This document shows, one piece after another, positions 1 to 64,000 of a stretch of DNA of 64,000 nt. Numbering within the stretch: position 1 is the first letter of the stretch; the number at the start of each line of letters is the position of its first letter. A program made the position numbers and the translations under genes. The stretch is from positions 2,478,100 through 2,542,099 of the forward strand of contig NZ_CM001837.1 in the NCBI RefSeq assembly GCF_000355805.1, read 5' to 3'. A model generated the notes under the pieces. The model was not told the DNA's origin and did no database searches. It saw nothing but the letters and a program-made list of their open reading frames with translations. This DNA comes from Dokdonia sp. PRO95. Its GTDB lineage: Bacteria; Bacteroidota; Bacteroidia; Flavobacteriales; Flavobacteriaceae.

Positions 1-520
1 CACTCTTTTCGTCCGATATGAGTTCCGTAATTAGCAATTTAATTTCATTAATGCTCAATTCGTTTGGCTGTTTGAAATACAAATTCGTATCAAATGCAGC
101 TTGATTGGTTTTTTCATTTTCGAGTTGATTAATTCGTTGGATTGGCTTTTCAGTGATGACTTCAGTAAGTTCATAATCAGCTTTTGGTAATTTAGTCTTT
201 CTGATAATTTGGAGATACTCACTTAAAATTCGTTTTTCTACGTAGATTTTTCCTCCGTCGAATTTGTGACGATCAGTCATATCTTTTTTAACACCTGAAA
301 TCCAATATTCATCTCCATTTTCCAAGTCATAATAATTTCCGTTAATTCCCAGCCCGTTAAGACTCTGAAATGCCTTACCGTTAAAGTAAATTGTCTTTCC
401 GCTTTTTGAAAATGAAACAAGACCAATCCAGGCATTTTCATTATTTGAAAGCCTGCTTTTCAATTCTATATATTTTATTTCTGCCTTCAAAGTTTTTTTT
501 GTAAAACAGTGGCATTCCAC
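1..520 (-). CDS. Partial unrecognised protein (5' part, runs off the left edge)
   Basis: An uninterrupted minus-strand frame of 173 codons starts at a GTG at 520 (in-frame TAG a few codons upstream) and continues past base 1, so the C-terminus is missing. The N-terminus reads VECHCFTKKTLKAEIKYIEL. Around the middle are the segments NENAWIGLVSFSKSGKTIYF and DEYWISGVKKDMTDRH, which resemble a small protein family widespread in flavobacteria. I recall members being labelled 1-deoxy-xylulose-5-phosphate synthase, but nothing here looks like that enzyme. Biased but normal codon use and lack of stops support coding. No signal peptide or membrane segment is visible. The GTG start is the best available but uncertain, and the function is unknown. 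Confidence 0.6.
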   Translation of the reverse strand, partial: MECHCFTKKTLKAEIKYIELKSRLSNNENAWIGLVSFSKSGKTIYFNGKAFQSLNGLGINGNYYDLENGDEYWISGVKKDMTDRHKFDGGKIYVEKRILSEYLQIIRKTKLPKADYELTEVITEKPIQRINQLENEKTNQAAFDTNLYFKQPNELSINEIKLLITELISDEKS

Positions 521-666
521 AACGGAATTTATCCTCTAGATAGTAAACAAACGTGATTCCAGTCGTGTTAGTTTGACCTAAATATACAATGAATATTTTA
601 GTTCTATGCTTCTTAAAACTAACAGTATACTAACTCTATGAAGAAGTATAATCTGTATGTTATAAC

Positions 667-696
667 AAAAAAAAACGCCCAGCTGGGCGTTTTTTT
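667..696. terminator. Bidirectional intrinsic terminator
   Basis: A perfect 16-base palindrome ACGCCCAGCTGGGCGT (675-690) is flanked by an A run on the left and a T run on the right, so it can work on both strands. It lies just downstream of the TPR/beta-barrel gene, which ends at 720 on the minus strand. Confidence 0.85.
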
Positions 697-719
697 AATA
701 TCAAATAGCGTCTTAAAGA

Positions 720-2741
720 TTACATCTTTATAATTCCTTTTTCAAGTACTTGCCATCTCAGCTTTAAACCTACTTCCATAAACTCAAATCCTGCTGCGGT
801 TGCAGAGGCAATGTTACTGTACTTACCGTAAGCACCCATCTGGAAGCGGTTTGATATCGCATACTGTACTCTGGCTTCTACGCGAAAAAGTGTAGAAGCC
901 TCATCCTCTTCTACTACTTGTAAACCTCCTGCAGCGTTTGCTGCATAGCTCCACTTTCCTGCTTGACCAGTAAGATCTAAAAACAACTCAACTGCTTGGT
1001 ATTTTGATGGGCTAAAATATAACGTAGGTACTTGATCCTTAAAACCTACATACTGGTAATTGATACCACCTTTAAGCGTTGGGTTTTTTGTAAAGTTGTA
1101 GTATAAAGAAGTGAATAATAAGTTACGAGAGTTTCCATCTGTTTGCTGCGTGTGCATTAAACCAGTATACCAACCTAGATTTATGTTTGTTCCCATATTG
1201 TAGTTAAGGGAATAGTTATTCATAAATATCTTTTCGTCTAGTAATGCGGCGTTAAAATCTTGTAACGTCCTGCTGTAACCCACCTCTAAAAACTGAAGCG
1301 GAAAAGGTCTTGACTTTACAAAAATAGATCCGTTTACATCTGTATACTCATTTGCATCTGCATCTGCTTTTACAAACCCTAATGTACCTTCTAGCCAGGT
1401 ATTATTTATGACTCTGTAATGAGCTCCAAGGCTTGCATTTGTGTTATAAGCCATCGTGTTTGTGGTCATATTTTCGGTAGTACGGTAGTTGTAAGAAAAT
1501 ATAGCCTTAAACCTACTTGTAAATGGCAAGGTAGCGGTCAGACCAGCCGAGTATGCTTGGTTATCACCATTATCTTTGGTGTATGCAGCTCGTTTTTCGA
1601 TCACGGGAGCGAGGCTACTTTCTATTGTTTTCATTAACCCAGTAGCATCTTTCTGGTTTGGGTAGAAGGTTAAGGTATTTTTCGCGAAAGCGTAAGCCTC
1701 ATCTAGATTACCCTGTGCACGGTACGCATTTGCAATCCCGAGATTTCCGTCAAAAGAGGCGCTGTCCTTCTCAAGGATACCGTTATACACCTCGATACTC
1801 TTTTTAAAAGTCCCCGTGTACATTCCTAAAGTTGCCTTAAGTGCAGCCACGCGCGCATTAGTCGGGAAGGTGCTTTTAAGATCTGCAATGGCAGTTCTTG
1901 CTGTGGCATATTTTCCGTTCCAGATGAGTGCTTGTATGTAGCGCTCGTTTGCAGTAATGATTTTTGTAGTGTCCGCTTTCGCGAAATTAATACTCTCCTG
2001 CGCCAGTGATAATGCGAGCTTGTCGTCCTTCTGTAAGTGAGCAACTAATGATTTACCCACTTGCGATGTTAAGGTATCTGAAAGCTTACTGTACATCGTG
2101 TTTGCGTTGTCAAAATCCTTCTTTGCGATATAGGTATTTGCAAGCGCGCTTATGATTTGCTGATCGTTAGGCATATCCTCAAGAGCACTTTTAAGTAATT
2201 GTATTGCCGCATCATATTGAAAGGCAGTTGTTAGTTGGTTTGCCTTACCTAAACGCATAAACTTTTTTGACACCGCAGCATTTGCATTACCAGGTTGTAC
2301 GGTAAGTGCCTTGTTTACATAAGCGATTGCCGCGTCATATTCTTTAAGGTTAGAAAGCGTGTTTGCATAGCCGAGTAGGGCAGAGAAGCTTGTACTATCT
2401 TTGGCAACGAGGGTTTCATAAAAGTCTTTTGCAGCGCTAAAATCACTATCCCATAAAAGAGACTCGGCATAGTTTAAGCCCACTTCAAAATCTGTAGGGT
2501 AGTCTGCTTTAAGGTTTGTAAAAAGTGTTCTTGCTTTGCCACTCTCACCACTCAACCCTAGAGCACGACCGTAACAGAGTCTTGCCGTTTTATTATCTGG
2601 GTAGTCTTCAAGCACATCTCCAAAAAATGTTTTTGCCTCCTCATATTTCCCAGTTTCTAATAAAGTGAAACCTGCAGACATATCTTGGCTGTATGCTGTT
2701 GCACCTAGTAGGAAAAGAATAATATATGTTAGTTGTCTCAT
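720..2741 (-). CDS. TPR-repeat outer-membrane beta-barrel protein (YaiO/PgaA-like), probable polysaccharide exporter
   Basis: The protein has 673 aa from an ATG at 2741 (MRQLTYIILFLLGATAYS, a typical Sec signal peptide); an earlier in-frame alternative at 2789 would put junk before it. Mature residues up to about 380 are tandem TPR helical repeats (for example DNKTARLCYGRALGLSGESG, SFSALLGYANTLSNLKEYDA). The last 280 residues alternate aromatic and polar residues as in an outer-membrane barrel, ending in LKLRWQVLEKG. A periplasmic TPR domain plus a C-terminal barrel is the layout of exopolysaccharide export proteins such as PgaA and BcsC, and of YaiO-type barrels. The nearby glycosyltransferases, flippase and glycoside hydrolase fit such a role. 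The gene is transcribed alone, with a CGTCGA-type operator about 65 bp upstream. Two copies of the TTTCGCGAAA palindrome lie inside it (about 1680 and 1975), read as AFAK/NFAK. Confidence 0.7.
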   Translation of the reverse strand: MRQLTYIILFLLGATAYSQDMSAGFTLLETGKYEEAKTFFGDVLEDYPDNKTARLCYGRALGLSGESGKARTLFTNLKADYPTDFEVGLNYAESLLWDSDFSAAKDFYETLVAKDSTSFSALLGYANTLSNLKEYDAAIAYVNKALTVQPGNANAAVSKKFMRLGKANQLTTAFQYDAAIQLLKSALEDMPNDQQIISALANTYIAKKDFDNANTMYSKLSDTLTSQVGKSLVAHLQKDDKLALSLAQESINFAKADTTKIITANERYIQALIWNGKYATARTAIADLKSTFPTNARVAALKATLGMYTGTFKKSIEVYNGILEKDSASFDGNLGIANAYRAQGNLDEAYAFAKNTLTFYPNQKDATGLMKTIESSLAPVIEKRAAYTKDNGDNQAYSAGLTATLPFTSRFKAIFSYNYRTTENMTTNTMAYNTNASLGAHYRVINNTWLEGTLGFVKADADANEYTDVNGSIFVKSRPFPLQFLEVGYSRTLQDFNAALLDEKIFMNNYSLNYNMGTNINLGWYTGLMHTQQTDGNSRNLLFTSLYYNFTKNPTLKGGINYQYVGFKDQVPTLYFSPSKYQAVELFLDLTGQAGKWSYAANAAGGLQVVEEDEASTLFRVEARVQYAISNRFQMGAYGKYSNIASATAAGFEFMEVGLKLRWQVLEKGIIKM

Positions 2742-2803
2742 TGCGTATGTTTTACAAGTGCAAGTTATGGCAATATACAAAGGATTCAATCTTAATGTAT
2801 CTG

Positions 2804-2831
2804 CAATTCGTCGACACTTATCGTCGACTGG
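2804..2831. promoter_or_regulatory. Candidate operator of the polysaccharide locus (upstream of TPR/barrel gene)
   Basis: The sequence ATTCGTCGACACTTATCGTC continues into GACT and contains two TCGTCGAC copies 13 bp apart. It sits about 65 bp upstream of the barrel gene start. A close relative with the same length and spacing is found at 5417-5441 before the STAS/GT4 unit. Binding by a regulator is inferred from recurrence only. Confidence 0.4.
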
Positions 2832-2924
2832 TGGAGGTTGCCTAAAGTGTGAATGGAGTTTTGAGGGAAGTGAGCTGTGAATATCTCCCCAAGGTTCTAT
2901 TTATTGTTCCTAAAGTCACTTGCC

Positions 2925-3612
2925 TCCAACATCTCCCCAAATGGGCCTTTCTTCAATTTTTAATATCACCACCGCGAACATCTCCCCAACCCCTCTTCGA
3001 AGAGGGGCTTCTTTTTTCACTCCTCCTCTTCGAAGAGGAGGCTGGGTGGAGATGTTTTTGCGTTTGAGTAAGAAGATAGCTGCCAACATCTCCGTAAAGG
3101 TGCCTTCCTCTCATTGATACTTCACTCGTCGGAAGCAATTTCAAAGAGGGGCTTTCATCTTTGTGTACTCCTCCTCTTTGAAGAGGAGGCTGGGAGGAGA
3201 TGTTTTGAGTTTGAGTGAGAAGTTAGTAGCCAACATCTCCCCAAATGTGCCTTCCTCTCGTTCATACTTCACTCGTCGGAGGCAAGTTCAAAGAGGGGCT
3301 CCAAGTTGTCACTCCTCCTCTTTGAAGAGGAGGCTGGGAGGAGATGTTTTTTCGTTTGAGTGAGTAATATATAAATGCCAGAGGAGATGTTTTTCCGTTT
3401 GAGTGAGAAGATAGTTACTAACATCTCCCCAAATGTGCCTTCCTCTCGTTCATACTTCACTCGTCGGAGGCAAGTTCAAAGAGGGGCTTTCTTCGTTGCG
3501 TGCTCCTCCTCTTTGAAGAGGAGGCCGGGAGGAGATGTTTTTGAGTACGAGTGAGTAATATATAAATGTCTAGGAGGAGATGTTTTTGCGTGTGAGTAAG
3601 AACCACACCCCA
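2925..3612. repeat. Array of imperfect intergenic inverted-repeat elements (family A)
   Basis: The stretch contains four spaced copies of a block centred on CTCCTCTTTGAAGAGGAG (about 3021, 3170, 3312 and 3503), each followed by GGCTGGGAGGAGATGTTTTT and a GAGTGAG/AAG tail. Between them are repeated segments with AACATCTCCCCAAATG and TTCACTCGTCGGAGGCAAGT. The outer arms ACATCTCCCC and GGGAGGAGATGT are inverted, so each unit can fold into a long hairpin with the CTCCTC/GAGGAG hairpin inside. Short open frames across the array follow the repeat, not coding signals. One further copy of the core lies at 28050-28088, downstream of pfaC. I see no gene here. Confidence 0.8.
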
Positions 3613-3651
3613 ACTCCCCAAAAACCACTCCTTATATAGTATCACATTAAA

Positions 3652-3664
3652 CTTTCGCGAAAGC
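3652..3664. repeat. TTTCGCGAAA palindrome copy (intergenic)
   Basis: CTTTCGCGAAAGC, one of about 21 copies in the window, between repeat family A and the operator of the flippase unit. Confidence 0.85.
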
Positions 3665-3701
3665 ATTATTACACCAATATATACTTTAAAGATAAAACAC
3701 G

Positions 3702-3735
3702 ACCACTCGTCTACAGTAAAATTCTACTCATCGAA
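3702..3735. promoter_or_regulatory. Candidate LytTR-like operator upstream of the flippase unit
   Basis: ACCACTCGTC at 3702 and TCTACTCATC at 3723 form an imperfect direct repeat with a 21-bp period. The spacing and sequence resemble LytTR-type half-sites (two 8-9 bp direct repeats separated by about 13 bp). It is about 65-95 bp upstream of the 44-aa gene. Inference only. Confidence 0.35.
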
Positions 3736-3798
3736 ATTTCAACCGAAAGCCTCTTAATTGCTCGCATATTTGTACCAGAAACAAACAACAAAACAATT

Positions 3799-3933
3799 AT
3801 GGGACTTACAGTAATAAATAACTCAAACACATTAAGAGTAGTACACAACGCTAGAAATACACAAGCTAGTAATACATTAAGTGTAGTACACAGAAAGGTA
3901 GATAAGCCGGTTATCCAGTTAATGACTTATTAA
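3799..3933 (+). CDS. 44-aa small protein with internal repeat, first gene of flippase unit
   Basis: The frame reads MGLTVINNSNTLRVVHNARN and then TQASNTLSVVHRKVDKPVIQ before LMTY and a stop. An internal near-duplicate (SNTLRVVH and SNTLSVVH) is seen. The upstream leader (AACAAACAACAAAACAATT before ATG) is typical of flavobacterial 5' regions and matches the leaders of the other units in this locus (5524, 13093). It precedes the flippase start by 9 bases, so it may be translated as a small protein, serve as a translational leader for the flippase, or both. There is no signal peptide or membrane segment, and I do not recognise a family. Confidence 0.5.
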   Translation: MGLTVINNSNTLRVVHNARNTQASNTLSVVHRKVDKPVIQLMTY

Positions 3934-3942
3934 TCATTAGTT

Positions 3943-5181
3943 ATGATCGCTATACAACACAAAATCAAAAAGATACTCTCTCCCGAGCAAATATTTATGC
4001 TCAGTGCCTTTGTGGTAAATGGAGGAAACTACCTCTATAATTTAGGACTGGGTAGAGTACTAGGCCCTGGCGCCTTTGCAGATGCTGCTATACTTATCAC
4101 CTTACTACTTGTATTATCATTTGTTGCAATGACTTTTCAGCTAGCAGTTGCAAAGTTTACAACGGAGTTTGACAAGTCAAAACAAGAAGCATTTGTACAA
4201 AGAGCTTATAAACAAGCTACCACCTTTGGAATCATATTGGGTGCGGCAATTGTAGTTTTTGCAGGATCGCTGCAAACACTTTTTCAAACAGAATCTTCTG
4301 TAATGTTTACCATTTTTGGAATAGCAGTCCCACTTTATTTCATAATGAGCGTAAACAGAGGAAATCTTCAAGGACGTAAATCCTTTATTGCATTATCTAT
4401 CACCTACCAATTTGAAATGGTATGCAGACTCGCACTTACTTTTGCATTATTACTTTTCTTCAATATAGAATCGTCTGTCGCGGTAGCTACAGCAATCGCA
4501 ATCTCTTTTATAGCAGGTGTATTTCCATTTAAAAAGTTAACGTCTAAAAAGGCAGTGCAATCTGCCCTTACCTCAAAAGAGAGCAAGGCAGTTATGAACT
4601 TCTTTGTACTTACTGCGTGCTATGAGCTTACCCAGATCATTTGTAACAACAGTGATATACTCTTAGTAAAACACTATTTTCCATCTTATGATGCAGGATT
4701 ATATGCATCTCTAGCCCTTATAGGTCGTGTAGTTTACTTTGTAACCTGGATGTTTGTGATGTTACTATTACCTACGGTAGTATCTATGCGCAAGGAAGGT
4801 AAGAACTCTGTACCTGTACTTATGAAGTATGTAGGGTACATCACAGCCCTTGCTAGTGGTATCGTGTTATTTACATTTCTGTTTCCATCATTTGCAGTAC
4901 AAATATTATTTGGAGAACAGTATATGTCTATTGCTCCATTATTAGGTTGGTATGCACTTGCGACATCTTTTTTTGCCCTATCAAACATTTTTGCCTACTA
5001 CTATCTATCCCTAGATCATTATAAACCTATTGTAATTGCTGCCATTTTTGGAGTGTTACAAATAGTGTTAATCATATTATTCCACGATTCATTGTTTGAA
5101 GTTGTTTTAGCCCAAGTAGTTGCAATGGGAAGTTTACTCATTGCTCAATTACTTTATTTCTGGAAGATGCAAGTAAAGTAA
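3943..5181 (+). CDS. Polysaccharide flippase-like membrane protein (Wzx/MATE-type)
   Basis: The 412-aa polytopic membrane protein has about 12 predicted helices and the look of the oligosaccharide flippase family: N-terminal FMLSAFVVNGGNYLYNLGLG, a charged loop, then SVNRGNLQGRKSFIALSITY around residue 135-155 and repeated hydrophobic blocks to the C-terminus (LLIAQLLYFWKMQVK). Family members move lipid-linked sugar repeat units across the inner membrane. It follows the 44-aa frame with a 9-base gap and ends in a clear hairpin terminator. It lies among glycosyltransferases and an export-type barrel, which supports a role in surface polysaccharide assembly. The substrate cannot be told. No Wzy polymerase or Wzz is visible in the window. 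Confidence 0.75.
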   Translation: MIAIQHKIKKILSPEQIFMLSAFVVNGGNYLYNLGLGRVLGPGAFADAAILITLLLVLSFVAMTFQLAVAKFTTEFDKSKQEAFVQRAYKQATTFGIILGAAIVVFAGSLQTLFQTESSVMFTIFGIAVPLYFIMSVNRGNLQGRKSFIALSITYQFEMVCRLALTFALLLFFNIESSVAVATAIAISFIAGVFPFKKLTSKKAVQSALTSKESKAVMNFFVLTACYELTQIICNNSDILLVKHYFPSYDAGLYASLALIGRVVYFVTWMFVMLLLPTVVSMRKEGKNSVPVLMKYVGYITALASGIVLFTFLFPSFAVQILFGEQYMSIAPLLGWYALATSFFALSNIFAYYYLSLDHYKPIVIAAIFGVLQIVLIILFHDSLFEVVLAQVVAMGSLLIAQLLYFWKMQVK

Positions 5182-5203
5182 CAGTTTCCCCAAATTGTAG
5201 TTG

Positions 5204-5246
5204 CCCTCTTACATAAGCATTTGCTTTTGTGAGAGGGTTTTTGTTT
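5204..5246 (+). terminator. Intrinsic terminator after flippase
   Basis: The arms CCCTCTTACATAAGCA and TGCTTTTGTGAGAGGG pair with few mismatches and are followed by TTTTTG. From its end to 5410 I see no further feature. Confidence 0.75.
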
Positions 5247-5414
5247 TGACTAACTGAAGCCTATTAGGGAGGTCTATAATATCCTTTTATATACTCCTTA
5301 TCTATATCAAATCTCTATCTAGTGATATCTAATCTTAGCAGCTGCAGTATAGTAACTTAGCCTATGTAAGCTGTAATTGTAAGAAAGTGCAAAATCGTTT
5401 ATCGAAGGTCAAAT

Positions 5415-5441
5415 ACCATTCGTCTATACTAACGGTCGAGT
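5415..5441. promoter_or_regulatory. Candidate operator upstream of the STAS/GT4 unit
   Basis: ACCATTCGTCTATACTAACG followed by GTCGAGT. It aligns without gaps to the motif at 2804-2831 and contains the ACCATTCGTC half-site also found at 12978-12987 (opposite strand). It is about 85-110 bp upstream of the 5524 start. Confidence 0.4.
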
Positions 5442-5456
5442 AAACGTTTTTCGTCC

Positions 5457-5468
5457 GCTTTCGCGAAA
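5457..5468. repeat. TTTCGCGAAA palindrome copy (promoter region)
   Basis: GCTTTCGCGAAA, right arm incomplete. It lies between the candidate operator and the start of the STAS-like gene, close to where a promoter (CATATTTGTAC at about 5479) is expected. Confidence 0.8.
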
Positions 5469-5523
5469 ACAAAGCCCCATATTTGTACTATCAAAAAAAC
5501 ATAACTACTTAAAAACAAATATT

Positions 5524-5823
5524 ATGGCACTAGAAATAAACAACATTTACGGAGTAACTTGTATCAAAGGAAAAGTATCAAACACACACGTACAAGAAGT
5601 AAAAGGATACTTTAAAGCACTATTATCTGTAGAAGATAATGTCATCATAAATTTATGTGAGGTTAAAAAAGGAGCTAAGAAACTAGTAAGAGTTTTAGAA
5701 AGCTTACAAGCCGAAATCTCAGAAGAAAAATCACTTAAGTTTTTCAGCTATCCAGAGCCAGCAGTTGCCGAATTATATGCGCAAATTAATAATCAGTCTA
5801 ACTATTACCAGGCAGCAGCATAA
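5524..5823 (+). CDS. Small STAS-like protein
   Basis: This 99-aa soluble protein has an alternating strand/helix pattern: a strand pair at residues 5-20 (INNIYGVTCIKGKVSNTHVQ), a hydrophobic strand NVIINLCEVKKG near 38-50, a helix with KKLVRVLESLQAE, and a final strand KSLKFFSYPEP. This resembles the STAS (anti-sigma-antagonist) fold, although the usual D-S phosphorylation motif is not evident. It begins the transcription unit that continues 40 bases later with a GT4 glycosyltransferase, so a regulatory role in polysaccharide synthesis is an inference. The assignment rests on pattern only. Confidence 0.6.
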   Translation: MALEINNIYGVTCIKGKVSNTHVQEVKGYFKALLSVEDNVIINLCEVKKGAKKLVRVLESLQAEISEEKSLKFFSYPEPAVAELYAQINNQSNYYQAAA

Positions 5824-5863
5824 GACTACACAAATTACTATAACAACATCAAATCTATATATT

Positions 5864-7066
5864 ATGAAACTAGCAATCGTAACGGCCTATCCACCGAGCA
5901 AAGTAACTTTAAACGAATATGCATACCATTTAGTAAAGCACTTTCGTCAAAACCAAGAAGTAACAGAACTGGTACTTCTTACAGATGTAACTCCAGACCA
6001 AGCAGATATCACTTTTGAAGAAGATGGATGCGAGATTACAGTAAAGCAATGTTGGAAATTCAATAGCTTAAAAAATGTATTCTCTATTGCAAAAGCCGTA
6101 AGAGCAACACAACCAGATGCAGTACTTTATAACCTACAGTTTATGAAGTTTGGAGATAAGAAGGTAGCTGCAGCGCTAGGATTGTTTTCTCCTTGGGTAT
6201 CAAAAATGATGGGAGTAAAAACAACGGTATTACTTCACAATATAATGGAAACTGTAGATCTTGATAGTGCAGGTTTTACAAGTAATAAATTAAAAATAAA
6301 GGCATATAACTTCATAGGCGAGATGCTTACTCGTGTGGTACTTAAAGCAGATACAGTAGCGCTTACCATCAGTAAATATGTAGACATACTAGAAGAGAAG
6401 TATAATGCAAAAAATTGTGTACTGATCCCTCACGGTACCTTTGAGATTCCAGAAGAGCCATCTTATGATGTAGCACCAGGTCCTTTAAAAATAATGACGT
6501 TCGGAAAATTTGGAACCTACAAGAAAGTAGAGATACTTATAGAAGCTGTTCAAATCGTAAGAGAGCAAACCGGTCGTGATCTTGAGATTGTAATTGCTGG
6601 TACAGATAGTCCTAACACACCAGGATACCTAGCAGAAGTTCAAGAAGTATATAAACACGTTCCTAATCTTACATTTACAGGTTATGTAGAAGAAGAAGAT
6701 GTACCTGTAATCTTTTCAGAAAGTGCGATGGTTGTTTTTCCATACACATCTACTACCGGAAGCTCAGGAGTGTTACACCAGGCTGGAAGTTATGGTAAGG
6801 CAGTAGTAATGCCAGACCTAGGAGATCTTGGTATTCTTGTAAAAGAAGAAGGATACAGAGGTGAGTTTTTTAACCCAGAGAGTTTACATAGTCTAGCTAC
6901 AGGAATCCAAAACCTTGTAACAAACGACGCTTACAGAACAGAAATAGCAAAAGCAAATTATCAAGCAGCAACAGCATTACCTATGAGCCGTATTGCTCAA
7001 ATGTATATAGATGTTTTTAATGGCACATCAAGAAGAACAAAAAACACCACATTAATGGCAGCATAA
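5864..7066 (+). CDS. GT4-family glycosyltransferase
   Basis: The ATG at 5864 gives 400 aa starting MKLAIVTAYPPSKVTLNEYA, the usual first strand and loop of a GT-B enzyme; the longer upstream frame overlaps the previous gene and is not credible. The N-terminal half binds the acceptor. In the C-terminal half, ILIPHGTFE-like text (CVLIPHGTFEIPE, about residue 185), LKIMTFGKFGTYKKVEILIE (about 210) and FPYTSTTGSSGVLHQAGSYG (about 295-315) match the sugar-nucleotide-binding region of family GT4, including the E/H-rich binding loop. It probably adds a sugar to a lipid-linked or growing glycan on the cytoplasmic side. It is co-transcribed with the STAS-like protein and ends one base before the convergent GH5-like gene. 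Confidence 0.85.
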   Translation: MKLAIVTAYPPSKVTLNEYAYHLVKHFRQNQEVTELVLLTDVTPDQADITFEEDGCEITVKQCWKFNSLKNVFSIAKAVRATQPDAVLYNLQFMKFGDKKVAAALGLFSPWVSKMMGVKTTVLLHNIMETVDLDSAGFTSNKLKIKAYNFIGEMLTRVVLKADTVALTISKYVDILEEKYNAKNCVLIPHGTFEIPEEPSYDVAPGPLKIMTFGKFGTYKKVEILIEAVQIVREQTGRDLEIVIAGTDSPNTPGYLAEVQEVYKHVPNLTFTGYVEEEDVPVIFSESAMVVFPYTSTTGSSGVLHQAGSYGKAVVMPDLGDLGILVKEEGYRGEFFNPESLHSLATGIQNLVTNDAYRTEIAKANYQAATALPMSRIAQMYIDVFNGTSRRTKNTTLMAA

Positions 7067-8581
7067 TTACCGGTTCTTAATGATCAAATAGGCATCGTCT
7101 TTCACCCCAAGTGTATTAACAATTCCAAAAAAAGCCTGTTTGTTCTTTCGCCACGGTAATCTACCAGCCACTTCACTCGGTATATCCCTAAAATCATAAA
7201 GTGTCCAAGAGAGATAGTGTATACTATCTCTTTTCTGGGTTTTATAAAACTCAGTATAATAAGCAGCTTGATCTTCTTCATCTGGACCTATGGGATTCCA
7301 TAAACCGTGATAAGCGGCAAGACCAAATTCTTGTAAAACCACAGGTTTACTAGTTACATCTGTTATTAATTTGTGAGCAGCACTTAGGTCCTTGAGGTCT
7401 TTGTAATAATGATAAGAGATAATGTCTACTTTATTTTCTAGATATAATGCGGCCTCTGGCGAAGACCAGCCTATAGTTACTGGGTGTGTATTATCTATAG
7501 TCTTGAGATAATCTATCGTTTGACTCAGCCAAGATAAAACTTCACGTTGCCCGCGACTTTCAAAATCTAGATTAGGCTCATTTTTTATATCCCATCCTAA
7601 TAAAGCAGGATGGTCTTTTATATGTGTCACGATACTATATAGATGAGCATTTGTAATAGTCCAGTCTTGTATGCGATAATCTCCATAAAAGTCAAAAAGG
7701 GTGACCACAACCTTAAGATTTGCTGCTTGTGCTTCATCTAGAAGTGATGTGAGTTTCTCAAGCTTTTCTCGCGGAACACGCGCTTTGCCAAAATCCTCAA
7801 ACCCCACAAAGACTCTTATAGAATTAAGCTTAAGATCATTAATAATTTTAAAATCTGTGGTGAGGGTATCTTTACTAAACGTAGCTCCAAAGGTATCCCA
7901 AGGGCTCCCTTGTGGGTAATAGTTAATTCCTTCTAGCATTGCAAGATCAATCGGGATAGTCTCTTTTTGAGCATCATCTACTGGATGTGAGGCTACTTTT
8001 TCAAAATGTCGCACTCTCCAGAAGCCATCTTCTAGTAATAGTATGATTTTATAATCATCATTAAAAGAGCGCTCTACTAGAAATTGCTCATTTTTAAAAA
8101 CACGTTCTACACCTGTGACATTGCGATCTGTAAGTACAACCAGTGTACCGTCTGCACTATAAAATTCTAGCGAGAGGTGATGGGTGAGGGTCGTACTTTC
8201 TATATATACGTTTGCCTCATTATTTAATGTGATTAAGTCCTCAACCTTTCCGCGGGCTTGCTCTGTAAAATGATCAAAAACTCCAGCATTTTCACCTGTG
8301 TAAAAAGCTCTATTCTTTACATACCAAGCGTCTAGATAATCTTCTTCTATGCTTTTAAGATTTGCTTCTTCCATAGGTCTTCCAGGATTTTCAATAGACT
8401 CCCACTTCACCTGGGGTACATAGTGACGCTCTTTTGTTTCATCTAGGTGAAGCATCTTACTTCTGTCTGCACCCGTGTTTAAAAAAGCAATCACCTGACT
8501 TATACCATAGAGGATACCCGCATTTATGAGAATAAATCCAGCCAAAATTAAGATACGATATAGCGTTTTATTGGTTTTCAA
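7067..8581 (-). CDS. Membrane-anchored GH5-like glycoside hydrolase
   Basis: The 504-aa protein has an N-terminal membrane anchor (ILILAGFILINAGILYGISQ, residues about 10-30). Residues about 60-200 look like an NTF2-like domain, and a TIM-barrel hydrolase occupies 210-500. The catalytic signature WDIKNEPN (acid/base Glu, about 350) and VVLQEFG (nucleophile Glu, about 425) match clan GH-A, family 5-type cellulases and mannanases. Hydrolases of this kind are common companions of exopolysaccharide synthases and trim the chain in the periplasm. The only start is a TTG whose TGA-overlap (TTGA) with the preceding gene indicates translational coupling. It is the last gene of the 12905-7067 operon. 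Confidence 0.75.
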   Translation of the reverse strand: MKTNKTLYRILILAGFILINAGILYGISQVIAFLNTGADRSKMLHLDETKERHYVPQVKWESIENPGRPMEEANLKSIEEDYLDAWYVKNRAFYTGENAGVFDHFTEQARGKVEDLITLNNEANVYIESTTLTHHLSLEFYSADGTLVVLTDRNVTGVERVFKNEQFLVERSFNDDYKIILLLEDGFWRVRHFEKVASHPVDDAQKETIPIDLAMLEGINYYPQGSPWDTFGATFSKDTLTTDFKIINDLKLNSIRVFVGFEDFGKARVPREKLEKLTSLLDEAQAANLKVVVTLFDFYGDYRIQDWTITNAHLYSIVTHIKDHPALLGWDIKNEPNLDFESRGQREVLSWLSQTIDYLKTIDNTHPVTIGWSSPEAALYLENKVDIISYHYYKDLKDLSAAHKLITDVTSKPVVLQEFGLAAYHGLWNPIGPDEEDQAAYYTEFYKTQKRDSIHYLSWTLYDFRDIPSEVAGRLPWRKNKQAFFGIVNTLGVKDDAYLIIKNR

Positions 8582-9816
8582 TCTGTAATTGTGATTTTGT
8601 ATGTAGCCTCGAGTCCTAGGGTCTCAATGTTTACAACATATGTTCCTGCGGGATAGTCTTCTTCTTTGAGATAAAAGACGGCAGATCCATTTTTTGTTAA
8701 GCCGTTGTAGGTGTTATTGTTTATAGTAATTTGAACGTCTATTCCATTTTGCACTAGCTGGCCTAGGTAGCTCGTAAGTGGGCCTACAGTTAGATTTCTT
8801 TCGGTGATTTGTGGTGCTGGGATGCTGTCTATGATAGCTGTAAACTCTTGAGTAATGGTTTTGCTCTGTGCAATACCTGTCGCTGCTGCCCGTACACTCC
8901 AAGTGGTAGGGAAATGTGGGTGTAACGCTTTCGCGAAAGCGTACCCATTTATAGTACTCGCTGTAATCTGCCAGTGGGCACCTCTAGCATTTGTCATAAA
9001 AAAGGTGACGAGTGTCCCGTCTGTCATTACATTACCGTGTGCATCGCGTATTTGCGAACTTTTAAATGTGATGATTTCATTACCATCTGCATAGTTGTGA
9101 TTACTACTTGCGGTGATAGTAAAATCTTGAGCAACATCTGGAAATACATCTGCAACCAACTCCTTAGACGATATATTTTCAATCGTACTTCCCGTACTTA
9201 CTCGGCCGGTCTTAAGTGGAGCATAAATGCGTTTCCATACAAAGCCAGATGTAACCCCGTGAGATGTAGTTGTAATGTTAGATTTAAACTGCGACTTGAG
9301 AGCCACTTCTGTATTATCTGGCAGCGTGTTATCTAGTGTATCTGTAGGGATACTAACTAGCATCGTGTAGTCACGCACATTTGCAACAATACTACGTGGC
9401 CCAAGATAAGTTTCTACAGTGCCTAGTTGAGTAGCATTGGGCAGTAGTCTAAAACTTCCTTCTTGCGTAACCTTATCATTAAGATATAGGCTATAATTTA
9501 CCACACCACTACGTTTTGTAAAACTAGGAGGAATATAAAACTGTGGTGTATTATTAATTGCTTCGGGCTCTATAACAATCGTAGCATAGGTACTAGAGAC
9601 AATGAGATAAGCCTGTCCCGTGGCAATAATAGTGTCACCCATCGTGGTAATGTAGATTCCCTTTTCTGTAACTGTAGTATCCTCTATGTCATTTATAGAT
9701 AGTGTTATAGGCGTAGCTGTTACTTCAAAGGGTTCTTCTTTACAACTAGACATACCGAAGCATATGAGTATACTCATATATAAAAGTAAATGCGATATGT
9801 GGGTGTGGCGCTTCAT
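8578..9816 (-). CDS. Surface lipoprotein with Ig-like domains, polysaccharide operon
   Basis: 412 aa, with a lipoprotein signal peptide (MKRHTHISHLLLYMSILICF then GMSSCKEE, Cys about 25). The rest is beta-rich with several Ig-like modules and no recognisable catalytic motif; the final module ends NIETLGLEATYKITITD. It sits between the GT-C-like membrane protein (1-base overlap, TAATG) and the GH5-like hydrolase (4-base overlap), so its product should work with them in the envelope, perhaps binding the glycan. Part of the sequence (NGYAFAKALHP) is encoded by a copy of the CTTTCGCGAAAG palindrome at 8925. The family is not recognised. Confidence 0.7.
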   Translation of the reverse strand: MKRHTHISHLLLYMSILICFGMSSCKEEPFEVTATPITLSINDIEDTTVTEKGIYITTMGDTIIATGQAYLIVSSTYATIVIEPEAINNTPQFYIPPSFTKRSGVVNYSLYLNDKVTQEGSFRLLPNATQLGTVETYLGPRSIVANVRDYTMLVSIPTDTLDNTLPDNTEVALKSQFKSNITTTSHGVTSGFVWKRIYAPLKTGRVSTGSTIENISSKELVADVFPDVAQDFTITASSNHNYADGNEIITFKSSQIRDAHGNVMTDGTLVTFFMTNARGAHWQITASTINGYAFAKALHPHFPTTWSVRAAATGIAQSKTITQEFTAIIDSIPAPQITERNLTVGPLTSYLGQLVQNGIDVQITINNNTYNGLTKNGSAVFYLKEEDYPAGTYVVNIETLGLEATYKITITD

Positions 9817-12800
9817 TATTTTGGATTACCTACATAGTTATTTGTGATGATGGTGATATATGCATACGGCATACCTGCTACAGGTATAAACGTACGGTTA
9901 GTCCCAGCATCATTCCGTTGAGGCACCACCTTATCAGAGATACTCTGGTTAGGTAGTCCATTTACAGAGGCCGTAGCTAGTCCAGACGCAACCTCTTTAG
10001 GTAATGCATCTGTATAAAGTACTTCAGAAAAAGGGCGTTTGCGTTGCTGGCGCACACTCTCATCTATATATCTGCTTTCTACCCATAGCAACTCCTTGTC
10101 TTCATTATAGTAGCCTATGAGTAGTTGTGGTATGGTCGCTTCTTCTATACTTGTATTAAAGAGAAAACCATTTAAGGTTGTGTCTTTTTGTGTGACATTA
10201 AAAAGGTCTGCAGCTTGGTAAAGATCTGTAGTTGCTACGTTTGCACTTACTTGTACCTCAAAGTTTACTGGGATGTCTGTAAGATCTACCTCTGTAAATG
10301 TATCTGGCTCGTAGGTAGTGGGCTTTTCTTCTAGCGCAGATGCCCAAGCAATACCCTCAAAGTTTATACGATATAGCGTTGTTTCCTTAGGCAGTAGTTT
10401 ATGCTTTACTACATCTTTTGCATTAAATCTTGCCAGCTCCTCATTTTCTTCATTATACAAAGCTCCTGTCACAGAGATATCTGCAGGGATATTATCTACA
10501 TTCTGTATTTCGCCTACAATAGCATAGGTTGTGTCTAGCTGTACCAGTCTTGCAGAGAGTACCTCTACAACGGGTTGTTTAAGTACATCTTCGTGAAAGG
10601 TTTGCTCTGAGGTGACGGCACGCTTACCGTGATTATAATATCTAGTGCCACTTTGTATGAGTAATTGCTCTGGTGGGATGTCTGGATCTACCTTTTGAGG
10701 TATAATGTACCATTTGCTCTTCTTTTTAATGAGCTCTAGCTCATCTTGAGTTTGTATCTCCTTGAGTGGTGTAATCCAGGTGGCATCTACAATACCTTGT
10801 GCAGTTGTGTCTGTCTTAGGTGTTATATCTATGTGCAAGCTATCTAGCTTTGCATATGAACTTAACAGGCCATCTGAGACCGATATCTCAAGCATAAACT
10901 GTGAGAGTTTTTTATCACTCTCTGGATCAAGATAAGAGTGCGCACGCTCAAATTCTTTAAAATCTACAGCATCATAATAGGCCGTGACCACATTTCTTGC
11001 AGAGAGTTGTGTGGTGTTTTTTACATAAAATAGATATCCTGCATAGGCTATAATAATGAGTAAAACAATCGTCCATAATATAGAAGCCCAATATAATAAG
11101 GAGGGCGCTCGCTTGTATTTTGCAGCAAATGCAAAATATAAGGGAAGCTCATTTTTTCTATTAAAAGATCGCGTCCATAAGGCACCTAGATGCAATAGTA
11201 TTGCGAGTATTACTGTTGAGAATGGAATGATGCCCCACATAAGTTTTAAAACTAGCGGTGCATCTTCTCTAGGCAGCACACTAGGTAAGGGAGCAATACC
11301 TGCTTTTTCCCAAACCATAATACCGTTTTCTAGTAAGCTCAATCTGTGCCAGCCAGCAAAGTAGAGTAGTGGGTCATAAAATTTATCATTAGAAAACACA
11401 TATTTTAAATGATACTTTTCTGGTACCGTAAGAAACTGCTGTAGCGAGCCTATTCCTTCTATACCTCTATATTTTGAGTTTTCGAGACGCTCTACCGCTC
11501 GTGTGGTAAGCTCTGGCAGCCTTCTAGCAGAGTGGTAATCTCCATCTACCGTGGTTGCCTTAGTTTGTGCAGAGAGCCACGCCATCTGGTCTCCAAAACC
11601 TAGTGGTAAGTATCGCCATTTATAATGCTCATCTTCATTTAAGAAGTTTACAATAGGCGTCATCTTAATTACATCTGGCTGGCTCGGTCTAAATTTTCCT
11701 AGGGTAATTGTAAAAATGGCAATAAAAATAAATAGTAGCGATAAAAATGCTCCAGATGCTCTATGCACCAGCGTTCCCCATTTTTCTTGCAAGTAATCCT
11801 TATAATCTCCCTCTACAAAGCGGTAACAAAATTCGCCAAAAACCGGCAGTGCCATTATAGATGCCCATAATGTAAAGCGGTCTAGTGTAAGGATATTAAA
11901 GGCATTTTCGCCTAGCATTGCCAGCGGAATAGGTGTAGTACCCCCAGTACCCAAAATAAAAAGTAAGGTAAATGAGATGCCAAAAAATAGAAGGCGCTTG
12001 CTATAATATCTATAAAAGAAATAAGGAAGCAAGAACATTAAAAGTCCCCAAGGGATCACAAAAAACACCAGTCCAGAAGAGAGTACTTCAAGAAAGCTGT
12101 CACGCGACCCGTGCGGTATAGGCACCTGCGTGATCGGATTATTTTTAGTATTTACCCAGTACGGTAAGATGCACGTGATGATAAGAAACAAGGAACATCC
12201 TCCAAATATGATGATGCGTCTTAGGTGGGTCCATACCGCTTTCGCGAAAGCGATAACAGTCACCTCCTTTGTACTATTAACCTTTTCTCTCGCAGCATCC
12301 ATTACCACCATTCCTAACAGTGGGAATATGAAGAAAACCATACCAAAGATAGGAGTCACGTGATGTGAAGTAACCGTTACCGAGAGTAATGCCAGTGCTT
12401 TAAAGAGGTGTCGTTTACGCGCAGTTTTTACCCAGAGATATATCTCCGGCAGGCAATGCATTAATACAGAGATACCTATAATGCTAGGAAGTTGCCCAAA
12501 TATATGGAGCGTTTCTACAAAGGAAGAACTAAATACGGCTAGCACCGCAGCATAACCAGCGACCTTTTTATTAGGTATAAGCACCATCGTAAAGCGATAC
12601 ACTCCAGTAATAAATAGTACGACTCCCGTGAGGGCGACAGTAAACATCCCAAATTTAAGACCACCTATATAAGAGAGTGCTCCTATAGTTTGATGCACTA
12701 GTGGTGGGTATCCCATTACTGTAAAGCCAGTATACCAGCTATAACTCCAAGGCTCAAACCAGTTAGTCGCATAGTGATTTGCAAAAAACAGGTGTATAAG

Positions 12801-12905
12801 AGCGTCATAAGTGCGCTCTACAGTAAAAAACATAGCCGTCCCGTGGAAAATCATTCCGAGGAGTACGGCACTTACTAAATATTTGTTAGTTCTAGACTGT
12901 TTCAT
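9816..12905 (-). CDS. Large GT-C-like integral membrane protein (PTPS-related membrane family)
   Basis: The 1029-aa protein has an N-terminal membrane part (about 11 helices in the first 410 residues), a periplasmic segment, further helices near 570-590 and 630-655, and a soluble C-terminus. The early motif YDALIHLFFANHYATNWFEP, followed by WYTGFTVMGYPPLVHQ, has the acidic first loop and aromatic/Pro pattern of the family called 6-pyruvoyl-tetrahydropterin-synthase-related membrane proteins, which look like GT-C glycosyltransferases using lipid-phosphate sugars. Residues about 660-770 (VVTAYYDAVDFKEFERAHSY) look like an NTF2-like domain, also seen in the GH5-like partner. First gene of a three-gene operon, divergent from the GT2 that could supply its lipid-linked donor. 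Confidence 0.65.
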   Translation of the reverse strand: MKQSRTNKYLVSAVLLGMIFHGTAMFFTVERTYDALIHLFFANHYATNWFEPWSYSWYTGFTVMGYPPLVHQTIGALSYIGGLKFGMFTVALTGVVLFITGVYRFTMVLIPNKKVAGYAAVLAVFSSSFVETLHIFGQLPSIIGISVLMHCLPEIYLWVKTARKRHLFKALALLSVTVTSHHVTPIFGMVFFIFPLLGMVVMDAAREKVNSTKEVTVIAFAKAVWTHLRRIIIFGGCSLFLIITCILPYWVNTKNNPITQVPIPHGSRDSFLEVLSSGLVFFVIPWGLLMFLLPYFFYRYYSKRLLFFGISFTLLFILGTGGTTPIPLAMLGENAFNILTLDRFTLWASIMALPVFGEFCYRFVEGDYKDYLQEKWGTLVHRASGAFLSLLFIFIAIFTITLGKFRPSQPDVIKMTPIVNFLNEDEHYKWRYLPLGFGDQMAWLSAQTKATTVDGDYHSARRLPELTTRAVERLENSKYRGIEGIGSLQQFLTVPEKYHLKYVFSNDKFYDPLLYFAGWHRLSLLENGIMVWEKAGIAPLPSVLPREDAPLVLKLMWGIIPFSTVILAILLHLGALWTRSFNRKNELPLYFAFAAKYKRAPSLLYWASILWTIVLLIIIAYAGYLFYVKNTTQLSARNVVTAYYDAVDFKEFERAHSYLDPESDKKLSQFMLEISVSDGLLSSYAKLDSLHIDITPKTDTTAQGIVDATWITPLKEIQTQDELELIKKKSKWYIIPQKVDPDIPPEQLLIQSGTRYYNHGKRAVTSEQTFHEDVLKQPVVEVLSARLVQLDTTYAIVGEIQNVDNIPADISVTGALYNEENEELARFNAKDVVKHKLLPKETTLYRINFEGIAWASALEEKPTTYEPDTFTEVDLTDIPVNFEVQVSANVATTDLYQAADLFNVTQKDTTLNGFLFNTSIEEATIPQLLIGYYNEDKELLWVESRYIDESVRQQRKRPFSEVLYTDALPKEVASGLATASVNGLPNQSISDKVVPQRNDAGTNRTFIPVAGMPYAYITIITNNYVGNPK

Positions 12906-12956
12906 TTGGGAGTGAAAAGATACCCTTTTTAATATTCTGATTCAAAGATAGTTCTT

Positions 12957-13000
12957 TCGATGAATGGTTCATCCTTCGACGAATGGTAACCGTCGATACA
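12957..13000. promoter_or_regulatory. Candidate operator in the divergent GT-C/GT2 promoter region
   Basis: The + strand carries TTCGATGAATGGTTCATC followed by TTCGACGAATGGTAACCGTC, a direct repeat with GAATGGT copies 19 bp apart (12962 and 12981). Read on the minus strand they are ACCATTCGTC and ACCATTCATC, the half-site also present at 5415. It lies between two divergent units, so it could control both. Confidence 0.45.
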
Positions 13001-13047
13001 AAGAATCCAGCCATCGAAAATTCAAAAAAATAGCTGCAATCTGGAGG

Positions 13048-13055
13048 TATGTTTG
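13048..13055 (+). promoter_or_regulatory. Bacteroidota-type -7 promoter element of the GT2 gene
   Basis: TATGTTTG fits the TAnnTTTG consensus, 38 bases before the start codon. No convincing TTG -33 element is seen at the usual distance, which would suit an activated promoter. Confidence 0.45.
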
Positions 13056-13092
13056 TCTTGTAAAACAATAACAACACACAAAAACACACATT

Positions 13093-13902
13093 ATGAAAAC
13101 TGGAATAATCATCCCTTGCTACAACGAAGAAAAGAGACTTAACACAGAAGCATTTGTAAAATTCATTAAAGAAAACCGCGATTACCACCTATGTTTTGTA
13201 AACGATGGAAGTAAAGATAAAACGCTAGAGGTTCTTTATAGTATGAAAGAACAAGCGCCTAATGCAATAAGCATTGTAGATGTAAAAAAGAACTCTGGTA
13301 AAGCAACCGCTGTAAGAGCAGGAGCTAGATTCTTATACAGCAAGTCTACTATCTCTACGATAGGATTTATGGATGCAGACCTTTCTACAGACTTCAGAGA
13401 TTTTAAGGACCTCGTTAAAACTCTGAAGACTGAGGGAAAGCTCGTAGTTTTTGGTTCTAGAAACGCTTTAGGAAGCGGTGAGATAGAGCGTAACTTTATG
13501 AGAAATATGTTTTCAAAATTTGTGAAGCAGTTTATCTTATTAATCTTAGGATTACCTATAAGAGACACGCAGTGTGGAGCAAAAGTATTTACAAGAAGCA
13601 TCGTGCCTGTAGTATATGACAATGCTTTTACTAGCAGATGGTTGTTTGATGTTGAGATCTTCTTACGTCTTAAGAGCTACCTAGGAAAAGAAAATACAAT
13701 GACGAACATCTTTGAGCAGCCACTTATGAGATGGGTACACGTAGATGATTCTAAGTTAGGAATGAAAGACGCTTTACAAATCCCAATGAATCTTACACAA
13801 ATCTGGATGAACTATGCTTTTCAAAGCAATACAGCAGCCAGCGCAATCCCTACAGAATTTGCACTAGACACTATGTCTCAAGAATTTTCTATAGCAGCAT
13901 AA
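13093..13902 (+). CDS. GT2-family glycosyltransferase (dolichyl-phosphate sugar synthase-like)
   Basis: This 269-aa cytoplasmic GT-A enzyme has the opening MKTGIIIPCYNEEKRLNTEA, the nucleotide-binding FVNDGSKDKTLEVL (about 37-50), the metal-binding FMDADLSTDF (about residues 93-102), and QCGAKVF near 160, all standard for polyprenyl-phosphate mannose/glucose synthases. It lacks the C-terminal membrane helices of ArnC/GtrB types. It likely charges a lipid phosphate with a hexose, which the divergent GT-C-like protein could use. Co-transcribed with manA 57 bases downstream, which provides mannose-6-phosphate/fructose-6-phosphate interconversion and hints at mannose-derived donors. Confidence 0.85.
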   Translation: MKTGIIIPCYNEEKRLNTEAFVKFIKENRDYHLCFVNDGSKDKTLEVLYSMKEQAPNAISIVDVKKNSGKATAVRAGARFLYSKSTISTIGFMDADLSTDFRDFKDLVKTLKTEGKLVVFGSRNALGSGEIERNFMRNMFSKFVKQFILLILGLPIRDTQCGAKVFTRSIVPVVYDNAFTSRWLFDVEIFLRLKSYLGKENTMTNIFEQPLMRWVHVDDSKLGMKDALQIPMNLTQIWMNYAFQSNTAASAIPTEFALDTMSQEFSIAA

Positions 13903-13959
13903 TAATTACTGTTTCCTAGTCCCCATAAAACATCATTTATCCACATCAAATCTACTATT

Positions 13960-14928
13960 ATGAACATCTATCCTATAAAATTTGAGCCTATCCTTCAAGA
14001 AAAAATCTGGGGAGGATCTAAACTACAATCGGTACTTAATAAGAAATGTACTAGTGATACGACTGGTGAGAGCTGGGAAATATCTGGAGTAGAAGGAAAT
14101 ATATCACAGGTAGCAAACGGATTATACGAGGGAGAATCACTGGTTTCTCTTTTAGAAAACCACACCAGTGAGTTTGTAGGAGCTGCAAATTATGAACGAT
14201 TTGGAAATGAGTTTCCGTTGCTTATAAAGTTTCTAGATGCAAAGACAAATCTTTCTGTACAAGTACACCCAGATGATGAGATGGCACAAAGAGATCATAA
14301 CTCATACGGTAAAACCGAAATGTGGTATATCATGGACCATGAAGAAGAAGCAGAAATTATATTAGGTCTTAAAGATAAAAACGCAAATACAGAAATCTTA
14401 CGTGATGTGACAGGAGATAATGTATATGACGTATTTAATAAAGAAAAAGTAACAAGAGGTGATGCATATTTTATTCCTGCAGGAAAGATACACGCCATAG
14501 GAGCAGGTGTACTGGCAGCAGAGATACAGCAAACCTCAGATATCACCTATAGAGTATATGACTGGGATCGCACAGATAAGGAAGGTCAAAAAAGAGATTT
14601 ACACCTTGACCAGTCTGTTGCAGCTACTAAGGAGTTTACTGAAGAATGTAAGAAAGAATGTAAAGTAAATAGTAATACCTCGTCAAATGTTGTTGCCTGT
14701 GATTACTTTACCACAAATGTGCTACGAGTAAATAAAACTTTTGAGAAATCTTATGCAAACCTTGACTCTTTTGTAATCCTTATGTGCGTTGAGGGTTGTG
14801 CCTCAGTAACCGTAAATAATAAGACAGAGATTGTATTTAAAGGTGAAACCATCTTACTTCCAGCAAATTCTAAAGAAGCTTTTTTCTTTGCAAAGGATGC
14901 TCAATTTCTAGAAGTATATATTGATTAA
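13960..14928 (+). CDS. manA: Mannose-6-phosphate isomerase, class I
   Basis: This 322-aa cupin enzyme interconverts fructose-6-phosphate and mannose-6-phosphate, feeding GDP-mannose formation. Recognisable parts are the N-terminal FEPILQEKIWGGSKLQSVLN, the zinc-site block NLSVQVHPDDEMA (about residues 93-105) with KTEMWYIMDH shortly after, and YFIPAGKIHAIGAGVLAAEI (about 170-190). The length matches the short bacterial type. Last gene of the GT2-manA unit, followed by an intrinsic terminator. Its place beside a GT2 enzyme suggests a mannose-containing glycan, though the enzyme also has general roles. Confidence 0.93.
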   Translation: MNIYPIKFEPILQEKIWGGSKLQSVLNKKCTSDTTGESWEISGVEGNISQVANGLYEGESLVSLLENHTSEFVGAANYERFGNEFPLLIKFLDAKTNLSVQVHPDDEMAQRDHNSYGKTEMWYIMDHEEEAEIILGLKDKNANTEILRDVTGDNVYDVFNKEKVTRGDAYFIPAGKIHAIGAGVLAAEIQQTSDITYRVYDWDRTDKEGQKRDLHLDQSVAATKEFTEECKKECKVNSNTSSNVVACDYFTTNVLRVNKTFEKSYANLDSFVILMCVEGCASVTVNNKTEIVFKGETILLPANSKEAFFFAKDAQFLEVYID

Positions 14929-15040
14929 TAAATTAAATCTGTACGCAAATCCCTAAGTAAATCTAGGATGTACGTTGTTGTTATTGTTACTTCTATTAGA
15001 TTAAGCAATACTAAGGTTACGTATAGATTATATAATAAAT

Positions 15041-15071
15041 CCTCATTGTCACTTGACGATGAGGGTTTTTT
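15041..15071 (+). terminator. Intrinsic terminator after manA
   Basis: CCTCATTGTC and GACGATGAGG pair around a short loop and are followed by TTTTTT. The 110 bases between the manA stop and this hairpin show nothing else. Confidence 0.8.
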
Positions 15072-15135
15072 GCGTTATCATAATTTATTAGAAAGATCCT
15101 GAGTGATTATATGAATTAATAATACTTTTAATAGT

Positions 15136-15155
15136 TACGCTTTCGCGAAAGCGTA
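15136..15155. repeat. Full-length TACGCTTTCGCGAAAGCGTA palindrome (intergenic)
   Basis: A perfect 20-base palindrome between two convergent units. It has no T run and is unlikely to be a terminator. Confidence 0.9.
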
Positions 15156-15185
15156 CCACGATTATACAATAGTCTTATATACAGA

Positions 15186-15216
15186 AAGACAAAAGCCCCA
15201 TACAACATACGGGGCT
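15186..15216 (-). terminator. Intrinsic terminator of the 16890-15267 unit
   Basis: On the minus strand AGCCCCGTATGTTGTATGGGGCT is followed by TTTTG. It lies 50 bases after the stop of the 211-aa protein. Confidence 0.7.
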
Positions 15217-15266
15217 CTAACCAAATAAACAAACCAATCAATCAATCATTCAATAATCATTTCTTT

Positions 15267-15902
15267 TTAAGGGTTAATAGTACTCTTTCTGCGCACTAGT
15301 GCAATAAACAGTAGTCCAGCAATGAGTATGAAAACAAATGCCATAATAGGCGGAAATAAGCTAGCACGATGTGCTGTTACTTCAGTAAAGTTTTTACCAT
15401 CTACTCGCAGTGATAAGGTGTGATTATTATCATCATTAAGTACAAAGTGTTTCTTATTAAACCCTTCTTTGAGTAGGATTAATGCACTCTGGCTTTTGTG
15501 AATATCTACAAAAGCTGTGTTTTCTATAACTGCACTTTGTATAGTGGTAGGCACTCCAATCACTTTAAAAACTACCTTAGTTTCATGTCCTAATTGTACA
15601 ATGCCGTTTAATAACAATACTTCTTTATTCTCGTCAAAACGTATATGCAAGTTGTTCTTAATATGAGTAAGAACCATTTCTTTAAACTCCTCTGGAGTGG
15701 TATAAGGCGTGTCTGAAAAATGCGTGTTTATCTCTTGCTGAAAAGCAGTGAGAGATGCACTCACTTGTAGCACCCATGTTTGATCTTCTTGCTGCACTAA
15801 CATTGTAGTGGAAGCATCTGATTGATGTGCAAGTGCTTTAAAAGAAAAACACAATATGCATAGAACAATCAATAACGATTTCAGTTTTTTTCTAGTTTGC
15901 AT
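15267..15902 (-). CDS. Exported protein with C-terminal membrane anchor, unknown function
   Basis: The 211-aa protein has a Sec signal peptide (LLIVLCILCFSFKALAHQSD), a beta-rich middle part and a C-terminal helix (IMAFVFILIAGLLFIALVRR) followed by a basic tail, so it should face the periplasm or cell surface from one membrane anchor. No catalytic motif is visible. Its start overlaps the end of the YHYH lipoprotein gene by 11 bases, a strong sign of translational coupling. The family is not recognised with certainty; the general look is that of small exported flavobacterial proteins near metal or peptidase-type envelope systems. Confidence 0.7.
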   Translation of the reverse strand: MQTRKKLKSLLIVLCILCFSFKALAHQSDASTTMLVQQEDQTWVLQVSASLTAFQQEINTHFSDTPYTTPEEFKEMVLTHIKNNLHIRFDENKEVLLLNGIVQLGHETKVVFKVIGVPTTIQSAVIENTAFVDIHKSQSALILLKEGFNKKHFVLNDDNNHTLSLRVDGKNFTEVTAHRASLFPPIMAFVFILIAGLLFIALVRRKSTINP

Positions 15903-16890
15903 AAGCTCCGTTTAAACAGTTGATAAAGTTATTTGCTCCAGCTGCATCTACATGGTAATGATATCCTCTCACATCATCCTCATGACCTCTACAAGCATCT
16001 AGGTCGCTAGGCTCGTTACCATCACTATTAAGTTGTGCATATAGCCCATGCCCATCAATTGCATAGCCTATCATTGCAGCATGTCCATCTTCTTGGGCTA
16101 GCTGGGTAGTAACTCCTGTAGCTGCATGATAGTGATAACCTGCGTTAAGATTGATGTGACCTCCAGCATCATCAAATGGTGCTAGTGTATATGCTCCTAG
16201 TATTGCATCTGTAGGTGCTGGTGCGTCAAAAACTACTCCATTAAAAGCTACACCTCGCTGTGATGGGCCGTTTCCTCCCATAGGACCTCCGCCACCAAAA
16301 TTAATGGAGCTAGAAACTCGTTGAGGTGTTACAGGGATGAGGTACGTTCTAGTGAGGTCTGCCACATAAGAGGGCAAACATTCTACACAAAAATTCTCAT
16401 ATTCTTCTCCCACGTTTGGGTTTGCGGCATTTGCACAGTCTTCTAGTGAGTCTGTTGTATAAATATCACCATTGTCGTCATACATAAGCCATGTAGTGTC
16501 ATTGTAAAAGGAAGCCATATTTTCAATAAATGCTCCATCTACATCATATACTTGACCGTTTTCTAGCCAGATTCCTCCTGCCTCAGCATCATCTGCAATA
16601 TTATCTGGACACCATGGACCCATATTGTGATCTGCTGGTGTACTTGTAACAACAAGTTCGTAGCAATCTGTAGTTACTCCGTTAGATAAAGTACAAGGAA
16701 CCGTAGTAATAGTAACAGAATTGTCACTAGTATAAAAGAGTGATGCATCTACATCTATTACGACACCATCTGTATCTGTAGTTTCTCCTGTTTGAGTTGC
16801 ATTATCATCGTTTGAGCAAGAGTTGCATCCTATTAATATCATTGAGGATATAAATAATCCTATGAGTGGTAATTTTGAGAAGTATGACAT
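15892..16890 (-). CDS. YHYH-domain lipoprotein
   Basis: 332 aa. The lipoprotein signal ISSMILIGCNSC puts Cys near residue 22. The C-terminal half carries two exact YHYH motifs (NLNAGYHYHAATG near residue 252 and GYHYHVDAAGANN near 310) and histidine/acidic text between them (QEDGHAAMIGYAIDGHGLYA), which define the YHYH protein family. The biochemical role of this family is not established; clustered His and Asp suggest metal binding. A paralogue is encoded at 18901-19671. It heads a two-gene unit with the membrane-anchored 211-aa protein, and the region around 16951 separates it from the EF-hand gene. Confidence 0.85.
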   Translation of the reverse strand: MSYFSKLPLIGLFISSMILIGCNSCSNDDNATQTGETTDTDGVVIDVDASLFYTSDNSVTITTVPCTLSNGVTTDCYELVVTSTPADHNMGPWCPDNIADDAEAGGIWLENGQVYDVDGAFIENMASFYNDTTWLMYDDNGDIYTTDSLEDCANAANPNVGEEYENFCVECLPSYVADLTRTYLIPVTPQRVSSSINFGGGGPMGGNGPSQRGVAFNGVVFDAPAPTDAILGAYTLAPFDDAGGHINLNAGYHYHAATGVTTQLAQEDGHAAMIGYAIDGHGLYAQLNSDGNEPSDLDACRGHEDDVRGYHYHVDAAGANNFINCLNGAYAN

Positions 16891-16950
16891 TTTTTTTTGA
16901 TTTTATTGGTTGAAGTTTTTTGAAGTTAGATAGGAGTGATGTTTGTTTTT

Positions 16951-16980
16951 AAAAGCTCTGTGATTACTCACAGAGCTTTT
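16951..16980 (-). terminator. Intrinsic terminator after the EF-hand gene
   Basis: AAAAGCTCTGTGA and TCACAGAGCTTTT form a perfect stem with a four-base loop, between the EF-hand gene and the downstream YHYH gene. Partial read-through into the YHYH unit is possible. Confidence 0.75.
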
Positions 16981-17011
16981 GGCTAATTAAAAACAATTCA
17001 CTTTTTACATA

Positions 17012-17299
17012 TTACTTTTTTTCTCTGCGTTGTGGTTTTGGTGCTTTTTTAAATTCTTTTTCAGAGATGAAACCATCTTCGTTTGTATCTACTTTATCAA
17101 AGTCATTTTTTAGTGGACCTTTCATTTCAGATTTTGCAAGTTTGCCATCTTCATTCTTATCCATTTGCTCCAATAGTTCAGCATACGTAGGTGGTTTTTT
17201 TCTATCGTTTCCTCGTTGTGCCTGTGCCATTGAAACACTTGCAAATGCTACACAAAATATAGCCGTTATTACCGCCGTTTTAAATTTCATAGTTTTCAT
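17012..17299 (-). CDS. Exported EF-hand calcium-binding protein
   Basis: This 95-aa protein has a signal peptide (FKTAVITAIFCVAFASVSMA) and two EF-hand loops, DKNEDGKLAKSE and DTNEDGFISEKE, each with Asp at positions 1, 3 and 5 and Glu at 12, as needed for Ca2+ binding. The C-terminus is Lys/Arg/Pro-rich. Two start codons (17299 and 17290) are possible; the first is given. A well-formed LytTR-type operator lies about 70 bp upstream, shared in sequence with the promoter region of the LytS/LytTR pair. The gene lies between two YHYH-containing units, so it may belong to the same response. Confidence 0.85.
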   Translation of the reverse strand: MKTMKFKTAVITAIFCVAFASVSMAQAQRGNDRKKPPTYAELLEQMDKNEDGKLAKSEMKGPLKNDFDKVDTNEDGFISEKEFKKAPKPQRREKK

Positions 17300-17370
17300 A
17301 TTTCTAGTTTTATGTTACACTTATTTGACATCAAATGTAATAGGTAGTTTAATGGTTATGAGTCACTTTA

Positions 17371-17401
17371 AGTGAATGGGCGCTAGTTTTCTGTGAATGG
17401 C
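17371..17401 (-). promoter_or_regulatory. LytTR-type operator upstream of EF-hand gene
   Basis: On the minus strand GCCATTCA and CCCATTCA are direct repeats separated by 13 bases (21-bp period), and the second continues as CTTAAAG. The same arrangement with an identical CATTCACTTAAA half is present at 19818-19852. The layout matches known LytTR sites such as the BtsR site ACCRCTYA-N13-ACCRCTYA. Confidence 0.6.
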
Positions 17402-17531
17402 ATTATCTAGCCTTTTTTTATAATTTGATACTGTGTAAATGCGATTATTCTAGCCTATAATAGCTATTCATAAAGGTTTCTTTAATTTGTTGGATGCGTT
17501 GTTTTCTTAGATAAATAAGTTGAATTAGCGC

Positions 17532-17570
17532 AAAAAAAAGCTGGGTAATGTTTTCTCATTACCCAGCTTT
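17532..17570 (-). terminator. Intrinsic terminator of the YHYH-YwqK-SCO operon
   Basis: AAAGCTGGGTAATG and CATTACCCAGCTTT form a perfect 14-bp stem, followed on the minus strand by a run of T. The rest of the 17300-17615 gap holds the operator above and no gene. Confidence 0.85.
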
Positions 17571-17615
17571 CTATAAATGTTTTGTTGCTCTTTACAAAGA
17601 GCATGTTTCAGTAAG

Positions 17616-18308
17616 TTACTCGAGTTTTAACGTCTTTATATCAGTAATAAGTTGAGCAATAGATGATCTATTTAAACCATTATATATTCCTCTTATGTGC
17701 TTATTACTATCAATGAGGAGAAAATTTTCTGTGTGAAGGAAGTCGTCTATCGTTTTTTCTTCTCCTAAGTCATTTTCTACAAAATAGAAGTCTCTTCCTA
17801 GTGAGTATATATCCTTCTTATCTCCAGTAACGAGATGCCATTTATTATCTATAACACCATTGTCTTCGGCATACTTTTTTAATACATCGACAGTGTCTGA
17901 GGTAGGCATCACGGAGTGAGATAGCAATACTACGTTTGGGTCGTCTTTAAATGCTTCTTGCACCTTGAACATATTATCTGCCATTTGCGGGCAAATCCCT
18001 GGACACACAGTAAAAAAGAAGTCTGTTACATAAATCTTATTATCAAATGTTTTTTGAGTAATAGTTTCCCCTAGCTGATTAGTAAGCGTAAAATCAGGAA
18101 TTGTATGAAAGTCTTTTTCCTCTTGTGATCCTGGTACAATCCAGTTAGGTGTAAATGACTTCTCATTATAATAGGGTAGATACTCTGTTCTACTAGTTTC
18201 TACTACTTTGACGTTTTCCTTCTTTACTTCTTGATTACAACTAGTGATAGTGATAAGTACCAGAAGTAACAAGAGGCTCATTAGTTTATTTTGTGATAAT
18301 AACTTCAT
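17616..18308 (-). CDS. SCO1/SenC-family thioredoxin-like lipoprotein
   Basis: The 230-aa lipoprotein (signal LLLLVLITITSCNQE) carries a thioredoxin-fold domain of the SCO1/SenC/PrrC family. The CPGICP motif (CxxxC) around residue 98 and the later conserved His in DDFLHTENFLLI (near 190) are the copper-binding or redox residues of this family. Known members deliver copper to cytochrome oxidase or act as thiol reductants in the periplasm. It overlaps the preceding YwqK-like gene by 23 bases and ends the operon. In this setting it could serve copper handling for the YHYH proteins or an unlinked oxidase; the sequence does not decide. Confidence 0.88.
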   Translation of the reverse strand: MKLLSQNKLMSLLLLLVLITITSCNQEVKKENVKVVETSRTEYLPYYNEKSFTPNWIVPGSQEEKDFHTIPDFTLTNQLGETITQKTFDNKIYVTDFFFTVCPGICPQMADNMFKVQEAFKDDPNVVLLSHSVMPTSDTVDVLKKYAEDNGVIDNKWHLVTGDKKDIYSLGRDFYFVENDLGEEKTIDDFLHTENFLLIDSNKHIRGIYNGLNRSSIAQLITDIKTLKLE

Positions 18309-18897
18309 CTTCTAATTTATAACAGGAGTTAGCTTTTCTCATTCCAAAAATTCGCCCATCACGAGCTTCATAATTCACGTATAATGTTCCGTTCTCAAGC
18401 CAGGCTTTTTGCAAACCGCTTTCTTGTCCATTGTCTAATTTCCTTTGCTTTGCAAGTACGCCAGTAGCATACCATTCTCTTTCAACACCTTCCTTCACTC
18501 CTTTAGTGTAATTGGATTGAGAAGCCAGAACTCCATTTTCCCACCAGCTTTTATAAATACTATCTAGCCGATTGTTTTTATAGTAAGATTCAATACGTAG
18601 TGTACCATTTTCAGACCATTTTTGAGCTATTCCTTCTCGTTTACCTTGGATATATCCTATTTTCTCGGCAAGTGTATCGTTAGGATAAAACCTTAGTGAG
18701 TATCCAGAAAATAATTCGTTATTATAATACCAAGCACCTTCTAGCGGATTCAAAACCAGCTCTTCTTTTAATACCTCTATATCGCTGATAGTTCTAGGTT
18801 TATCAGAATGTATAGCAATATCCACTTCCTGTAACGAATTGTCATTACAGGAAATTAATAGGATGCTTAGTATGATAATAAATGATCTAACACACAT
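18286..18897 (-). CDS. YwqK/MORN-repeat-like lipoprotein
   Basis: 203 aa, lipoprotein signal (FIIILSILLISCNDNS). The body consists of repeated about-20-residue units with the pattern WxxNGxLxxxxxYxxGxxxG (for example KWSENGTLRIESYYKNNRLD, SWWENGVLASQSNYTKGVKE), the signature of the YwqK/MORN-type repeat family. Databases often call this family antitoxin YwqK, but here it is exported and has no toxin partner, so that name would mislead. It lies between a YHYH protein (3-base gap) and a SCO protein (23-base overlap), clearly one operon. The role is unknown. Confidence 0.8.
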   Translation of the reverse strand: MCVRSFIIILSILLISCNDNSLQEVDIAIHSDKPRTISDIEVLKEELVLNPLEGAWYYNNELFSGYSLRFYPNDTLAEKIGYIQGKREGIAQKWSENGTLRIESYYKNNRLDSIYKSWWENGVLASQSNYTKGVKEGVEREWYATGVLAKQRKLDNGQESGLQKAWLENGTLYVNYEARDGRIFGMRKANSCYKLEDEVIITK

Positions 18898-18900
18898 GAT

Positions 18901-19671
18901 TTAGTATCCTTGGTAAGGTCCAGCAAAAGCAATGTATGAGCCCGTGTTAGAATATAATTCATTAATAATGTGGTAGTGATATTCCTCATCTCCTTGTGTA
19001 AATTGTGTGGTAGTCGTGTGACCTCCAGATGCATCTAAATCTGTAGGATACGTTCCTGTAGCATCACATTTTCTACCATAAAGGAAAACACCGTCTAGCA
19101 ATACACCTACAAGGTTATCATCGTCATTTGTAAATGCTTTTGGTTCTAGGTGATAATGATATACTCCAGGCCCTATGTGAGCTCCTGTCCAATCTAAACT
19201 TGCTGCAGCTTGATCTAGCGCACCGTTTCCTTCTTGATCATTAAATATTGATGCACCACTCACTGCAATACCAATAGTATTTAATTGAGTCACAACAGTG
19301 CTACCAGTTAGGTTAGGCGTACCATCTACAGTAATAGTTGTTGCATTATTATTACTAGTCATAATAGAAGGCGTCACGGCAACGTCTGGCTCTTCTCTAT
19401 ACAAGGAATTGCCTTCTCCCCAGTATACGGTCTCGTGGTTAGGTAAACCAGTAGTCTCAATCACTACGTTAGATCCATCAATGTAAATGGTAGTTGCTTC
19501 TGTATCAAAAGCAGTGTATGCCTGGTGAAGCTCTGTGAGTGCAACTTCGTCATCATTATTTGATGCTGTTGTCACATCTCCCTCATCACTATTACATGCT
19601 AGAATTGTGAAAGCAGTAGTTGCTACGATTACAGATAGCGGGACGATTTTGTTCATTAGATTTTTTTTCAT
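18901..19671 (-). CDS. YHYH-domain lipoprotein, first gene of YHYH-YwqK-SCO operon
   Basis: The start at 19671 gives 256 aa beginning MKKNLMNKIVPLSVIVATTA followed by a lipoprotein Cys in ILACNSDE; the longer frame from 19698 only adds a poor leader. The YHYH core is visible in GPGVYHYHLEPKAF (about residue 160) and GDEEYHYHIINELY (about 235), with FLYGRKCDATGTYPTDLDAS between. It is shorter than the paralogue at 15892. It heads the operon and is divergent from the LytS-type kinase, with a LytTR-like operator in the shared 250-bp region, so regulation by that pair is likely but inferred. Confidence 0.85.
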   Translation of the reverse strand: MKKNLMNKIVPLSVIVATTAFTILACNSDEGDVTTASNNDDEVALTELHQAYTAFDTEATTIYIDGSNVVIETTGLPNHETVYWGEGNSLYREEPDVAVTPSIMTSNNNATTITVDGTPNLTGSTVVTQLNTIGIAVSGASIFNDQEGNGALDQAAASLDWTGAHIGPGVYHYHLEPKAFTNDDDNLVGVLLDGVFLYGRKCDATGTYPTDLDASGGHTTTTQFTQGDEEYHYHIINELYSNTGSYIAFAGPYQGY

Positions 19672-19817
19672 CACAAATGGAGTTTTAGCTGTTATCATTA
19701 AATCTGAATCTTCGAAAAAATCATTACATAAAATTCTTAAATTCAGTCTTTTGTTGAGTTAAATGTACGTCTTAAAGAGATTTCGATTTGCTATCATTCA
19801 GCGAACCAGCGTAAGTT

Positions 19818-19852
19818 TTAAGTGAATGACCGTAATTGATAGTTGAGTGCCG
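19818..19852 (-). promoter_or_regulatory. LytTR-type operator in the divergent YHYH/LytS region
   Basis: On the minus strand GGCACTCA and GTCATTCA are separated by 13 bases, the second continuing as CTTAAAA, matching the operator at 17371-17401 in spacing and in the 12-base CATTCACTTAAA. An inverted TCATTCA copy also lies at 19794 on the + strand. Confidence 0.55.
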
Positions 19853-19917
19853 ATTCTAAGCACTCAAAAATGGCTTATATTGAGAAATGTTACTTGAGAA
19901 TAGCTTTAATTTGCGGT

Positions 19918-20916
19918 ATGAAAAGAGCATCTTACATTCTAATACAGATTATATTTTGGGCCGTCGTTTGGTACCTTATGAGTCTTAATCAAAGAAATAC
20001 TAGTCAGTTTATTCTTGATACAATACCTACATTTCTATTTCAAATAGGTGCGATAATCTTTGCTACTTATTATCTAATACCACGTTTTCTTTTTACTAAG
20101 AAATACCTCTATTTTTTGGCAATCTCCGTTCCTTTATTATTAATTTTTGCCTATTTATCTTCTCTTTTTATTAATCCTATAAACCCTGAAGATATAAGGC
20201 CTATGGGTCCAAGAAGGCCTTCGCCAGTACTGTTACATTTTCTAGCAATCGCCTTGGCATTTATATTTAATATTCTCATTGAAACCTTTATTTACGTACA
20301 AGAAAAGGAGAAGATGATCGCTTTCGCGAAAGCGGAATTATTAGAAAATGAGCTTAAAATGCTTAAGATGCAGATCAACCCACATTTTCTATTTAATGCG
20401 CTTAATAATATTTATGCACTCTCTGTAACAAACTCAGATAAAACCCAAGAAAGTATAAGTACGCTTTCTGAAATGCTGCGATATGTCATTTATGATTGTG
20501 AGCGACCGAAGGTAACTTTACAGAAAGAGGTGGAGTATATTGAAAATTACATTGCTCTTTTTAAGTTGAAAAGCAGCAAACCTTTTAATATTTCGTTTGA
20601 AAATAATGTGATTAATGCGGGAATGTTTGTAGCTCCTATGTTATTTATACCTTACATCGAGAATGCTTTTAAACACAGTGGTATAGAAAAAGGACAGGAG
20701 CGATTCATTAATATTGCTCTTACTACAAGTGATAACCAGATTGAATTCATAGTAGAAAATAGTATTCCAGAAACGCCACAGCATATCGATGGAGTAGGAG
20801 GAATAGGATTGCAAAATGTAGAAAAAAGATTAAACATCTATTACCCAGGGAAGCACTCACTACATATTGAGACAACTCCAAATTATAATGTACACCTTAA
20901 AGTAACCGTACAATGA
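19918..20916 (+). CDS. LytS-type sensor histidine kinase
   Basis: The ATG at 19918 gives 332 aa (MKRASYILIQIIFWAVVWYL); the upstream in-frame TTG start would run through the operator. Four membrane helices span about residues 8-135, without a large sensor domain. The LytS-type kinase follows: phosphoacceptor region MQINPHFLFNALNNIYALS (about 158-176), N-box FIPYIENAFKHS (about 247) and glycine-rich GVGGIGLQNVEKRL near 300. It presumably phosphorylates the LytTR regulator whose ATG overlaps its stop (ATGA). Codons for IAFAKAEL come from a palindrome copy at 20319. Confidence 0.9.
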   Translation: MKRASYILIQIIFWAVVWYLMSLNQRNTSQFILDTIPTFLFQIGAIIFATYYLIPRFLFTKKYLYFLAISVPLLLIFAYLSSLFINPINPEDIRPMGPRRPSPVLLHFLAIALAFIFNILIETFIYVQEKEKMIAFAKAELLENELKMLKMQINPHFLFNALNNIYALSVTNSDKTQESISTLSEMLRYVIYDCERPKVTLQKEVEYIENYIALFKLKSSKPFNISFENNVINAGMFVAPMLFIPYIENAFKHSGIEKGQERFINIALTTSDNQIEFIVENSIPETPQHIDGVGGIGLQNVEKRLNIYYPGKHSLHIETTPNYNVHLKVTVQ

Positions 20917-21593
20917 AGAAATTGAGATGTATCATCGTAGACGATGAGGAACTAGCAAGAACACTACTCACGACTTACGTCGCTAAGGTTGCCCATATGG
21001 AACTACTGGCTTCTTTTGAAAATCCATTACATGCATTATCATATCTCAAGGAAAATGAGGTAGACCTAGTGTTTATGGATATACAGATGCCAGAACTTAA
21101 AGGAACCGATTTTGCCGAACTTATCATAAACGATAATATAAAAGTAATATTTACTACTGCATACTCAGAATATGCTCTCAAAGGATTTGAGCTTAATGCA
21201 CTAGATTATCTAGCTAAACCCATCACTTTTAAACGTTTTGTAGCAGCAATCAACAAGTTTCCTGTGGTAAGCAAGGAAGTAAATACCTCGCTAGTAATAA
21301 AATCTGGTTATGACTTGCATAAAGTACTTTTTCAAGACATTCTATACATAGAAAGCGATAGTGAGTATGTAAATTATCACTTTGAAGATGGTAAGAAGAT
21401 TATGGCAAACCAATCTTTGCGTAAATTATTAAATGAATTGCCTTCTCAATTTATAAGAGTGCATAGGTCATATATTGTAAATAAGAACAAAGTCACTAGT
21501 CTTAAAGGTAGGTCTCTTATGCTTTCTACTGCAGAGATTCCTGTAAGTGATAGTTATTTTGAAACAGTAAAGAATACTGTTTTTAATAATTAA
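20913..21593 (+). CDS. LytTR-family response regulator
   Basis: 226 aa. The receiver domain has the acidic pocket IIVDDEELA (residues about 6-14), the phosphoacceptor Asp in LVFMDIQMPE (about 54) and Lys in LAKPITFKRF (about 105). The LytTR DNA-binding domain occupies about 125-226, with SDSEYVNYHFEDGKKIMANQ and RVHRSYIVNKNKV. It should bind direct repeats with a 21-bp period, and two such sites are present: before the EF-hand gene and in the promoter region shared by its own operon and the YHYH operon. A strong hairpin follows the gene. Confidence 0.92.
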   Translation: MKKLRCIIVDDEELARTLLTTYVAKVAHMELLASFENPLHALSYLKENEVDLVFMDIQMPELKGTDFAELIINDNIKVIFTTAYSEYALKGFELNALDYLAKPITFKRFVAAINKFPVVSKEVNTSLVIKSGYDLHKVLFQDILYIESDSEYVNYHFEDGKKIMANQSLRKLLNELPSQFIRVHRSYIVNKNKVTSLKGRSLMLSTAEIPVSDSYFETVKNTVFNN

Positions 21594-21629
21594 ATTTACT
21601 AGGTGTATGGTACTAAATTATGGTATATA

Positions 21630-21667
21630 AAAGGCTCTTTAAACAGTAATTTCAAAGAGCCTTTTTA
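21630..21667. terminator. Bidirectional terminator between LytTR and PepSY genes
   Basis: AAAGGCTCTTT and AAAGAGCCTTTTT pair around a 12-base loop between two convergent genes. Confidence 0.8.
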
Positions 21668-21699
21668 TTATCAGTATATCTTGTGAAGATATGTTTATT

Positions 21700-22932
21700 T
21701 TATATTCTAGTTGCTCTTATTTTCTCTATAATCATTATTACAAGAACAGAAAGTCCAAATAGGGGGAATAGTATTCCTAACAGAATTATAAGTCCTATCA
21801 CAATTATAGAAGGGTTAAAGGTCTTAGGGGTTTTAGGTACAATCCATTTCCCCTTAGGTTTTTTAGAGAAATAGGAGAGTATAGCTGCGGTACTTGAGAT
21901 AATTAGTAAAAGCGCCACACAAAGCATCAAATACCAATTCCATTGTCCAAATTGGCCTTGATGAAAAGCCATAACCCACATACGACCTCGCATTAATATT
22001 CCCACATCACTCCATTGTTGTGATAAAAGCTGTTCACCTGTATATTGATTAAAATGAAATTTCTGTTGCTTTTGTAGGTCTTGATAATAAGTATTACCCA
22101 CACTGTAAACACCCGCAGGTCCTTTTGGGAAATCAAGTGTTATTATTCCTTCTATGGGAAGCGTAGCAGCTTTTTCAACCATAAGGTCAAGTGCTATTGT
22201 TTTGTCACTTGAAGGCTTACCAATACCTATACCATGCCACGAGATAGGAAATCCTGTATCTGTAATTTCTTGAAGAGTTTTGAAGTTTTTCCCCACAATA
22301 TTTGTCCAAGGAAAAGCACCTGCCAGTACGAGCAGTAAAAGTCCTGAGATCCAAAAGGCTATAATAGCATGTAAATCTCTCAATAATACTTGTTTTCCTT
22401 GTTTCCATCTCGGGATAAAAAAACCATGTAATTTAAATCCACGAGCAGGCCACCAAATAAAAATACCTGTGATGAGAAGAACTACCATCCAGCTTGCAAT
22501 AAGTTCAACGGCAAGTGTGCCTGGAGTTCCTATAAGTAACTCTCCGTGTAACTTACGCACCTTATACATTATACCATCACTCGCGGCAATCATTCCGGTT
22601 TGTGTATTGGTATAAGGGTTTATAAAAATACTTCTTTTATGACCAAATCTTCCAGAAACAAATTCTGTTGCCAAAGAATCACTAGTAGGTATAATCATAG
22701 CATTATGAGGTTTACCTAAAATAGCATCTGCTGTTTTACGTTGCTCTTCATAACTATATCTATAATTACTAGGGGAAACAACAGTAATACGTTCTTTATG
22801 TGACTTTTCATACTTCTCTTTAAATAAGTAAATTCCTCCAGTAATGGCAAAGAGTATTATAAATGGAGTAGCAATTAGTCCGGCAATAACATGCCATTTC
22901 CATAACCACTGATTAATTTTTTTGTTTTTCAT
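21700..22932 (-). CDS. PepSY-associated membrane-helix protein
   Basis: The ATG at 22932 gives 410 aa (MKNKKINQWLWKWHVIAGLI); the GTG at 22953 is less likely. Features are a first helix with the conserved WHVIAGL, PepSY-like periplasmic segments (EEQRKTADAILGKPHNAMII and the VGNTYYQDL region), and further helices near 140, 200, 340 and 380-400. It belongs to the PepSY-TM family, inner-membrane proteins often encoded beside siderophore or metal TonB receptors and thought to reduce the imported metal complex. It lies about 55 bases after the TonB receptor on the same strand, so the pair is probably one operon. Confidence 0.87.
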   Translation of the reverse strand: MKNKKINQWLWKWHVIAGLIATPFIILFAITGGIYLFKEKYEKSHKERITVVSPSNYRYSYEEQRKTADAILGKPHNAMIIPTSDSLATEFVSGRFGHKRSIFINPYTNTQTGMIAASDGIMYKVRKLHGELLIGTPGTLAVELIASWMVVLLITGIFIWWPARGFKLHGFFIPRWKQGKQVLLRDLHAIIAFWISGLLLLVLAGAFPWTNIVGKNFKTLQEITDTGFPISWHGIGIGKPSSDKTIALDLMVEKAATLPIEGIITLDFPKGPAGVYSVGNTYYQDLQKQQKFHFNQYTGEQLLSQQWSDVGILMRGRMWVMAFHQGQFGQWNWYLMLCVALLLIISSTAAILSYFSKKPKGKWIVPKTPKTFNPSIIVIGLIILLGILFPLFGLSVLVIMIIEKIRATRI

Positions 22933-22986
22933 ATGTATTGATGTATCTGCCACTTGTATGAAGTGACAGATACAGTTTATAGATTA

Positions 22987-25317
22987 TTAAAAATGTAATC
23001 GACCACCTATGTGAAAGGCTCGAGGGTTTCCAATAGTATAACTATTCTCACCGCTAAATTGGTTGAAAGAGGCTCTAGCGGCATATAAATCATCAAAAAT
23101 GTTGAGTGCTTGTGTCCAGACTTCAAAATTTTTGTACCTGTAGGATATCAAAGCATTAAAAATATTATGTCCATCATAAGTAGCTGTACTTAGCTCGTCA
23201 TTATCACCTATTACTTGATTTTCAAAACTTGTATTATAACTACCCACAAGCTCGTGCTCTAATGCTATACTAAAGTCTGCAAAGGGTGTATAGGTAACTC
23301 TTGTTGATCCAAGTAAATTAGGAGCTGTTTCTCTATCGGTATCTGAGTAATCGATGGCATTATCAAAGAAACGTACATATCTGTGTTTTGCATAACTCCC
23401 ATTATGTGTAAAAGATATCTTTTCAGATGGCGTATATGTAATTCCATACTCAATACCATATGATCTTGTTTTACCCGCATTCGTATTAAAAAACACATCC
23501 TGATCATCTCTTAAAGTAATAAGCGTATTTTTACCTTCTAGTAGATAGATTGCACCATCAAATTTCCACTCATTATTGATCTTGACATATCCTCCTATCT
23601 CATAATTGTCATAGGTACTAGGTTTAATATCTCTTAACTCATTGCGATTGCGATATAATGTTGAAACCTGTGGAGGAGTAAAACCTCTAGAATAGTTGAT
23701 GTATAATCCTTTATTATTCTCAAAATTATAGTTTAGACCTATTTTAGGAGCCCAGTTATCATATGTGTCTTTTGAGGTTGATATTGCGGCATCTGCTATG
23801 TTATTACTATAATTATATTGAAATCTATCATATCGAAGTGCGGCTGTTGCTTTGAGTCTCTCAAGAAGGTTGGTTTCAAACTGAAAGAAACCAGCATAGT
23901 TTAAAATATCTGCATTGTAGTTTAAGATAAAGTCATTTTCATTAATTGTAAAATTAGTGTTTTGACCCGTATCTTGATTTACACTTACAGACGTGCTCAA
24001 AGCTTTATAATCTTGTGGTGAGTAGTCTAAAGTCCCACCTACAATTAATGATGAGTTGTTAAACTCAAAATTAACTTTATGTTGTGCCAGAGCCATGTAA
24101 CTATTGAAAGCATTCGTATTAACCTCACCAGAGCCAGCACCATTTAGCTGCCCCATATTTCTAAACTGTCTTATTCTATAAGAAGGGTTTTGATCCATTG
24201 TGTTATCTCTAAACACTATATTGAAAGTGGTGTTATTATTTTCATTCCATTGTGCAGCAAGTGTACTTCTATATCTAAAAGCAAGCGCATCTCTTTCAGT
24301 AAATGTTTGATCACTTTCAAAGTTACCTCCCGTATAATCAGCCTCAGATAGTGACCCTGTCATATCTGATCTATAATCTACTAAGCTCAGTACATTTGTC
24401 CATTTAAACCTATTTGAAAAATCATAGACAGTCTTTAAGGTAACAGCAAATTTTTCATAATCACTATGCTCAATAGGGCCGTTATTACGTGTCACGTAGT
24501 GTGCTCCTAGATAAAATCCAAACTTATCATTAGTATAATTAGACAACTCCAGCTCATAACGACTCAAGCCTACATCATTTACTTGATAACCCAAGGTTCC
24601 AGAAAGCTCGGGAGTAGGAGATTTTGTTATGAAGTTAAAACTTGCACCTATAGCCTCGCTACCATATATACTAGAGGCAGGTCCTTTCAAAACTTCAACT
24701 CTATCATAAGTGAGATCATTTAATTCAAGTAAGGCATTATGATTAAAAACCGATGTAGGACGCAGTTGTAATCCGTCTTCAAGATATAAAAACAGTGCCC
24801 TAGTAGATATAGGACTTCTTACAGCCATAAAGTGTTGTTCATTACTTGCTGCTCTTGATGTAGACATGTAAACACCAGGAATTTGATTTACTAATTGATC
24901 TATTCCTACTGCTTTAGTTTCATCTATAGAGGCTCTATTTAGGATACCGATTGCTGCTGGAACTTCAGATCTAAGTTGGCGTTCACGACTAGCCGATACT
25001 ATGACCTCGTCTAGTTTAGATTGATCCTCTATAAGTTTAATAGACAAGTCTAGTATGTCATTTTGATTGTTTATCGGTATCGTTTTTGAGACGTATCCTA
25101 AGTAAGTAATATATAATTTGTGAGTACCAGCTTTAAGATTTAAGGAAAAACCACCACTTTTATTTGTAGTGGTACCAATATTTGTATCTAGAGCTATAAT
25201 ATTAACGTCTTCAAGAGCTTTACCACTTTCGTTTGTAATGGTACCTGTTATTTTTTGCGCAAGGCATAGCTGCGCACTGAGGCAAAGCCCAAGGGCTGCC
25301 AAAAATACTTTATTCAT
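22987..25317 (-). CDS. TonB-dependent outer-membrane receptor (metal or siderophore type)
   Basis: 776 aa from an ATG at 25317 (MNKVFLAALGLCLSAQLCLA, signal peptide); the TTG further upstream is rejected. Residues about 20-105 are a carboxypeptidase-regulatory-like beta domain (ITGTITNESGKALEDVNIIA). The plug follows (about 110-225; SASRERQLRSEVPAAIGILN, VEVLKGPASSIYGSEAIGAS), then a 22-strand-type barrel ending in Phe (IGGRLHF). The order of small Cys-motif protein, receptor and PepSY protein suggests uptake of iron-siderophore or another metal complex, energised by TonB. The ligand cannot be told. Confidence 0.9.
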   Translation of the reverse strand: MNKVFLAALGLCLSAQLCLAQKITGTITNESGKALEDVNIIALDTNIGTTTNKSGGFSLNLKAGTHKLYITYLGYVSKTIPINNQNDILDLSIKLIEDQSKLDEVIVSASRERQLRSEVPAAIGILNRASIDETKAVGIDQLVNQIPGVYMSTSRAASNEQHFMAVRSPISTRALFLYLEDGLQLRPTSVFNHNALLELNDLTYDRVEVLKGPASSIYGSEAIGASFNFITKSPTPELSGTLGYQVNDVGLSRYELELSNYTNDKFGFYLGAHYVTRNNGPIEHSDYEKFAVTLKTVYDFSNRFKWTNVLSLVDYRSDMTGSLSEADYTGGNFESDQTFTERDALAFRYRSTLAAQWNENNNTTFNIVFRDNTMDQNPSYRIRQFRNMGQLNGAGSGEVNTNAFNSYMALAQHKVNFEFNNSSLIVGGTLDYSPQDYKALSTSVSVNQDTGQNTNFTINENDFILNYNADILNYAGFFQFETNLLERLKATAALRYDRFQYNYSNNIADAAISTSKDTYDNWAPKIGLNYNFENNKGLYINYSRGFTPPQVSTLYRNRNELRDIKPSTYDNYEIGGYVKINNEWKFDGAIYLLEGKNTLITLRDDQDVFFNTNAGKTRSYGIEYGITYTPSEKISFTHNGSYAKHRYVRFFDNAIDYSDTDRETAPNLLGSTRVTYTPFADFSIALEHELVGSYNTSFENQVIGDNDELSTATYDGHNIFNALISYRYKNFEVWTQALNIFDDLYAARASFNQFSGENSYTIGNPRAFHIGGRLHF

Positions 25318-25407
25318 TAGATTGTAATTAATTGTTGGCCTATACAAATAGGCATAAAAAGTCTAGGGTCTCATAAAATAAGACCATGTCAATTTTTATA
25401 TAATCAA

Positions 25408-25779
25408 TTACACACGTGGAGGGTGAAAAACATCCCAAGACTTTAGCATACCATAAAAGTTTGTATACGAAGAGAAGTTGTCTTGTTTTTGGGATATTAA
25501 AATATTGTGTGTTACGCTTTCGCGAAAGCTAAAAACCACAAATTCGTATTTACTGAGAACCAGCTGAGGAAGCTCCTTTTCTTGTTTAGATTTTTGATCC
25601 TCTAATTGAAGCATCAAATAACACTTACCATTACAGCTAAGCTTAGGCTTTTCTTTATTTATACATAAAAACTCCTTTATATACTCTTGGTTAAGTAAAT
25701 AATCTCCCCATATAGAAATGTTAACCAATGGTTGCACGTGGAGGCAAATGAGTAATATGATGGTGCTTAAGCGCTGCAA
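25408..25779 (-). CDS. Small membrane-anchored Cys-motif protein, receptor operon
   Basis: No ATG is available. A TTG at 25779 (LQRLSTIILLICLHVQPLVN) gives about 123 aa; the TTG at 25797 lies inside a TAnnTTTG -7 element and is less likely. One hydrophobic N-terminal segment is followed by INKEKPKLSCNGKCYLMLQL, where CNGKC could bind a metal ion. The rest is charged, with the palindrome-encoded FSFRESV. The C-terminus VFHPPRV is notable. It lies about 90 bases before the TonB receptor on the same strand. Similar short proteins with a CxGKC motif are, as far as I recall, often next to Bacteroidota TonB receptors; their job is unknown. Confidence 0.6.
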   Translation of the reverse strand: MQRLSTIILLICLHVQPLVNISIWGDYLLNQEYIKEFLCINKEKPKLSCNGKCYLMLQLEDQKSKQEKELPQLVLSKYEFVVFSFRESVTHNILISQKQDNFSSYTNFYGMLKSWDVFHPPRV

Positions 25780-25794
25780 GTAGCAATTTTTGGG

Positions 25795-25802
25795 CAAATA
25801 TA
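25795..25802 (-). promoter_or_regulatory. -7 element of the Cys-motif/TonB/PepSY operon
   Basis: TATATTTG on the minus strand fits TAnnTTTG, about 16 bases before the preferred TTG start. No clear TTG -33 element was found. Confidence 0.4.
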
Positions 25803-25876
25803 TATATTACTTACCGTGTAAGTAGATTAAAACTAACATAGTATCGAGCTCATGTTAAGTTATTTTTTTTTAAGAA

Positions 25877-25922
25877 AACTAAAATTCCCATCACGATAAT
25901 ATACGTTTTGAGAATTTTAGTT
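25877..25922 (-). terminator. Terminator after pfaD
   Basis: AACTAAAATTC and GAATTTTAGTT form a perfect 11-bp stem, followed on the minus strand by a T-rich stretch. It marks the end of the Pfa operon. Confidence 0.65.
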
Positions 25923-25942
25923 GTGTTTTGAGCTACTAATAT

Positions 25943-27526
25943 CTAGTTATGATTAACAGGTAATTGCAATAACTCAAGTGGTAAATCTACCCCTTGATCT
26001 TTAATCGTGTTGATTCTATGTAGATAAGCTGCACCTTCTAATAAATGAGTAGCAACATCTGCTACTTTTCTATTTTTGACCTCGCTTAGATATGAGTCTT
26101 TTGTCCACTCATTAAAAGCACCCATCGCTGGGCCACACCATATTTGATAATCCATTACTCTATCTGGAGTTCCTGCATTTGCCCAGTTTGAAGACAAGCC
26201 TAGGTACCAACGGAAAATCAAGGCCATTTTACGCTTTGGATTTCCTTGTGCTTTTTCTATTTGTTCTGGATCTCTTTCTTGAAAGAAGCTCACACAGCCA
26301 TTCCACACCTCTTCTAATGACATTTTAAAAGTTTTAGTCTCCAGTTTAAGTCGTTCTTCTGCTGGGATATCATCAATCCCGTCATAACGTGTGTAGACCT
26401 CATAAAGTTTTTTTGCTCTAGCACCGAAAAGTGTACCACGCTTTAACACTTGTAATTCTACACCAAGTTCAAACATATCTGATGCTGGAGCCATCGTGAC
26501 ATCTGTTGAGGCTACTTTAGAAAGTAATTCCTTTACAACATCAGAAGTTCCAGACTCTACACAGGCCTGATTAATCGATCCAGTCACTACATAAGCAGCT
26601 CCCATAGAAAAAGCGGCTAGGGCAGAGGCTGGAGTTCCTATTCCTCCTGCGGCGCCCACTCTAATTTGTTTTTTGTAGTTATATGTTGCCTGTATTTCAT
26701 CTCTCAGTTGTAAAATGATAGGAAACAACACCACTAGAGGACGATTATCTGTATGCCCACCAGAATCTGCCTCTACCGTAATATCATCTGCCATGGGTAC
26801 TTTTTGAGCGAGTTCGTATTGTTGCTGGGTGATTTTTCCAGCAGCCAATAATTTATCTAAAAACTGAAGCGGAGCAGGGGACATAAAACGTTGTGCGACT
26901 TCTTTTCTAGAAACTTTACCAATTACTTTGTTGCCAATCACAATTTCGCCTTGAGCGTCAAGACTCAAACCTACCGCTCTATATTTTACAATTTGCTCAG
27001 ATAAGTTCATATATGCCGAAGCTTCTACCACCTTTACACCATGTTCTATATACAAGTTTACAGCGCCTTCTTCTAGCGCCTTTTCTATAGGACTGTGGAT
27101 AAGGTTACACGCATAAGCTTGCGTAGGTAAAGCAGTCTGAATGGTTGCAATGGCTTCTTTTACACGAGCAGGAATCATCCCAGCAGCACCAAAAGAACCT
27201 ATCATCTCGTTCTTTCCTAAAGCGATTACCATATCAGTTGACGCAATTCCATTTGCCATAGCGCCTCCTTTATAAGCGTATTTTAACTGGTAATCTTCTT
27301 TAAACGAAGTGTCCCCAAAATCGGCAGCAGTAAATGCGGGTACGATGGCTTTTAAAAACAACCCCTTTCCTTCAGACTGGATAGTGCCAGTATTTGTAAC
27401 GCCAGTGCGACCTGATAAATCCTCAACAATGTAACAAGGAGTGGCAGTGTTTTTCAATTTTTCAGACATTCCTTGGATGTCAAATGAAATCTCTCTCGGA
27501 GATCCTATCCATTTTAAGTCAATCAT
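25943..27526 (-). CDS. pfaD: PfaD-like enoyl reductase of the PUFA synthase
   Basis: The 527-aa flavin-dependent TIM-barrel protein belongs to the 2-nitropropane-dioxygenase-like enoyl reductases that serve as the free-standing ER subunit of PUFA synthases. Typical parts are the N-terminal CYIVEDLSGRTGVTNTGTIQ, FGAAGMIPARVKEA (about 155), VEADSGGHTDNRPLVVLFPI (about 255-275), VGAAGGIGTPASALAAFSMG (about 292-311) and ASDMFELGVELQVLKRGTLF (about 350-370). It reduces the enoyl-ACP double bond with NADPH and FMN. It is the last gene on the strand, separated from pfaC by 570 bp of repeats, so it may be transcribed partly from its own promoter. Confidence 0.93.
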   Translation of the reverse strand: MIDLKWIGSPREISFDIQGMSEKLKNTATPCYIVEDLSGRTGVTNTGTIQSEGKGLFLKAIVPAFTAADFGDTSFKEDYQLKYAYKGGAMANGIASTDMVIALGKNEMIGSFGAAGMIPARVKEAIATIQTALPTQAYACNLIHSPIEKALEEGAVNLYIEHGVKVVEASAYMNLSEQIVKYRAVGLSLDAQGEIVIGNKVIGKVSRKEVAQRFMSPAPLQFLDKLLAAGKITQQQYELAQKVPMADDITVEADSGGHTDNRPLVVLFPIILQLRDEIQATYNYKKQIRVGAAGGIGTPASALAAFSMGAAYVVTGSINQACVESGTSDVVKELLSKVASTDVTMAPASDMFELGVELQVLKRGTLFGARAKKLYEVYTRYDGIDDIPAEERLKLETKTFKMSLEEVWNGCVSFFQERDPEQIEKAQGNPKRKMALIFRWYLGLSSNWANAGTPDRVMDYQIWCGPAMGAFNEWTKDSYLSEVKNRKVADVATHLLEGAAYLHRINTIKDQGVDLPLELLQLPVNHN

Positions 27527-27595
27527 TTCTTATTTTTTATTTCAGCACTTTCGTGAAAATCTTAGATTTTTTGAAGCACTGTGTTGTTTTAAAAT

Positions 27596-28012
27596 TTAAT
27601 CATCGAATAAGCATTCCCCAACCCTAAAGGGCGGCTTATTCTTCACTTTTGATTTTTGCTCCCTTCAGGGCTGGGGAATCAAAAATTTAATCATCGAATA
27701 AGCTTTCCCCAACCCTAAAGGGTGGCTTATTCTTCATTTTTGATTTTTGCTCCCTTTAGGGCGGGGAAAGCAAAAATCAGTTCTATATTTTATTTTTTTT
27801 ACGCTTTCGCGAAAGCGTACTCAAACTACTAGATTCCGAATAGGCATTCCCCAATCCTAAAGGGTGGCTTATTCTTCATCTTTAATTTTGCTCCCTTTAG
27901 GCCTGGGGAAACAAAAATTTAATCAGTGAATATGCTTTCCCCAAGTCTAAAGGGTGACTTATTCTTCACTTTTGAATTTTGCTCCCTTAAGGGCTGGGGA
28001 AACAAAAATCGG
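27596..28012. repeat. Four-copy array of intergenic hairpin repeats (family B) between pfaC and pfaD
   Basis: Four units of about 85-95 bases start near 27596, 27687, 27832 and 27916. Each reads (CG)AATAAGCATTCCCCAACC, CTAAAGGGTGGCTTATTCTT, then TTTTGCTCCCTTTAGGG and CTGGGGAA. The arms TTCCCCAACCCTAAAGGG and CCCTTTAGGGCTGGGGAA are inverted, so every unit can fold into a long hairpin. The copies differ at scattered positions (AAGGGCGG, AAGGGTGG, AAGGGTGA), with a truncated fifth near 28013-28045. A palindrome copy sits between units 2 and 3. The gap carries no coding frame. Confidence 0.85.
27800..27819. repeat. TACGCTTTCGCGAAAGCGTA palindrome inside repeat array
   Basis: Perfect 20-mer between units 2 and 3 of family B. 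Confidence 0.9.
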
Positions 28013-28049
28013 CTCTACGTCCTTTTGCTCCCTCTAGGGCAATATATGT

Positions 28050-28088
28050 AGCTCCTCCTCTTTGAAGAGGAGGCTGGGAGTAGATGTT
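28050..28088. repeat. Single copy of repeat family A core
   Basis: CTCCTCCTCTTTGAAGAGGA followed by GGCTGGGAGTAGATGTT, nearly identical to the four cores at 3021-3530. It ends just before the pfaC stop region and may act as its 3' hairpin. Confidence 0.8.
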
Positions 28089-28095
28089 CACTTAC

Positions 28096-31000
28096 CTACC
28101 CCTCTTGAATCCCCAAGGCCAAATCTGTCAATTGGTAAATTCTCGTTCCTTCATTCCAGAGATATGCATTTGCAATTAATACCAGTGTATCTCCTCGTTT
28201 TTCGATGTTTTTAAAATGCACTTCTAGATGCATATTTTCTACATTCACTTTTATTTGTCCACGGTATTTCCATTCGGTTTTATTGTTCTCTACTTGTACA
28301 AAACGCGGATTTTTAAAATCCTTACCTAAATCTTGTTGTAACGCAAATAATTGCATCGCTTGTGAGATTGCTTCTACACCTAAAGACCCTGGCATTACTG
28401 GGTCAGAATAAAAATGACAGGTAAAGAACCAGTCGTAGGTATGTATTGCTTTAGAGCAATGAATGTAGCCTTTGCCAAACTCTCCTCCGTTTTTAACTAC
28501 CAAACCACTATCTAATAGATCTAATTGATTTTCGGCTAAGCGGAAGGTGTTTACTTTATCATTTTCTTTATACAATTTCATTTTTGCATAAAGAGAATCA
28601 AGCTTGATTTGGAAGTAATCTTTGGTGGTCAAGTTGTTTTGCACATACCAAGCTGCAACATCCTCTCCTTTATCGAGACCGACTTGCTGCGCTAAGGCTT
28701 CCTTAGGGAAGAATCCAAAAGAAGAAAACCCTTTATAAAACACGTGCCCGTCTACCGATACTTCAAACAAGTATTTCTGAATCACAAAACCTCCTAATGA
28801 GGTAGAAGACGTTAAAGTCGATTTATTTGCGATTACTTTTCCTCTAAAATCTGTGCCAGCTGGCAAGTCAAACATTTCTCCATCACCATCCAGATTTCTA
28901 AAGTATAAATCTTTATCTGGAAACTGTAGCGTGCTTCCTAGATATGCACCTAGTAATCCACAAGGTTGTAAGGCAATTTCCATCAATACCGCATACGGCA
29001 TTGTCATCGAGGTATTTTGCTTGTAATACCAAGCATCTCGAGGCACATCATATTCTGTCCAGATATTTGTTGGCTTTGAAAAATCAAAACGCTCTCCGTC
29101 TATTTTTATCACACGACTTACCACTTGTAAGTCGGTATTAGGTTGGCGCGATAATGATCTGTTATCATACACCGCATATTCTGGACCAAAACAATCTGCA
29201 AGTCTACCTAAAGCAAACGTTTCAATATCATTCTCGTTTAAAAGTACATTCTCGGTTATTTTTTTTGGTTGCTCTAAGTATTTTGGATTATCTTTTTCTC
29301 TTAACTGCAATCCTAGATTTTCAAAATGTACGGTAATCACACCATCTACAATAATCTCTAAATCTCCTATCACATAAGGGTCAGGTAATAACCCGATATC
29401 TTTTATGACTAAGCGGTACACTAGTTTTTTATCAGTAGGCGTCACCTCTTTTCTACATCGTACTTTTTGCTTTACTCCATAAATAGGTTGGAAACGCGCA
29501 TCTTTTTTGAGACGTTGTAGTCCGAGCATCATCATGAAGAAACGCAATAAGTTACCGCCGCCCTCTGCTTGCAAAGAACCTGCTAGCACTTGGTCATCTC
29601 TAAAGTGACAAGGAAAATACCAATCGTCTGGACTTAAGTCTTTTTCGGCTATAATTTCTCCTAATCCATAGGCGCCTCCGTGCACATCTGCCTTGGTAAT
29701 GCGATCTAGCATCAACATTTTTTCTGGAGCTAGACGTATAGATTCATTTCTACCATTTGGGAAATATGAAATATCATCAAAACATTTATGCGCATCTCCA
29801 TTGATGAGATGTCTTAAATCTTCTATGTCAAAAGCAGTTTTTTTGGTGGTCAAAAAAGGAATGAATTTTTTCTTTTCTACACCTGCCAGTACTTTCCTTT
29901 CACTGTCTGTGTATACCACTCCGTTTCCTTTACTTAATTCTTCATCAGTAAAGAAACCAGCCACACCATTGGTCATTTTTAAGACCATACGATCTTCTAC
30001 AAAACACTCGTAGCTAAAGAAAAACAGCAAGTTTCCACCATTTCTTACAAATGAATTGATAGATATATCATAGCGTAATGTTTGTCCTTCAAAAGGTAAA
30101 TCGTCTAGAAAAGTAAGCGTACAATCTAGAAGACGGTATACATACTCTCCTTTATTTTCAAGATCAATTCCCAGATAAGAAATCAACATTAAATCACACT
30201 GCCCAGACTCTACAGAGACTGCCCAAGGAATTTGGGTGTCTGTTGCATAGCCAGAATTGTATGGGATATCATATTCGGTTTGCATTGTAGAAGGCTTGTA
30301 TTCTCCTAGTTTTGCATCAAGACCTGTTACTCTACTCACCAATAAATATGGGTCCATAGGTAACATTACTCGCCTTTTATACTGATCAATCACATTGTAT
30401 TCTGCTCCAAAAACATTACCTATTTTTCCTTCAGAAAATTCAATAAGATCATCTTTGGTGAAAATGATGTTCTTATCTTTTAGATGATTTGGATCATTGT
30501 AATCTTGTAATTTCAAACCATTTTCTCCGATTTTAGTCGCAGTTTTTGGCTGTTCTGTATCTATCATACTAGCTATTTTTTCTACTCTATGTGTTGTGGT
30601 GGTTGGTTTTACGCTTTCGCGAAAGCGTATACTTGCATCTCCAGTTGTTTCTAGAGAGGCTACTTTTTCTTTTCGTTTGATCGTGGTAAACTGTTGCCTC
30701 ATCTCCTCAGACAAGAGCACGTCATATACTGGCGTACCACCTGTTTTTACTTTTTTAGTGAAACGTTTTTTAGTGGGGTCTTGGTTGTTATTAGGATATA
30801 GCAAGCTCAAATCAATGTCGATCCCGTTTGAGATTAATTGCGCTAGACACTCGTATAAAGACTGTATAGAACTCGTGCCTTTTTTATCAATCGCACAAGC
30901 GGCGTGATTGTTTTGATCTAGTGTATCTTTTATCCAGCCAGTACACGTACTATTAGGACCAAGTTCTACAAACGTGCTAAATCCGTTGCTAGACATTTTT

Positions 31001-34000
31001 TTCGCGAAAGCGGGAAAATCAACAGTCTTATAGCACACTTTTGTCGAATTCTCTGCTATTTTCAGCGAATCCATAGGGATTTTCTCTCCTGTTAAGCTAG
31101 AATAAAAATCAATTTCCGGCTTTTTTTCTAATGGGAAATTATGCATTTCAATTAACCCATCGTACTCTTTTTTACAGAACTCATTATGGATAATATTTTG
31201 AAAAGGCACTAATACCGATGGACAATTAAGCGCAGCAATCAATGCTTCGCACTGGCTTTTATCACCAGAAACGATTAATTCTTTTTCAGAGTTTACAAAA
31301 GTGATGGACACTTTATCAAAAGCTGAGATTTGTGCTGCTACTTTTTCTTTAGTTTCTAATAAAATCCAACTTTGCCATCTGGCTTTTGCTTCTTCTGAGC
31401 TGATATCCCATTCTTCGGCTAAGAGTTCTAGATTGCCAGAAAACTTGTTTTTAAAAATAGGGGAGTTGCGGAATACTTTTGTTCCCTCACCTGGATTCCA
31501 AATACCAAAGGAGTACCACATAGAGCTACATTCTCCCATAGAATAGCCCATCGCAGCTTTGGGTTGTACACCAAAGTAGGTCGTCAATATGTGCGTGTAT
31601 AGGGTCGAGTACAATACTCCTGCAGACATCATGGAGATGGCATTTTCTTGTATGTTGGGCGAAGGCGTAGCACTATCTTGCTTTTTTGGGAATAAATAGT
31701 CTAAGCCAAAGAAGTCTTTCAAGTTGGCAATACGATTCTCAAAATCACTTAGCAGATTAGGGAAAAACTGAAATAAATCTTGCCCCAAGCCTTCATAAGT
31801 AGTTGCCGAACCTGGATATACAAACGCCAAATCACCTTTTGTATCACTGGGGTTTGGGCTAAAGAAAGAACCGCTAGGTAATTTTATATCTGTATTTTCT
31901 GCAAAGGATTGCTCGAGTTTTTTATTAATAAAAACGATGTCTTGCGCTATCGATTTTGGGGTTGACGCAATGAGAACAATGCTGTAGGTTGCTTTTGTGG
32001 TTGCTGCTTTATCAAAGCAAGCTTGTGCAACAAAAGCTAAGTCATGAGTAAGTATTTCCTCATTAAGTTTTTGTAACTGTTCCTTAAGTGCTGCTGCTGT
32101 ATTTCCTTTTAAAACAAATAAATGCTTGTTCAAGAAATTGTCAATGTTGTGAGGTTTAGGTTGTGTACATTCTGATAATTTTACACGAGAATGTGCGCTC
32201 AAATTGACTAACGCTTGCCTGGGTTGTTCTGTTTCATTAACCCAAGGTCGTGATAGGCTAGGGAAGTAGTAATTACTGTTTTTGAAAGCATCATCCTTTG
32301 CCGATTGCCAATTCGGAATTCCAGGAATAAATTGATGATATACACATAAGGCTGTTTTTACAATAGAAGCGAGTCCAGCCGCCGCAAACGTATGGCCAAT
32401 GTTTGTTTTTACAGATCCTAAGGCAATTTTTCTGGCAGGATTAATAGCTAATAGCTGTTCTTGTTCCAACTGATCTTCTTGGTCAAATCCAGAAGCAACT
32501 AATTCTTGTAAGGCGATATTCTCTGTTGTCGCGATATCTCCTACGGCTTCAATTTTTGCAAAGACCGTATCGTTCTCATCAATGTGTTCACTTGCTTTCA
32601 ATACAATCGCAGATGCTCCTTCACCAATTAACCATCCATAATCATCTATATTAAAAGATAAGCTAGGTTTTTTATTTTGATTTATGCTAGTAGCTAGATT
32701 GCGCAACAGTACGGTTTCCATACCAGCCGAAAAATCAACAGCTCCCACAACCACAGCATCTACTTCGCCTAGAGAAAGTATATTTTGTGCAACTTCTAGT
32801 GCTCTCGTTGTTCCGTTATCACCGTTTGTAATCGTAAATGAAGGCCCATTAAAATCCCATAAAGCAGAGATACGACTCGACATAATATTCCCCACAAAAC
32901 TGGTGTGCTGACTAGGCGTTTGTACGTTGCCTATCTGGTATAATATATTGCGACACTCGGCAAGTAATGTTTCTTTTTGTGTTTCTTCTAGTGCAATACC
33001 CGCACTGTCCAGCGCCTTGTCTAATTGCCACTCGCTATCCCAACGAGCAAGATAATGATGTATCGCAAGCTCAGGATTCATAGCAATTAGTACGGCTACG
33101 TTTTCTCCTCTTTGTAGATTAGATTTCTGAATGGCTTGATCTGCAACTTTTAAAATAAGGGCCTGTTGCGGCTCCATTGTACTAATCTCATTAGGCTGGA
33201 TTTTATAGCGCATTAAATCCATATCAAAATCCTCTATAAAATTTCCTTTGATAGGGTTTTGAGTATCCAAACCAAACGTATTAAGCAGCTCTTCATTTTT
33301 CTCAAAGCCCTTCCATCTCGTAGTTGGCATTGCAGAGAAGTGCTGCTTTCCATTAAAAATGGATTGATAAAATGTTTCCAAATTATCACAGTCTCCAAAA
33401 TGAACTTCCATGCTTGTAATGGCCATTTCCTTTAGAGAGACATCCGTGTGTGTGTTAGTTTCCTTCGGTTGATGACTTTCAACAACAAGGTGTGCATTAG
33501 TCCCCCCAAAACCAAAAGAATTTACTGCCGCTTGTTTATCATTTGTCTTCCATGCTAGCGGCTCTTCTATGATTTGATCTTGTGTAAACCAACCATTTTC
33601 AGATTGGATTGCCGTTTCCATATTAATGCCAGGCGGAATGCTATTATGCTCCATAGAAAGCAATACCTTCATCAAGCTAGGCATTCCTGCCGCCGTAAGC
33701 ATATGCCCCATATTTGACTTTACAGAACCTAGACGTACTTTCTCTGGATTGTCACCAAAGAAGGTTTCGAGCGAATTGATTTCTGTAACGTCACCCAGTG
33801 GAGTGCCCGTTGCGTGACATTCTATGTAAGAAGTGTCCTCTTTTTTAATGGTGCCATTATACGCTCTTTCATAAGCGAGTGTTTGACCTTTTGGGTTCGG
33901 ACTCAATAAGAATTTACCTGCGCCATCGTTTGATAATCCTATTCCAGAAATAACACCTATGATATTATCTCCATCTCGCTCTGCATCAGATAAACGTTTT

Positions 34001-34803
34001 AATAGAATCATTCCAGCACCTTCAGAAGATACGAGTCCAGCAGAATCTTTATCTAGTGGCGAGTATTTTTTATCGTGTGCCGCATAGGCGTGAAAAATTG
34101 AAAATCCCATATGGATAAACAACTGATCAGAGGAGCAAACAGCTCCTGCGAGCATCATATCTGCCTTTCCTGTCAATAGCTCATCACACGCCATTTTTAT
34201 GGCATATAAAGAAGAAGCACACGCAGCATCGAGATCAAAATTGGTTCCTTTTAAACCAATGGTATTCTTCACTAATTCTGAAACATCACCCTCTATCGGA
34301 TTGTTTTTTGGAATTTCATATTCGGTAGAAGGAATTTTGAAACTATCATCTTTTAATAGTGTTTTGATTCCTTTTTCAAGTGTTTGTGTATAGACGGGAG
34401 CAAGAATTTTGTGAGAAGACTTTGTGGGAAATGATAAGTTCCCGAAAATCACACCACAATTTTCTAATGCTTGTGTTTTTTCCCAATAGCCACCATGTAT
34501 CAAAGCATCTTTAGTCACCTGTAAACCCCATTGATACATCTGGTCTAAGTCACTCAAATCTTTGGAGCCAAAATCATCGCTATTAAAGGTATAATCACGT
34601 ATGTAGCCTCCTCGCAAGGAGTAACAGCTGTCTATAACACCCTTATTTTTATTATAAAAGAGTTCCGGGTCTGCGCCAAAATCATCTTTTGTTGCCATAC
34701 CGGTTAAGTCCTTTTTATCCATAAGGTTATTCCAAAACCCTTGAAGTGTTTTAGACCCAGGAAAAAGGGATGACATCCCGATAATTGCTATTTTTTCTTT
34801 CAT
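28096..34803 (-). CDS. pfaC: PfaC-like PUFA synthase subunit with built-in acyltransferase (KS-CLF-AT-DH-DH)
   Basis: 2235 aa. Domains: an active ketosynthase (about 1-445; Cys195 in DAACASSL, His330 in ECHATGTPLGD, His367 in NMGH); a chain-length factor (about 460-880) where the Cys region reads FTITNGDNGTTRAL, so no active Cys; an acyltransferase (about 990-1300; Ser1088 in GYSMGE, with AFVYPGSA at its start); then two hot-dog dehydratase didomains (about 1450-1840 and 1855-2230) with CHFRDDQVLAGSL (His1733) and CHFYSDPVMPGSLG (His2130). Classical PfaC has KS-CLF-DH-DH with the AT on separate PfaB, so this looks like a PfaB/PfaC fusion, similar to myxobacterial subunits. Palindrome copies encode RFRESV (about 1394) and AFAKKM (about 1266). 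It starts about 50 bases after the KR-DH gene. Confidence 0.93.
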   Translation of the reverse strand: MKEKIAIIGMSSLFPGSKTLQGFWNNLMDKKDLTGMATKDDFGADPELFYNKNKGVIDSCYSLRGGYIRDYTFNSDDFGSKDLSDLDQMYQWGLQVTKDALIHGGYWEKTQALENCGVIFGNLSFPTKSSHKILAPVYTQTLEKGIKTLLKDDSFKIPSTEYEIPKNNPIEGDVSELVKNTIGLKGTNFDLDAACASSLYAIKMACDELLTGKADMMLAGAVCSSDQLFIHMGFSIFHAYAAHDKKYSPLDKDSAGLVSSEGAGMILLKRLSDAERDGDNIIGVISGIGLSNDGAGKFLLSPNPKGQTLAYERAYNGTIKKEDTSYIECHATGTPLGDVTEINSLETFFGDNPEKVRLGSVKSNMGHMLTAAGMPSLMKVLLSMEHNSIPPGINMETAIQSENGWFTQDQIIEEPLAWKTNDKQAAVNSFGFGGTNAHLVVESHQPKETNTHTDVSLKEMAITSMEVHFGDCDNLETFYQSIFNGKQHFSAMPTTRWKGFEKNEELLNTFGLDTQNPIKGNFIEDFDMDLMRYKIQPNEISTMEPQQALILKVADQAIQKSNLQRGENVAVLIAMNPELAIHHYLARWDSEWQLDKALDSAGIALEETQKETLLAECRNILYQIGNVQTPSQHTSFVGNIMSSRISALWDFNGPSFTITNGDNGTTRALEVAQNILSLGEVDAVVVGAVDFSAGMETVLLRNLATSINQNKKPSLSFNIDDYGWLIGEGASAIVLKASEHIDENDTVFAKIEAVGDIATTENIALQELVASGFDQEDQLEQEQLLAINPARKIALGSVKTNIGHTFAAAGLASIVKTALCVYHQFIPGIPNWQSAKDDAFKNSNYYFPSLSRPWVNETEQPRQALVNLSAHSRVKLSECTQPKPHNIDNFLNKHLFVLKGNTAAALKEQLQKLNEEILTHDLAFVAQACFDKAATTKATYSIVLIASTPKSIAQDIVFINKKLEQSFAENTDIKLPSGSFFSPNPSDTKGDLAFVYPGSATTYEGLGQDLFQFFPNLLSDFENRIANLKDFFGLDYLFPKKQDSATPSPNIQENAISMMSAGVLYSTLYTHILTTYFGVQPKAAMGYSMGECSSMWYSFGIWNPGEGTKVFRNSPIFKNKFSGNLELLAEEWDISSEEAKARWQSWILLETKEKVAAQISAFDKVSITFVNSEKELIVSGDKSQCEALIAALNCPSVLVPFQNIIHNEFCKKEYDGLIEMHNFPLEKKPEIDFYSSLTGEKIPMDSLKIAENSTKVCYKTVDFPAFAKKMSSNGFSTFVELGPNSTCTGWIKDTLDQNNHAACAIDKKGTSSIQSLYECLAQLISNGIDIDLSLLYPNNNQDPTKKRFTKKVKTGGTPVYDVLLSEEMRQQFTTIKRKEKVASLETTGDASIRFRESVKPTTTTHRVEKIASMIDTEQPKTATKIGENGLKLQDYNDPNHLKDKNIIFTKDDLIEFSEGKIGNVFGAEYNVIDQYKRRVMLPMDPYLLVSRVTGLDAKLGEYKPSTMQTEYDIPYNSGYATDTQIPWAVSVESGQCDLMLISYLGIDLENKGEYVYRLLDCTLTFLDDLPFEGQTLRYDISINSFVRNGGNLLFFFSYECFVEDRMVLKMTNGVAGFFTDEELSKGNGVVYTDSERKVLAGVEKKKFIPFLTTKKTAFDIEDLRHLINGDAHKCFDDISYFPNGRNESIRLAPEKMLMLDRITKADVHGGAYGLGEIIAEKDLSPDDWYFPCHFRDDQVLAGSLQAEGGGNLLRFFMMMLGLQRLKKDARFQPIYGVKQKVRCRKEVTPTDKKLVYRLVIKDIGLLPDPYVIGDLEIIVDGVITVHFENLGLQLREKDNPKYLEQPKKITENVLLNENDIETFALGRLADCFGPEYAVYDNRSLSRQPNTDLQVVSRVIKIDGERFDFSKPTNIWTEYDVPRDAWYYKQNTSMTMPYAVLMEIALQPCGLLGAYLGSTLQFPDKDLYFRNLDGDGEMFDLPAGTDFRGKVIANKSTLTSSTSLGGFVIQKYLFEVSVDGHVFYKGFSSFGFFPKEALAQQVGLDKGEDVAAWYVQNNLTTKDYFQIKLDSLYAKMKLYKENDKVNTFRLAENQLDLLDSGLVVKNGGEFGKGYIHCSKAIHTYDWFFTCHFYSDPVMPGSLGVEAISQAMQLFALQQDLGKDFKNPRFVQVENNKTEWKYRGQIKVNVENMHLEVHFKNIEKRGDTLVLIANAYLWNEGTRIYQLTDLALGIQEG

Positions 34804-34851
34804 TCTTTGTAGCTACTTAAGACGATTATTGCAATAGATGAGAAATAACTT

Positions 34852-37341
34852 TTACCAAACTAATTCTCTTGAAACAGTTAATCCGGCACCTTCTGTAAAC
34901 AAAATAACATCTTCGTTATCGTCATAAACGGTGCAGTCTGCAATCATTTTTGTCTCTGTATTTTCTCGGATTTTTATGTGTACGTAGTAACTTTTATTAG
35001 CTTGAATTTCTCCGTAAACTATCCCTTTAGAAGTCTGTAATGGCAAGCTATTTGCTCCATTATGAATCTTCTGCACCCATACAACCATTCCTTGATATTG
35101 AATATCTAAGAAGAAGGCATTTAAACTAGTACTAGGGAACTGACCTTGATCTTCATAAGAAACCGCTGGAGCTTTACATTTTAATAGTACTTGCGATTCA
35201 TCCATCGCAATAACCTCCTCTATGCCTTGGTAAAAAGCACCGTGGAATAACGAACCATCTTTATAAAAAGTAGCTCCGTCTATTTTATTCTCAACTAGTT
35301 GTGGAGCCTTGAATGTAGGGGATTCAGTACGCTTTCGCGAAAGCGTAACTGTAGCTCTATAATGATTGAGTGGTAGTTTTGCTCCTTTACTGTACACGCT
35401 TATCTCACAGACGATGGTGTCTGCTGTTTTTAGTTGTTCTTTCACTTTCGTGAAATACACCTCTTTTTCAGTCCCGTCAAACACAATCCCTTTGAAAAGT
35501 TTTACATCTTCTATACTTGCCAGTTTATAATCTGGAAATAATTTCACACAAGAATCTGCCATCCAAGCCGTGGCATTCACCATAGGTAATACAGGACTTC
35601 CTTGAATTACGTGATGTTGTAAAAACGCATTCTCTTTGAGACTCAAATTTCTTTGAATGGTATGCGTTTTTAGGTCTCCAGAAATATCTGAAATACCAGC
35701 TGGTAATGTACCACCGATGATCACTTGAGGTTGGTTATGATATGCTCCGTTTAATTCTTGCACAAAACGAGCAGCGCCTCCAGAGTGATTTACTAAAGAA
35801 ACACCAGCCTCTTCAAACATTTTTTGTAGCTCTGGACTCACCATGCCGCCTTCCCAAGCTCCCCAGTTTATTGCGGTAACTTTAGTGTTAGGGTGGTTTG
35901 TACTAAATAAATGTGCGGCGGTACTTAAAATTTCGTTTGCCATTGCATAATCAGATTGTCCTACGTTTCCATAAAAACCAGCTACAGAGGAGAACATAAT
36001 GAGATGTTTCAACTCATTGATATTAACCATTTTTAAAAGGTTTAATAATCCGTCCAATTTTACGGAAGTGACATTATCAAAAATTTCTTCTGTTTTATCT
36101 TGAATCAATTTATCCGCTAGTCGGCCAGCACCGTGAATGATGCCTGTGATTTTACCCCATTGCTTTTCAATCTTTAGCAATTCTGGCTTGATGGTTAAGT
36201 TGGTCACATCACCAGCTACATATATGGCATCTCCACCAGCCGCTTTGATGGTAGCAATGGTTTCTTCTATCTCTTTTTTGGCAACATATTTATTGAATAG
36301 ACTGTTTAATCCTTTGATAGAAACTTTCTCTCCGCTAGCTTTTAGATCCTGCATAATGGCGTTCTTTAGCTTGGCAGGATTATTTTCTTTTAACGCATAT
36401 GATGGTAATTCAAAATCTAAAGAAGATCTTCCCAATAAGATAAACTTAGACTTGAAAGCTACGTTCATTTCCTTGATGCAGGTTGCTGTAACACCTCTAC
36501 CACCACCAGCAACTAAGAAAACATCTTTATCTGTAACTGTTTGCTGGTAATCATCTGTCGCAGCAACTTCATTAGGAGTAACCTCGTAAGTCATTCTGCC
36601 TTTTTCATTAATAGCTACATCTACATAACGCACATCTGCATCGTGTAATTCTAAAAATAAATTATCGGCAATTTCATTAGGTGATAGTTCTGGCTGAGCA
36701 TCTATGGCTCTACAGAAAACAGGAGACCATTCTAAGTTCATACACTTAGTTAACCCTGACAATCCTCCTGCGATGATAGAAATATCTGAACGCTTGTCCA
36801 TCCCAAATTTCCCATCTAAACGAGAAACCGTCATAAAGGCTGTGCGCTGTGTTTTGCTCGTTGCATTTAATGGAGCTTGTAAATGCTTTGCCAATAAGAA
36901 AGTGGCTTTTAATAAGGTACGTTCTACCTCAAAATGCTGAGTGAAATTATGACCAGAAAAGGTGAAATGTGGATGCAAGTAGATAAAAGCGCCAATTTCA
37001 TTGTTGGCTAAGATGGTATCTACAGCATTCTTAATATTTTGATCGTTTATTTCGGCAATCGAAATTCCATCTTTAATAGATGTATTCTTTTTAATTGTGT
37101 CAAATTGAAGTACAATCACTTGATGTCCTTCACTTTCTAATTTGGTTTTTACAGCAAGTGTCAGAGGACCTCCTTCATCTGTGATGACAACAGCTTGTAA
37201 AGCAGAAATATCTTGTACTAATACATCTACTCTAGGAATAAATTTTAAACCAATTGATTTTCTTGGTACACCATGAAAGTTAGTAGGTAAGGAGAATTCC
37301 TGTTGTGGTGTATTCTCCTTACTTACTATGTTATTTTGCAC
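34852..37341 (-). CDS. KR-DH part of PfaA (ketoreductase plus dehydratase), frame separated from pfaA by an A10 run
   Basis: 829 aa if the first codon is GTG at 37341; there is no ATG until about residue 170. Domains: a linker, an SDR-type ketoreductase pair (about 40-545; VFLVAGGGRGVTATC binds NADPH at about 274-288, SSVAGF at 451, Tyr465 and Asn469 catalytic) and a PKS-type dehydratase (about 565-829; QHHVIQGSPVLPMVNA with His576/577). These are the C-terminal domains of classical PfaA. The frame is open upstream of the GTG as KKKPEPSVTQVQ up to the run of ten A's (37364-37373), where a -1 shift from the upstream frame would join the two. So this may be no separate gene. A palindrome copy at 35328 encodes LSRKRT. 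Confidence 0.85.
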   Translation of the reverse strand: MQNNIVSKENTPQQEFSLPTNFHGVPRKSIGLKFIPRVDVLVQDISALQAVVITDEGGPLTLAVKTKLESEGHQVIVLQFDTIKKNTSIKDGISIAEINDQNIKNAVDTILANNEIGAFIYLHPHFTFSGHNFTQHFEVERTLLKATFLLAKHLQAPLNATSKTQRTAFMTVSRLDGKFGMDKRSDISIIAGGLSGLTKCMNLEWSPVFCRAIDAQPELSPNEIADNLFLELHDADVRYVDVAINEKGRMTYEVTPNEVAATDDYQQTVTDKDVFLVAGGGRGVTATCIKEMNVAFKSKFILLGRSSLDFELPSYALKENNPAKLKNAIMQDLKASGEKVSIKGLNSLFNKYVAKKEIEETIATIKAAGGDAIYVAGDVTNLTIKPELLKIEKQWGKITGIIHGAGRLADKLIQDKTEEIFDNVTSVKLDGLLNLLKMVNINELKHLIMFSSVAGFYGNVGQSDYAMANEILSTAAHLFSTNHPNTKVTAINWGAWEGGMVSPELQKMFEEAGVSLVNHSGGAARFVQELNGAYHNQPQVIIGGTLPAGISDISGDLKTHTIQRNLSLKENAFLQHHVIQGSPVLPMVNATAWMADSCVKLFPDYKLASIEDVKLFKGIVFDGTEKEVYFTKVKEQLKTADTIVCEISVYSKGAKLPLNHYRATVTLSRKRTESPTFKAPQLVENKIDGATFYKDGSLFHGAFYQGIEEVIAMDESQVLLKCKAPAVSYEDQGQFPSTSLNAFFLDIQYQGMVVWVQKIHNGANSLPLQTSKGIVYGEIQANKSYYVHIKIRENTETKMIADCTVYDDNEDVILFTEGAGLTVSRELVW

Positions 37342-37346
37342 TTGAG

Positions 37347-40300
37347 TTACGCTAGGCTCAGGCTTTTTTTTTTACTTGAAATACCTGCTTTTGCAGAGAT
37401 GTAGTCTACAATTTCTTGTAGGGTCCTAAGCTCTGTTAAGTCGTTAGGATTGATGTTTGAAAGCTTATCAGATTGCTCAGTAATCGCTCCAAATATTTCT
37501 ACACGTTTAATAGAATCAATCCCTAGATCTGCTTCCATGTCCATGCTTAATTCTAACATCTCTGCTGGGTATCCTGTCTTATCTGCGACTACGCTTAACA
37601 TAAGGTCTAACATTTCAGAATTACCTTCGGTAGCTGCTGTTGTCTCAACAATAGGAGTAGAGAATAAATCGGTGCCAACTACTTCTTGAGAAGCTGTGAC
37701 TGATGCTTCAACTGGTGTATCCCTTGTACTTATTCCAGCTTTTGCAGAGATATAATCTACAATTTCTTGTAGTGTTCTAAGCTCTGTTAAGTCGTTAGGA
37801 TTGATGTTTGAAAGTTTATCAGATTGCTCAGTAATGGCTCCAAAAATCTCCACACGTTTAATGGAATCTATCCCTAGATCTGCTTCCATATCCATGCTCA
37901 GTTCTAGCATTTCTGCAGGATATCCTGTTTTATCTGCTACTACGCTTAACATAAGGTCTAGCATTTCTGAATTTCCAGCGATTTGTGTCGTTTGTGCTAA
38001 TGGGGCAGCAACAGGAGCTGCGACTACTTCCTTTACTGTAGGAGAAACAGGAACTGTTGTTGCACTTATTCCAGCTTTTACAGAGATATAATCTACAATT
38101 TCTTGTAATGTTCTAAGCTCTGTTAAGTCGTTAGGGTTGATGTTTGAAAGTTTATCAGATTGTTCCGTAATAGCTCCAAAAATCTCCACACGTTTGATGG
38201 AATCAATTCCTAAATCTGCTTCCATATCCATGCTTAGTTCTAACATCTCTGCAGGATACCCTGTTTTATCTGCTACAACGCTAAGCATAAGATCAAGCAT
38301 TTCTGAATTTCCAGCGATTGGTGTCGTTTGTGGTAATGGGGTAGCAACAGGAGCTGCGACTACTTCCTTTACTGTAGGAGAAACTGGAGCTGCTGTTGCA
38401 CTTATTCCTGCTTTTGCAGAGATATAATCTACAATTTCTTGTAGTGTTCTAAGCTCTGTTAAGTCGTTAGGGTTGATGTTTGAAAGTTTATCAGATTGTT
38501 CCGTAATAGCTCCAAAAATCTCCACACGTTTGATGGAATCAATTCCTAGATCTGCTTCCATATCCATGCTTAGTTCTAGCATTTCTGCAGGATACCCTGT
38601 TTTATCTGCTACAACGCTAAGCATGAGATCAAGCATTTCTGAATTCTCCAGTGCAGGAGCCGTAGATTGAACAGGAGTTTGTGTTACTTGAATTTCTGTT
38701 TCTTCAGGTTGAGATACTGAAGCCGCAGTTGCCACAGGATCCGATTGTGTTTTCATGTCACTTTTTCCCGAAAGGGTATTTTCTGATAGCAAGGCAATTA
38801 ACTGTGCCGTTTGTTTGTTTTGCTCCGTTAAAATATTTTGGAACATATCTAATGCTTTTGATTGATTTTCTTTAATACCTTCAACAGCACTTTTAATTAC
38901 ATCTATCATCATATTTTCTTCTGTGTCTTGTTCTGAATTAACTTGGTTTAAAGTGGTAGGAACTTCCTTTACCACCTCCTTTATAACTTCTACGGTTTTA
39001 ATAATTTCTGTAGATCCACTTACTTTAAACCCATTATTTAAAACGTCTTTATATTGTTTTTGAGTTGCTGGACTCACATAATTATTTCCCGATATTTTCA
39101 CAGCTATTTTAGGCTGTTTTGCTGGTTCCATAGCTGCTCGTGCGTTCTTGTCTATATCACCTAATGTACAACCCAGTACTTGTAATTGTATGGCAGCTTC
39201 TCTAATCTGTAAATCACTGTTTTGACTAGACTTAGGATTAGTAGCTATCGCATAATGTTCCTTGTCTGAAAGGATGTCTTTTACGAGATTAGTAAGAATA
39301 GATTTAGGTCCAAATTCAACAAAAACTCTAGCCCCAGCAGCATACATATTTTCAATCTCGCTCTTGAAGTCAACTGAATTTAAAATATGCTGTCCTAAAA
39401 TTTTCTTAATCTCAATTGGATCAGTTGGATAAGAATTTCCAGTAGAATTTGAGTATACCGGAATGGCAGGGCTATTAAATTTTATATTCTCTATGCTTTC
39501 TTCAAAAGGCTTTTGTGCATGACCCACACAGTCTGTATGGAATGCAGCAGAAACAGGTAATACAATCGAGCGGTATTTTTTACTATCTAATAATGTCTTA
39601 GCTTTAGTAATACCTTCTGTGGTGCCTCCTAATACGATTTGACTCGACGAGTTGATATTGGCAATAGAGACATCTGGTATAGCGGTAATCAATGGTTCGA
39701 TTTCTGAAGCCGAAGCTTTTACAGCTAGCATTGTACCCGCGTCACCACTTGTATTATTCCTTGCCATAGCTTTACCACGTGCGATAGCAAGTGCTATATA
39801 ATCATCTTGACTTATAACTCCAGAAGCACAAAGAGCTGTGAGTTCACCAAAACTATGACCAGCGACCATATCACTTACAAAACCGGCATCTTTGAACACG
39901 TTATAGTACCCTAAACTAATAGCTCCGATTGCGGGTTGTGCAAACTCGGTATTTGTAATATTCTTTTCTAAAATAGCTTTGTCCTCCTCTGTAAATACAG
40001 GTTTTGGATATATTTTATTAGCTAGATCATATCCTTTTTTGGCATCAAAAGCTGCTATTGTTTGTTGTATGCTATCAAAGCTACTTGTCGCTTCATTTGC
40101 CATATTTACATACTGAGCCCCTTGACCAGAAAATAACGATGCGATTTTTGTAGTGCTGTTAATTCCATTAGGTCTAAAGAAAATACCTTTAGGATGAGAC
40201 CAAGTCTCTTTGTTGTTTTCTAGCTGTGTTACTGCTATTTCCAATTTAGAAATGCAGTCTTTCAGGCTTTCTGCTACAAAGCCTACACGAGCTTCGTTTT

Positions 40301-41891
40301 GATTTGCAATACCTGCTTTAGAAGCTTGTTTTAAGTTATGAAAAGCAGCACTTGATTCACTTGAAGACAATGCAGTAATTTCACCCTTAATAATCGTTAG
40401 TAGGTCGCTTGTGTTATTTGCCTTTATAAAAATACTGTGGAAGGACTGGTGCATTCTATCATTAAATGAGGCTTTCTTTTCATATTCTTCCATGGCAAAA
40501 TGAACGTTTACACCACCAAACCCAAAAGCAGACAATCCCGCTCTACGGGGAACACCATTTTTAAACCAAGGTCGTGTTTCAGAGTTGACATAGAAAGGCG
40601 AATTTTCAATCCCAAATTTGTTATGTGGCTTGGTTACATTAATCGTTCCCGGAAGTACTTTATGATACAGAGCCAAGGCTGCTTTTATCATTCCTGCTGC
40701 ACCAGCTGCAGCTTTTGTATGACCTATTTGCGATTTTACAGAACCGATAGCAATATGATTTTTTGAAGAATTATTCTTCCCAAAAACAATGGACATAGAT
40801 TCAAATTCGGCTGCATCACCAGCACCGGTTGCAGTCCCGTGCCCTTCAATTAATTTAACGGTAGATGCGTCATAACCTGCCTCATCATAAGCTCTTTGCA
40901 TCGCTAGCGCTTGTCCTTGAGGGCGAGGCGCATAAACCGATTTATAACGACCGTCACTAGAAGAACCTACACCAGTAAGTAAACCATAAATTCTATCTCC
41001 ATCACGCTCTGCATCCTCTAATCTTTTTAAGACTAACATTCCAACACCTTCTCCAATCAACATGCCATCAGAATCGGTGTCAAAAGGGCGAATACTTCCC
41101 TTACGAGAGAATGCTGGCGTTTTAGAAAAAGACATGTACATAAAAGGAGAATTGTCTGTGTCGACTCCTCCGGTTAACATCATGTCACATCTTCCTTCTA
41201 TTAATTCAGAAACAGCCATTTTTACAGCTGAAAGTGATGCAGCACAAGCAGCATCTACCACGGAGTTGATGCCTCCTAAATCAAAACGATTTGTGATGCG
41301 ACCAGAAATGACATTACCTAGCATTCCTGGGAAAGAATTTTCATTCCAGCCTATGTATGCTTTCTTCATTTTATCCACAATATGCGGTATATCTGTATCT
41401 GAGATACCACTGCTTCTTAAAGCAGCTTCCCAGATAGGAGCTTGCAATCTAGAGGTAAGTGGAGTGATTAGTTTTTGTCCACCACCTACACCGAGAATAA
41501 CCCCTGTTTTTTCCTTTAGTAATGCTGTAAATTTTTCTGACTCTCTGCCATATCCAGCATCCTCAAAAGCATCTCTAGCGGCTATTAAAGCAAGAAGCTG
41601 TGAGGCATCTGTAACTTCCAAAATGTTAGGAGGTAACCCAAATTCAATTGGATTAAAGTCTACATCTGGAATAAACCCCCCTTTTTTACAATAAGTCTTA
41701 TCTGCAGCCATGGGATCTGCATCATAGTAATCATCAATATTCCAGCGAGATTCTGGAACGTCAACAATGCTATCTTTTTGACTAATAATATTGTTCCAAA
41801 ACTGTTCTACATTGATGGCATCTGCAAACATGGCTGATAGACCAATGATTGCTACAGGTGTTTTCTTAAGCGAACTATTAATAGTATCCAT
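37347..41891 (-). CDS. pfaA: PfaA-like PUFA synthase subunit, KS-AT-ACPx4
   Basis: 1514 aa in the annotated frame. Ketosynthase about 10-470 (Cys216 in DAACAASL, His351 in EGHGTATGAGD, His391 in QIGHTKAA); malonyl-type acyltransferase about 580-880 (FSGQGAQYVNM, Ser680 in GHSFGE); a charged coiled linker; then four almost identical acyl carrier proteins (about 1083-1164, 1195-1276, 1307-1388, 1424-1505) with LGIDSIKRVEI, phosphopantetheine Ser at 1119, 1231, 1343 and 1460. Classical PfaA continues with KR and DH, here in the next frame. The annotated frame ends in an odd KKKSLSLA just after the A10 run. It starts 4 bases after the TetR gene. Confidence 0.95.
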   Translation of the reverse strand: MDTINSSLKKTPVAIIGLSAMFADAINVEQFWNNIISQKDSIVDVPESRWNIDDYYDADPMAADKTYCKKGGFIPDVDFNPIEFGLPPNILEVTDASQLLALIAARDAFEDAGYGRESEKFTALLKEKTGVILGVGGGQKLITPLTSRLQAPIWEAALRSSGISDTDIPHIVDKMKKAYIGWNENSFPGMLGNVISGRITNRFDLGGINSVVDAACAASLSAVKMAVSELIEGRCDMMLTGGVDTDNSPFMYMSFSKTPAFSRKGSIRPFDTDSDGMLIGEGVGMLVLKRLEDAERDGDRIYGLLTGVGSSSDGRYKSVYAPRPQGQALAMQRAYDEAGYDASTVKLIEGHGTATGAGDAAEFESMSIVFGKNNSSKNHIAIGSVKSQIGHTKAAAGAAGMIKAALALYHKVLPGTINVTKPHNKFGIENSPFYVNSETRPWFKNGVPRRAGLSAFGFGGVNVHFAMEEYEKKASFNDRMHQSFHSIFIKANNTSDLLTIIKGEITALSSSESSAAFHNLKQASKAGIANQNEARVGFVAESLKDCISKLEIAVTQLENNKETWSHPKGIFFRPNGINSTTKIASLFSGQGAQYVNMANEATSSFDSIQQTIAAFDAKKGYDLANKIYPKPVFTEEDKAILEKNITNTEFAQPAIGAISLGYYNVFKDAGFVSDMVAGHSFGELTALCASGVISQDDYIALAIARGKAMARNNTSGDAGTMLAVKASASEIEPLITAIPDVSIANINSSSQIVLGGTTEGITKAKTLLDSKKYRSIVLPVSAAFHTDCVGHAQKPFEESIENIKFNSPAIPVYSNSTGNSYPTDPIEIKKILGQHILNSVDFKSEIENMYAAGARVFVEFGPKSILTNLVKDILSDKEHYAIATNPKSSQNSDLQIREAAIQLQVLGCTLGDIDKNARAAMEPAKQPKIAVKISGNNYVSPATQKQYKDVLNNGFKVSGSTEIIKTVEVIKEVVKEVPTTLNQVNSEQDTEENMMIDVIKSAVEGIKENQSKALDMFQNILTEQNKQTAQLIALLSENTLSGKSDMKTQSDPVATAASVSQPEETEIQVTQTPVQSTAPALENSEMLDLMLSVVADKTGYPAEMLELSMDMEADLGIDSIKRVEIFGAITEQSDKLSNINPNDLTELRTLQEIVDYISAKAGISATAAPVSPTVKEVVAAPVATPLPQTTPIAGNSEMLDLMLSVVADKTGYPAEMLELSMDMEADLGIDSIKRVEIFGAITEQSDKLSNINPNDLTELRTLQEIVDYISVKAGISATTVPVSPTVKEVVAAPVAAPLAQTTQIAGNSEMLDLMLSVVADKTGYPAEMLELSMDMEADLGIDSIKRVEIFGAITEQSDKLSNINPNDLTELRTLQEIVDYISAKAGISTRDTPVEASVTASQEVVGTDLFSTPIVETTAATEGNSEMLDLMLSVVADKTGYPAEMLELSMDMEADLGIDSIKRVEIFGAITEQSDKLSNINPNDLTELRTLQEIVDYISAKAGISSKKKSLSLA
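37364..37373 (-). promoter_or_regulatory. A10 slippery run at the pfaA/KR-DH junction
   Basis: Ten A's on the coding strand, in frame as AGT AAA AAA AAA AGC CTG. Reading one base back gives AAA AAG CCT GAG CCT AGC, the frame of the KR-DH domains. Either the ribosome or RNA polymerase slips here, or the run length is misread; see the finding. Confidence 0.6.
37377..38645 (-). repeat. Four tandem ACP-coding repeats
   Basis: Each repeat codes for about 82 conserved residues (NSEMLDLMLSVVADKTGYPA through DYISAKAGIS). The first three are spaced 336 bp and the last 351 bp, with linkers of KEVVAAPVA type that are themselves nearly duplicated. This accounts for the apparent open frames on the opposite strand. 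Confidence 0.92.
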
Positions 41892-41895
41892 ATCT

Positions 41896-42513
41896 TTAGT
41901 CTATATTTAAATAAAGGTGCTTGTGCTTTTCAACTTCAACAAGACCTTTGTCAGTACATAACCCTCTTAAGTAAGCAACCATAATACCTTCGGTGAGCCT
42001 AGCTTTAGAATAATGTTTAGATGGGAAAATCTTTGTGTTATTGCATAATTTTAAAAGAGTTTGAACGGTGGCCATTGTTACCTCTGGATCCAAGTCTTTT
42101 CTGAAAAACCCATCTTTTACACCCCATTTAGATAAATAGAGTAACTCTCTAAAAGCGAATTCTGCATTTTTCTTATAAGAGTCTTTTAAGATGCTAGGGT
42201 AATATTTTAATACTTCTTTATAAAAGTGAGCATTACTATAATTTGCTCTTATTAAAATTTGTTGCTGAATCATTCCCATAGCTTCAATAGCAGAGCTAGA
42301 GCTATTAATGATATCATCGTTCTTGGTTCTTATACTAGCCAGATATTGTTCTACACAGGCTTGCATTAAATCAGTTTTATCGATAAAATGATTGTAAATG
42401 GTACGTTTAGAGGTACTCAATTCCTTGCTGATATCTGCTATGGTAACAGCCTTAACTCCATTTTTTAAGTACAATTGAGTGGTTATCTCTATAATGTGTT
42501 CCTTGGTAATCAT
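41896..42513 (-). CDS. TetR-family regulator, first gene of the Pfa operon
   Basis: 205 aa. The N-terminal helix-turn-helix (TQLYLKNGVKAVTIADISKE, LSTSKRTIYNHFIDKTDLMQ, residues about 10-50) is typical TetR. The C-terminal ligand-binding part is all helical, without a metal site. It is transcribed with pfaA (4-base gap) and away from the PPTase, and the 100-bp region between the two divergent genes carries two GGTACC palindromes 21 bp apart. It probably represses the Pfa operon and perhaps the PPTase; a fatty-acid or acyl ligand would be sensible but is not shown. Confidence 0.88.
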   Translation of the reverse strand: MITKEHIIEITTQLYLKNGVKAVTIADISKELSTSKRTIYNHFIDKTDLMQACVEQYLASIRTKNDDIINSSSSAIEAMGMIQQQILIRANYSNAHFYKEVLKYYPSILKDSYKKNAEFAFRELLYLSKWGVKDGFFRKDLDPEVTMATVQTLLKLCNNTKIFPSKHYSKARLTEGIMVAYLRGLCTDKGLVEVEKHKHLYLNID

Positions 42514-42528
42514 ATTGTTTTCCTAAAT

Positions 42529-42566
42529 TTGGCCAACTGGTACCGAGTAGGTTCTTGTTGGTACCA
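42529..42566. promoter_or_regulatory. Candidate operator between TetR and PPTase genes
   Basis: TTGGCCAA at 42529 is followed by TGGTACC at 42538 and TGGTACCA at 42559, the GGTACC palindromes being 21 bp apart, about two helical turns. Spacing on one face of the DNA and position between divergent genes fit a TetR dimer-pair site. Inference from symmetry. Confidence 0.5.
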
Positions 42567-42632
42567 CAAAAAACGGAATTATAAATGAGACTCATAGGCA
42601 TTTAATCATAAATGTTTTTCAATTGCACTAAA

Positions 42633-43274
42633 ATGAAAGAAATTTGGATTGTTTGTTTGTCGAAGGAGCTTAAAAAATATACCGATGATCAATTATTGAA
42701 ATATTTGCCTGATTCTATTGTAAATAGGGCTCTTAGGTATTTAGATAGAGGTGATTTTTTAAGCTTTGTCACTGGAAGGTTACTGTTGAGAAAAGCCATT
42801 TTAGCAAGTGAATATTCAAAATTTTCGATAGAAGATATTACCTATTCTGAGAATGGAAAACCCAGTATTGATGGCTTTAATTTTTCAATTTCGCATAGTA
42901 ATGGGTACGTAGTTTTAGTTTTTGGTGCCAATATTCAAATCGGTATTGATATCGAAAAAAGAAAAGATGTCGATTTGAAGTTCTTTAAGTATCTCTTCAC
43001 AGATTTAGAGTGGAATAACATTATTCAAAATAAAATTCCACTAGACAAATTCTATTGGTACTGGGTTAGGAAGGAAGCTCTGCTTAAAGCAGTAGGCTGC
43101 TCGTTAAAAGAGTTAAAGGAACTAGAGGTATACGATAATTACGGTATCTATAAGGGGCAAAAATACTACTTAAATCCCTTTACATTTGATACTGAATTTA
43201 ATGGTATGATAGCTGTAGATAAGGAAGTTGATTTTACTTGTAAGTATATTACACTGGAAGCGCTTTTGCGATAA
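42633..43274 (+). CDS. Sfp-type 4'-phosphopantetheinyl transferase (PfaE-like)
   Basis: The ATG at 42633 gives 213 aa (MKEIWIVCLSKELKKYTDDQ); an earlier ATG at 42612 adds seven residues of little sense. The Sfp signature is present: YSENGKPSIDGFNFSISHSN (about 75-95), the metal-site IGIDIEKRKDVDL (about 107-119) and WVRKEALLKAVG (about 149-160). It transfers phosphopantetheine from coenzyme A to the ACP serines. Being beside the Pfa operon and divergent from its regulator, it most likely activates the four ACPs, like PfaE. The gene is richer in A+T than its neighbours. Nothing obvious lies between 43275 and 43555. Confidence 0.92.
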   Translation: MKEIWIVCLSKELKKYTDDQLLKYLPDSIVNRALRYLDRGDFLSFVTGRLLLRKAILASEYSKFSIEDITYSENGKPSIDGFNFSISHSNGYVVLVFGANIQIGIDIEKRKDVDLKFFKYLFTDLEWNNIIQNKIPLDKFYWYWVRKEALLKAVGCSLKELKELEVYDNYGIYKGQKYYLNPFTFDTEFNGMIAVDKEVDFTCKYITLEALLR

Positions 43275-43555
43275 TCAAAAAAGTATTTCCTAATGTAGAT
43301 GTACTGATTTTATCAGGCTCGATAGTATAAGATTGATTGTACTGGAGGACTTAAGTTTTTCTCAAGAACTATGATAAGAGGTGTTCTATATTATCTTACT
43401 ATTGAAATGTTGTGCAGAAAGTGTACACCAAAGATAGGTCACCCATTCAGTCATTTACGTAACTGTATGGGTGAAAATCTTTAAAAAATGGAAGTGAAAA
43501 CTGCTTATGTTCAATTTCCAGAGCCCAATGTATTTTACTTGATTATATAAAGTGT

Positions 43556-43783
43556 CTATTTGAAATAACCATCTTTATATAGAAGTATACCTAATTGAAA
43601 CGAGGTTTTAGCTTTGTAATTTTTTTTCAGCTTCATAATTAATTTCTCAATGTGAGAAGTACTAGCTGGTGATTGGTTGTTTGCAGTTAGCTTCTTAGAG
43701 ATCTCCAAGTGTGTCATGCCTTTAGACATCAATTTTAAGATGTTCTTATCGGCCTTGCTCAGTACGATGTTCGTATTGCTCAT
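43556..43783 (-). CDS. Small LuxR-type HTH protein
   Basis: 75 aa. The LuxR/GerE-type DNA-binding domain makes up nearly the whole protein: VLSKADKNILKLMSKGMTHL, EISKKLTANNQSPASTSHIE and KLIMKLKKNYKAKTSFQLGI. No receiver or ligand domain precedes it, so it is an orphan DNA-binding module, possibly the remains of a larger regulator or a stand-alone small regulator. It is separated from the PPTase by about 280 bp and is convergent with it. The target is unknown. Confidence 0.75.
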   Translation of the reverse strand: MSNTNIVLSKADKNILKLMSKGMTHLEISKKLTANNQSPASTSHIEKLIMKLKKNYKAKTSFQLGILLYKDGYFK

Positions 43784-44101
43784 TTTGATAATGTGTTAAG
43801 GGTTTGCAATAGCAAATGTATTCAAATCTAATTATAGAGTTGACTTTAAGAAATTATATTCGAGTTATCGATATTTTATTTTAGAAAACACTACGGTCAA
43901 GTTAAAGATAGTAGTTGTTAATTAAGCGGTTATATTTTGAAATTCAAATTTACATTTAATTATTTAAAATTCTGTAAATCAGTAATTAAGAGAAGTGAGG
44001 GTGAGCTAATTCTTTTGGGTAGAATTTCAATTTTGAGGTAAGTGTACTCATAAGTTAATGAGATTGTAGAATATCATTAAATGATATTAAACGAAGCCAT
44101 A
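43784..44101. other. Gap without gene
   Basis: A very A+T-rich stretch of about 320 bp between the HTH gene's start and the tRNA terminator. I see no coding frame, hairpin or repeat in it; it must hold the HTH gene's promoter at its left end. Confidence 0.6.
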
Positions 44102-44141
44102 TAAAATAAAAAACTGCGCTAATCCTAAGATTAGCGCAGTT
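44102..44141 (-). terminator. Terminator of tRNA-Arg
   Basis: AACTGCGCTAATC and GATTAGCGCAGTT pair perfectly around a four-base loop; on the minus strand a T-rich run follows. Confidence 0.8.
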
Positions 44142-44166
44142 ATGGTGCTTTTTGAAAAGCTTTTCG

Positions 44167-44240
44167 TGACCTCGACAGGATTCAAACCTGTAACCTCTTG
44201 AGCCGTAATCAAGTGCGCTATTCAGTTGCGCCACGAGGCC
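44167..44240 (-). tRNA. tRNA-Arg (anticodon ACG)
   Basis: On the minus strand the 74-base gene has acceptor arms GGCCTCG and CGAGGTC (one G-T pair) with discriminator A. The anticodon arm CTTGA-TTACGGC-TCAAG gives ACG, read as inosine at the first position for CGU/CGC/CGA arginine codons. The T arm is ACAGG-TTTGAAT-CCTGT. The CCA end is not encoded. The cloverleaf is complete by eye. Confidence 0.95.
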
Positions 44241-44443
44241 TAATTGAAAGAACAATTACTAGTTCGTTTCGGGGTGCAAATATACAATTGTTTGTTTCAT
44301 TTAAACAAATAAAATCAACAAAATATTACAATTATTTTGTAATATTTTTCTATTAATCTTTAAGTCAAATAATTACATAAATTGTATGTGATAAATATTT
44401 TTTAAGAATTAAAGTGTTTAATCCAAAATGGTAACTTTACGGC

Positions 44444-44956
44444 ATGCAAATTTCAGATTACATAAGAGATATTCAAGATTTTCCTAAAGAAGGAATTACT
44501 TTTAAAGATATTACTCCATTGTTGGGTGATGCAAACGCTTTCGCGAAAGCGGAAGAGATTTTATACACACTCGTTCCAGAAACAGATATTGATGTTGTAG
44601 TAGGAATAGAGGCTAGGGGTTTCTTTTTTGGTACGTTGCTTGCCAAAAGACTAAACGCTGGATTTGTGCCTGTAAGAAAGCCTAATAAATTACCTTATGA
44701 TAGGATATCTCAGGAGTACGCGCTTGAATATGGTACAGATATCCTTGAGATGCATAGCGATGCTATCAAGCCAGGAGATAAAGTCCTATTGCATGACGAC
44801 ATATTAGCCACAGGAGGAACAGCTGCAGCTGTAATTGCTCTTGTTGAGCAACTAGGAGGAGAAGTAGTGCAATGTAACTTTCTTATCGAGCTAGACTTCT
44901 TAAAGGGCAGAGATAAATTAGTTGGAAAGCACGTAGCCGCCGCAATTACTTACTAA
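44444..44956 (+). CDS. apt: Adenine phosphoribosyltransferase
   Basis: 170 aa, the usual length. It makes AMP from adenine and PRPP (purine salvage). Seen: IRDIQDFPKEGITFKDITPL at the N-terminus, VGIEARGFFFGTLLAKRLNA (about 54-73), the flexible-loop tyrosine region RKPNKLPYDRISQEYALEYG and the PRPP loop VLLHDDILATGGTAAAVI (about 119-136). An exact CTTTCGCGAAAG palindrome inside the gene (44535) encodes NAFAKA without disturbing the alignment to the family, so it arose by codon choice and not by insertion. The gene overlaps the convergent TonB receptor by 4 bases. Confidence 0.96.
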   Translation: MQISDYIRDIQDFPKEGITFKDITPLLGDANAFAKAEEILYTLVPETDIDVVVGIEARGFFFGTLLAKRLNAGFVPVRKPNKLPYDRISQEYALEYGTDILEMHSDAIKPGDKVLLHDDILATGGTAAAVIALVEQLGGEVVQCNFLIELDFLKGRDKLVGKHVAAAITY

Positions 44957-47247
44957 AAGTTATATTGAAAACTAAGGTTTGGTGTAAAGCCCAGTGATTT
45001 TACAGTCATTTGCTGTACTTCATTATCACTATCAACTAGATAATAGGTGTTAAGGATATTGTCGCTATTAATCAGATTCCAGATAGATGCGCCTATTTGA
45101 GCATGATTATTAAGCATTTTGAAATTGTATATGGTAGAGATGTCAAACCTCAGAAAGCTATCTGATAATGAAGAGTTAGGTCTCTCATAAACAATCTGAT
45201 TATTCTGTAGAACACTTTGATTTTGTGGGCGTGTAAATGGTGTGCCAGAACGCCAATTAAATCCTAGTGAAAGTTTAAAACGCTCAAGATTATATGAAGT
45301 TCCAGCGCTTATAGAATGTCTTATATCATTGTTATTTGGAAATCTTTGACCGTTGTTTAAAGTATTAAAAGTGTAGTTGTTTTTTGAATAAGAATAACTT
45401 AGCCAGTTGGTAAAGGATTTAAATCTTTTTCTGGCAAGAAAATCCATGCCTATAACATTATAGGATCCTGTAGCATTTACAAATTGAAATTGATTTTGAA
45501 ATCCTTGACTTCTCGAGCTAATGCCCGCGACATCTTTTACATAACCTTCTATACTAAATAACCATTTACTTTTAGTGTAATCAAGACTTAGTGAGGCTTG
45601 TTTACTTCTTAAAATGGGTAGATTTTCATTATTTGCTGCAACCCATCTTCTTCGTTCAAGTCCTAAAAAATCATTGGGTTGATCTATAATTTGGAATACA
45701 GATTGGTTTTTAAACTCACCTAGAGCACTTACCTTAAAGTAATTTAAAAACCGCTGACTAAAACGTAGTCTAGGCTCTATAATAAACTTCTTAAAACGTT
45801 CTAGGTAGCTGGCTCTCGTGCCTGCAGTAAATTGGGTGGTTTTGTTATTTGAGAGAAAAGAAAGCTCTGTAAATAGCGCTTGTGTGCGAGTGATGTTTTT
45901 TTCATTACTAAAAAATAACGGATTATTAGTTTGTGCGAGATTTCTAGTTCCTATCTCTGTAAATTGATATCCATTTTCCCATCTTAAATTATTACTTAGC
46001 CTTAACTGTGTGTTTAATTTGAGACCTATGTCTAGAACTTCGTTTTCTTGGTCAAGTTGTTGGTTATTTTCTATATTAAAATTACGTGCCCTTAGATTAT
46101 AGTTTGAGGCATACATATTAATATCAGTCTTAAGTTTTGCATTCCACTTTCTTGCATAATTTATTTTTAAAGCACTATTTCCTTGATCAATGCCACTGCG
46201 TGCAAAAACTCCTGTCGCAGTAGTGTTTTCATCATATTCTAGCTTATTAAACAGCGTGGTGGCGCTTATACTTAAGTAATCACGATTGCTTATGTTGTAT
46301 ATGTATTTTGCACTTATATCGTAAAAAAAGAAATTAATATTTGTTGTAGAAATGGGAAGGTTATTTCTCATTTCCAAATCTGTATCTTGAAAAATACGAT
46401 CTGAATAACTGCGATATGTAGGCGTATCAGTTATATCTGTGTGAGATCTTCTAGCAGATAGGAGTACAGTTGCTTTTTTTGTGAGTGGTAGTCTCGCAAA
46501 TCCCTTTACATGCAATAAGTTGCCACTTATGCTACCGCTTTTCTTGTTAGAAATACTGTCTTCTAAACCTATTTTGAGTACACCTGATACACCGTCACCA
46601 TAGCGAGCGCTTGTGCCATTTTTTATAATTTCAACTTGTTTAGTTAAATAAGGATTAAAAGCAGATATAAGACCAAAGAAATGTCCAGATTGGTACATTT
46701 TAATACCGTCCCAAAGTATTAAATTTTGATCGTTTGTACCGCCACGTATATTTACGTCAGAAACGGTCTCGTTTGTGCTTATAATTCCAGGCAATGCTTG
46801 GACTGTTTGTAAGACATCCGGTTCTATAATACCAGGAAGAATGCCAAATTGCTTTGGTGTTATTATTGTGATACCAGAACTAGATTTTGAGATTCCAGAA
46901 GTAAGTAAGGAAGCAATGTAAATATTATCTAGCTCATGAATTTCGCTAGGATTATTGAGATCCCTTAAAACAATAAATCGATTATTAAGTTTGTTAAAAT
47001 CAAAGCCCGTATAGTTTGTGATAAGAAGTAGCGCATCATCAAGACTTTTATCTGTTGAAATGCGTGGTATTTTAATAGAGGAAACGAGTTCATCTACATA
47101 AGAAAATCTCACGTCATACCTTGTCTCGATGCTTTTTAAAACAGCAACCAGAGATATTCTTTCACTGTTATTTTCTTGAGATCGTAAATCAGAAAAAAAT
47201 AAAAAGAATAATAGAAGAAAAAGTATTGAGAAAACTTTCTTAATCAC
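44953..47247 (-). CDS. TonB-dependent receptor with N-terminal STN domain (signal-transducing type)
   Basis: 764 aa; GTG start at 47247 overlapping the FecR stop by 8 bases. Signal peptide VFSILFLLLFFLFFSDLRSQ, then an STN (secretin/TonB N-terminal) domain (about 25-100; RISTDKSLDDALLLITNYTG) in the place usually taken by the anti-sigma contact, plug (PGIISTNETVSDVNIRGGTN, about 155-175) and barrel to SFQYNF. Together with the adjacent FecR and ECF sigma genes this is a cell-surface signalling system. The substrate is unknown. Confidence 0.88.
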   Translation of the reverse strand: MIKKVFSILFLLLFFLFFSDLRSQENNSERISLVAVLKSIETRYDVRFSYVDELVSSIKIPRISTDKSLDDALLLITNYTGFDFNKLNNRFIVLRDLNNPSEIHELDNIYIASLLTSGISKSSSGITIITPKQFGILPGIIEPDVLQTVQALPGIISTNETVSDVNIRGGTNDQNLILWDGIKMYQSGHFFGLISAFNPYLTKQVEIIKNGTSARYGDGVSGVLKIGLEDSISNKKSGSISGNLLHVKGFARLPLTKKATVLLSARRSHTDITDTPTYRSYSDRIFQDTDLEMRNNLPISTTNINFFFYDISAKYIYNISNRDYLSISATTLFNKLEYDENTTATGVFARSGIDQGNSALKINYARKWNAKLKTDINMYASNYNLRARNFNIENNQQLDQENEVLDIGLKLNTQLRLSNNLRWENGYQFTEIGTRNLAQTNNPLFFSNEKNITRTQALFTELSFLSNNKTTQFTAGTRASYLERFKKFIIEPRLRFSQRFLNYFKVSALGEFKNQSVFQIIDQPNDFLGLERRRWVAANNENLPILRSKQASLSLDYTKSKWLFSIEGYVKDVAGISSRSQGFQNQFQFVNATGSYNVIGMDFLARKRFKSFTNWLSYSYSKNNYTFNTLNNGQRFPNNNDIRHSISAGTSYNLERFKLSLGFNWRSGTPFTRPQNQSVLQNNQIVYERPNSSLSDSFLRFDISTIYNFKMLNNHAQIGASIWNLINSDNILNTYYLVDSDNEVQQMTVKSLGFTPNLSFQYNF

Positions 47248-48139
47248 GAGCTAAAGTTACCTTATTTTCCTCTTTGGTATAGGTTAAATTAAAAGGTAGA
47301 CTTATAGATTTTAGAGCAATATCTAGATTGTCATGGGTAAATGTACCTGTAAATAGTTCTTGAGAAAATACTTCGTTTACATCAACTTGAACTTGATATT
47401 GTCTTTCTAGTTCTGCAATCACTTCTTTTAAAGGAGTTTTTTCAAACGAACTTTCATTATACGTCCATGACGGTGTTTTGGGAGTATTTGTGATTTTAGT
47501 TCCTGCTATGAGTACGCTTTCGCGAAAGCGGTCTCCAGCTTTTAATATTACTTCCTGTGCCGCGGTTGTAACTTTTACAGAACCTTCATAACACACTACG
47601 TCAAAGTATTCGTCTCTATTTTTGATATTAAACTGTGTTCCTAATACCGTTACAGTCCCATTTGTAGTCGTAACGTTAAATGTAGTTCCCTTAGACACTT
47701 TGAAATATGCCTCTCCTTCTAGAGATACATTGCGTTGTGCTTCCCAAGTATTTTCATCATAAGAAATAGAAGACATTGCGTTGAGCATCACTGTAGAGTT
47801 GTCGGGCAATGTGATGGTTTCTTTTTGGGCAATATGAGTGTAGTGCTCAATACTAGTAGATCTTTGTGATACAGCAAAGTAAACACCTACAAATAGGATA
47901 AGTACTGCTGCGATACGAAGAAAAGGTTTTAGCCAAATCACTTTAGATTTCTTAGCCTCTATACGTGCCTGCAACACCTCAAGTTGAGTGTCTATATTGT
48001 AAGTAGGGATTTCTAGGTTCTTGACAGTATCAGAAATACGGATATACTGATCATATTCTTCAAGATTTTTAAATGCTTGAAGCTCACTCTCGGTAAGCTC
48101 ATTATCGAGCCATTTACGTATTAATTGTTCTTTTTCCAT
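47240..48139 (-). CDS. FecR-type anti-sigma factor
   Basis: 299 aa. The short cytoplasmic N-terminus (MEKEQLIRKWLDNELTESEL) should hold the sigma factor. One membrane helix follows (FLRIAAVLILFVGVYFAVSQ, about residues 72-91), then a periplasmic FecR domain (about 100-200; TLPDNSTVMLNAMSSISYDE, EGEAYFKVSKGTTFNVTTTN) and a C-terminal STN-like segment (LKEVIAELERQYQVQVDVNE). It relays the receptor signal across the inner membrane. The palindrome copy at 47513 encodes DRFRESV. Confidence 0.92.
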   Translation of the reverse strand: MEKEQLIRKWLDNELTESELQAFKNLEEYDQYIRISDTVKNLEIPTYNIDTQLEVLQARIEAKKSKVIWLKPFLRIAAVLILFVGVYFAVSQRSTSIEHYTHIAQKETITLPDNSTVMLNAMSSISYDENTWEAQRNVSLEGEAYFKVSKGTTFNVTTTNGTVTVLGTQFNIKNRDEYFDVVCYEGSVKVTTAAQEVILKAGDRFRESVLIAGTKITNTPKTPSWTYNESSFEKTPLKEVIAELERQYQVQVDVNEVFSQELFTGTFTHDNLDIALKSISLPFNLTYTKEENKVTLARD

Positions 48140-48178
48140 AGCGTTACTGTATATGTAACAGGGTTATTGTTGTTTCTC

Positions 48179-48697
48179 CTACCTGAGCTCTGCAATTTCT
48201 ACCTTTAATTTTTTTAAAGCTCCGTAAATTCTTTTTTCTACTGCCTTTGTAGATATACCTAAGAGCGCTGCAATTTCCTTGTGTTTTTTTCCTTCTACAC
48301 GGTTTAGTAAAAAAGCGGTTCGTTGCGCCTCTGTGAGATTTGCAATCGCTTTTTCAAGTTTTTGTTGGTATTCTTGTTCCTCAAGTACAAATTCTGGAGT
48401 CTCATTTGTATATCCTTTGGGGATATTCTTTTTAAATTTTAAGACCACCTTCTTGTGTGCATAGGCATTAAGCGTGAGGTTATTTGCTATGGTAAATAGA
48501 TAGCTTTTTGCTTTCTCTTCAGAAACTTTTGAGCAGTTTTCCCAGAGCTTGATAAATGCCTCTTGTACTTTATCTTCGGGATTATAGTCGTTCCCAAATT
48601 TGTAGTAAAGAAAATTATAAAGATTTTTAGAATGCGCTTTAAAGACCCTATTATAGATAGTTTCGTGGCAAACACCTTTGTTGTCTCCTTTCTTCAT
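48179..48697 (-). CDS. ECF RNA polymerase sigma factor (FecI-type)
   Basis: The ATG at 48697 gives 172 aa (MKKGDNKGVCHETIYNRVFK); the TTG upstream is less likely. Region 2 is seen in DKVQEAFIKLWENCSK (about 62) and region 4 in LTEAQRTAFLLNRVEGKKHK and EIAALLGISTKAVEKRIYGA. The order sigma, FecR, TonB receptor on one strand is the standard Bacteroidota surface-signalling cassette; the sigma factor is probably released when the receptor is occupied and may activate its own operon and the divergent lipoprotein gene. Confidence 0.92.
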   Translation of the reverse strand: MKKGDNKGVCHETIYNRVFKAHSKNLYNFLYYKFGNDYNPEDKVQEAFIKLWENCSKVSEEKAKSYLFTIANNLTLNAYAHKKVVLKFKKNIPKGYTNETPEFVLEEQEYQQKLEKAIANLTEAQRTAFLLNRVEGKKHKEIAALLGISTKAVEKRIYGALKKLKVEIAELR

Positions 48698-48792
48698 TGG
48701 GTGCAATAATAGAGAAATGTATATAATAACTTAAAAGAGGTAGGAGTTTTTTATTTAAAGTTGTTTTATTATTGCAGTACTTTAATAAAACT

Positions 48793-50796
48793 ATGCAAAT
48801 CATAGCATCCTCATTCTTAAGACATTTACAGCGACCATTGTTATTGATGCTATTATGCATGACAATAGGGTGTCAAGATGATCTTAATGAACAAAGCTCA
48901 ATCGAGGGAGGTGTAGAAGACAATGTGAACGCACAGTTAATGCAATTAATGCATAATGTCGCTCTTAATGATGGGTCTCATGATGATATTATTGATAGGG
49001 CATCTTGCTTAGAGCTTGTCTTGCCAGTTACTGTCACTATAAATAATGCAGATATTATAGTAAACCACACAGGCGATTTTGAAACCATAGCAGCACTTTT
49101 TGAGCAACAAGGAAATGCAGATGATTATACTATTGATTTTCCTGTCACAGTTATAACGTCTACGCATGATCAAGTTGTGGTTGCATCACAGATAGCCCTC
49201 AATGAACTCGTAGAAGCTTGCGGACAGACTACACAAAATGACGCAGATATAGAATGTGTTGATTTTGTATACCCTTTTGGCTTTAGCACTTTTGATCCAG
49301 AATTTACTATTGCAAATGTAGTCAGTGTACAGAGCGATAGAGAATTGCTATCCTTTGTAAATACTGTACAAGGAAGTAATCTTGTAACAGCTATTAATTT
49401 TCCTATTGTTATGAGAGCTCATGATGATACAACGCAGGAGATGTCAAGCCATAGTACGTTATCATCTGCGCTGGTAGAAGCTTCTTCGAGTTGTGAGGAA
49501 GATGATACCTATCATTTTGAGGAAGATGTATGTTTGGAGAGTGAGGTAAACGATTTTCTCATGAGTTGTTACTGGCAGATAACTTCTTACAATAATGAAG
49601 ATACGCTTAGTAATTATGTATTTTCTTTTGGTACAAATAATTACCTTTTATATTTTGACACTAATATTATAGCAGAGGCAACATGGTCTACTTCTGCAAT
49701 AGCTTCTGGTGTTAGACTTAGCTTTTTAGATCTTCCTGTTTTACATACAAATATTGGTGGTAACTGGACGGTAACACAATGTGATGAAGAGACCCTTTTA
49801 TTAGAGAAAGGCGATGATATAATGACGCTTGAGCGAAACTGCTTTCAAGAGCCATTAGATTGTTTTGTTAGTGCTGTACTAAATGTATGTGATAATGGTC
49901 AAGAAGGTGAGGCTACCTTTGACCTAACAGAAACACTTCTAGACTGCGACACCTCAGAAGTAAATATTGCATATTACTACACCCGAGAGGATGCTAGCAA
50001 CCAAACAAATGCGATATCAAACCCTACCAATTATACTACAACTACTAGTCCAGAGCAGCTATGGGTGCGAGCAACACTTTTAAGTGATACAAGTGAGTTT
50101 AAAATATTTTTTATCAATCTTACTGTAGTAGATTGTTGCAGTAATCCACAAGATTATCTTAATGATCTCGTGATTTATATGCCTTTATCTGAATATCCCG
50201 TAGAGCTTATAAGTGGTTATGTAAACAGCGCTGCTATAAATGAATGTGTCGTAGATAGAGATGGCTCCGATCACTGCGCAATTAGTTTTAATCAGGATTC
50301 ATTTACAATACCTGTTACTAGAGAAAATAGTATTGTACAAGGGGATCAGTATACTATAAGTGTCTGGTTTAAAATGCAAAATACAAACTCCGGAGATGTA
50401 GAAATTATATTTCAAAAGGGTACAGATGCAAGTCAAGAAGGATTTGCTCTAGGTGTGACTAACTTTAATACGCCAACTTTCTTTACAAGTGATTTTCAAA
50501 TTGTAGATGAAGATTGGAGTAATGAAGCAGATGTAGAGTGGATGAATACCGACTGGCATCATCTAGCAATAACCGTAGATGGTGCAAACACTGTGAAACT
50601 TTACAGAGACGGTATTCTTCGTAACGAGGTTATTAATGCCGCACTTGACATAGGTAGTACTGCATTAAATGAATATACACTTGGCCAGAATTTCTTAGGT
50701 CACGTGGATGATCTTAGAGTGTACAAGAATGCATTAAACGCCACCGAAATTCAGCAACTCTTTGCTCTAGGAGGTGATTGCTATACCTGCTTGTAG
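48793..50796 (+). CDS. Large LamG-domain surface lipoprotein
   Basis: The ATG at 48793 gives 667 aa (MQIIASSFLRHLQRPLLLML then LCMTIGCQDD, lipoprotein Cys). The N-terminal half has repeated acidic beta-modules with paired cysteines (SCLELVLPVTVTINNADIIV, ECVDFVYPFGFSTFDPEFTI). The C-terminal 200 residues are a LamG/concanavalin-like lectin fold (YTISVWFKMQNTNSGDVEII, WHHLAITVDGANTVKLYRDG, GHVDDLRVYKNALNATEIQQ), ending GGDCYTCL. It is divergent from the ECF sigma operon with a 75-base gap, so it could be a member of that regulon, for example capturing a glycan ligand at the surface. The 3' end is duplicated at 51644. Confidence 0.8.
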   Translation: MQIIASSFLRHLQRPLLLMLLCMTIGCQDDLNEQSSIEGGVEDNVNAQLMQLMHNVALNDGSHDDIIDRASCLELVLPVTVTINNADIIVNHTGDFETIAALFEQQGNADDYTIDFPVTVITSTHDQVVVASQIALNELVEACGQTTQNDADIECVDFVYPFGFSTFDPEFTIANVVSVQSDRELLSFVNTVQGSNLVTAINFPIVMRAHDDTTQEMSSHSTLSSALVEASSSCEEDDTYHFEEDVCLESEVNDFLMSCYWQITSYNNEDTLSNYVFSFGTNNYLLYFDTNIIAEATWSTSAIASGVRLSFLDLPVLHTNIGGNWTVTQCDEETLLLEKGDDIMTLERNCFQEPLDCFVSAVLNVCDNGQEGEATFDLTETLLDCDTSEVNIAYYYTREDASNQTNAISNPTNYTTTTSPEQLWVRATLLSDTSEFKIFFINLTVVDCCSNPQDYLNDLVIYMPLSEYPVELISGYVNSAAINECVVDRDGSDHCAISFNQDSFTIPVTRENSIVQGDQYTISVWFKMQNTNSGDVEIIFQKGTDASQEGFALGVTNFNTPTFFTSDFQIVDEDWSNEADVEWMNTDWHHLAITVDGANTVKLYRDGILRNEVINAALDIGSTALNEYTLGQNFLGHVDDLRVYKNALNATEIQQLFALGGDCYTCL

Positions 50797-50822
50797 ATCC
50801 CTTAATACCAGACTATATCAAT

Positions 50823-50858
50823 AAAAAAAGGCTAGCCATGTAGCTAACCTTTTTTTTG
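50823..50858 (+). terminator. Terminator after LamG lipoprotein (copy 1)
   Basis: AAAAGGCTAGC and GCTAACCTTTTTTT with a five-base loop. The same hairpin occurs at 51708. Confidence 0.75.
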
Positions 50859-50863
50859 TTTTA

Positions 50864-50882
50864 TACGCTTTCGCGAAAGCGT
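50864..50882. repeat. TTTCGCGAAA palindrome copy (duplicated segment 1)
   Basis: TACGCTTTCGCGAAAGCGT, directly after the terminator. Confidence 0.88.
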
Positions 50883-50984
50883 GATGCTATAAAGTTGATA
50901 CCCGCGGCATGCATGCTATTGTAAAGTGAATAGTATACATCTAACATAGAGGTACTTTTTTACAAGCATTGTTTTCAAGTTATA

Positions 50985-51497
50985 TTACTTGAAACGATAG
51001 CCTATACTAATTCCCGCTCTACCACTCACTTTATCTTGGTTGGTTTCAAAAACGTTTCTTCCCATTCCAAAATTTGCTTGTAAAATGATTCCTTCTTTTG
51101 AAATCCACTTGTAACCTACACCTAAACCTATAAGTAGATTATTATCTGTATCTGGTGTAGTATAAGGCTCAAGGATTTTGGTACTGTGAAACATTGTAAA
51201 ACCTTCAACAAAAAGTCCGCTAGCATATTTCTTGCTCAAATAGCGTCTATAGAAACCAGTGATTCCACTGTCATATTCATATTGAAATGCTGCGCCGGAG
51301 TCATTAAAAGTGGTAAATAATGATGTCCCAAAAGAAGAGTTCTCATTAATTGTTCTTTCAAATTCTACGTCAATTGTACCTAAGGCGGTAGAGAGCCCGT
51401 TTAATTTTAATTCTGAAAAATTTGATTTTTCAAACTGTTCTTGTGCAAACATAGTAGTACAAAATAATAGTAATGATAAAGTGATTAATTGTCTCAT
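50985..51497 (-). CDS. Exported outer-membrane beta-barrel-like protein
   Basis: 170 aa: a signal peptide (MRQLITLSLLLFCTTMFAQE) and an eight-stranded barrel pattern with alternating aromatic residues (FQYEYDSGITGFYRRYLSKK, YASGLFVEGFTMFHSTKILE, GVGYKWISKEGIILQANFGM) ending in GISIGYRFK, typical of small outer-membrane barrels of the DUF3575 kind. It lies between the two copies of a duplicated 3' segment of the LamG gene, on the opposite strand. Function unknown. Confidence 0.75.
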   Translation of the reverse strand: MRQLITLSLLLFCTTMFAQEQFEKSNFSELKLNGLSTALGTIDVEFERTINENSSFGTSLFTTFNDSGAAFQYEYDSGITGFYRRYLSKKYASGLFVEGFTMFHSTKILEPYTTPDTDNNLLIGLGVGYKWISKEGIILQANFGMGRNVFETNQDKVSGRAGISIGYRFK

Positions 51498-51583
51498 GAT
51501 GAATGAATTATAAAGTTAGTTATAAAGTCAAATCTATACGGTTTTCCTTCTTGAGATAGTTAAGAATTTGGTAAATAACATAA

Positions 51584-51679
51584 TGCATAAACTATTTAAC
51601 TTTTAATTATGGCACTAAGAATTTTGTCGTTGTACAAGAAATCTTTGCTTTAGAAGGTGATTGCCACACCTGCTTGTAG
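51584..51679 (+). pseudogene. Remnant of a LamG-lipoprotein 3' end
   Basis: The frame ends TKNFVVVQEIFALEGDCHTC L stop, matching YKNALNATEIQQLFALGGDC YTCL of the intact gene. From 51644 the DNA stays close to 50761-50893 through the terminator and palindrome. Only the tail of a former duplicate gene survives, with stop codons directly upstream. Confidence 0.75.
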
Positions 51680-51707
51680 ATCCTTCAATACTAGGCTTTA
51701 TCAATAA

Positions 51708-51738
51708 AAAAAAAGGCTAGCCGTGTAGCTAACCTTTT
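51708..51738 (+). terminator. Terminator after LamG remnant (copy 2)
   Basis: AAAAGGCTAGC and GCTAACCTTTTTTT around GTGTA, the duplicate of the hairpin at 50823. It may now serve as end signal for the minus-strand gene at 51778. Confidence 0.7.
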
Positions 51739-51747
51739 TTTGTTTTA

Positions 51748-51766
51748 TACGCTTTCGCGAAAGCGT
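51748..51766. repeat. TTTCGCGAAA palindrome copy (duplicated segment 2)
   Basis: TACGCTTTCGCGAAAGCGT, duplicated along with the terminator. Confidence 0.88.
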
Positions 51767-51777
51767 GATACTATAAA

Positions 51778-51969
51778 TTAAAGCAATCTTGCTCTTCTTT
51801 TCTTTCTAAAGTCTCTCACAAAGTACCATGTGGCACAACTTAAAATGATAACGATACTTACAGTGTTACCAAAAATAAGTGTAAGAAGTAAATAGCCTAA
51901 GTAAAAGGCGCTAGCATAGAAGGCCACCGCTAGTAACATGACTAAGTATAAAGCAATCGTTTTAATCAT
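51778..51969 (-). CDS. Small membrane protein with two helices
   Basis: 63 aa: two hydrophobic segments (IALYLVMLLAVAFYASAFYL and LTLIFGNTVSIVIILSCATW) with a basic C-terminus (FVRDFRKKRRARLL) in the cytoplasm. It sits 14 bases after the fumarylacetoacetase gene on the same strand, so it may be read together. No family is recognised; conservation in related genomes would be the test. It ends directly beside the duplicated palindrome. Confidence 0.55.
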   Translation of the reverse strand: MIKTIALYLVMLLAVAFYASAFYLGYLLLTLIFGNTVSIVIILSCATWYFVRDFRKKRRARLL

Positions 51970-51983
51970 TTATAGACGATTCA

Positions 51984-53276
51984 CTATTTAGTTTTAGGCT
52001 CAAATACAGGAAGTAATTTTGTCGAAACCTCGCCAAAACCTATGCGTGGATAATCCTTTGTTTTAGAGTAACCACGTATAATTACTGTGTCATTATCTTC
52101 AATAAACTTACGATCACCACCTTCTTCAAGTTTGACAGGCTTTTCTCCTCTCCATGATAACTCGAGCATAGATCCGTAAGAATCTGGTGTTTTTCCAGAT
52201 AGTGTACCGCTTCCCATCATATCTCCAGCATTTACAGGGCATCCATTTACAGTATGGTGCGCTAGTTGCTGGCTCATGTTCCAGTACATATACTTAAAGT
52301 TAGATTTACAAACCGTAGTCTCTTTCTTTCCTTCTGGTTGTAATGCTACTTCAAGATTGATATCAAAACTTTTCTTTCCTTCATATTGTAAGTAAGGAAG
52401 TAATTCTTTTTTAGGCTTAGGGCTTTCAACGCGGAAAGGCTCAAGTGCATCAAGAGTTACAATCCAAGGAGAGATTGAAGAGGCAAAGTTTTTTGCAAGA
52501 AATGGTCCCAGTGGCACATACTCCCATTTTTGAATATCTCGAGCACTCCAGTCATTAAAGAGTACAAGTCCAAAAATATTTTCTTCGGCATCTGCCGTAG
52601 TGATAGATTCACCTAGATTATTTGCATCTGTAGTAATAAAAGCCATCTCTAGTTCAAAATCTACTAATCTTGATGGGCCAAAAATAGGCTCTGTAGCTCC
52701 GTTAGGTAATTTCTGACCGTTAGGACGGTGTACCGGAATTCCTGATGGTATTACAGAAGAACTTCTCCCGTGATATGCAACAGGTAAATGGAGCCAGTTA
52801 GGCATCAAAGCATTTTCCTCACCGCGGAACATGGTTCCTACATTTGTAGCATGCTCTATACTTGAGTAGAAATCTGTATAATCACCTATTTGTACAGGTA
52901 ATTGCATCTCAACTTCTTCCATTTTGAAAATTACAACTTCACAATCTTTCTTATTATTACGTAAAGATTCGTTTGTTTCCTCAAAAATTTCGGCAATGCG
53001 GTTACGTACTAATCTCCATGTTTTACGGCCATCTGCAATAAAATCATTGAGTGTGTCTTGTAAAAAAATATCATCTGTAAGTGGGATACCTTCAAAGTAA
53101 CCTAACTGGTGTAAAGCACCAAGATCTATTGCGTAATCACCTATACGCGTCCCTATTGTAATAACGTCATCACGCGTTAAGAATACACCAAAAGGAATGT
53201 TCTGTATTGGGAAATCTGTATTTTTTGGCGTTTCGAGCCAAGTTTTTCTAGAGGGATCGTTAGCAGATAGTGGCAT
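51984..53276 (-). CDS. fahA: Fumarylacetoacetase
   Basis: 430 aa, the family's usual length. It catalyses the last step of tyrosine/phenylalanine breakdown, splitting 4-fumarylacetoacetate to fumarate and acetoacetate. Seen: the N-terminal domain FPIQNIPFGVFLTRDDVITI, then the catalytic domain with YTDFYSSIEHATNVGTMFRG (about 122-141), HLPVAYHGRSSSVIPSGIPV, EMAFITTDANNLGESI, NDWSARDIQKWEYVPLGPFL (about 241-260) and GDMMGSGTLSGKTP near 350. It is oriented away from glyA; no other homogentisate-pathway gene is in the window. Confidence 0.95.
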   Translation of the reverse strand: MPLSANDPSRKTWLETPKNTDFPIQNIPFGVFLTRDDVITIGTRIGDYAIDLGALHQLGYFEGIPLTDDIFLQDTLNDFIADGRKTWRLVRNRIAEIFEETNESLRNNKKDCEVVIFKMEEVEMQLPVQIGDYTDFYSSIEHATNVGTMFRGEENALMPNWLHLPVAYHGRSSSVIPSGIPVHRPNGQKLPNGATEPIFGPSRLVDFELEMAFITTDANNLGESITTADAEENIFGLVLFNDWSARDIQKWEYVPLGPFLAKNFASSISPWIVTLDALEPFRVESPKPKKELLPYLQYEGKKSFDINLEVALQPEGKKETTVCKSNFKYMYWNMSQQLAHHTVNGCPVNAGDMMGSGTLSGKTPDSYGSMLELSWRGEKPVKLEEGGDRKFIEDNDTVIIRGYSKTKDYPRIGFGEVSTKLLPVFEPKTK

Positions 53277-53352
53277 TGTCTATTATTTGATAAGTTGTTT
53301 GTAATTCTCTCTTCAAATATAGGATTTATAGCACTCTTAAAAAGTCTTTGTA

Positions 53353-53360
53353 GTATTTTT
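53353..53360 (+). promoter_or_regulatory. -7 promoter element of glyA
   Basis: TATTTTTG fits TAnnTTTG, 26 bases before the start codon. The -33 TTG is not clear. Confidence 0.4.
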
Positions 53361-53386
53361 GTATCACTTTAACAAACAATTTTACT

Positions 53387-54661
53387 ATGCAACGTGATAC
53401 TGCCATTTTTGACCTAATACAAGAAGAAAAAGAACGCCAATTAAACGGACTAGAACTTATTGCTTCAGAAAACTTTGTAAGTGACCAAGTAATGGAAGCT
53501 GCAGGTTCTGTGTTAACAAACAAATATGCCGAAGGTTACCCAGGAAAAAGATATTACGGTGGTTGTGAAGTAGTAGACGAGGTAGAGACACTTGCTATAG
53601 AACGCGCAAAGGAACTCTTTGGAGCTGCATATGCAAACGTACAGCCACACTCTGGATCGCAAGCAAACACAGCAGTGTTTCATGCATGTTTAAAGCCAGG
53701 AGATAAATTTTTAGGTTTTGATCTTGCACACGGTGGTCACCTTACGCATGGATCTCCAGTAAACTTTTCTGGACGTTTGTATAACCCAGTTTTTTATGGA
53801 GTAGAGAAGGAAACGGGACTACTTAATTATGATAAAATACAAGAGATAGCAACAAAGGAGCAGCCTAAGATGATTATTGCTGGAGCTTCTGCATACTCTC
53901 GTGAGATAGATTATAAACGCTTTCGCGAAATTGCTGACTCAGTAGGAGCAATCCTTCTTGCAGATGTTGCACACCCAGCAGGTCTTATCGCAAAAGGAAT
54001 CATTGCAGATCCTATTCCACACTGTCACGTAGTAACAACTACCACACACAAAACCCTAAGAGGACCACGCGGTGGAATGATCATGATGGGGAAGGATTTT
54101 GAAAATCCTTTTGGAATCAAATTAAAGAGTGGAAAGCTAAGAATGATGTCTTCATTGTTAGATAGTGGTATTTTTCCTGGGAACCAAGGAGGGCCATTAA
54201 TGCACGTGATAGGAGCAAAGGCAATCGCCTTTGGAGAAGCACTTACAGATGAGTTTTTACACTATATGGTACAGGTTAAGAAAAATGCCACCACGCTGGC
54301 AGATGCACTTGTGCTTAAAGGATACGACATTATATCTGGAGGTACAGATAATCATATGATGCTTATAGATCTACGCAACAAAGATGTAACAGGTAAAGCT
54401 GCCGAAGAAGCACTAGGGAAAGCAGATATTACGGTAAATAAAAATATGGTACCATTTGATGACAAGTCACCATTTGTAACTTCAGGTATACGTATAGGTA
54501 CCGCAGCAATTACTACACGTGGTCTTGTAGAAGGTGATATGCACGAGATTGCAAACTTTATAGACAAGGCAATACAGCACCACGATAATGACGAGGTGCT
54601 AGAAAACGTTGCAAAAAGTGTGAACGAGATGATGGGGCACAGACCATTGTTTAAAGCATAA
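53387..54661 (+). CDS. glyA: Serine hydroxymethyltransferase
   Basis: 424 aa. It transfers the serine hydroxymethyl carbon to tetrahydrofolate, giving glycine and methylene-THF. Visible: [20 protein letters not shown] near the N-terminus, [39 protein letters not shown] (about 90-108), [13 protein letters not shown] and the PLP lysine in [16 protein letters not shown] (about 225). The palindrome copy at 53917 encodes part of the conserved KRFREIAD block. A hairpin terminator lies 20 bases after the stop. Confidence 0.97.
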
Positions 54662-54683
54662 CACTTGCCATTTCACATAAAAT

Positions 54684-54716
54684 AAAAGCCCGCATATAGC
54701 GGGCTTTTGTTTTTTA
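54684..54716 (+). terminator. Intrinsic terminator after glyA
   Basis: AAAAGCCCGC, a five-base loop, and GCGGGCTTTT followed by more T. Confidence 0.85.
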
Positions 54717-54754
54717 TAATAGTTTCATACAGCATGTATACTCCAGTGACATTA

Positions 54755-54943
54755 TTAAGGTTTCAGTGCGAGTTTGATGATTATAAGTAAAGCGATAAAA
54801 CCCATAAAGCCTACCAGCACCCATTTACTTCCTTTGTATTGCTTTTTGTGTAGAGATAAATCCTTTCTGTAACTCCATACCATAAGAAGGATAAAAGCCA
54901 CAATAAAAAAAACAACAAATATAATCTGACCAGTACTAAACAT
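54755..54943 (-). CDS. Small membrane protein with two helices
   Basis: 62 aa: MFSTGQIIFVVFFIVAFILL and WVLVGFMGFIALLIIIKLAL are two membrane helices linked by a basic loop (WSYRKDLSLHKKQYKGSK). It is convergent with glyA and divergent from the MazG-like gene, with a palindrome copy in its promoter region. Small proteins of this pattern are common in flavobacteria, but I know no function. Confidence 0.6.
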   Translation of the reverse strand: MFSTGQIIFVVFFIVAFILLMVWSYRKDLSLHKKQYKGSKWVLVGFMGFIALLIIIKLALKP

Positions 54944-54979
54944 TTAAAGTATTTTAGGAGTTGTAAAAATACGACTGAG

Positions 54980-54999
54980 TACGCTTTCGCGAAAGCGTA
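54980..54999. repeat. TACGCTTTCGCGAAAGCGTA palindrome (divergent promoter region)
   Basis: Perfect 20-mer between two divergent genes, 18 bases before the MazG-like start codon. Confidence 0.9.
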
Positions 55000-55016
55000 A
55001 CAAAACAAAATCCTTT

Positions 55017-55403
55017 ATGAAAAATAAAATAGCCGCCGTAACATTATTTCATGACACTTATGGTCTTGATCGAAAAGATAAACCTACCGCAAATCTCCCG
55101 CAATCTAAAAATGAACTACGCTTTAACCTCATGAAAGAGGAAAATGAAGAGTATCTAGAAGCTGCAAACGCTGGTGACCTAGTAGAAGTGGCAGATGCGC
55201 TAGGGGATATGCTGTATATTTTATGCGGAACGATTATCGAGCATGGTATGCAAGATAAAATTGAAGAAGTTTTTAATGAAATCCAGCGCTCAAATATGAG
55301 TAAACTAGGAGCCGATGGAAAACCTATCTATCGCGAAGATGGAAAAGTGCTTAAGGGACCTAATTATTTTAAGCCAGATATTAAAAGTATACTTGATAAG
55401 TAA
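55017..55403 (+). CDS. MazG-like nucleotide pyrophosphohydrolase
   Basis: 128 aa, an all-helical protein of the MazG/HisE-like NTP pyrophosphohydrolase superfamily. Metal-binding acidic motifs are visible in LMKEENEEYLEAANAGDLVE and VADALGDMLYILCG (EExxE ... ExxD type, about residues 39-72). Members hydrolyse nucleoside triphosphates to monophosphates, some as house-cleaning enzymes. The C-terminal part (GADGKPIYREDGKVLKGPNY) resembles flavobacterial homologues usually called nucleoside triphosphate pyrophosphohydrolase. The substrate is unknown. Confidence 0.85.
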   Translation: MKNKIAAVTLFHDTYGLDRKDKPTANLPQSKNELRFNLMKEENEEYLEAANAGDLVEVADALGDMLYILCGTIIEHGMQDKIEEVFNEIQRSNMSKLGADGKPIYREDGKVLKGPNYFKPDIKSILDK

Positions 55404-55410
55404 TGACATA

Positions 55411-55446
55411 AAAAAAGCCGCTTCTATCTAGTAGAAGCGGCTTCTT
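55411..55446. terminator. Bidirectional terminator
   Basis: AAGCCGCTTCTA and TAGAAGCGGCTT form a perfect stem between convergent genes, with A's on the left and a T-rich right side. Confidence 0.8.
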
Positions 55447-55465
55447 AATAAAATGCGGTATAAGA

Positions 55466-55978
55466 TTACTCTTCTACTGTGATTCCTAGTTTAGTAAGAA
55501 CAGCCATTGTAATGTCTGATGCAGGGTCTGCATATGCAAAGTTATTGTTGTTACCTATAGTAAGGATATGTGAGTATCCTTGCTCCTTAGCAACTACAGT
55601 TACCATTTCTCCTATTTTCTTGTAAAGTGGTTGTACAACTTCAGATTGCTTTAATTGTAAAAGTTGAGCGCCATTCTGACGAAATTTTGAGATATCTTCT
55701 TCAAGAGCGATGATTTCTCCTTGTTTTGTTTTCTTGTCTGCATCTGTAAAAGTCGCTTGACCGCTTTGGTATAGTTTTACCTTTGCTTCATAGTCTTCAA
55801 TCTTTGCTTTCATTTGCGTTTCAAGATCAAGATTGTAAGCTTTTACTTTTTCATTGGCTCCTGTAAGTTCAGGCATTTTTGAGAGAATGAAGTCGGCATC
55901 TACAGTTCCTATTTTGCTTTGAGCAAAAGCGGTTGCAGTAAATAGGACTACAAACATTCCAAGTACGATTTTTTTCAT
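55466..55978 (-). CDS. OmpH/Skp-family periplasmic chaperone
   Basis: 170 aa: signal peptide (MKKIVLGMFVVLFTATAFAQ), beta strand KIGTVDADFILSKMPELTGA, then a long coiled-coil arm (about residues 45-110; AYNLDLETQMKAKIEDYEAK) and a final strand region (QGYSHILTIGNNNNFAYADP). Skp trimers hold unfolded outer-membrane proteins in the periplasm. It stands alone, near three SurA/PpiC-like chaperones on the other strand, a functional neighbourhood for outer-membrane protein delivery. Confidence 0.9.
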   Translation of the reverse strand: MKKIVLGMFVVLFTATAFAQSKIGTVDADFILSKMPELTGANEKVKAYNLDLETQMKAKIEDYEAKVKLYQSGQATFTDADKKTKQGEIIALEEDISKFRQNGAQLLQLKQSEVVQPLYKKIGEMVTVVAKEQGYSHILTIGNNNNFAYADPASDITMAVLTKLGITVEE

Positions 55979-56058
55979 TGTATAGTATTTATTAAGATTA
56001 TCATTTGCGCGTGCAAATATATGTGATAGAAGACAATATCTATGCCAAGTGATACTTT

Positions 56059-56301
56059 TTAAGTAAATAGCTGCCCTCGGTGAGGTTTGAGCGCATCTCT
56101 CACTGGTTTCATCGCTTCTTTATCAACTACCAAAAATGCAATGCTGTGTTCTTCTGTAACTTGTTGAGTGCCTGTAATGGGAGTATTTAATACCTGTGCA
56201 GCTGCATACTCTTTTAAGTGAATCTCATGGTGTAAAGCAATTTTATGTGCATCTGGACCTCTAAAATCCCAAATTAGTTTAAGTCGTTCTTCTGTAGGCA
56301 T
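56059..56301 (-). CDS. Conserved short hypothetical protein
   Basis: 80 aa, soluble: MPTEERLKLIWDFRGPDAHK, then IALHHEIHLKEYAAAQVLNT and a strand EHSIAFLVVDKEAMKPVRDA. Histidines are frequent (six in total). It has no signal peptide. It resembles short flavobacterial proteins of unknown role. Alone on its strand, with an independent promoter region of about 130 bp shared with the divergent PPIase operon. Confidence 0.65.
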   Translation of the reverse strand: MPTEERLKLIWDFRGPDAHKIALHHEIHLKEYAAAQVLNTPITGTQQVTEEHSIAFLVVDKEAMKPVRDALKPHRGQLFT

Positions 56302-56433
56302 AATATGATTTTATTTCTAACAAAAATATAGCATATATTTTCTATCTAGCTCAATAGGTACTAAATATTCTATAAGCTCGTTGCTATGGTACAACAGTTC
56401 ATAATACTTATTTTTGCACATACTTAGAACGCT

Positions 56434-58377
56434 ATGAAGCACTTGTTTTTATTGATTACTTTTCTTTTTGGATTTGCATCTGCTCAAGCTCAAAAAGATA
56501 TTCTTCTTACAATAAATGATGAAGTTGTTTATAGTGAGGAGTTTATAAGAGTCTTTGAGAAAAATAGTGACCTTATAAAAGAGGATGCGTTGAGTTCCCC
56601 AAAAGATTATTTAGAGCTCTTTATAGATTACAAGCTCAAAGTTCAAGAAGCATATAAGCTAGGTCTTGATAAGAAAAAGTCTTATCGAGATGAAATATCT
56701 GCATATCGCGCACAACTGGCAAAAAGCTATCTCAATGACGTCAAGGTTACAGAAGAGCTTGTTAAAGAAGCTTATAATAGAACTGTAAACGAGCTCAATG
56801 CGAGACATATACTCGTTAGGCTTAACCCAGATGCCTCACCTAGTGATACACTTGTAGCTTATCAAAAGATCACTCGAGTAAGAGAACGTATAATTAAAGG
56901 TGAAAACTTTGAAAAAGTAGCTAGAGAAGTAAGTGAAGATCCATCAGCTAAAAAGAATGGTGGGAATTTAGGCTGGTTTAAAGCGTTTAAAATGGTGTAC
57001 CCATTTGAGAATGCCGCTTACAACACGGCAATTAATGAGGTGTCTAAGCCTTTTAGAACGAGTTTTGGATATCATATAGTTGAGCCTATCGCGACTCGCA
57101 AATCAAAGGGGAAAGTAAAGGTGGCTCATGTAATGGTTGCTTTAAATCAAAATGACAGTACTATTATTCCAGAGCAAAGAATTAATGAGGTGACTAAGCT
57201 ATTGAAAGAAGGTGCCTCTTTTGAAACACTAGCACTTAATTATAGTGATGATAGAGTTTCATATAGAAAAGGAGGGAAACTAGAAGAATTTGAGCAAGGG
57301 CAACTAAGGAGTGCAATTTTTGAAGAAACAGCATTTTCACTTGAAAATATAGGGGATATCTCACAACCTTTTAAAACTGAATTTGGTTGGCATATATTAA
57401 AGTTATTATCTAAAACACCAATTCCTAGTTATCAGGATGTCCAATCTACTTTAATTAGTAAAGTAAAAAGAGACGCTAGGGCACAAGTAATATCAGACAA
57501 GTTAGATAACAAGTTAAGAAATAGATATAATGTAATTCTTGATGAAGGATTGCAACCCTATTTAGAAAGAATCTTTCCAGAGAAATATTCTGAAACTAAG
57601 GTTGTTCTTAATAACAATCCGGCATTAAGCAATGTAGCCTTTACCTTAGGAAGAAATAAAGTTGCTTATACTTACAAAATGGTAGCCGACTATTTACTAG
57701 CGTCTTATCCAAGAAAAACATATAGAAATAGAAATCAGTTTGTTAAAGAAAGAATTCAATCTTTTGTAAGCATCGTGCTTAAAAACTATCATCTGGAGCA
57801 CCTAGAAGAGGAGGATCAAGATTTTAGTGACATATTAAAAGAATACAAGGAAGGTCTATTGTTATTTGATTTATTAGAAACTAATATCTGGAAAAAAGCT
57901 CAGCAAGATAGTATAGGTCTACAAGAATTCTTCTTAGGGAATAAGGAAGACTATAGAAGTGTAAAGACTTATGAGGCTACAGTATGTACTACCAAAAATA
58001 AAAGCTTAGCAAAAAAATATAGAAACCTTCTTTCTAAAGGCATCACGCCAGAAGAAGCCGTACTATCTTTGAAAAGTAAGCATGATACGCCTGTATTACT
58101 ATCTAGTAGGGTTCTAACTCAAGAAGATTTACCAGAGGGACAACATCTATCTCAAGGAGTAAGTGAGTTGATAGAAGATGGAGATAACTTTACGGTTTAT
58201 CACGTTACGGACATTACAGAGGCAAAAGATCAATTACTAAAAGACGTGAAGGGTATCCCACGTACAACGACACCTAGACCACTGGAAGCTAAGTTTGTAA
58301 AAAACTTAAGAGATAAAAGTGTAATCACTGTAAATAAAGAAGTTTTGAATACGTTAATAATGAAATATGAGAATTAA
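56434..58377 (+). CDS. Periplasmic peptidyl-prolyl isomerase with two PpiC domains
   Basis: 647 aa: signal peptide (MKHLFLLITFLFGFASAQAQ), a SurA-like helical N-terminal part (about 25-115) and two parvulin domains (about 120-225, with ARHILVRLNPDASPSDTLVA and GGNLGWFKAFKMVYPFENAA; and about 228-330, with VAHVMVALNQNDSTIIPEQR and KGGKLEEFEQGQLRSAIFEE). A long C-terminal region follows without a clear domain. It assists folding of outer-membrane proteins. First gene of a cluster of PPIase-type proteins ending with a MoxR ATPase; its end overlaps the next gene by 11 bases. Confidence 0.9.
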   Translation: MKHLFLLITFLFGFASAQAQKDILLTINDEVVYSEEFIRVFEKNSDLIKEDALSSPKDYLELFIDYKLKVQEAYKLGLDKKKSYRDEISAYRAQLAKSYLNDVKVTEELVKEAYNRTVNELNARHILVRLNPDASPSDTLVAYQKITRVRERIIKGENFEKVAREVSEDPSAKKNGGNLGWFKAFKMVYPFENAAYNTAINEVSKPFRTSFGYHIVEPIATRKSKGKVKVAHVMVALNQNDSTIIPEQRINEVTKLLKEGASFETLALNYSDDRVSYRKGGKLEEFEQGQLRSAIFEETAFSLENIGDISQPFKTEFGWHILKLLSKTPIPSYQDVQSTLISKVKRDARAQVISDKLDNKLRNRYNVILDEGLQPYLERIFPEKYSETKVVLNNNPALSNVAFTLGRNKVAYTYKMVADYLLASYPRKTYRNRNQFVKERIQSFVSIVLKNYHLEHLEEEDQDFSDILKEYKEGLLLFDLLETNIWKKAQQDSIGLQEFFLGNKEDYRSVKTYEATVCTTKNKSLAKKYRNLLSKGITPEEAVLSLKSKHDTPVLLSSRVLTQEDLPEGQHLSQGVSELIEDGDNFTVYHVTDITEAKDQLLKDVKGIPRTTTPRPLEAKFVKNLRDKSVITVNKEVLNTLIMKYEN

Positions 58378-59236
58378 AAACAACAGCGTCGTTGTATTTC
58401 TTTTGTTTGCAGTAGTTTCACTGTCAATGGTGAGTTGTCGCTATTTTAAAAGTGATGATACTGAGACTATTGTTGCTCGGGTAAATAATCATACATTATC
58501 AAAGCGCACTATTGAAGAAGTTATGGCAAAGAATGTAGTGACAGATAGCGCGTCCTTTGTACAAAATTACATCAATACTTGGGCTACAAGTCAGCTACTG
58601 CTAGATGGAGCCTTGAGAAATCTGCCAAAAGAAGATCAAGAAGAATTTGAAGCGCTCGTGTCATCCTATAGAAGTGATTTATATACTCGTTTTTATAAAG
58701 ATGCACTTATAAATAAACAATTAGATAGCGTTGTTTCTGATAGTGAAGCGTTGAAATTTTACGAAGAAAACAAAGAGAACTTTTTACTTAATGAACCGCT
58801 GGTTCAGTTTAAATTCATTCAAGTAGACGAAGATTATCAAAACCTAAAAACACTGGAATCTTATTTTACAAGCAAGGATGAGAAGGATAAGTACGCTTTA
58901 GATTCACTAAAATTTCAGTACAAGAATTATTTTCTAAATGATTCTATATGGATAAAAAGAGGTGTGGTAATTGATCAAATAAATGCGATAAACAAGGAGA
59001 ATGCAAACAACTTGTTAAAAAAAACAAATTTCTTACAACTGCGAGACTCATTAGGATTATATTTGGTAGCTGTAAGAAGTACGCTTGAGCGCAATGAAAA
59101 TGCCCCGTTGGAATATGTAAGACCAACGATCAATCAGATTATTAAGAATAAAAGAAAATTAGCGCTTATACAAAAGCTTGAAAAGGAGATTAAGGATGAT
59201 GCTATTAAAAACAAACAATTTGAAATTTACAATTAA
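58367..59236 (+). CDS. SurA-N-like lipoprotein, no isomerase domain
   Basis: 289 aa. Lipoprotein signal VVFLLFAVVSLSMVSCRYFK. The sequence after it (ETIVARVNNHTLSKRTIEEV, SFVQNYINTWATSQLLLDGA) looks like a SurA-type helical chaperone segment, but a parvulin core is not visible. It overlaps the preceding gene by 11 bases and the next one by about 40, so the three are translated together. It probably works as a chaperone partner of the two isomerases at the membrane. Confidence 0.85.
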   Translation: MRIKNNSVVVFLLFAVVSLSMVSCRYFKSDDTETIVARVNNHTLSKRTIEEVMAKNVVTDSASFVQNYINTWATSQLLLDGALRNLPKEDQEEFEALVSSYRSDLYTRFYKDALINKQLDSVVSDSEALKFYEENKENFLLNEPLVQFKFIQVDEDYQNLKTLESYFTSKDEKDKYALDSLKFQYKNYFLNDSIWIKRGVVIDQINAINKENANNLLKKTNFLQLRDSLGLYLVAVRSTLERNENAPLEYVRPTINQIIKNKRKLALIQKLEKEIKDDAIKNKQFEIYN

Positions 59237-60647
59237 TATGGTAGTGCTGCTTGCAGCGGCACAGCTTAGTATTGCACAAGAAACAACAGTAACTCCAGAA
59301 GTTACAACGATTAAAGAAGCAGCAGTAACGGTTCAAAATGATACTGTAAAAGCTCCTTTTAAGAAATTTAAAGTAGATGGTGTAGCTGGGGTAGTAGGTG
59401 ATTACTTGATTTTAGAAAGTGATATTGATCAAAGTCTTATTGAGATAAAGCAAAGAGGTCAAGCTTCTGCAGATATTACTCCTTGCCAAGTGCTAGGAAG
59501 TTTGCTAGAAAATAAACTTCTCACACACCAGGCTGTTCAGGATAGTATCGTAGTACAAGATAGTCGTGTTAACTCTGAGGTAGACCAGATGGTGCAGCGT
59601 TTTGCTTCACAACTAGGTTCTGAGCAGAAGGTAGTTGAGTTTTATAGAAAAGAAAATATGGCAGACTTACGTGCCGAGTTATTTTCAATCAGAAAGAATA
59701 ATATTCTTTCTGATCGCATGAATCAGAAGATAATTGAATCTGTAGATGTTACTCCAGACGAGATCAAAACATTTTTTAATAGAATACCAGCAGATGAGAT
59801 TCCTACTTTTGGAGTTGAGCTAGAGATTGCACGTATTGTAATTGAGCCTAAAGCTACCGAGGAAGAACGCCAGAAGGTTATAGACCGTCTCAACGGTTTC
59901 CGTAGAGATATTCTTGAGAATGGAAGTAGTTTTGCCACTAAAGCTGTTTTATATACTGATGATGCAGCTTCAAGACCGGATGGTGGTTTAATGGTTATAG
60001 ATCGTAAAACACCTTTAGTAAAAGAATTTAGAGATGTGGCCTTCAGTTTACAAGATGGTGAAATAAGTGAACCTTTTGAAACAGAATTTGGTTTTCACAT
60101 TGTAACTGTAGAAAAAACAAAAGGAGAGCGCAAGGACATTAGACACATACTGCTTGTTCCAGAAATTAAAGAAGCTCAAGAAGAGGAGGCAAAAGACCTA
60201 GTAAAGAAAGTAAGGAAACGTATCATAGATGGCGAACTTACATTTGAAGAAGCTGCCAAAGAATTTTCTGATGAAAAGGAAACAAAATTTGAAGGAGGAA
60301 CACTTACTAATCCTCAAACACTAGATAAACGCTTTGAATTAGGTAGACTAGATCCAGATATTTACCCTAAAGTAAATGACCTTGCAGATAAAGAAGTATC
60401 ACTAGTTTATACAGATCAAACTAGAACAGGTAAAAAACAATTTATGATCTATACGGTAGATAATCGTCTTGAAGAGCACAAAGCAGACTACGTAAAGGAT
60501 TATATTAAAATTAAAGATCTTGCATTGCGTGAAAAGCAGATTGCTGCTATAGAAAAGTGGCAAAAAGAAAAAATAGTAGAAACTTACATTAAGATAAACG
60601 GTGAGAATCGTGACTGTGAGTTTGTAAGTAATTGGTTAAAAAAATAA
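59196..60647 (+). CDS. SurA-like periplasmic peptidyl-prolyl isomerase
   Basis: The ATG at 59196 gives 483 aa. It is one of the few genes here with a good Shine-Dalgarno sequence, AAGGAG at 59183; the earlier in-frame start at 59178 lies upstream of it. Signal peptide region NMVVLLAAAQLSIAQE, SurA N-domain (GVAGVVGDYLILESDIDQSL through about 200), two parvulin domains (about 205-310, LEIARIVIEPKATEEERQKV and DGGLMVIDRKTP; and about 315-420, RKDIRHILLVPEIKEAQEEE). It escorts outer-membrane proteins in the periplasm. It is followed after 9 bases by the MoxR ATPase. Confidence 0.9.
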   Translation: MMLLKTNNLKFTINMVVLLAAAQLSIAQETTVTPEVTTIKEAAVTVQNDTVKAPFKKFKVDGVAGVVGDYLILESDIDQSLIEIKQRGQASADITPCQVLGSLLENKLLTHQAVQDSIVVQDSRVNSEVDQMVQRFASQLGSEQKVVEFYRKENMADLRAELFSIRKNNILSDRMNQKIIESVDVTPDEIKTFFNRIPADEIPTFGVELEIARIVIEPKATEEERQKVIDRLNGFRRDILENGSSFATKAVLYTDDAASRPDGGLMVIDRKTPLVKEFRDVAFSLQDGEISEPFETEFGFHIVTVEKTKGERKDIRHILLVPEIKEAQEEEAKDLVKKVRKRIIDGELTFEEAAKEFSDEKETKFEGGTLTNPQTLDKRFELGRLDPDIYPKVNDLADKEVSLVYTDQTRTGKKQFMIYTVDNRLEEHKADYVKDYIKIKDLALREKQIAAIEKWQKEKIVETYIKINGENRDCEFVSNWLKK

Positions 60648-60656
60648 TAGTTATTT

Positions 60657-61610
60657 ATGTCTGACGTTGCCGCTATCAAGAATCTTGTCGAAAAGCATAA
60701 GATTCTAAAAGCAGAAATTTCAAAGATTATTGTAGGTCAAGATAAAGTAATTGATGAGATTCTTTTATCTATCTTTTCTGGAGGTCACGCATTACTTATA
60801 GGTGTTCCTGGGCTTGCAAAAACCTTGATGGTAAATACTATAGCGACAACGCTAGGACTAGATTTTAAGAGGATACAATTTACGCCAGATTTAATGCCAA
60901 GTGATATTTTAGGGTCTGAGATTCTAGATGACTCACGTAAATTTAAATTTATAAAAGGACCTATATTTTCAAATATTGTCCTTGCAGATGAGATCAACCG
61001 TACACCACCTAAAACTCAAGCAGCACTTCTAGAAGCGATGCAAGAGCGTGTTGTTACGGTAGCAGGACAGCGATACCCATTATCACTTCCTTACTTTGTT
61101 CTGGCCACGCAAAACCCTATAGAGCAGGAGGGAACTTACCCTTTACCAGAAGCACAGTTAGACCGTTTTATGTTTTCTATAAACCTAGATTACCCTTCTT
61201 TTCAAGAAGAGGTAGATGTAGTTAAAGCCACGACATCTGCTGCAAAACCTACGGTAAATGCATTGTTAAACGCACAAGAGATTATAGATATTCAACAGCT
61301 AGTGAGACGTATTCCAGTTGCAGATAATGTAATCGAATATGCTGTGAATCTCGTGAGTAAAACGCGTCCCAAAACAGATAAAGCAGCTCAGATTGTAAAA
61401 GATTACATTGATTGGGGAGCTGGACCAAGAGCATCACAAAACCTAATCTTAGGAGCAAAAACGCATGCAGCGGTGCATGGAAAGTTTTCTCCAGATATTG
61501 AAGACGTTCAGGTAGTAGCTACGGGGATTCTTCGCCACAGAATGATTAAAAACTACAAGGCAGAGGCAGAAGGTTTAAGTATTGAAGATATTATTAAGAG
61601 CTTATTTTAA
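60657..61610 (+). CDS. MoxR-family AAA+ ATPase
   Basis: 317 aa. Walker A GVPGLAKT (about residues 46-53), Walker B region VLADEINRTPPKTQAALLEA (about 108-127), sensor and arginine-finger region FVLATQNPIEQEGTYPLPEA and LDRFMFSINLDYPSF. MoxR proteins act as chaperones for enzyme or complex maturation, usually with a neighbouring VWA-domain or DUF58 protein; neither is in the window. It lies 9 bases after the SurA-like gene and probably closes that unit. Confidence 0.93.
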   Translation: MSDVAAIKNLVEKHKILKAEISKIIVGQDKVIDEILLSIFSGGHALLIGVPGLAKTLMVNTIATTLGLDFKRIQFTPDLMPSDILGSEILDDSRKFKFIKGPIFSNIVLADEINRTPPKTQAALLEAMQERVVTVAGQRYPLSLPYFVLATQNPIEQEGTYPLPEAQLDRFMFSINLDYPSFQEEVDVVKATTSAAKPTVNALLNAQEIIDIQQLVRRIPVADNVIEYAVNLVSKTRPKTDKAAQIVKDYIDWGAGPRASQNLILGAKTHAAVHGKFSPDIEDVQVVATGILRHRMIKNYKAEAEGLSIEDIIKSLF

Positions 61611-61625
61611 TACGCTTTCGCGAAA
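61611..61625. repeat. TTTCGCGAAA palindrome copy (half, after MoxR stop)
   Basis: TACGCTTTCGCGAAA directly after the stop codon; the right arm is lost. Confidence 0.8.
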
Positions 61626-61718
61626 AAATGCTGACGTAATCTTGACAGTAAGATTTTAAAAAAAAAAGCAGTCTTTTAATTAAAAAATTTGCAACTAGTT
61701 AAGTTGTGAAAATTTCTA

Positions 61719-61755
61719 AGCCATTAAATCCATATTGTGATTTGATGGCTTTTTT
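61719..61755 (+). terminator. Intrinsic terminator after MoxR gene
   Basis: AGCCATTAAATC and GATTTGATGGCT pair around an eight-base loop and are followed by TTTTT. Confidence 0.8.
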
Positions 61756-61873
61756 ATGTCACATAAGCTATTGATTATTTAGTTCAGTGCATAGTTGTCG
61801 ATTTTAAAGTATTTAAATAGTTCTTAGGAGGTATCGTTCTATATAATCGCTCTTCTATTCAATAAAATCACAT

Positions 61874-61886
61874 TTTCGCGAAAGCG
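61874..61886. repeat. TTTCGCGAAA palindrome copy (left arm short)
   Basis: TTTCGCGAAAGCG, in the gap before aconitase. Apart from this, the terminator and the promoter listed next, the 500-bp gap shows nothing. Confidence 0.8.
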
Positions 61887-62033
61887 GAATATTACAATGA
61901 GGAAATTTTATAAGAGTTAAATTATTAATTTGATAATTTGAGCCGCCTCTTTTTTTGAATTTCATAATTAGTGCGTTGTATTTGAGATGGTTTGTCAATA
62001 CGCGCTATTAGCTCAGTATGGAGCTTTCTGCTA

Positions 62034-62064
62034 TTGTTATTCTTTAAGGTATTTTGTATTTTCG
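62034..62064 (+). promoter_or_regulatory. Candidate Bacteroidota promoter of aconitase
   Basis: TTG at 62034 and TATTTTCG at 62057 with a 20-base spacer fit the TTG / TAnnTTTG type, 50 bases before the start codon. Confidence 0.4.
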
Positions 62065-62113
62065 TGAACCGCAAAATTGAGCGGTACTATTTAACAACCC
62101 TAATACATTATAT

Positions 62114-64000
62114 ATGGCATTTGATATTGATATGATCAAGAAGGTTTATGCAAATATGTCTGAGCGTGTAGATGCTGCTCGTGACCTTGTAGGTAAGCCC
62201 TTGACACTTTCTGAAAAGATTTTATATTCTCACCTATGGGAGGGAAAAGCTTCTAAAGCGTTTACTCGTGGAAAGGATTATGTAGATTTTGCGCCAGATC
62301 GTATCGCTTGTCAAGATGCAACTGCACAGATGGCTTTATTGCAATTTATGCAAGCAGGAAAAGATAAGGTTGCAGTACCTACTACAGTGCACTGTGATCA
62401 CTTGATTCAAGCAAAAGAAGGTGCTGAAAAGGATCTTAAGAACGCAAACGATGTATCTAGTGAAGTTTTTAACTTCTTAGAGTCGGTTTCAAATAAATAT
62501 GGTATTGGTTTCTGGAAGCCAGGAGCAGGTATTATACACCAAGTGGTTCTTGAAAACTATGCATTTCCAGGAGGAATGATGATAGGTACAGACTCTCACA
62601 CAGTAAACGCTGGAGGACTAGGAATGGTTGCAATAGGTGTAGGTGGAGCAGATGCTGTAGATGTGATGGCTGGTATGGCTTGGGAGCTTAAGTTTCCTAA
62701 GTTAATAGGAGTTAGACTTACAGGAAAACTTTCTGGATGGACTGCACCAAAAGATGTAATTCTTAAAGTAGCTGAAATTCTTACTGCAAAAGGAGGAACT
62801 GGAGCAATAGTAGAATACTTTGGCCCTGGAGCTACGGCAATGTCATGTACTGGTAAAGGTACTATTTGTAACATGGGAGCAGAGATAGGAGCAACAACTT
62901 CTACCTTTGGTTATGACGAGTCTATGGAGCGCTATTTACGTGCTACAGATCGTGCTGATGTTGCAGATGCGGCAAATGACGTAAAAGAATACCTTACAGC
63001 AGATAAAGAAGTATATGCAAATCCTGAGCAGTATTTTGATCAGGTAATTGACATAAATCTTTCTGAGTTAGGACCATTACTTAATGGACCTTTTACTCCA
63101 GACCTTTCTACAACTGTAGGAAAGGATATGACTGAGAAAGCTACTAAAAACGAATGGCCTCTTAACGTAGAGTGGGGACTTATAGGTTCTTGTACAAACT
63201 CTTCTTATGAAGATCTTTCAAGAGCTTCATCTATTGCTCAACAAGCATTAGACAAAGGAATTAAAATGAAATCTGACCTTGGGATTAACCCAGGATCAGA
63301 ATTGGTACGTTATACTACAGAACGTGATGGAATCTTAGGAATCTTTGAAAAACTAGATGCTAAGATTTTTACAAATGCTTGTGGACCATGTATCGGTCAG
63401 TGGGCACGTTACAGTGATCCAAAAAATGCTCCTAAAAACAGTATTGTACACTCGTTCAACAGAAACTTTGCAAAGCGTGCAGATGGTAATCCTAATACAC
63501 ACGCCTTTGTAGCATCACCAGAAATTACTGCTGCAATTGCAATCTCTGGTCGTCTAGACTTTAATCCTCTTACAGATACTCTTCTTAACGAAGATGGTCA
63601 AGAGGTAATGTTTGATGAGCCTACAGGATGGGAACTTCCTCCTAAAGGTTTTGACGTACAAGATAATGGATACCTAGCACCAGTAGAAGATGGTAGTGGT
63701 GTAGAAGTTAAAGTTGCTTCAGACTCAGAACGTCTTGAGCTATTGACTCCTTTTGAGCCTATTAAAGATAGCGAGATGCAGGGGATGAAATTGCTTATTA
63801 AAGCTTTTGGAAAATGTACTACAGACCACATTTCTATGGCTGGACCATGGTTACGTTACAGAGGTCACTTAGATAACATTTCTAATAACTGTTTAATAGG
63901 TGCTGTAAACGCATTTGGTAAGAAAACAAACTTTGTTAAAAATCAACTTACAGGTGAGTATGGTGGAGTGCCAGACACACAACGTGAGTATAAAAAAGCA
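62114..64000 (+). CDS. acn: Aconitate hydratase (partial, runs off the right edge)
   Basis: 629 codons in frame to the end of the window; about 125 residues of C-terminus are missing compared with the usual about 755. It is the mitochondrial-type aconitase of the TCA cycle, converting citrate to isocitrate at a [4Fe-4S] centre. Seen: [20 protein letters not shown] (about 95), [20 protein letters not shown] (about 150), [20 protein letters not shown], the cluster cysteines in [10 protein letters not shown] (about 359) and [10 protein letters not shown] (about 421-424), and the start of the C-terminal domain ([18 protein letters not shown]). Standard start context, single gene, with its own promoter region. 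Confidence 0.95.

Follow-up and report, generated by a model that had tools for sequence, protein, structure and literature searches.

The closest described parallels to the locus reported here come from separate systems. The syp polysaccharide of V. fischeri is controlled by HnoX/HahK and by the STAS protein SypA (PMC12369376, PMC4517449), NosP and other FIST proteins regulate kinases in response to NO (PMC12570481), and the fusion of a receiver domain to a family-2 glycosyltransferase (receiver-GT2) was previously described from Methanobacteriaceae (MTH_548; PMC5847659). The open-access literature yielded no description of this fusion outside the Methanobacteriaceae and none of the locus itself, which is apparently undescribed, its parts being of known kinds and their combination new as far as our searches reached.

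The locus lies in the window, the 64,000-nucleotide stretch analyzed here (coordinates 2478100-2542099 in a 3.3 Mb complete genome whose nearest named relatives are Dokdonia). Nine genes were confirmed between window positions 720 and 14928 and, by strand and gaps, they form five short transcription units on both strands, just as the initial annotation had described, except that the TPR-barrel protein is better started at 2741 (ATG, then a signal peptide) than at 2789. The GT4 start was corrected to 5864. The features are:

720..2741, minus strand: TPR and outer-membrane beta-barrel exporter (BcsC/PgaA-like), 673 aa, by TPR families and BCSC_C
3799..3933, plus strand: 44-aa open reading frame immediately 5′ of the flippase, by tblastn conservation
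3943..5181, plus strand: MOP-superfamily flippase, 412 aa, by PF13440
5524..5823, plus strand: single-domain STAS-like protein without the phospho-acceptor Ser, 99 aa, by orthologues that match PF01740
5864..7066, plus strand: GT4 (GT-B) glycosyltransferase, 400 aa, by PF13692/PF00534
7067..8581, minus strand: membrane-anchored GH-A clan hydrolase, 504 aa, by PF02836
8578..9816, minus strand: lipoprotein of about four tandem Ig-like domains, 412 aa, by AF2 model
9816..12905, minus strand: predicted GT-C fold membrane glycosyltransferase, 1029 aa, by AF2 and fold comparison
13093..13902, plus strand: soluble GT2 of the GtrB/DPMS/ArnC type, 269 aa, in a “solo” clade lacking the receiver, by PF00535, PDB relatives, and tree
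13960..14928, plus strand: ManA, mannose-6-phosphate isomerase, by TIGR00218

The 44-aa open reading frame, which the first reading had overlooked together with a signaling cassette just outside the window, is kept in Dokdonia, Patiriisocius, and SAT149 (51-100% identity by tblastn), in an equivalent place in L015, L016, L018, L019, and L043. All sites found in a strict scan for the flavobacterial promoter TTG-N17-23-TAnnTTTG are intragenic.

Family scans bear out the combination of an export barrel and a hydrolase in the absence of Wzy or a processive synthase that had been read from the sequence. Specifically, the nine locus proteins gave no match to Wzy_C or Bac_transf (priming transferase) in a full Pfam scan, and no processive synthase family scored above its cut-off, the sole GT2 being 269 aa in length and having no extension of synthase length. 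The TPR-barrel protein matches TPR families above cut-off and BCSC_C with 25.3 bits (cut-off 23.5), and against the PgaA model it scores 52 bits, far under the cut-off of 367. The hydrolase consists of an N-terminal transmembrane helix and an accessory domain followed by a GH2-type TIM barrel (PF02836), in which both GH-A catalytic glutamates, Glu335 (NEP) and Glu418 (QEFG), occupy invariant alignment columns. Its profile is nearest to PDB beta-glucuronidases and GH5 endoglucanases/mannanases. Its earlier designation as GH5-like holds at the level of clan GH-A but not for GH5 specifically. The lipoprotein, the GT-C-like protein, and the window's STAS-like protein have no family match in these scans. 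The AF2 model of the lipoprotein (pLDDT 92.1) shows about four tandem Ig-like domains, resembles adhesin rods, and has an FdeC/invasin-like match (Z 13.8).

The 1029-aa membrane protein had been suspected to be GT-C-like, with structure prediction as the proposed check, and it models as a member of the GT-C superfamily, with moderate confidence in the model. The AF2 model was built from 27 orthologues and has a mean pLDDT of 61.6, with most of the transmembrane part at 70-90 and the main periplasmic loop (398-548) below 50. When residues 1-415 were aligned on GT-C enzymes with VIA-align 2, the best match was OST/STT3 (Z 16.9, 321 residues, 4.5 Å), with AglB, ArnT (Z 14.2), PMT, PglB, and AftA among the others, and each of the top 27 rows is a GT-C fold or a related one, with Z from 16.9 down to 11.5 over about 320 residues at 4-5 Å. 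Foldseek by itself gave weak matches, and the profile of the protein found no match among PDB sequences, so that the assignment is by fold comparison. Asp34, which lies just past TM1 in the first periplasmic loop, is invariant in the 27 orthologues, as fits GT-C enzymes. Visual inspection of the C-terminal periplasmic part suggests an NTF2-like domain; this part also has two Ig-like sandwiches, whose arrangement is a common one (Z about 8).

The gene set recurs well beyond this genome. Among 149 Flavobacteriaceae genomes, one per genus, relatives of the 1029-aa protein (GTC) were found in 40, but one of these is a weak match and another a broken fragment, which leaves 38 genuine cases. Orthologues of the GT4 and of the TPR-barrel protein were each found in 37 of the 149, all within the 38 GTC-positive genomes, and the misses (G048 and G106) are both fragmented assemblies. 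In a phylum sample of 296 genomes GTC was present in 10, nine of them Flavobacteriaceae and one (G301) from another family; G301 has the entire locus, with a receiver-GT2 that is 83% identical, and looks from its sequence like an acquisition by transfer. A search of a genome contig database gave 426 contig stretches that encode GTC relatives, and 80 loci were analyzed. Of these, 53 show exactly the order GT2, GTC, lipoprotein, glycoside hydrolase, GT4, flippase, TPR-barrel, with relative strands unchanged (38 plain, 11 with manA, and 4 with manA and STAS), and the rest are mostly cut contigs or contain insertions. The recurrence of both set and order means that the arrangement is not due to chance. 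That the units form one functional unit is supported by this co-occurrence and synteny, and the refuting outcome named beforehand, units that do not co-occur in other flavobacteria, was not what was seen, as they do so in 38 of the 149 genera; nor was the other such outcome, a membrane protein without the GT-C fold. The inclusion of manA in the set survives in part, because the gene is present (TIGR00218, 152.8 bits, cut-off 116.2) but within reach in only 19 of the 80 loci. T9SS cargo genes are frequent beside the locus.

The GT2 had been put forward as a maker of lipid-linked sugar, and its sequence does resemble the polyprenyl-phosphate-sugar synthases, as its nearest PDB relatives are GtrB (5ekp), Pyrococcus DPMS (5mlz), and ArnC; its DxD motif (D94-A95-D96) is invariant. 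In 45 of the 80 loci there is a GT2 of about 380-400 aa with a receiver domain at its N terminus (PF00072, 86.5 bits), whose phosphorylation residues (DD, D, S, and K) are invariant in 48 of 48 receiver-GT2 proteins. Solo and receiver GT2s separate completely into two clades of the tree (supports 1.0 and 0.97) and are hence paralogues, found side by side in G077. The genome of the window has the solo GT2 only; loss of the receiver from it is rejected by the same split, since the window keeps the other paralogue, and control by phosphorylation of a fused receiver therefore cannot operate on the GT2 of this genome. Many genomes with the receiver-GT2 have next to it a short gene (115-180 aa) that is closest to the solo clade and has lost the DxD motif. 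A decaying pseudogene was suspected, but dN is well below dS (where dS was estimable, their ratio is about 0.09 to 0.36), which indicates a conserved pseudoenzyme rather than debris.

The GT4 (PF13692/PF00534) is highly conserved (61-77% identity) and the flippase matches PF13440 with 39 bits (cut-off 23). It should be noted that the EX7E position of the GT4 reads as a conserved TSTTGSSGVLHQAG in the 20 aligned sequences, one of which has TTTTGSSGVLHQAG instead, and with the motif replaced, GT4 activity is not to be assumed. A STAS-family protein of about 98 aa (orthologues match PF01740) accompanies the flippase in 60 of 73 flippase-bearing relatives, sometimes twice, and the window's own protein, which is below Pfam detection, is assigned through these orthologues. 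Of 81 sequences, 3 have Ser and 7 have Thr at the phospho-acceptor position of SypA/SpoIIAA, and the phosphosite is absent from the window's protein. Phospho-switching of the STAS protein was rejected because the phospho-acceptor Ser is mostly missing, and control of the phosphorylation type is unlikely from the sequences. In V. fischeri an unphosphorylatable SypA is active (PMC4517449), and the STAS protein here may be a constitutive partner rather than a phospho-switch. The earlier hint that this protein signals post-translational control stands insofar as STAS belongs to the module, but the phosphosite is mostly absent; the form of such control that is visible is the receiver fused to the GT2 of relatives, which the window's GT2 lacks.

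A signaling cassette lies directly to the left of the window (G000:C1:2468710-2474840), about 4 kb from the TPR-barrel gene, and encodes, in order, a receiver, an H-NOX protein, a PAS kinase, a FIST (NosP-like) protein, a kinase, an HPt protein, and a LytTR regulator. The genes that separate it from the TPR-barrel gene include one for a T9SS cargo protein. The H-NOX protein (PF07700, 141 bits) has the proximal His102 and the YxSxR heme motif, conserved in 23 of 23 sequences, and the NosP-like protein has both FIST and FIST_C domains. The identical block, in identical order, is found at the TPR-barrel gene in many genera, and FIST and the TPR-barrel gene are no more than 15 kb apart in 17 of the 21 genomes that have both, this one included. 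FIST is present in 20 of 33 receiver-GT2-positive genera versus 8 of 116 negative ones (Fisher p 2.5e-10), a value that is optimistic, as the genera share ancestry and both Fisher and linkage probabilities overstate the number of independent events. The three receiver-GT2 genomes that have no GTC locus all carry the cassette/FIST, two of them within 10 kb of the receiver-GT2. By analogy with described NO sensors, we propose that the signaling chain of this cassette probably senses nitric oxide and switches glycan production on or off.

It might instead be that the cassette is a neighbor only, acting on transcription through LytTR or elsewhere in the cell, and that the receiver of the GT2 is structural or answers to another kinase. 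The cassette does include a LytTR regulator and a CheY-like receiver of its own, it is convergent with the TPR-barrel gene and shares no operon with it, and it is missing from 17 of the 38 GTC-positive genera, nearly half. We nevertheless consider this somewhat unlikely, as the linkage is tight and repeated, holds for the receiver-GT2 alone (G077 and G113), and extends to a second kind of locus whose priming transferase bears a receiver-like domain of its own. Four FIST-positive genera (G102, G086, G140, and G051) have neither the GT-C locus nor the receiver-GT2, and in these the cassette adjoins a stand-alone receiver, a Bac_transf priming transferase, an outer-membrane protein, and a Wzz-like protein. 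The N-terminal receiver-like region of the Bac_transf protein is clear in G140, is less so in G102 and G051, and falls below detection in G086. A STAS gene is present in three of these four loci, and Wzx and Wzy come next in G102 and G086, where sequence was fetched. The tie of the cassette to an unrelated assembly system argues that it serves polysaccharide synthesis and is not a mere neighbor.

The assembly genes themselves could be read in two other ways. In a Pel-like arrangement, the GT4 and the MOP protein would be the synthase and transporter of a polymer made in the cytoplasm, the TPR-barrel, lipoprotein, and hydrolase would export and trim it, and the GT2 and GT-C would merely decorate it. 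The kinds of parts do match those of Pel (GT4, MOP transporter, TPR-barrel, lipoprotein, and hydrolase), the GT4 and flippase are adjacent and co-oriented with a regulator, and Wzy and a priming transferase are absent from the locus. A full Pfam scan (E≤1), however, matched neither the GT4 with the PelF domain nor the flippase with PelG, on which grounds Pel membership is rejected, and the GT4 lacks EX7E while the GT-C is always present and as conserved as the GT4, which suits a core role; we regard the Pel-like arrangement as unlikely. A still less probable reading, to which we give little credence, is that no polymer is made and the GT-C glycosylates surface proteins or lipids by OST/PMT or ArnT chemistry, the barrel having some other role. 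Its nearest folds are indeed protein glycosyltransferases and ArnT, and T9SS cargo genes often adjoin the locus, but a BcsC-like TPR-barrel, a flippase, and a glycoside hydrolase are constantly present, which is the hallmark of polysaccharide export.

The reading that we prefer, with moderate confidence, is that this is a self-contained locus for surface-glycan assembly and export in the Flavobacteriaceae, controlled at the protein level, in which a GT-C protein is used instead of Wzy and control is exerted by an NO-type phosphorelay and a STAS protein; the interpretation in the initial annotation is in part supported. From the protein families, the GT2 would load a hexose onto polyprenyl phosphate (manA suggests mannose as a possibility), and the GT4 and the MOP flippase would make and translocate a lipid-linked saccharide. 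On the periplasmic side the GT-C protein would use the lipid-phosphate sugar to extend or decorate the chain in the place of Wzy, and the hydrolase, the Ig-repeat lipoprotein, and the TPR-barrel would process and export the glycan. By analogy, the H-NOX/FIST(NosP)-kinase-HPt cassette, presumably sensing NO, would pass phosphate to the LytTR regulator and, in most genera, also to the receiver fused to the GT2, and the STAS protein would be a further regulator, putatively at the GT4/flippase step. A bolder version, which we advance only tentatively, is that the NO phosphorelay acts directly on a biosynthetic enzyme, such that HPt, by phosphorylating the receiver of the receiver-GT2, gates the lipid-sugar donor for the GT-C that replaces Wzy, with STAS and the truncated GT2 pseudoenzyme as regulators, and that one control unit serves two unrelated assembly systems.

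If this is correct, marine flavobacteria have a widespread glycan system in which a GT-C protein stands where a Wzy or a synthase would be expected, and a direct and testable route leads from gas sensing to control of glycan synthesis at the level of the enzyme. Control by c-di-GMP is regarded as rare in this phylum. The surface glycans of marine flavobacteria bear on biofilms and on carbon turnover on algae and particles.

Compared with Wzx/Wzy systems, the locus has no Wzy or priming transferase, and such genes adjoin the cassette only in other genera. With the cellulose (BcsC/BcsZ) and PNAG (PgaA) systems it shares a TPR-barrel exporter (BCSC_C) and a glycoside hydrolase, but it has no processive membrane GT2 synthase. 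Common to it and Pel are a GT4, an MOP-type transporter, a TPR-barrel, a lipoprotein, and a hydrolase, whereas here PelF and PelG are unmatched, a GT2 and a GT-C are added, and no c-di-GMP receptor is recognized. The predicted GT-C protein has the membrane fold and the acidic residue of the first periplasmic loop in common with OST/STT3, PglB, ArnT, PMT, and AftA, but it belongs to a family of its own, which lacks a Pfam model and has large periplasmic domains at the C terminus. MTH_548 likewise has a receiver fused to a family-2 glycosyltransferase (PMC5847659), which there is archaeal and BcsA-like and here is soluble, resembles polyprenyl-phosphate-sugar synthases, and is from Bacteroidota. 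Like syp (SypA/SypE, HnoX-HahK), the locus has a STAS protein of one domain, putative control by response regulators at a level below transcription, and an H-NOX/kinase/HPt input that there senses NO. SypA is controlled at Ser56 whereas the equivalent position here is rarely Ser (3/81), and here the receiver is on the biosynthetic enzyme itself and FIST is added. Finally, as in NosP-NosK-NosR (PMC12570481), the FIST gene has genes for a histidine kinase and for a response regulator as neighbors, but where the output of the NosP system is a c-di-GMP-related domain, the outputs here would be LytTR, HPt, and, putatively, the biosynthetic enzymes.

The entire surface-glycan locus also occurs in a genome from a different family (L117, G301:C32:608000-626061), where the GT2 with its fused N-terminal receiver domain (receiver-GT2) is 83% identical to one from Winogradskyella, and horizontal transfer is the likely origin of the locus in that genome. 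The GT4 of the locus (window 5864-7066) is very highly conserved among its orthologues, although the EX7E motif is missing from it and from every orthologue aligned. The receiver-GT2 of Winogradskyella, Olleya, Kordia, Lutibacter, Flavivirga, and Tenacibaculum is adjoined by a short GT2 of 115-180 amino acids that has no DxD, examples of which, among others, are as follows.

L039:8030-8533, truncated GT2
L044:8133-8621, truncated GT2
L068:8142-8624, truncated GT2

The truncated protein is under purifying selection, and it is possible that it serves as a regulator of the pseudoenzyme kind.

Between the TPR-barrel and flippase genes of the window lies an intergenic array (2860-3602) with repeat units of approximately 150 nt, within which the palindrome CCTCCTCTTYGAAGAGGAGG is found. 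A second palindrome, CTTTCGCGAAAG, is present at 14 sites in the 64-kb window compared to none in 100 dinucleotide shuffles, with copies both between and inside genes (for example, 3652-3663, 8928-8939, and 54984-54995). Immediately to the right of the locus, an SCO1-like protein is flanked by two proteins with YHYH-like motifs (15892-16890 and 18901-19698), as judged by eye. Three large neighboring proteins of 2235, 660, and 1514 amino acids (28096-41891) are, by eye, polyketide- or PUFA-synthase-like in appearance; a TetR-like regulator comes after them, as does what may be a phosphopantetheinyl transferase.

In several genera, a DUF6923 protein, which may be a surface partner, is encoded between the H-NOX/FIST cassette and the TPR-barrel gene (L118:12971-15571, and stretches L125-L130, L143, and L144), and that of PRO95 has a T9SS C-terminal sorting domain. 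The same cassette also adjoins, in stretches L135, L136, L141, and L142, a gene for a bacterial sugar transferase (a priming PGT) to which a receiver-like region is fused, in a locus that carries Wzz-like genes.
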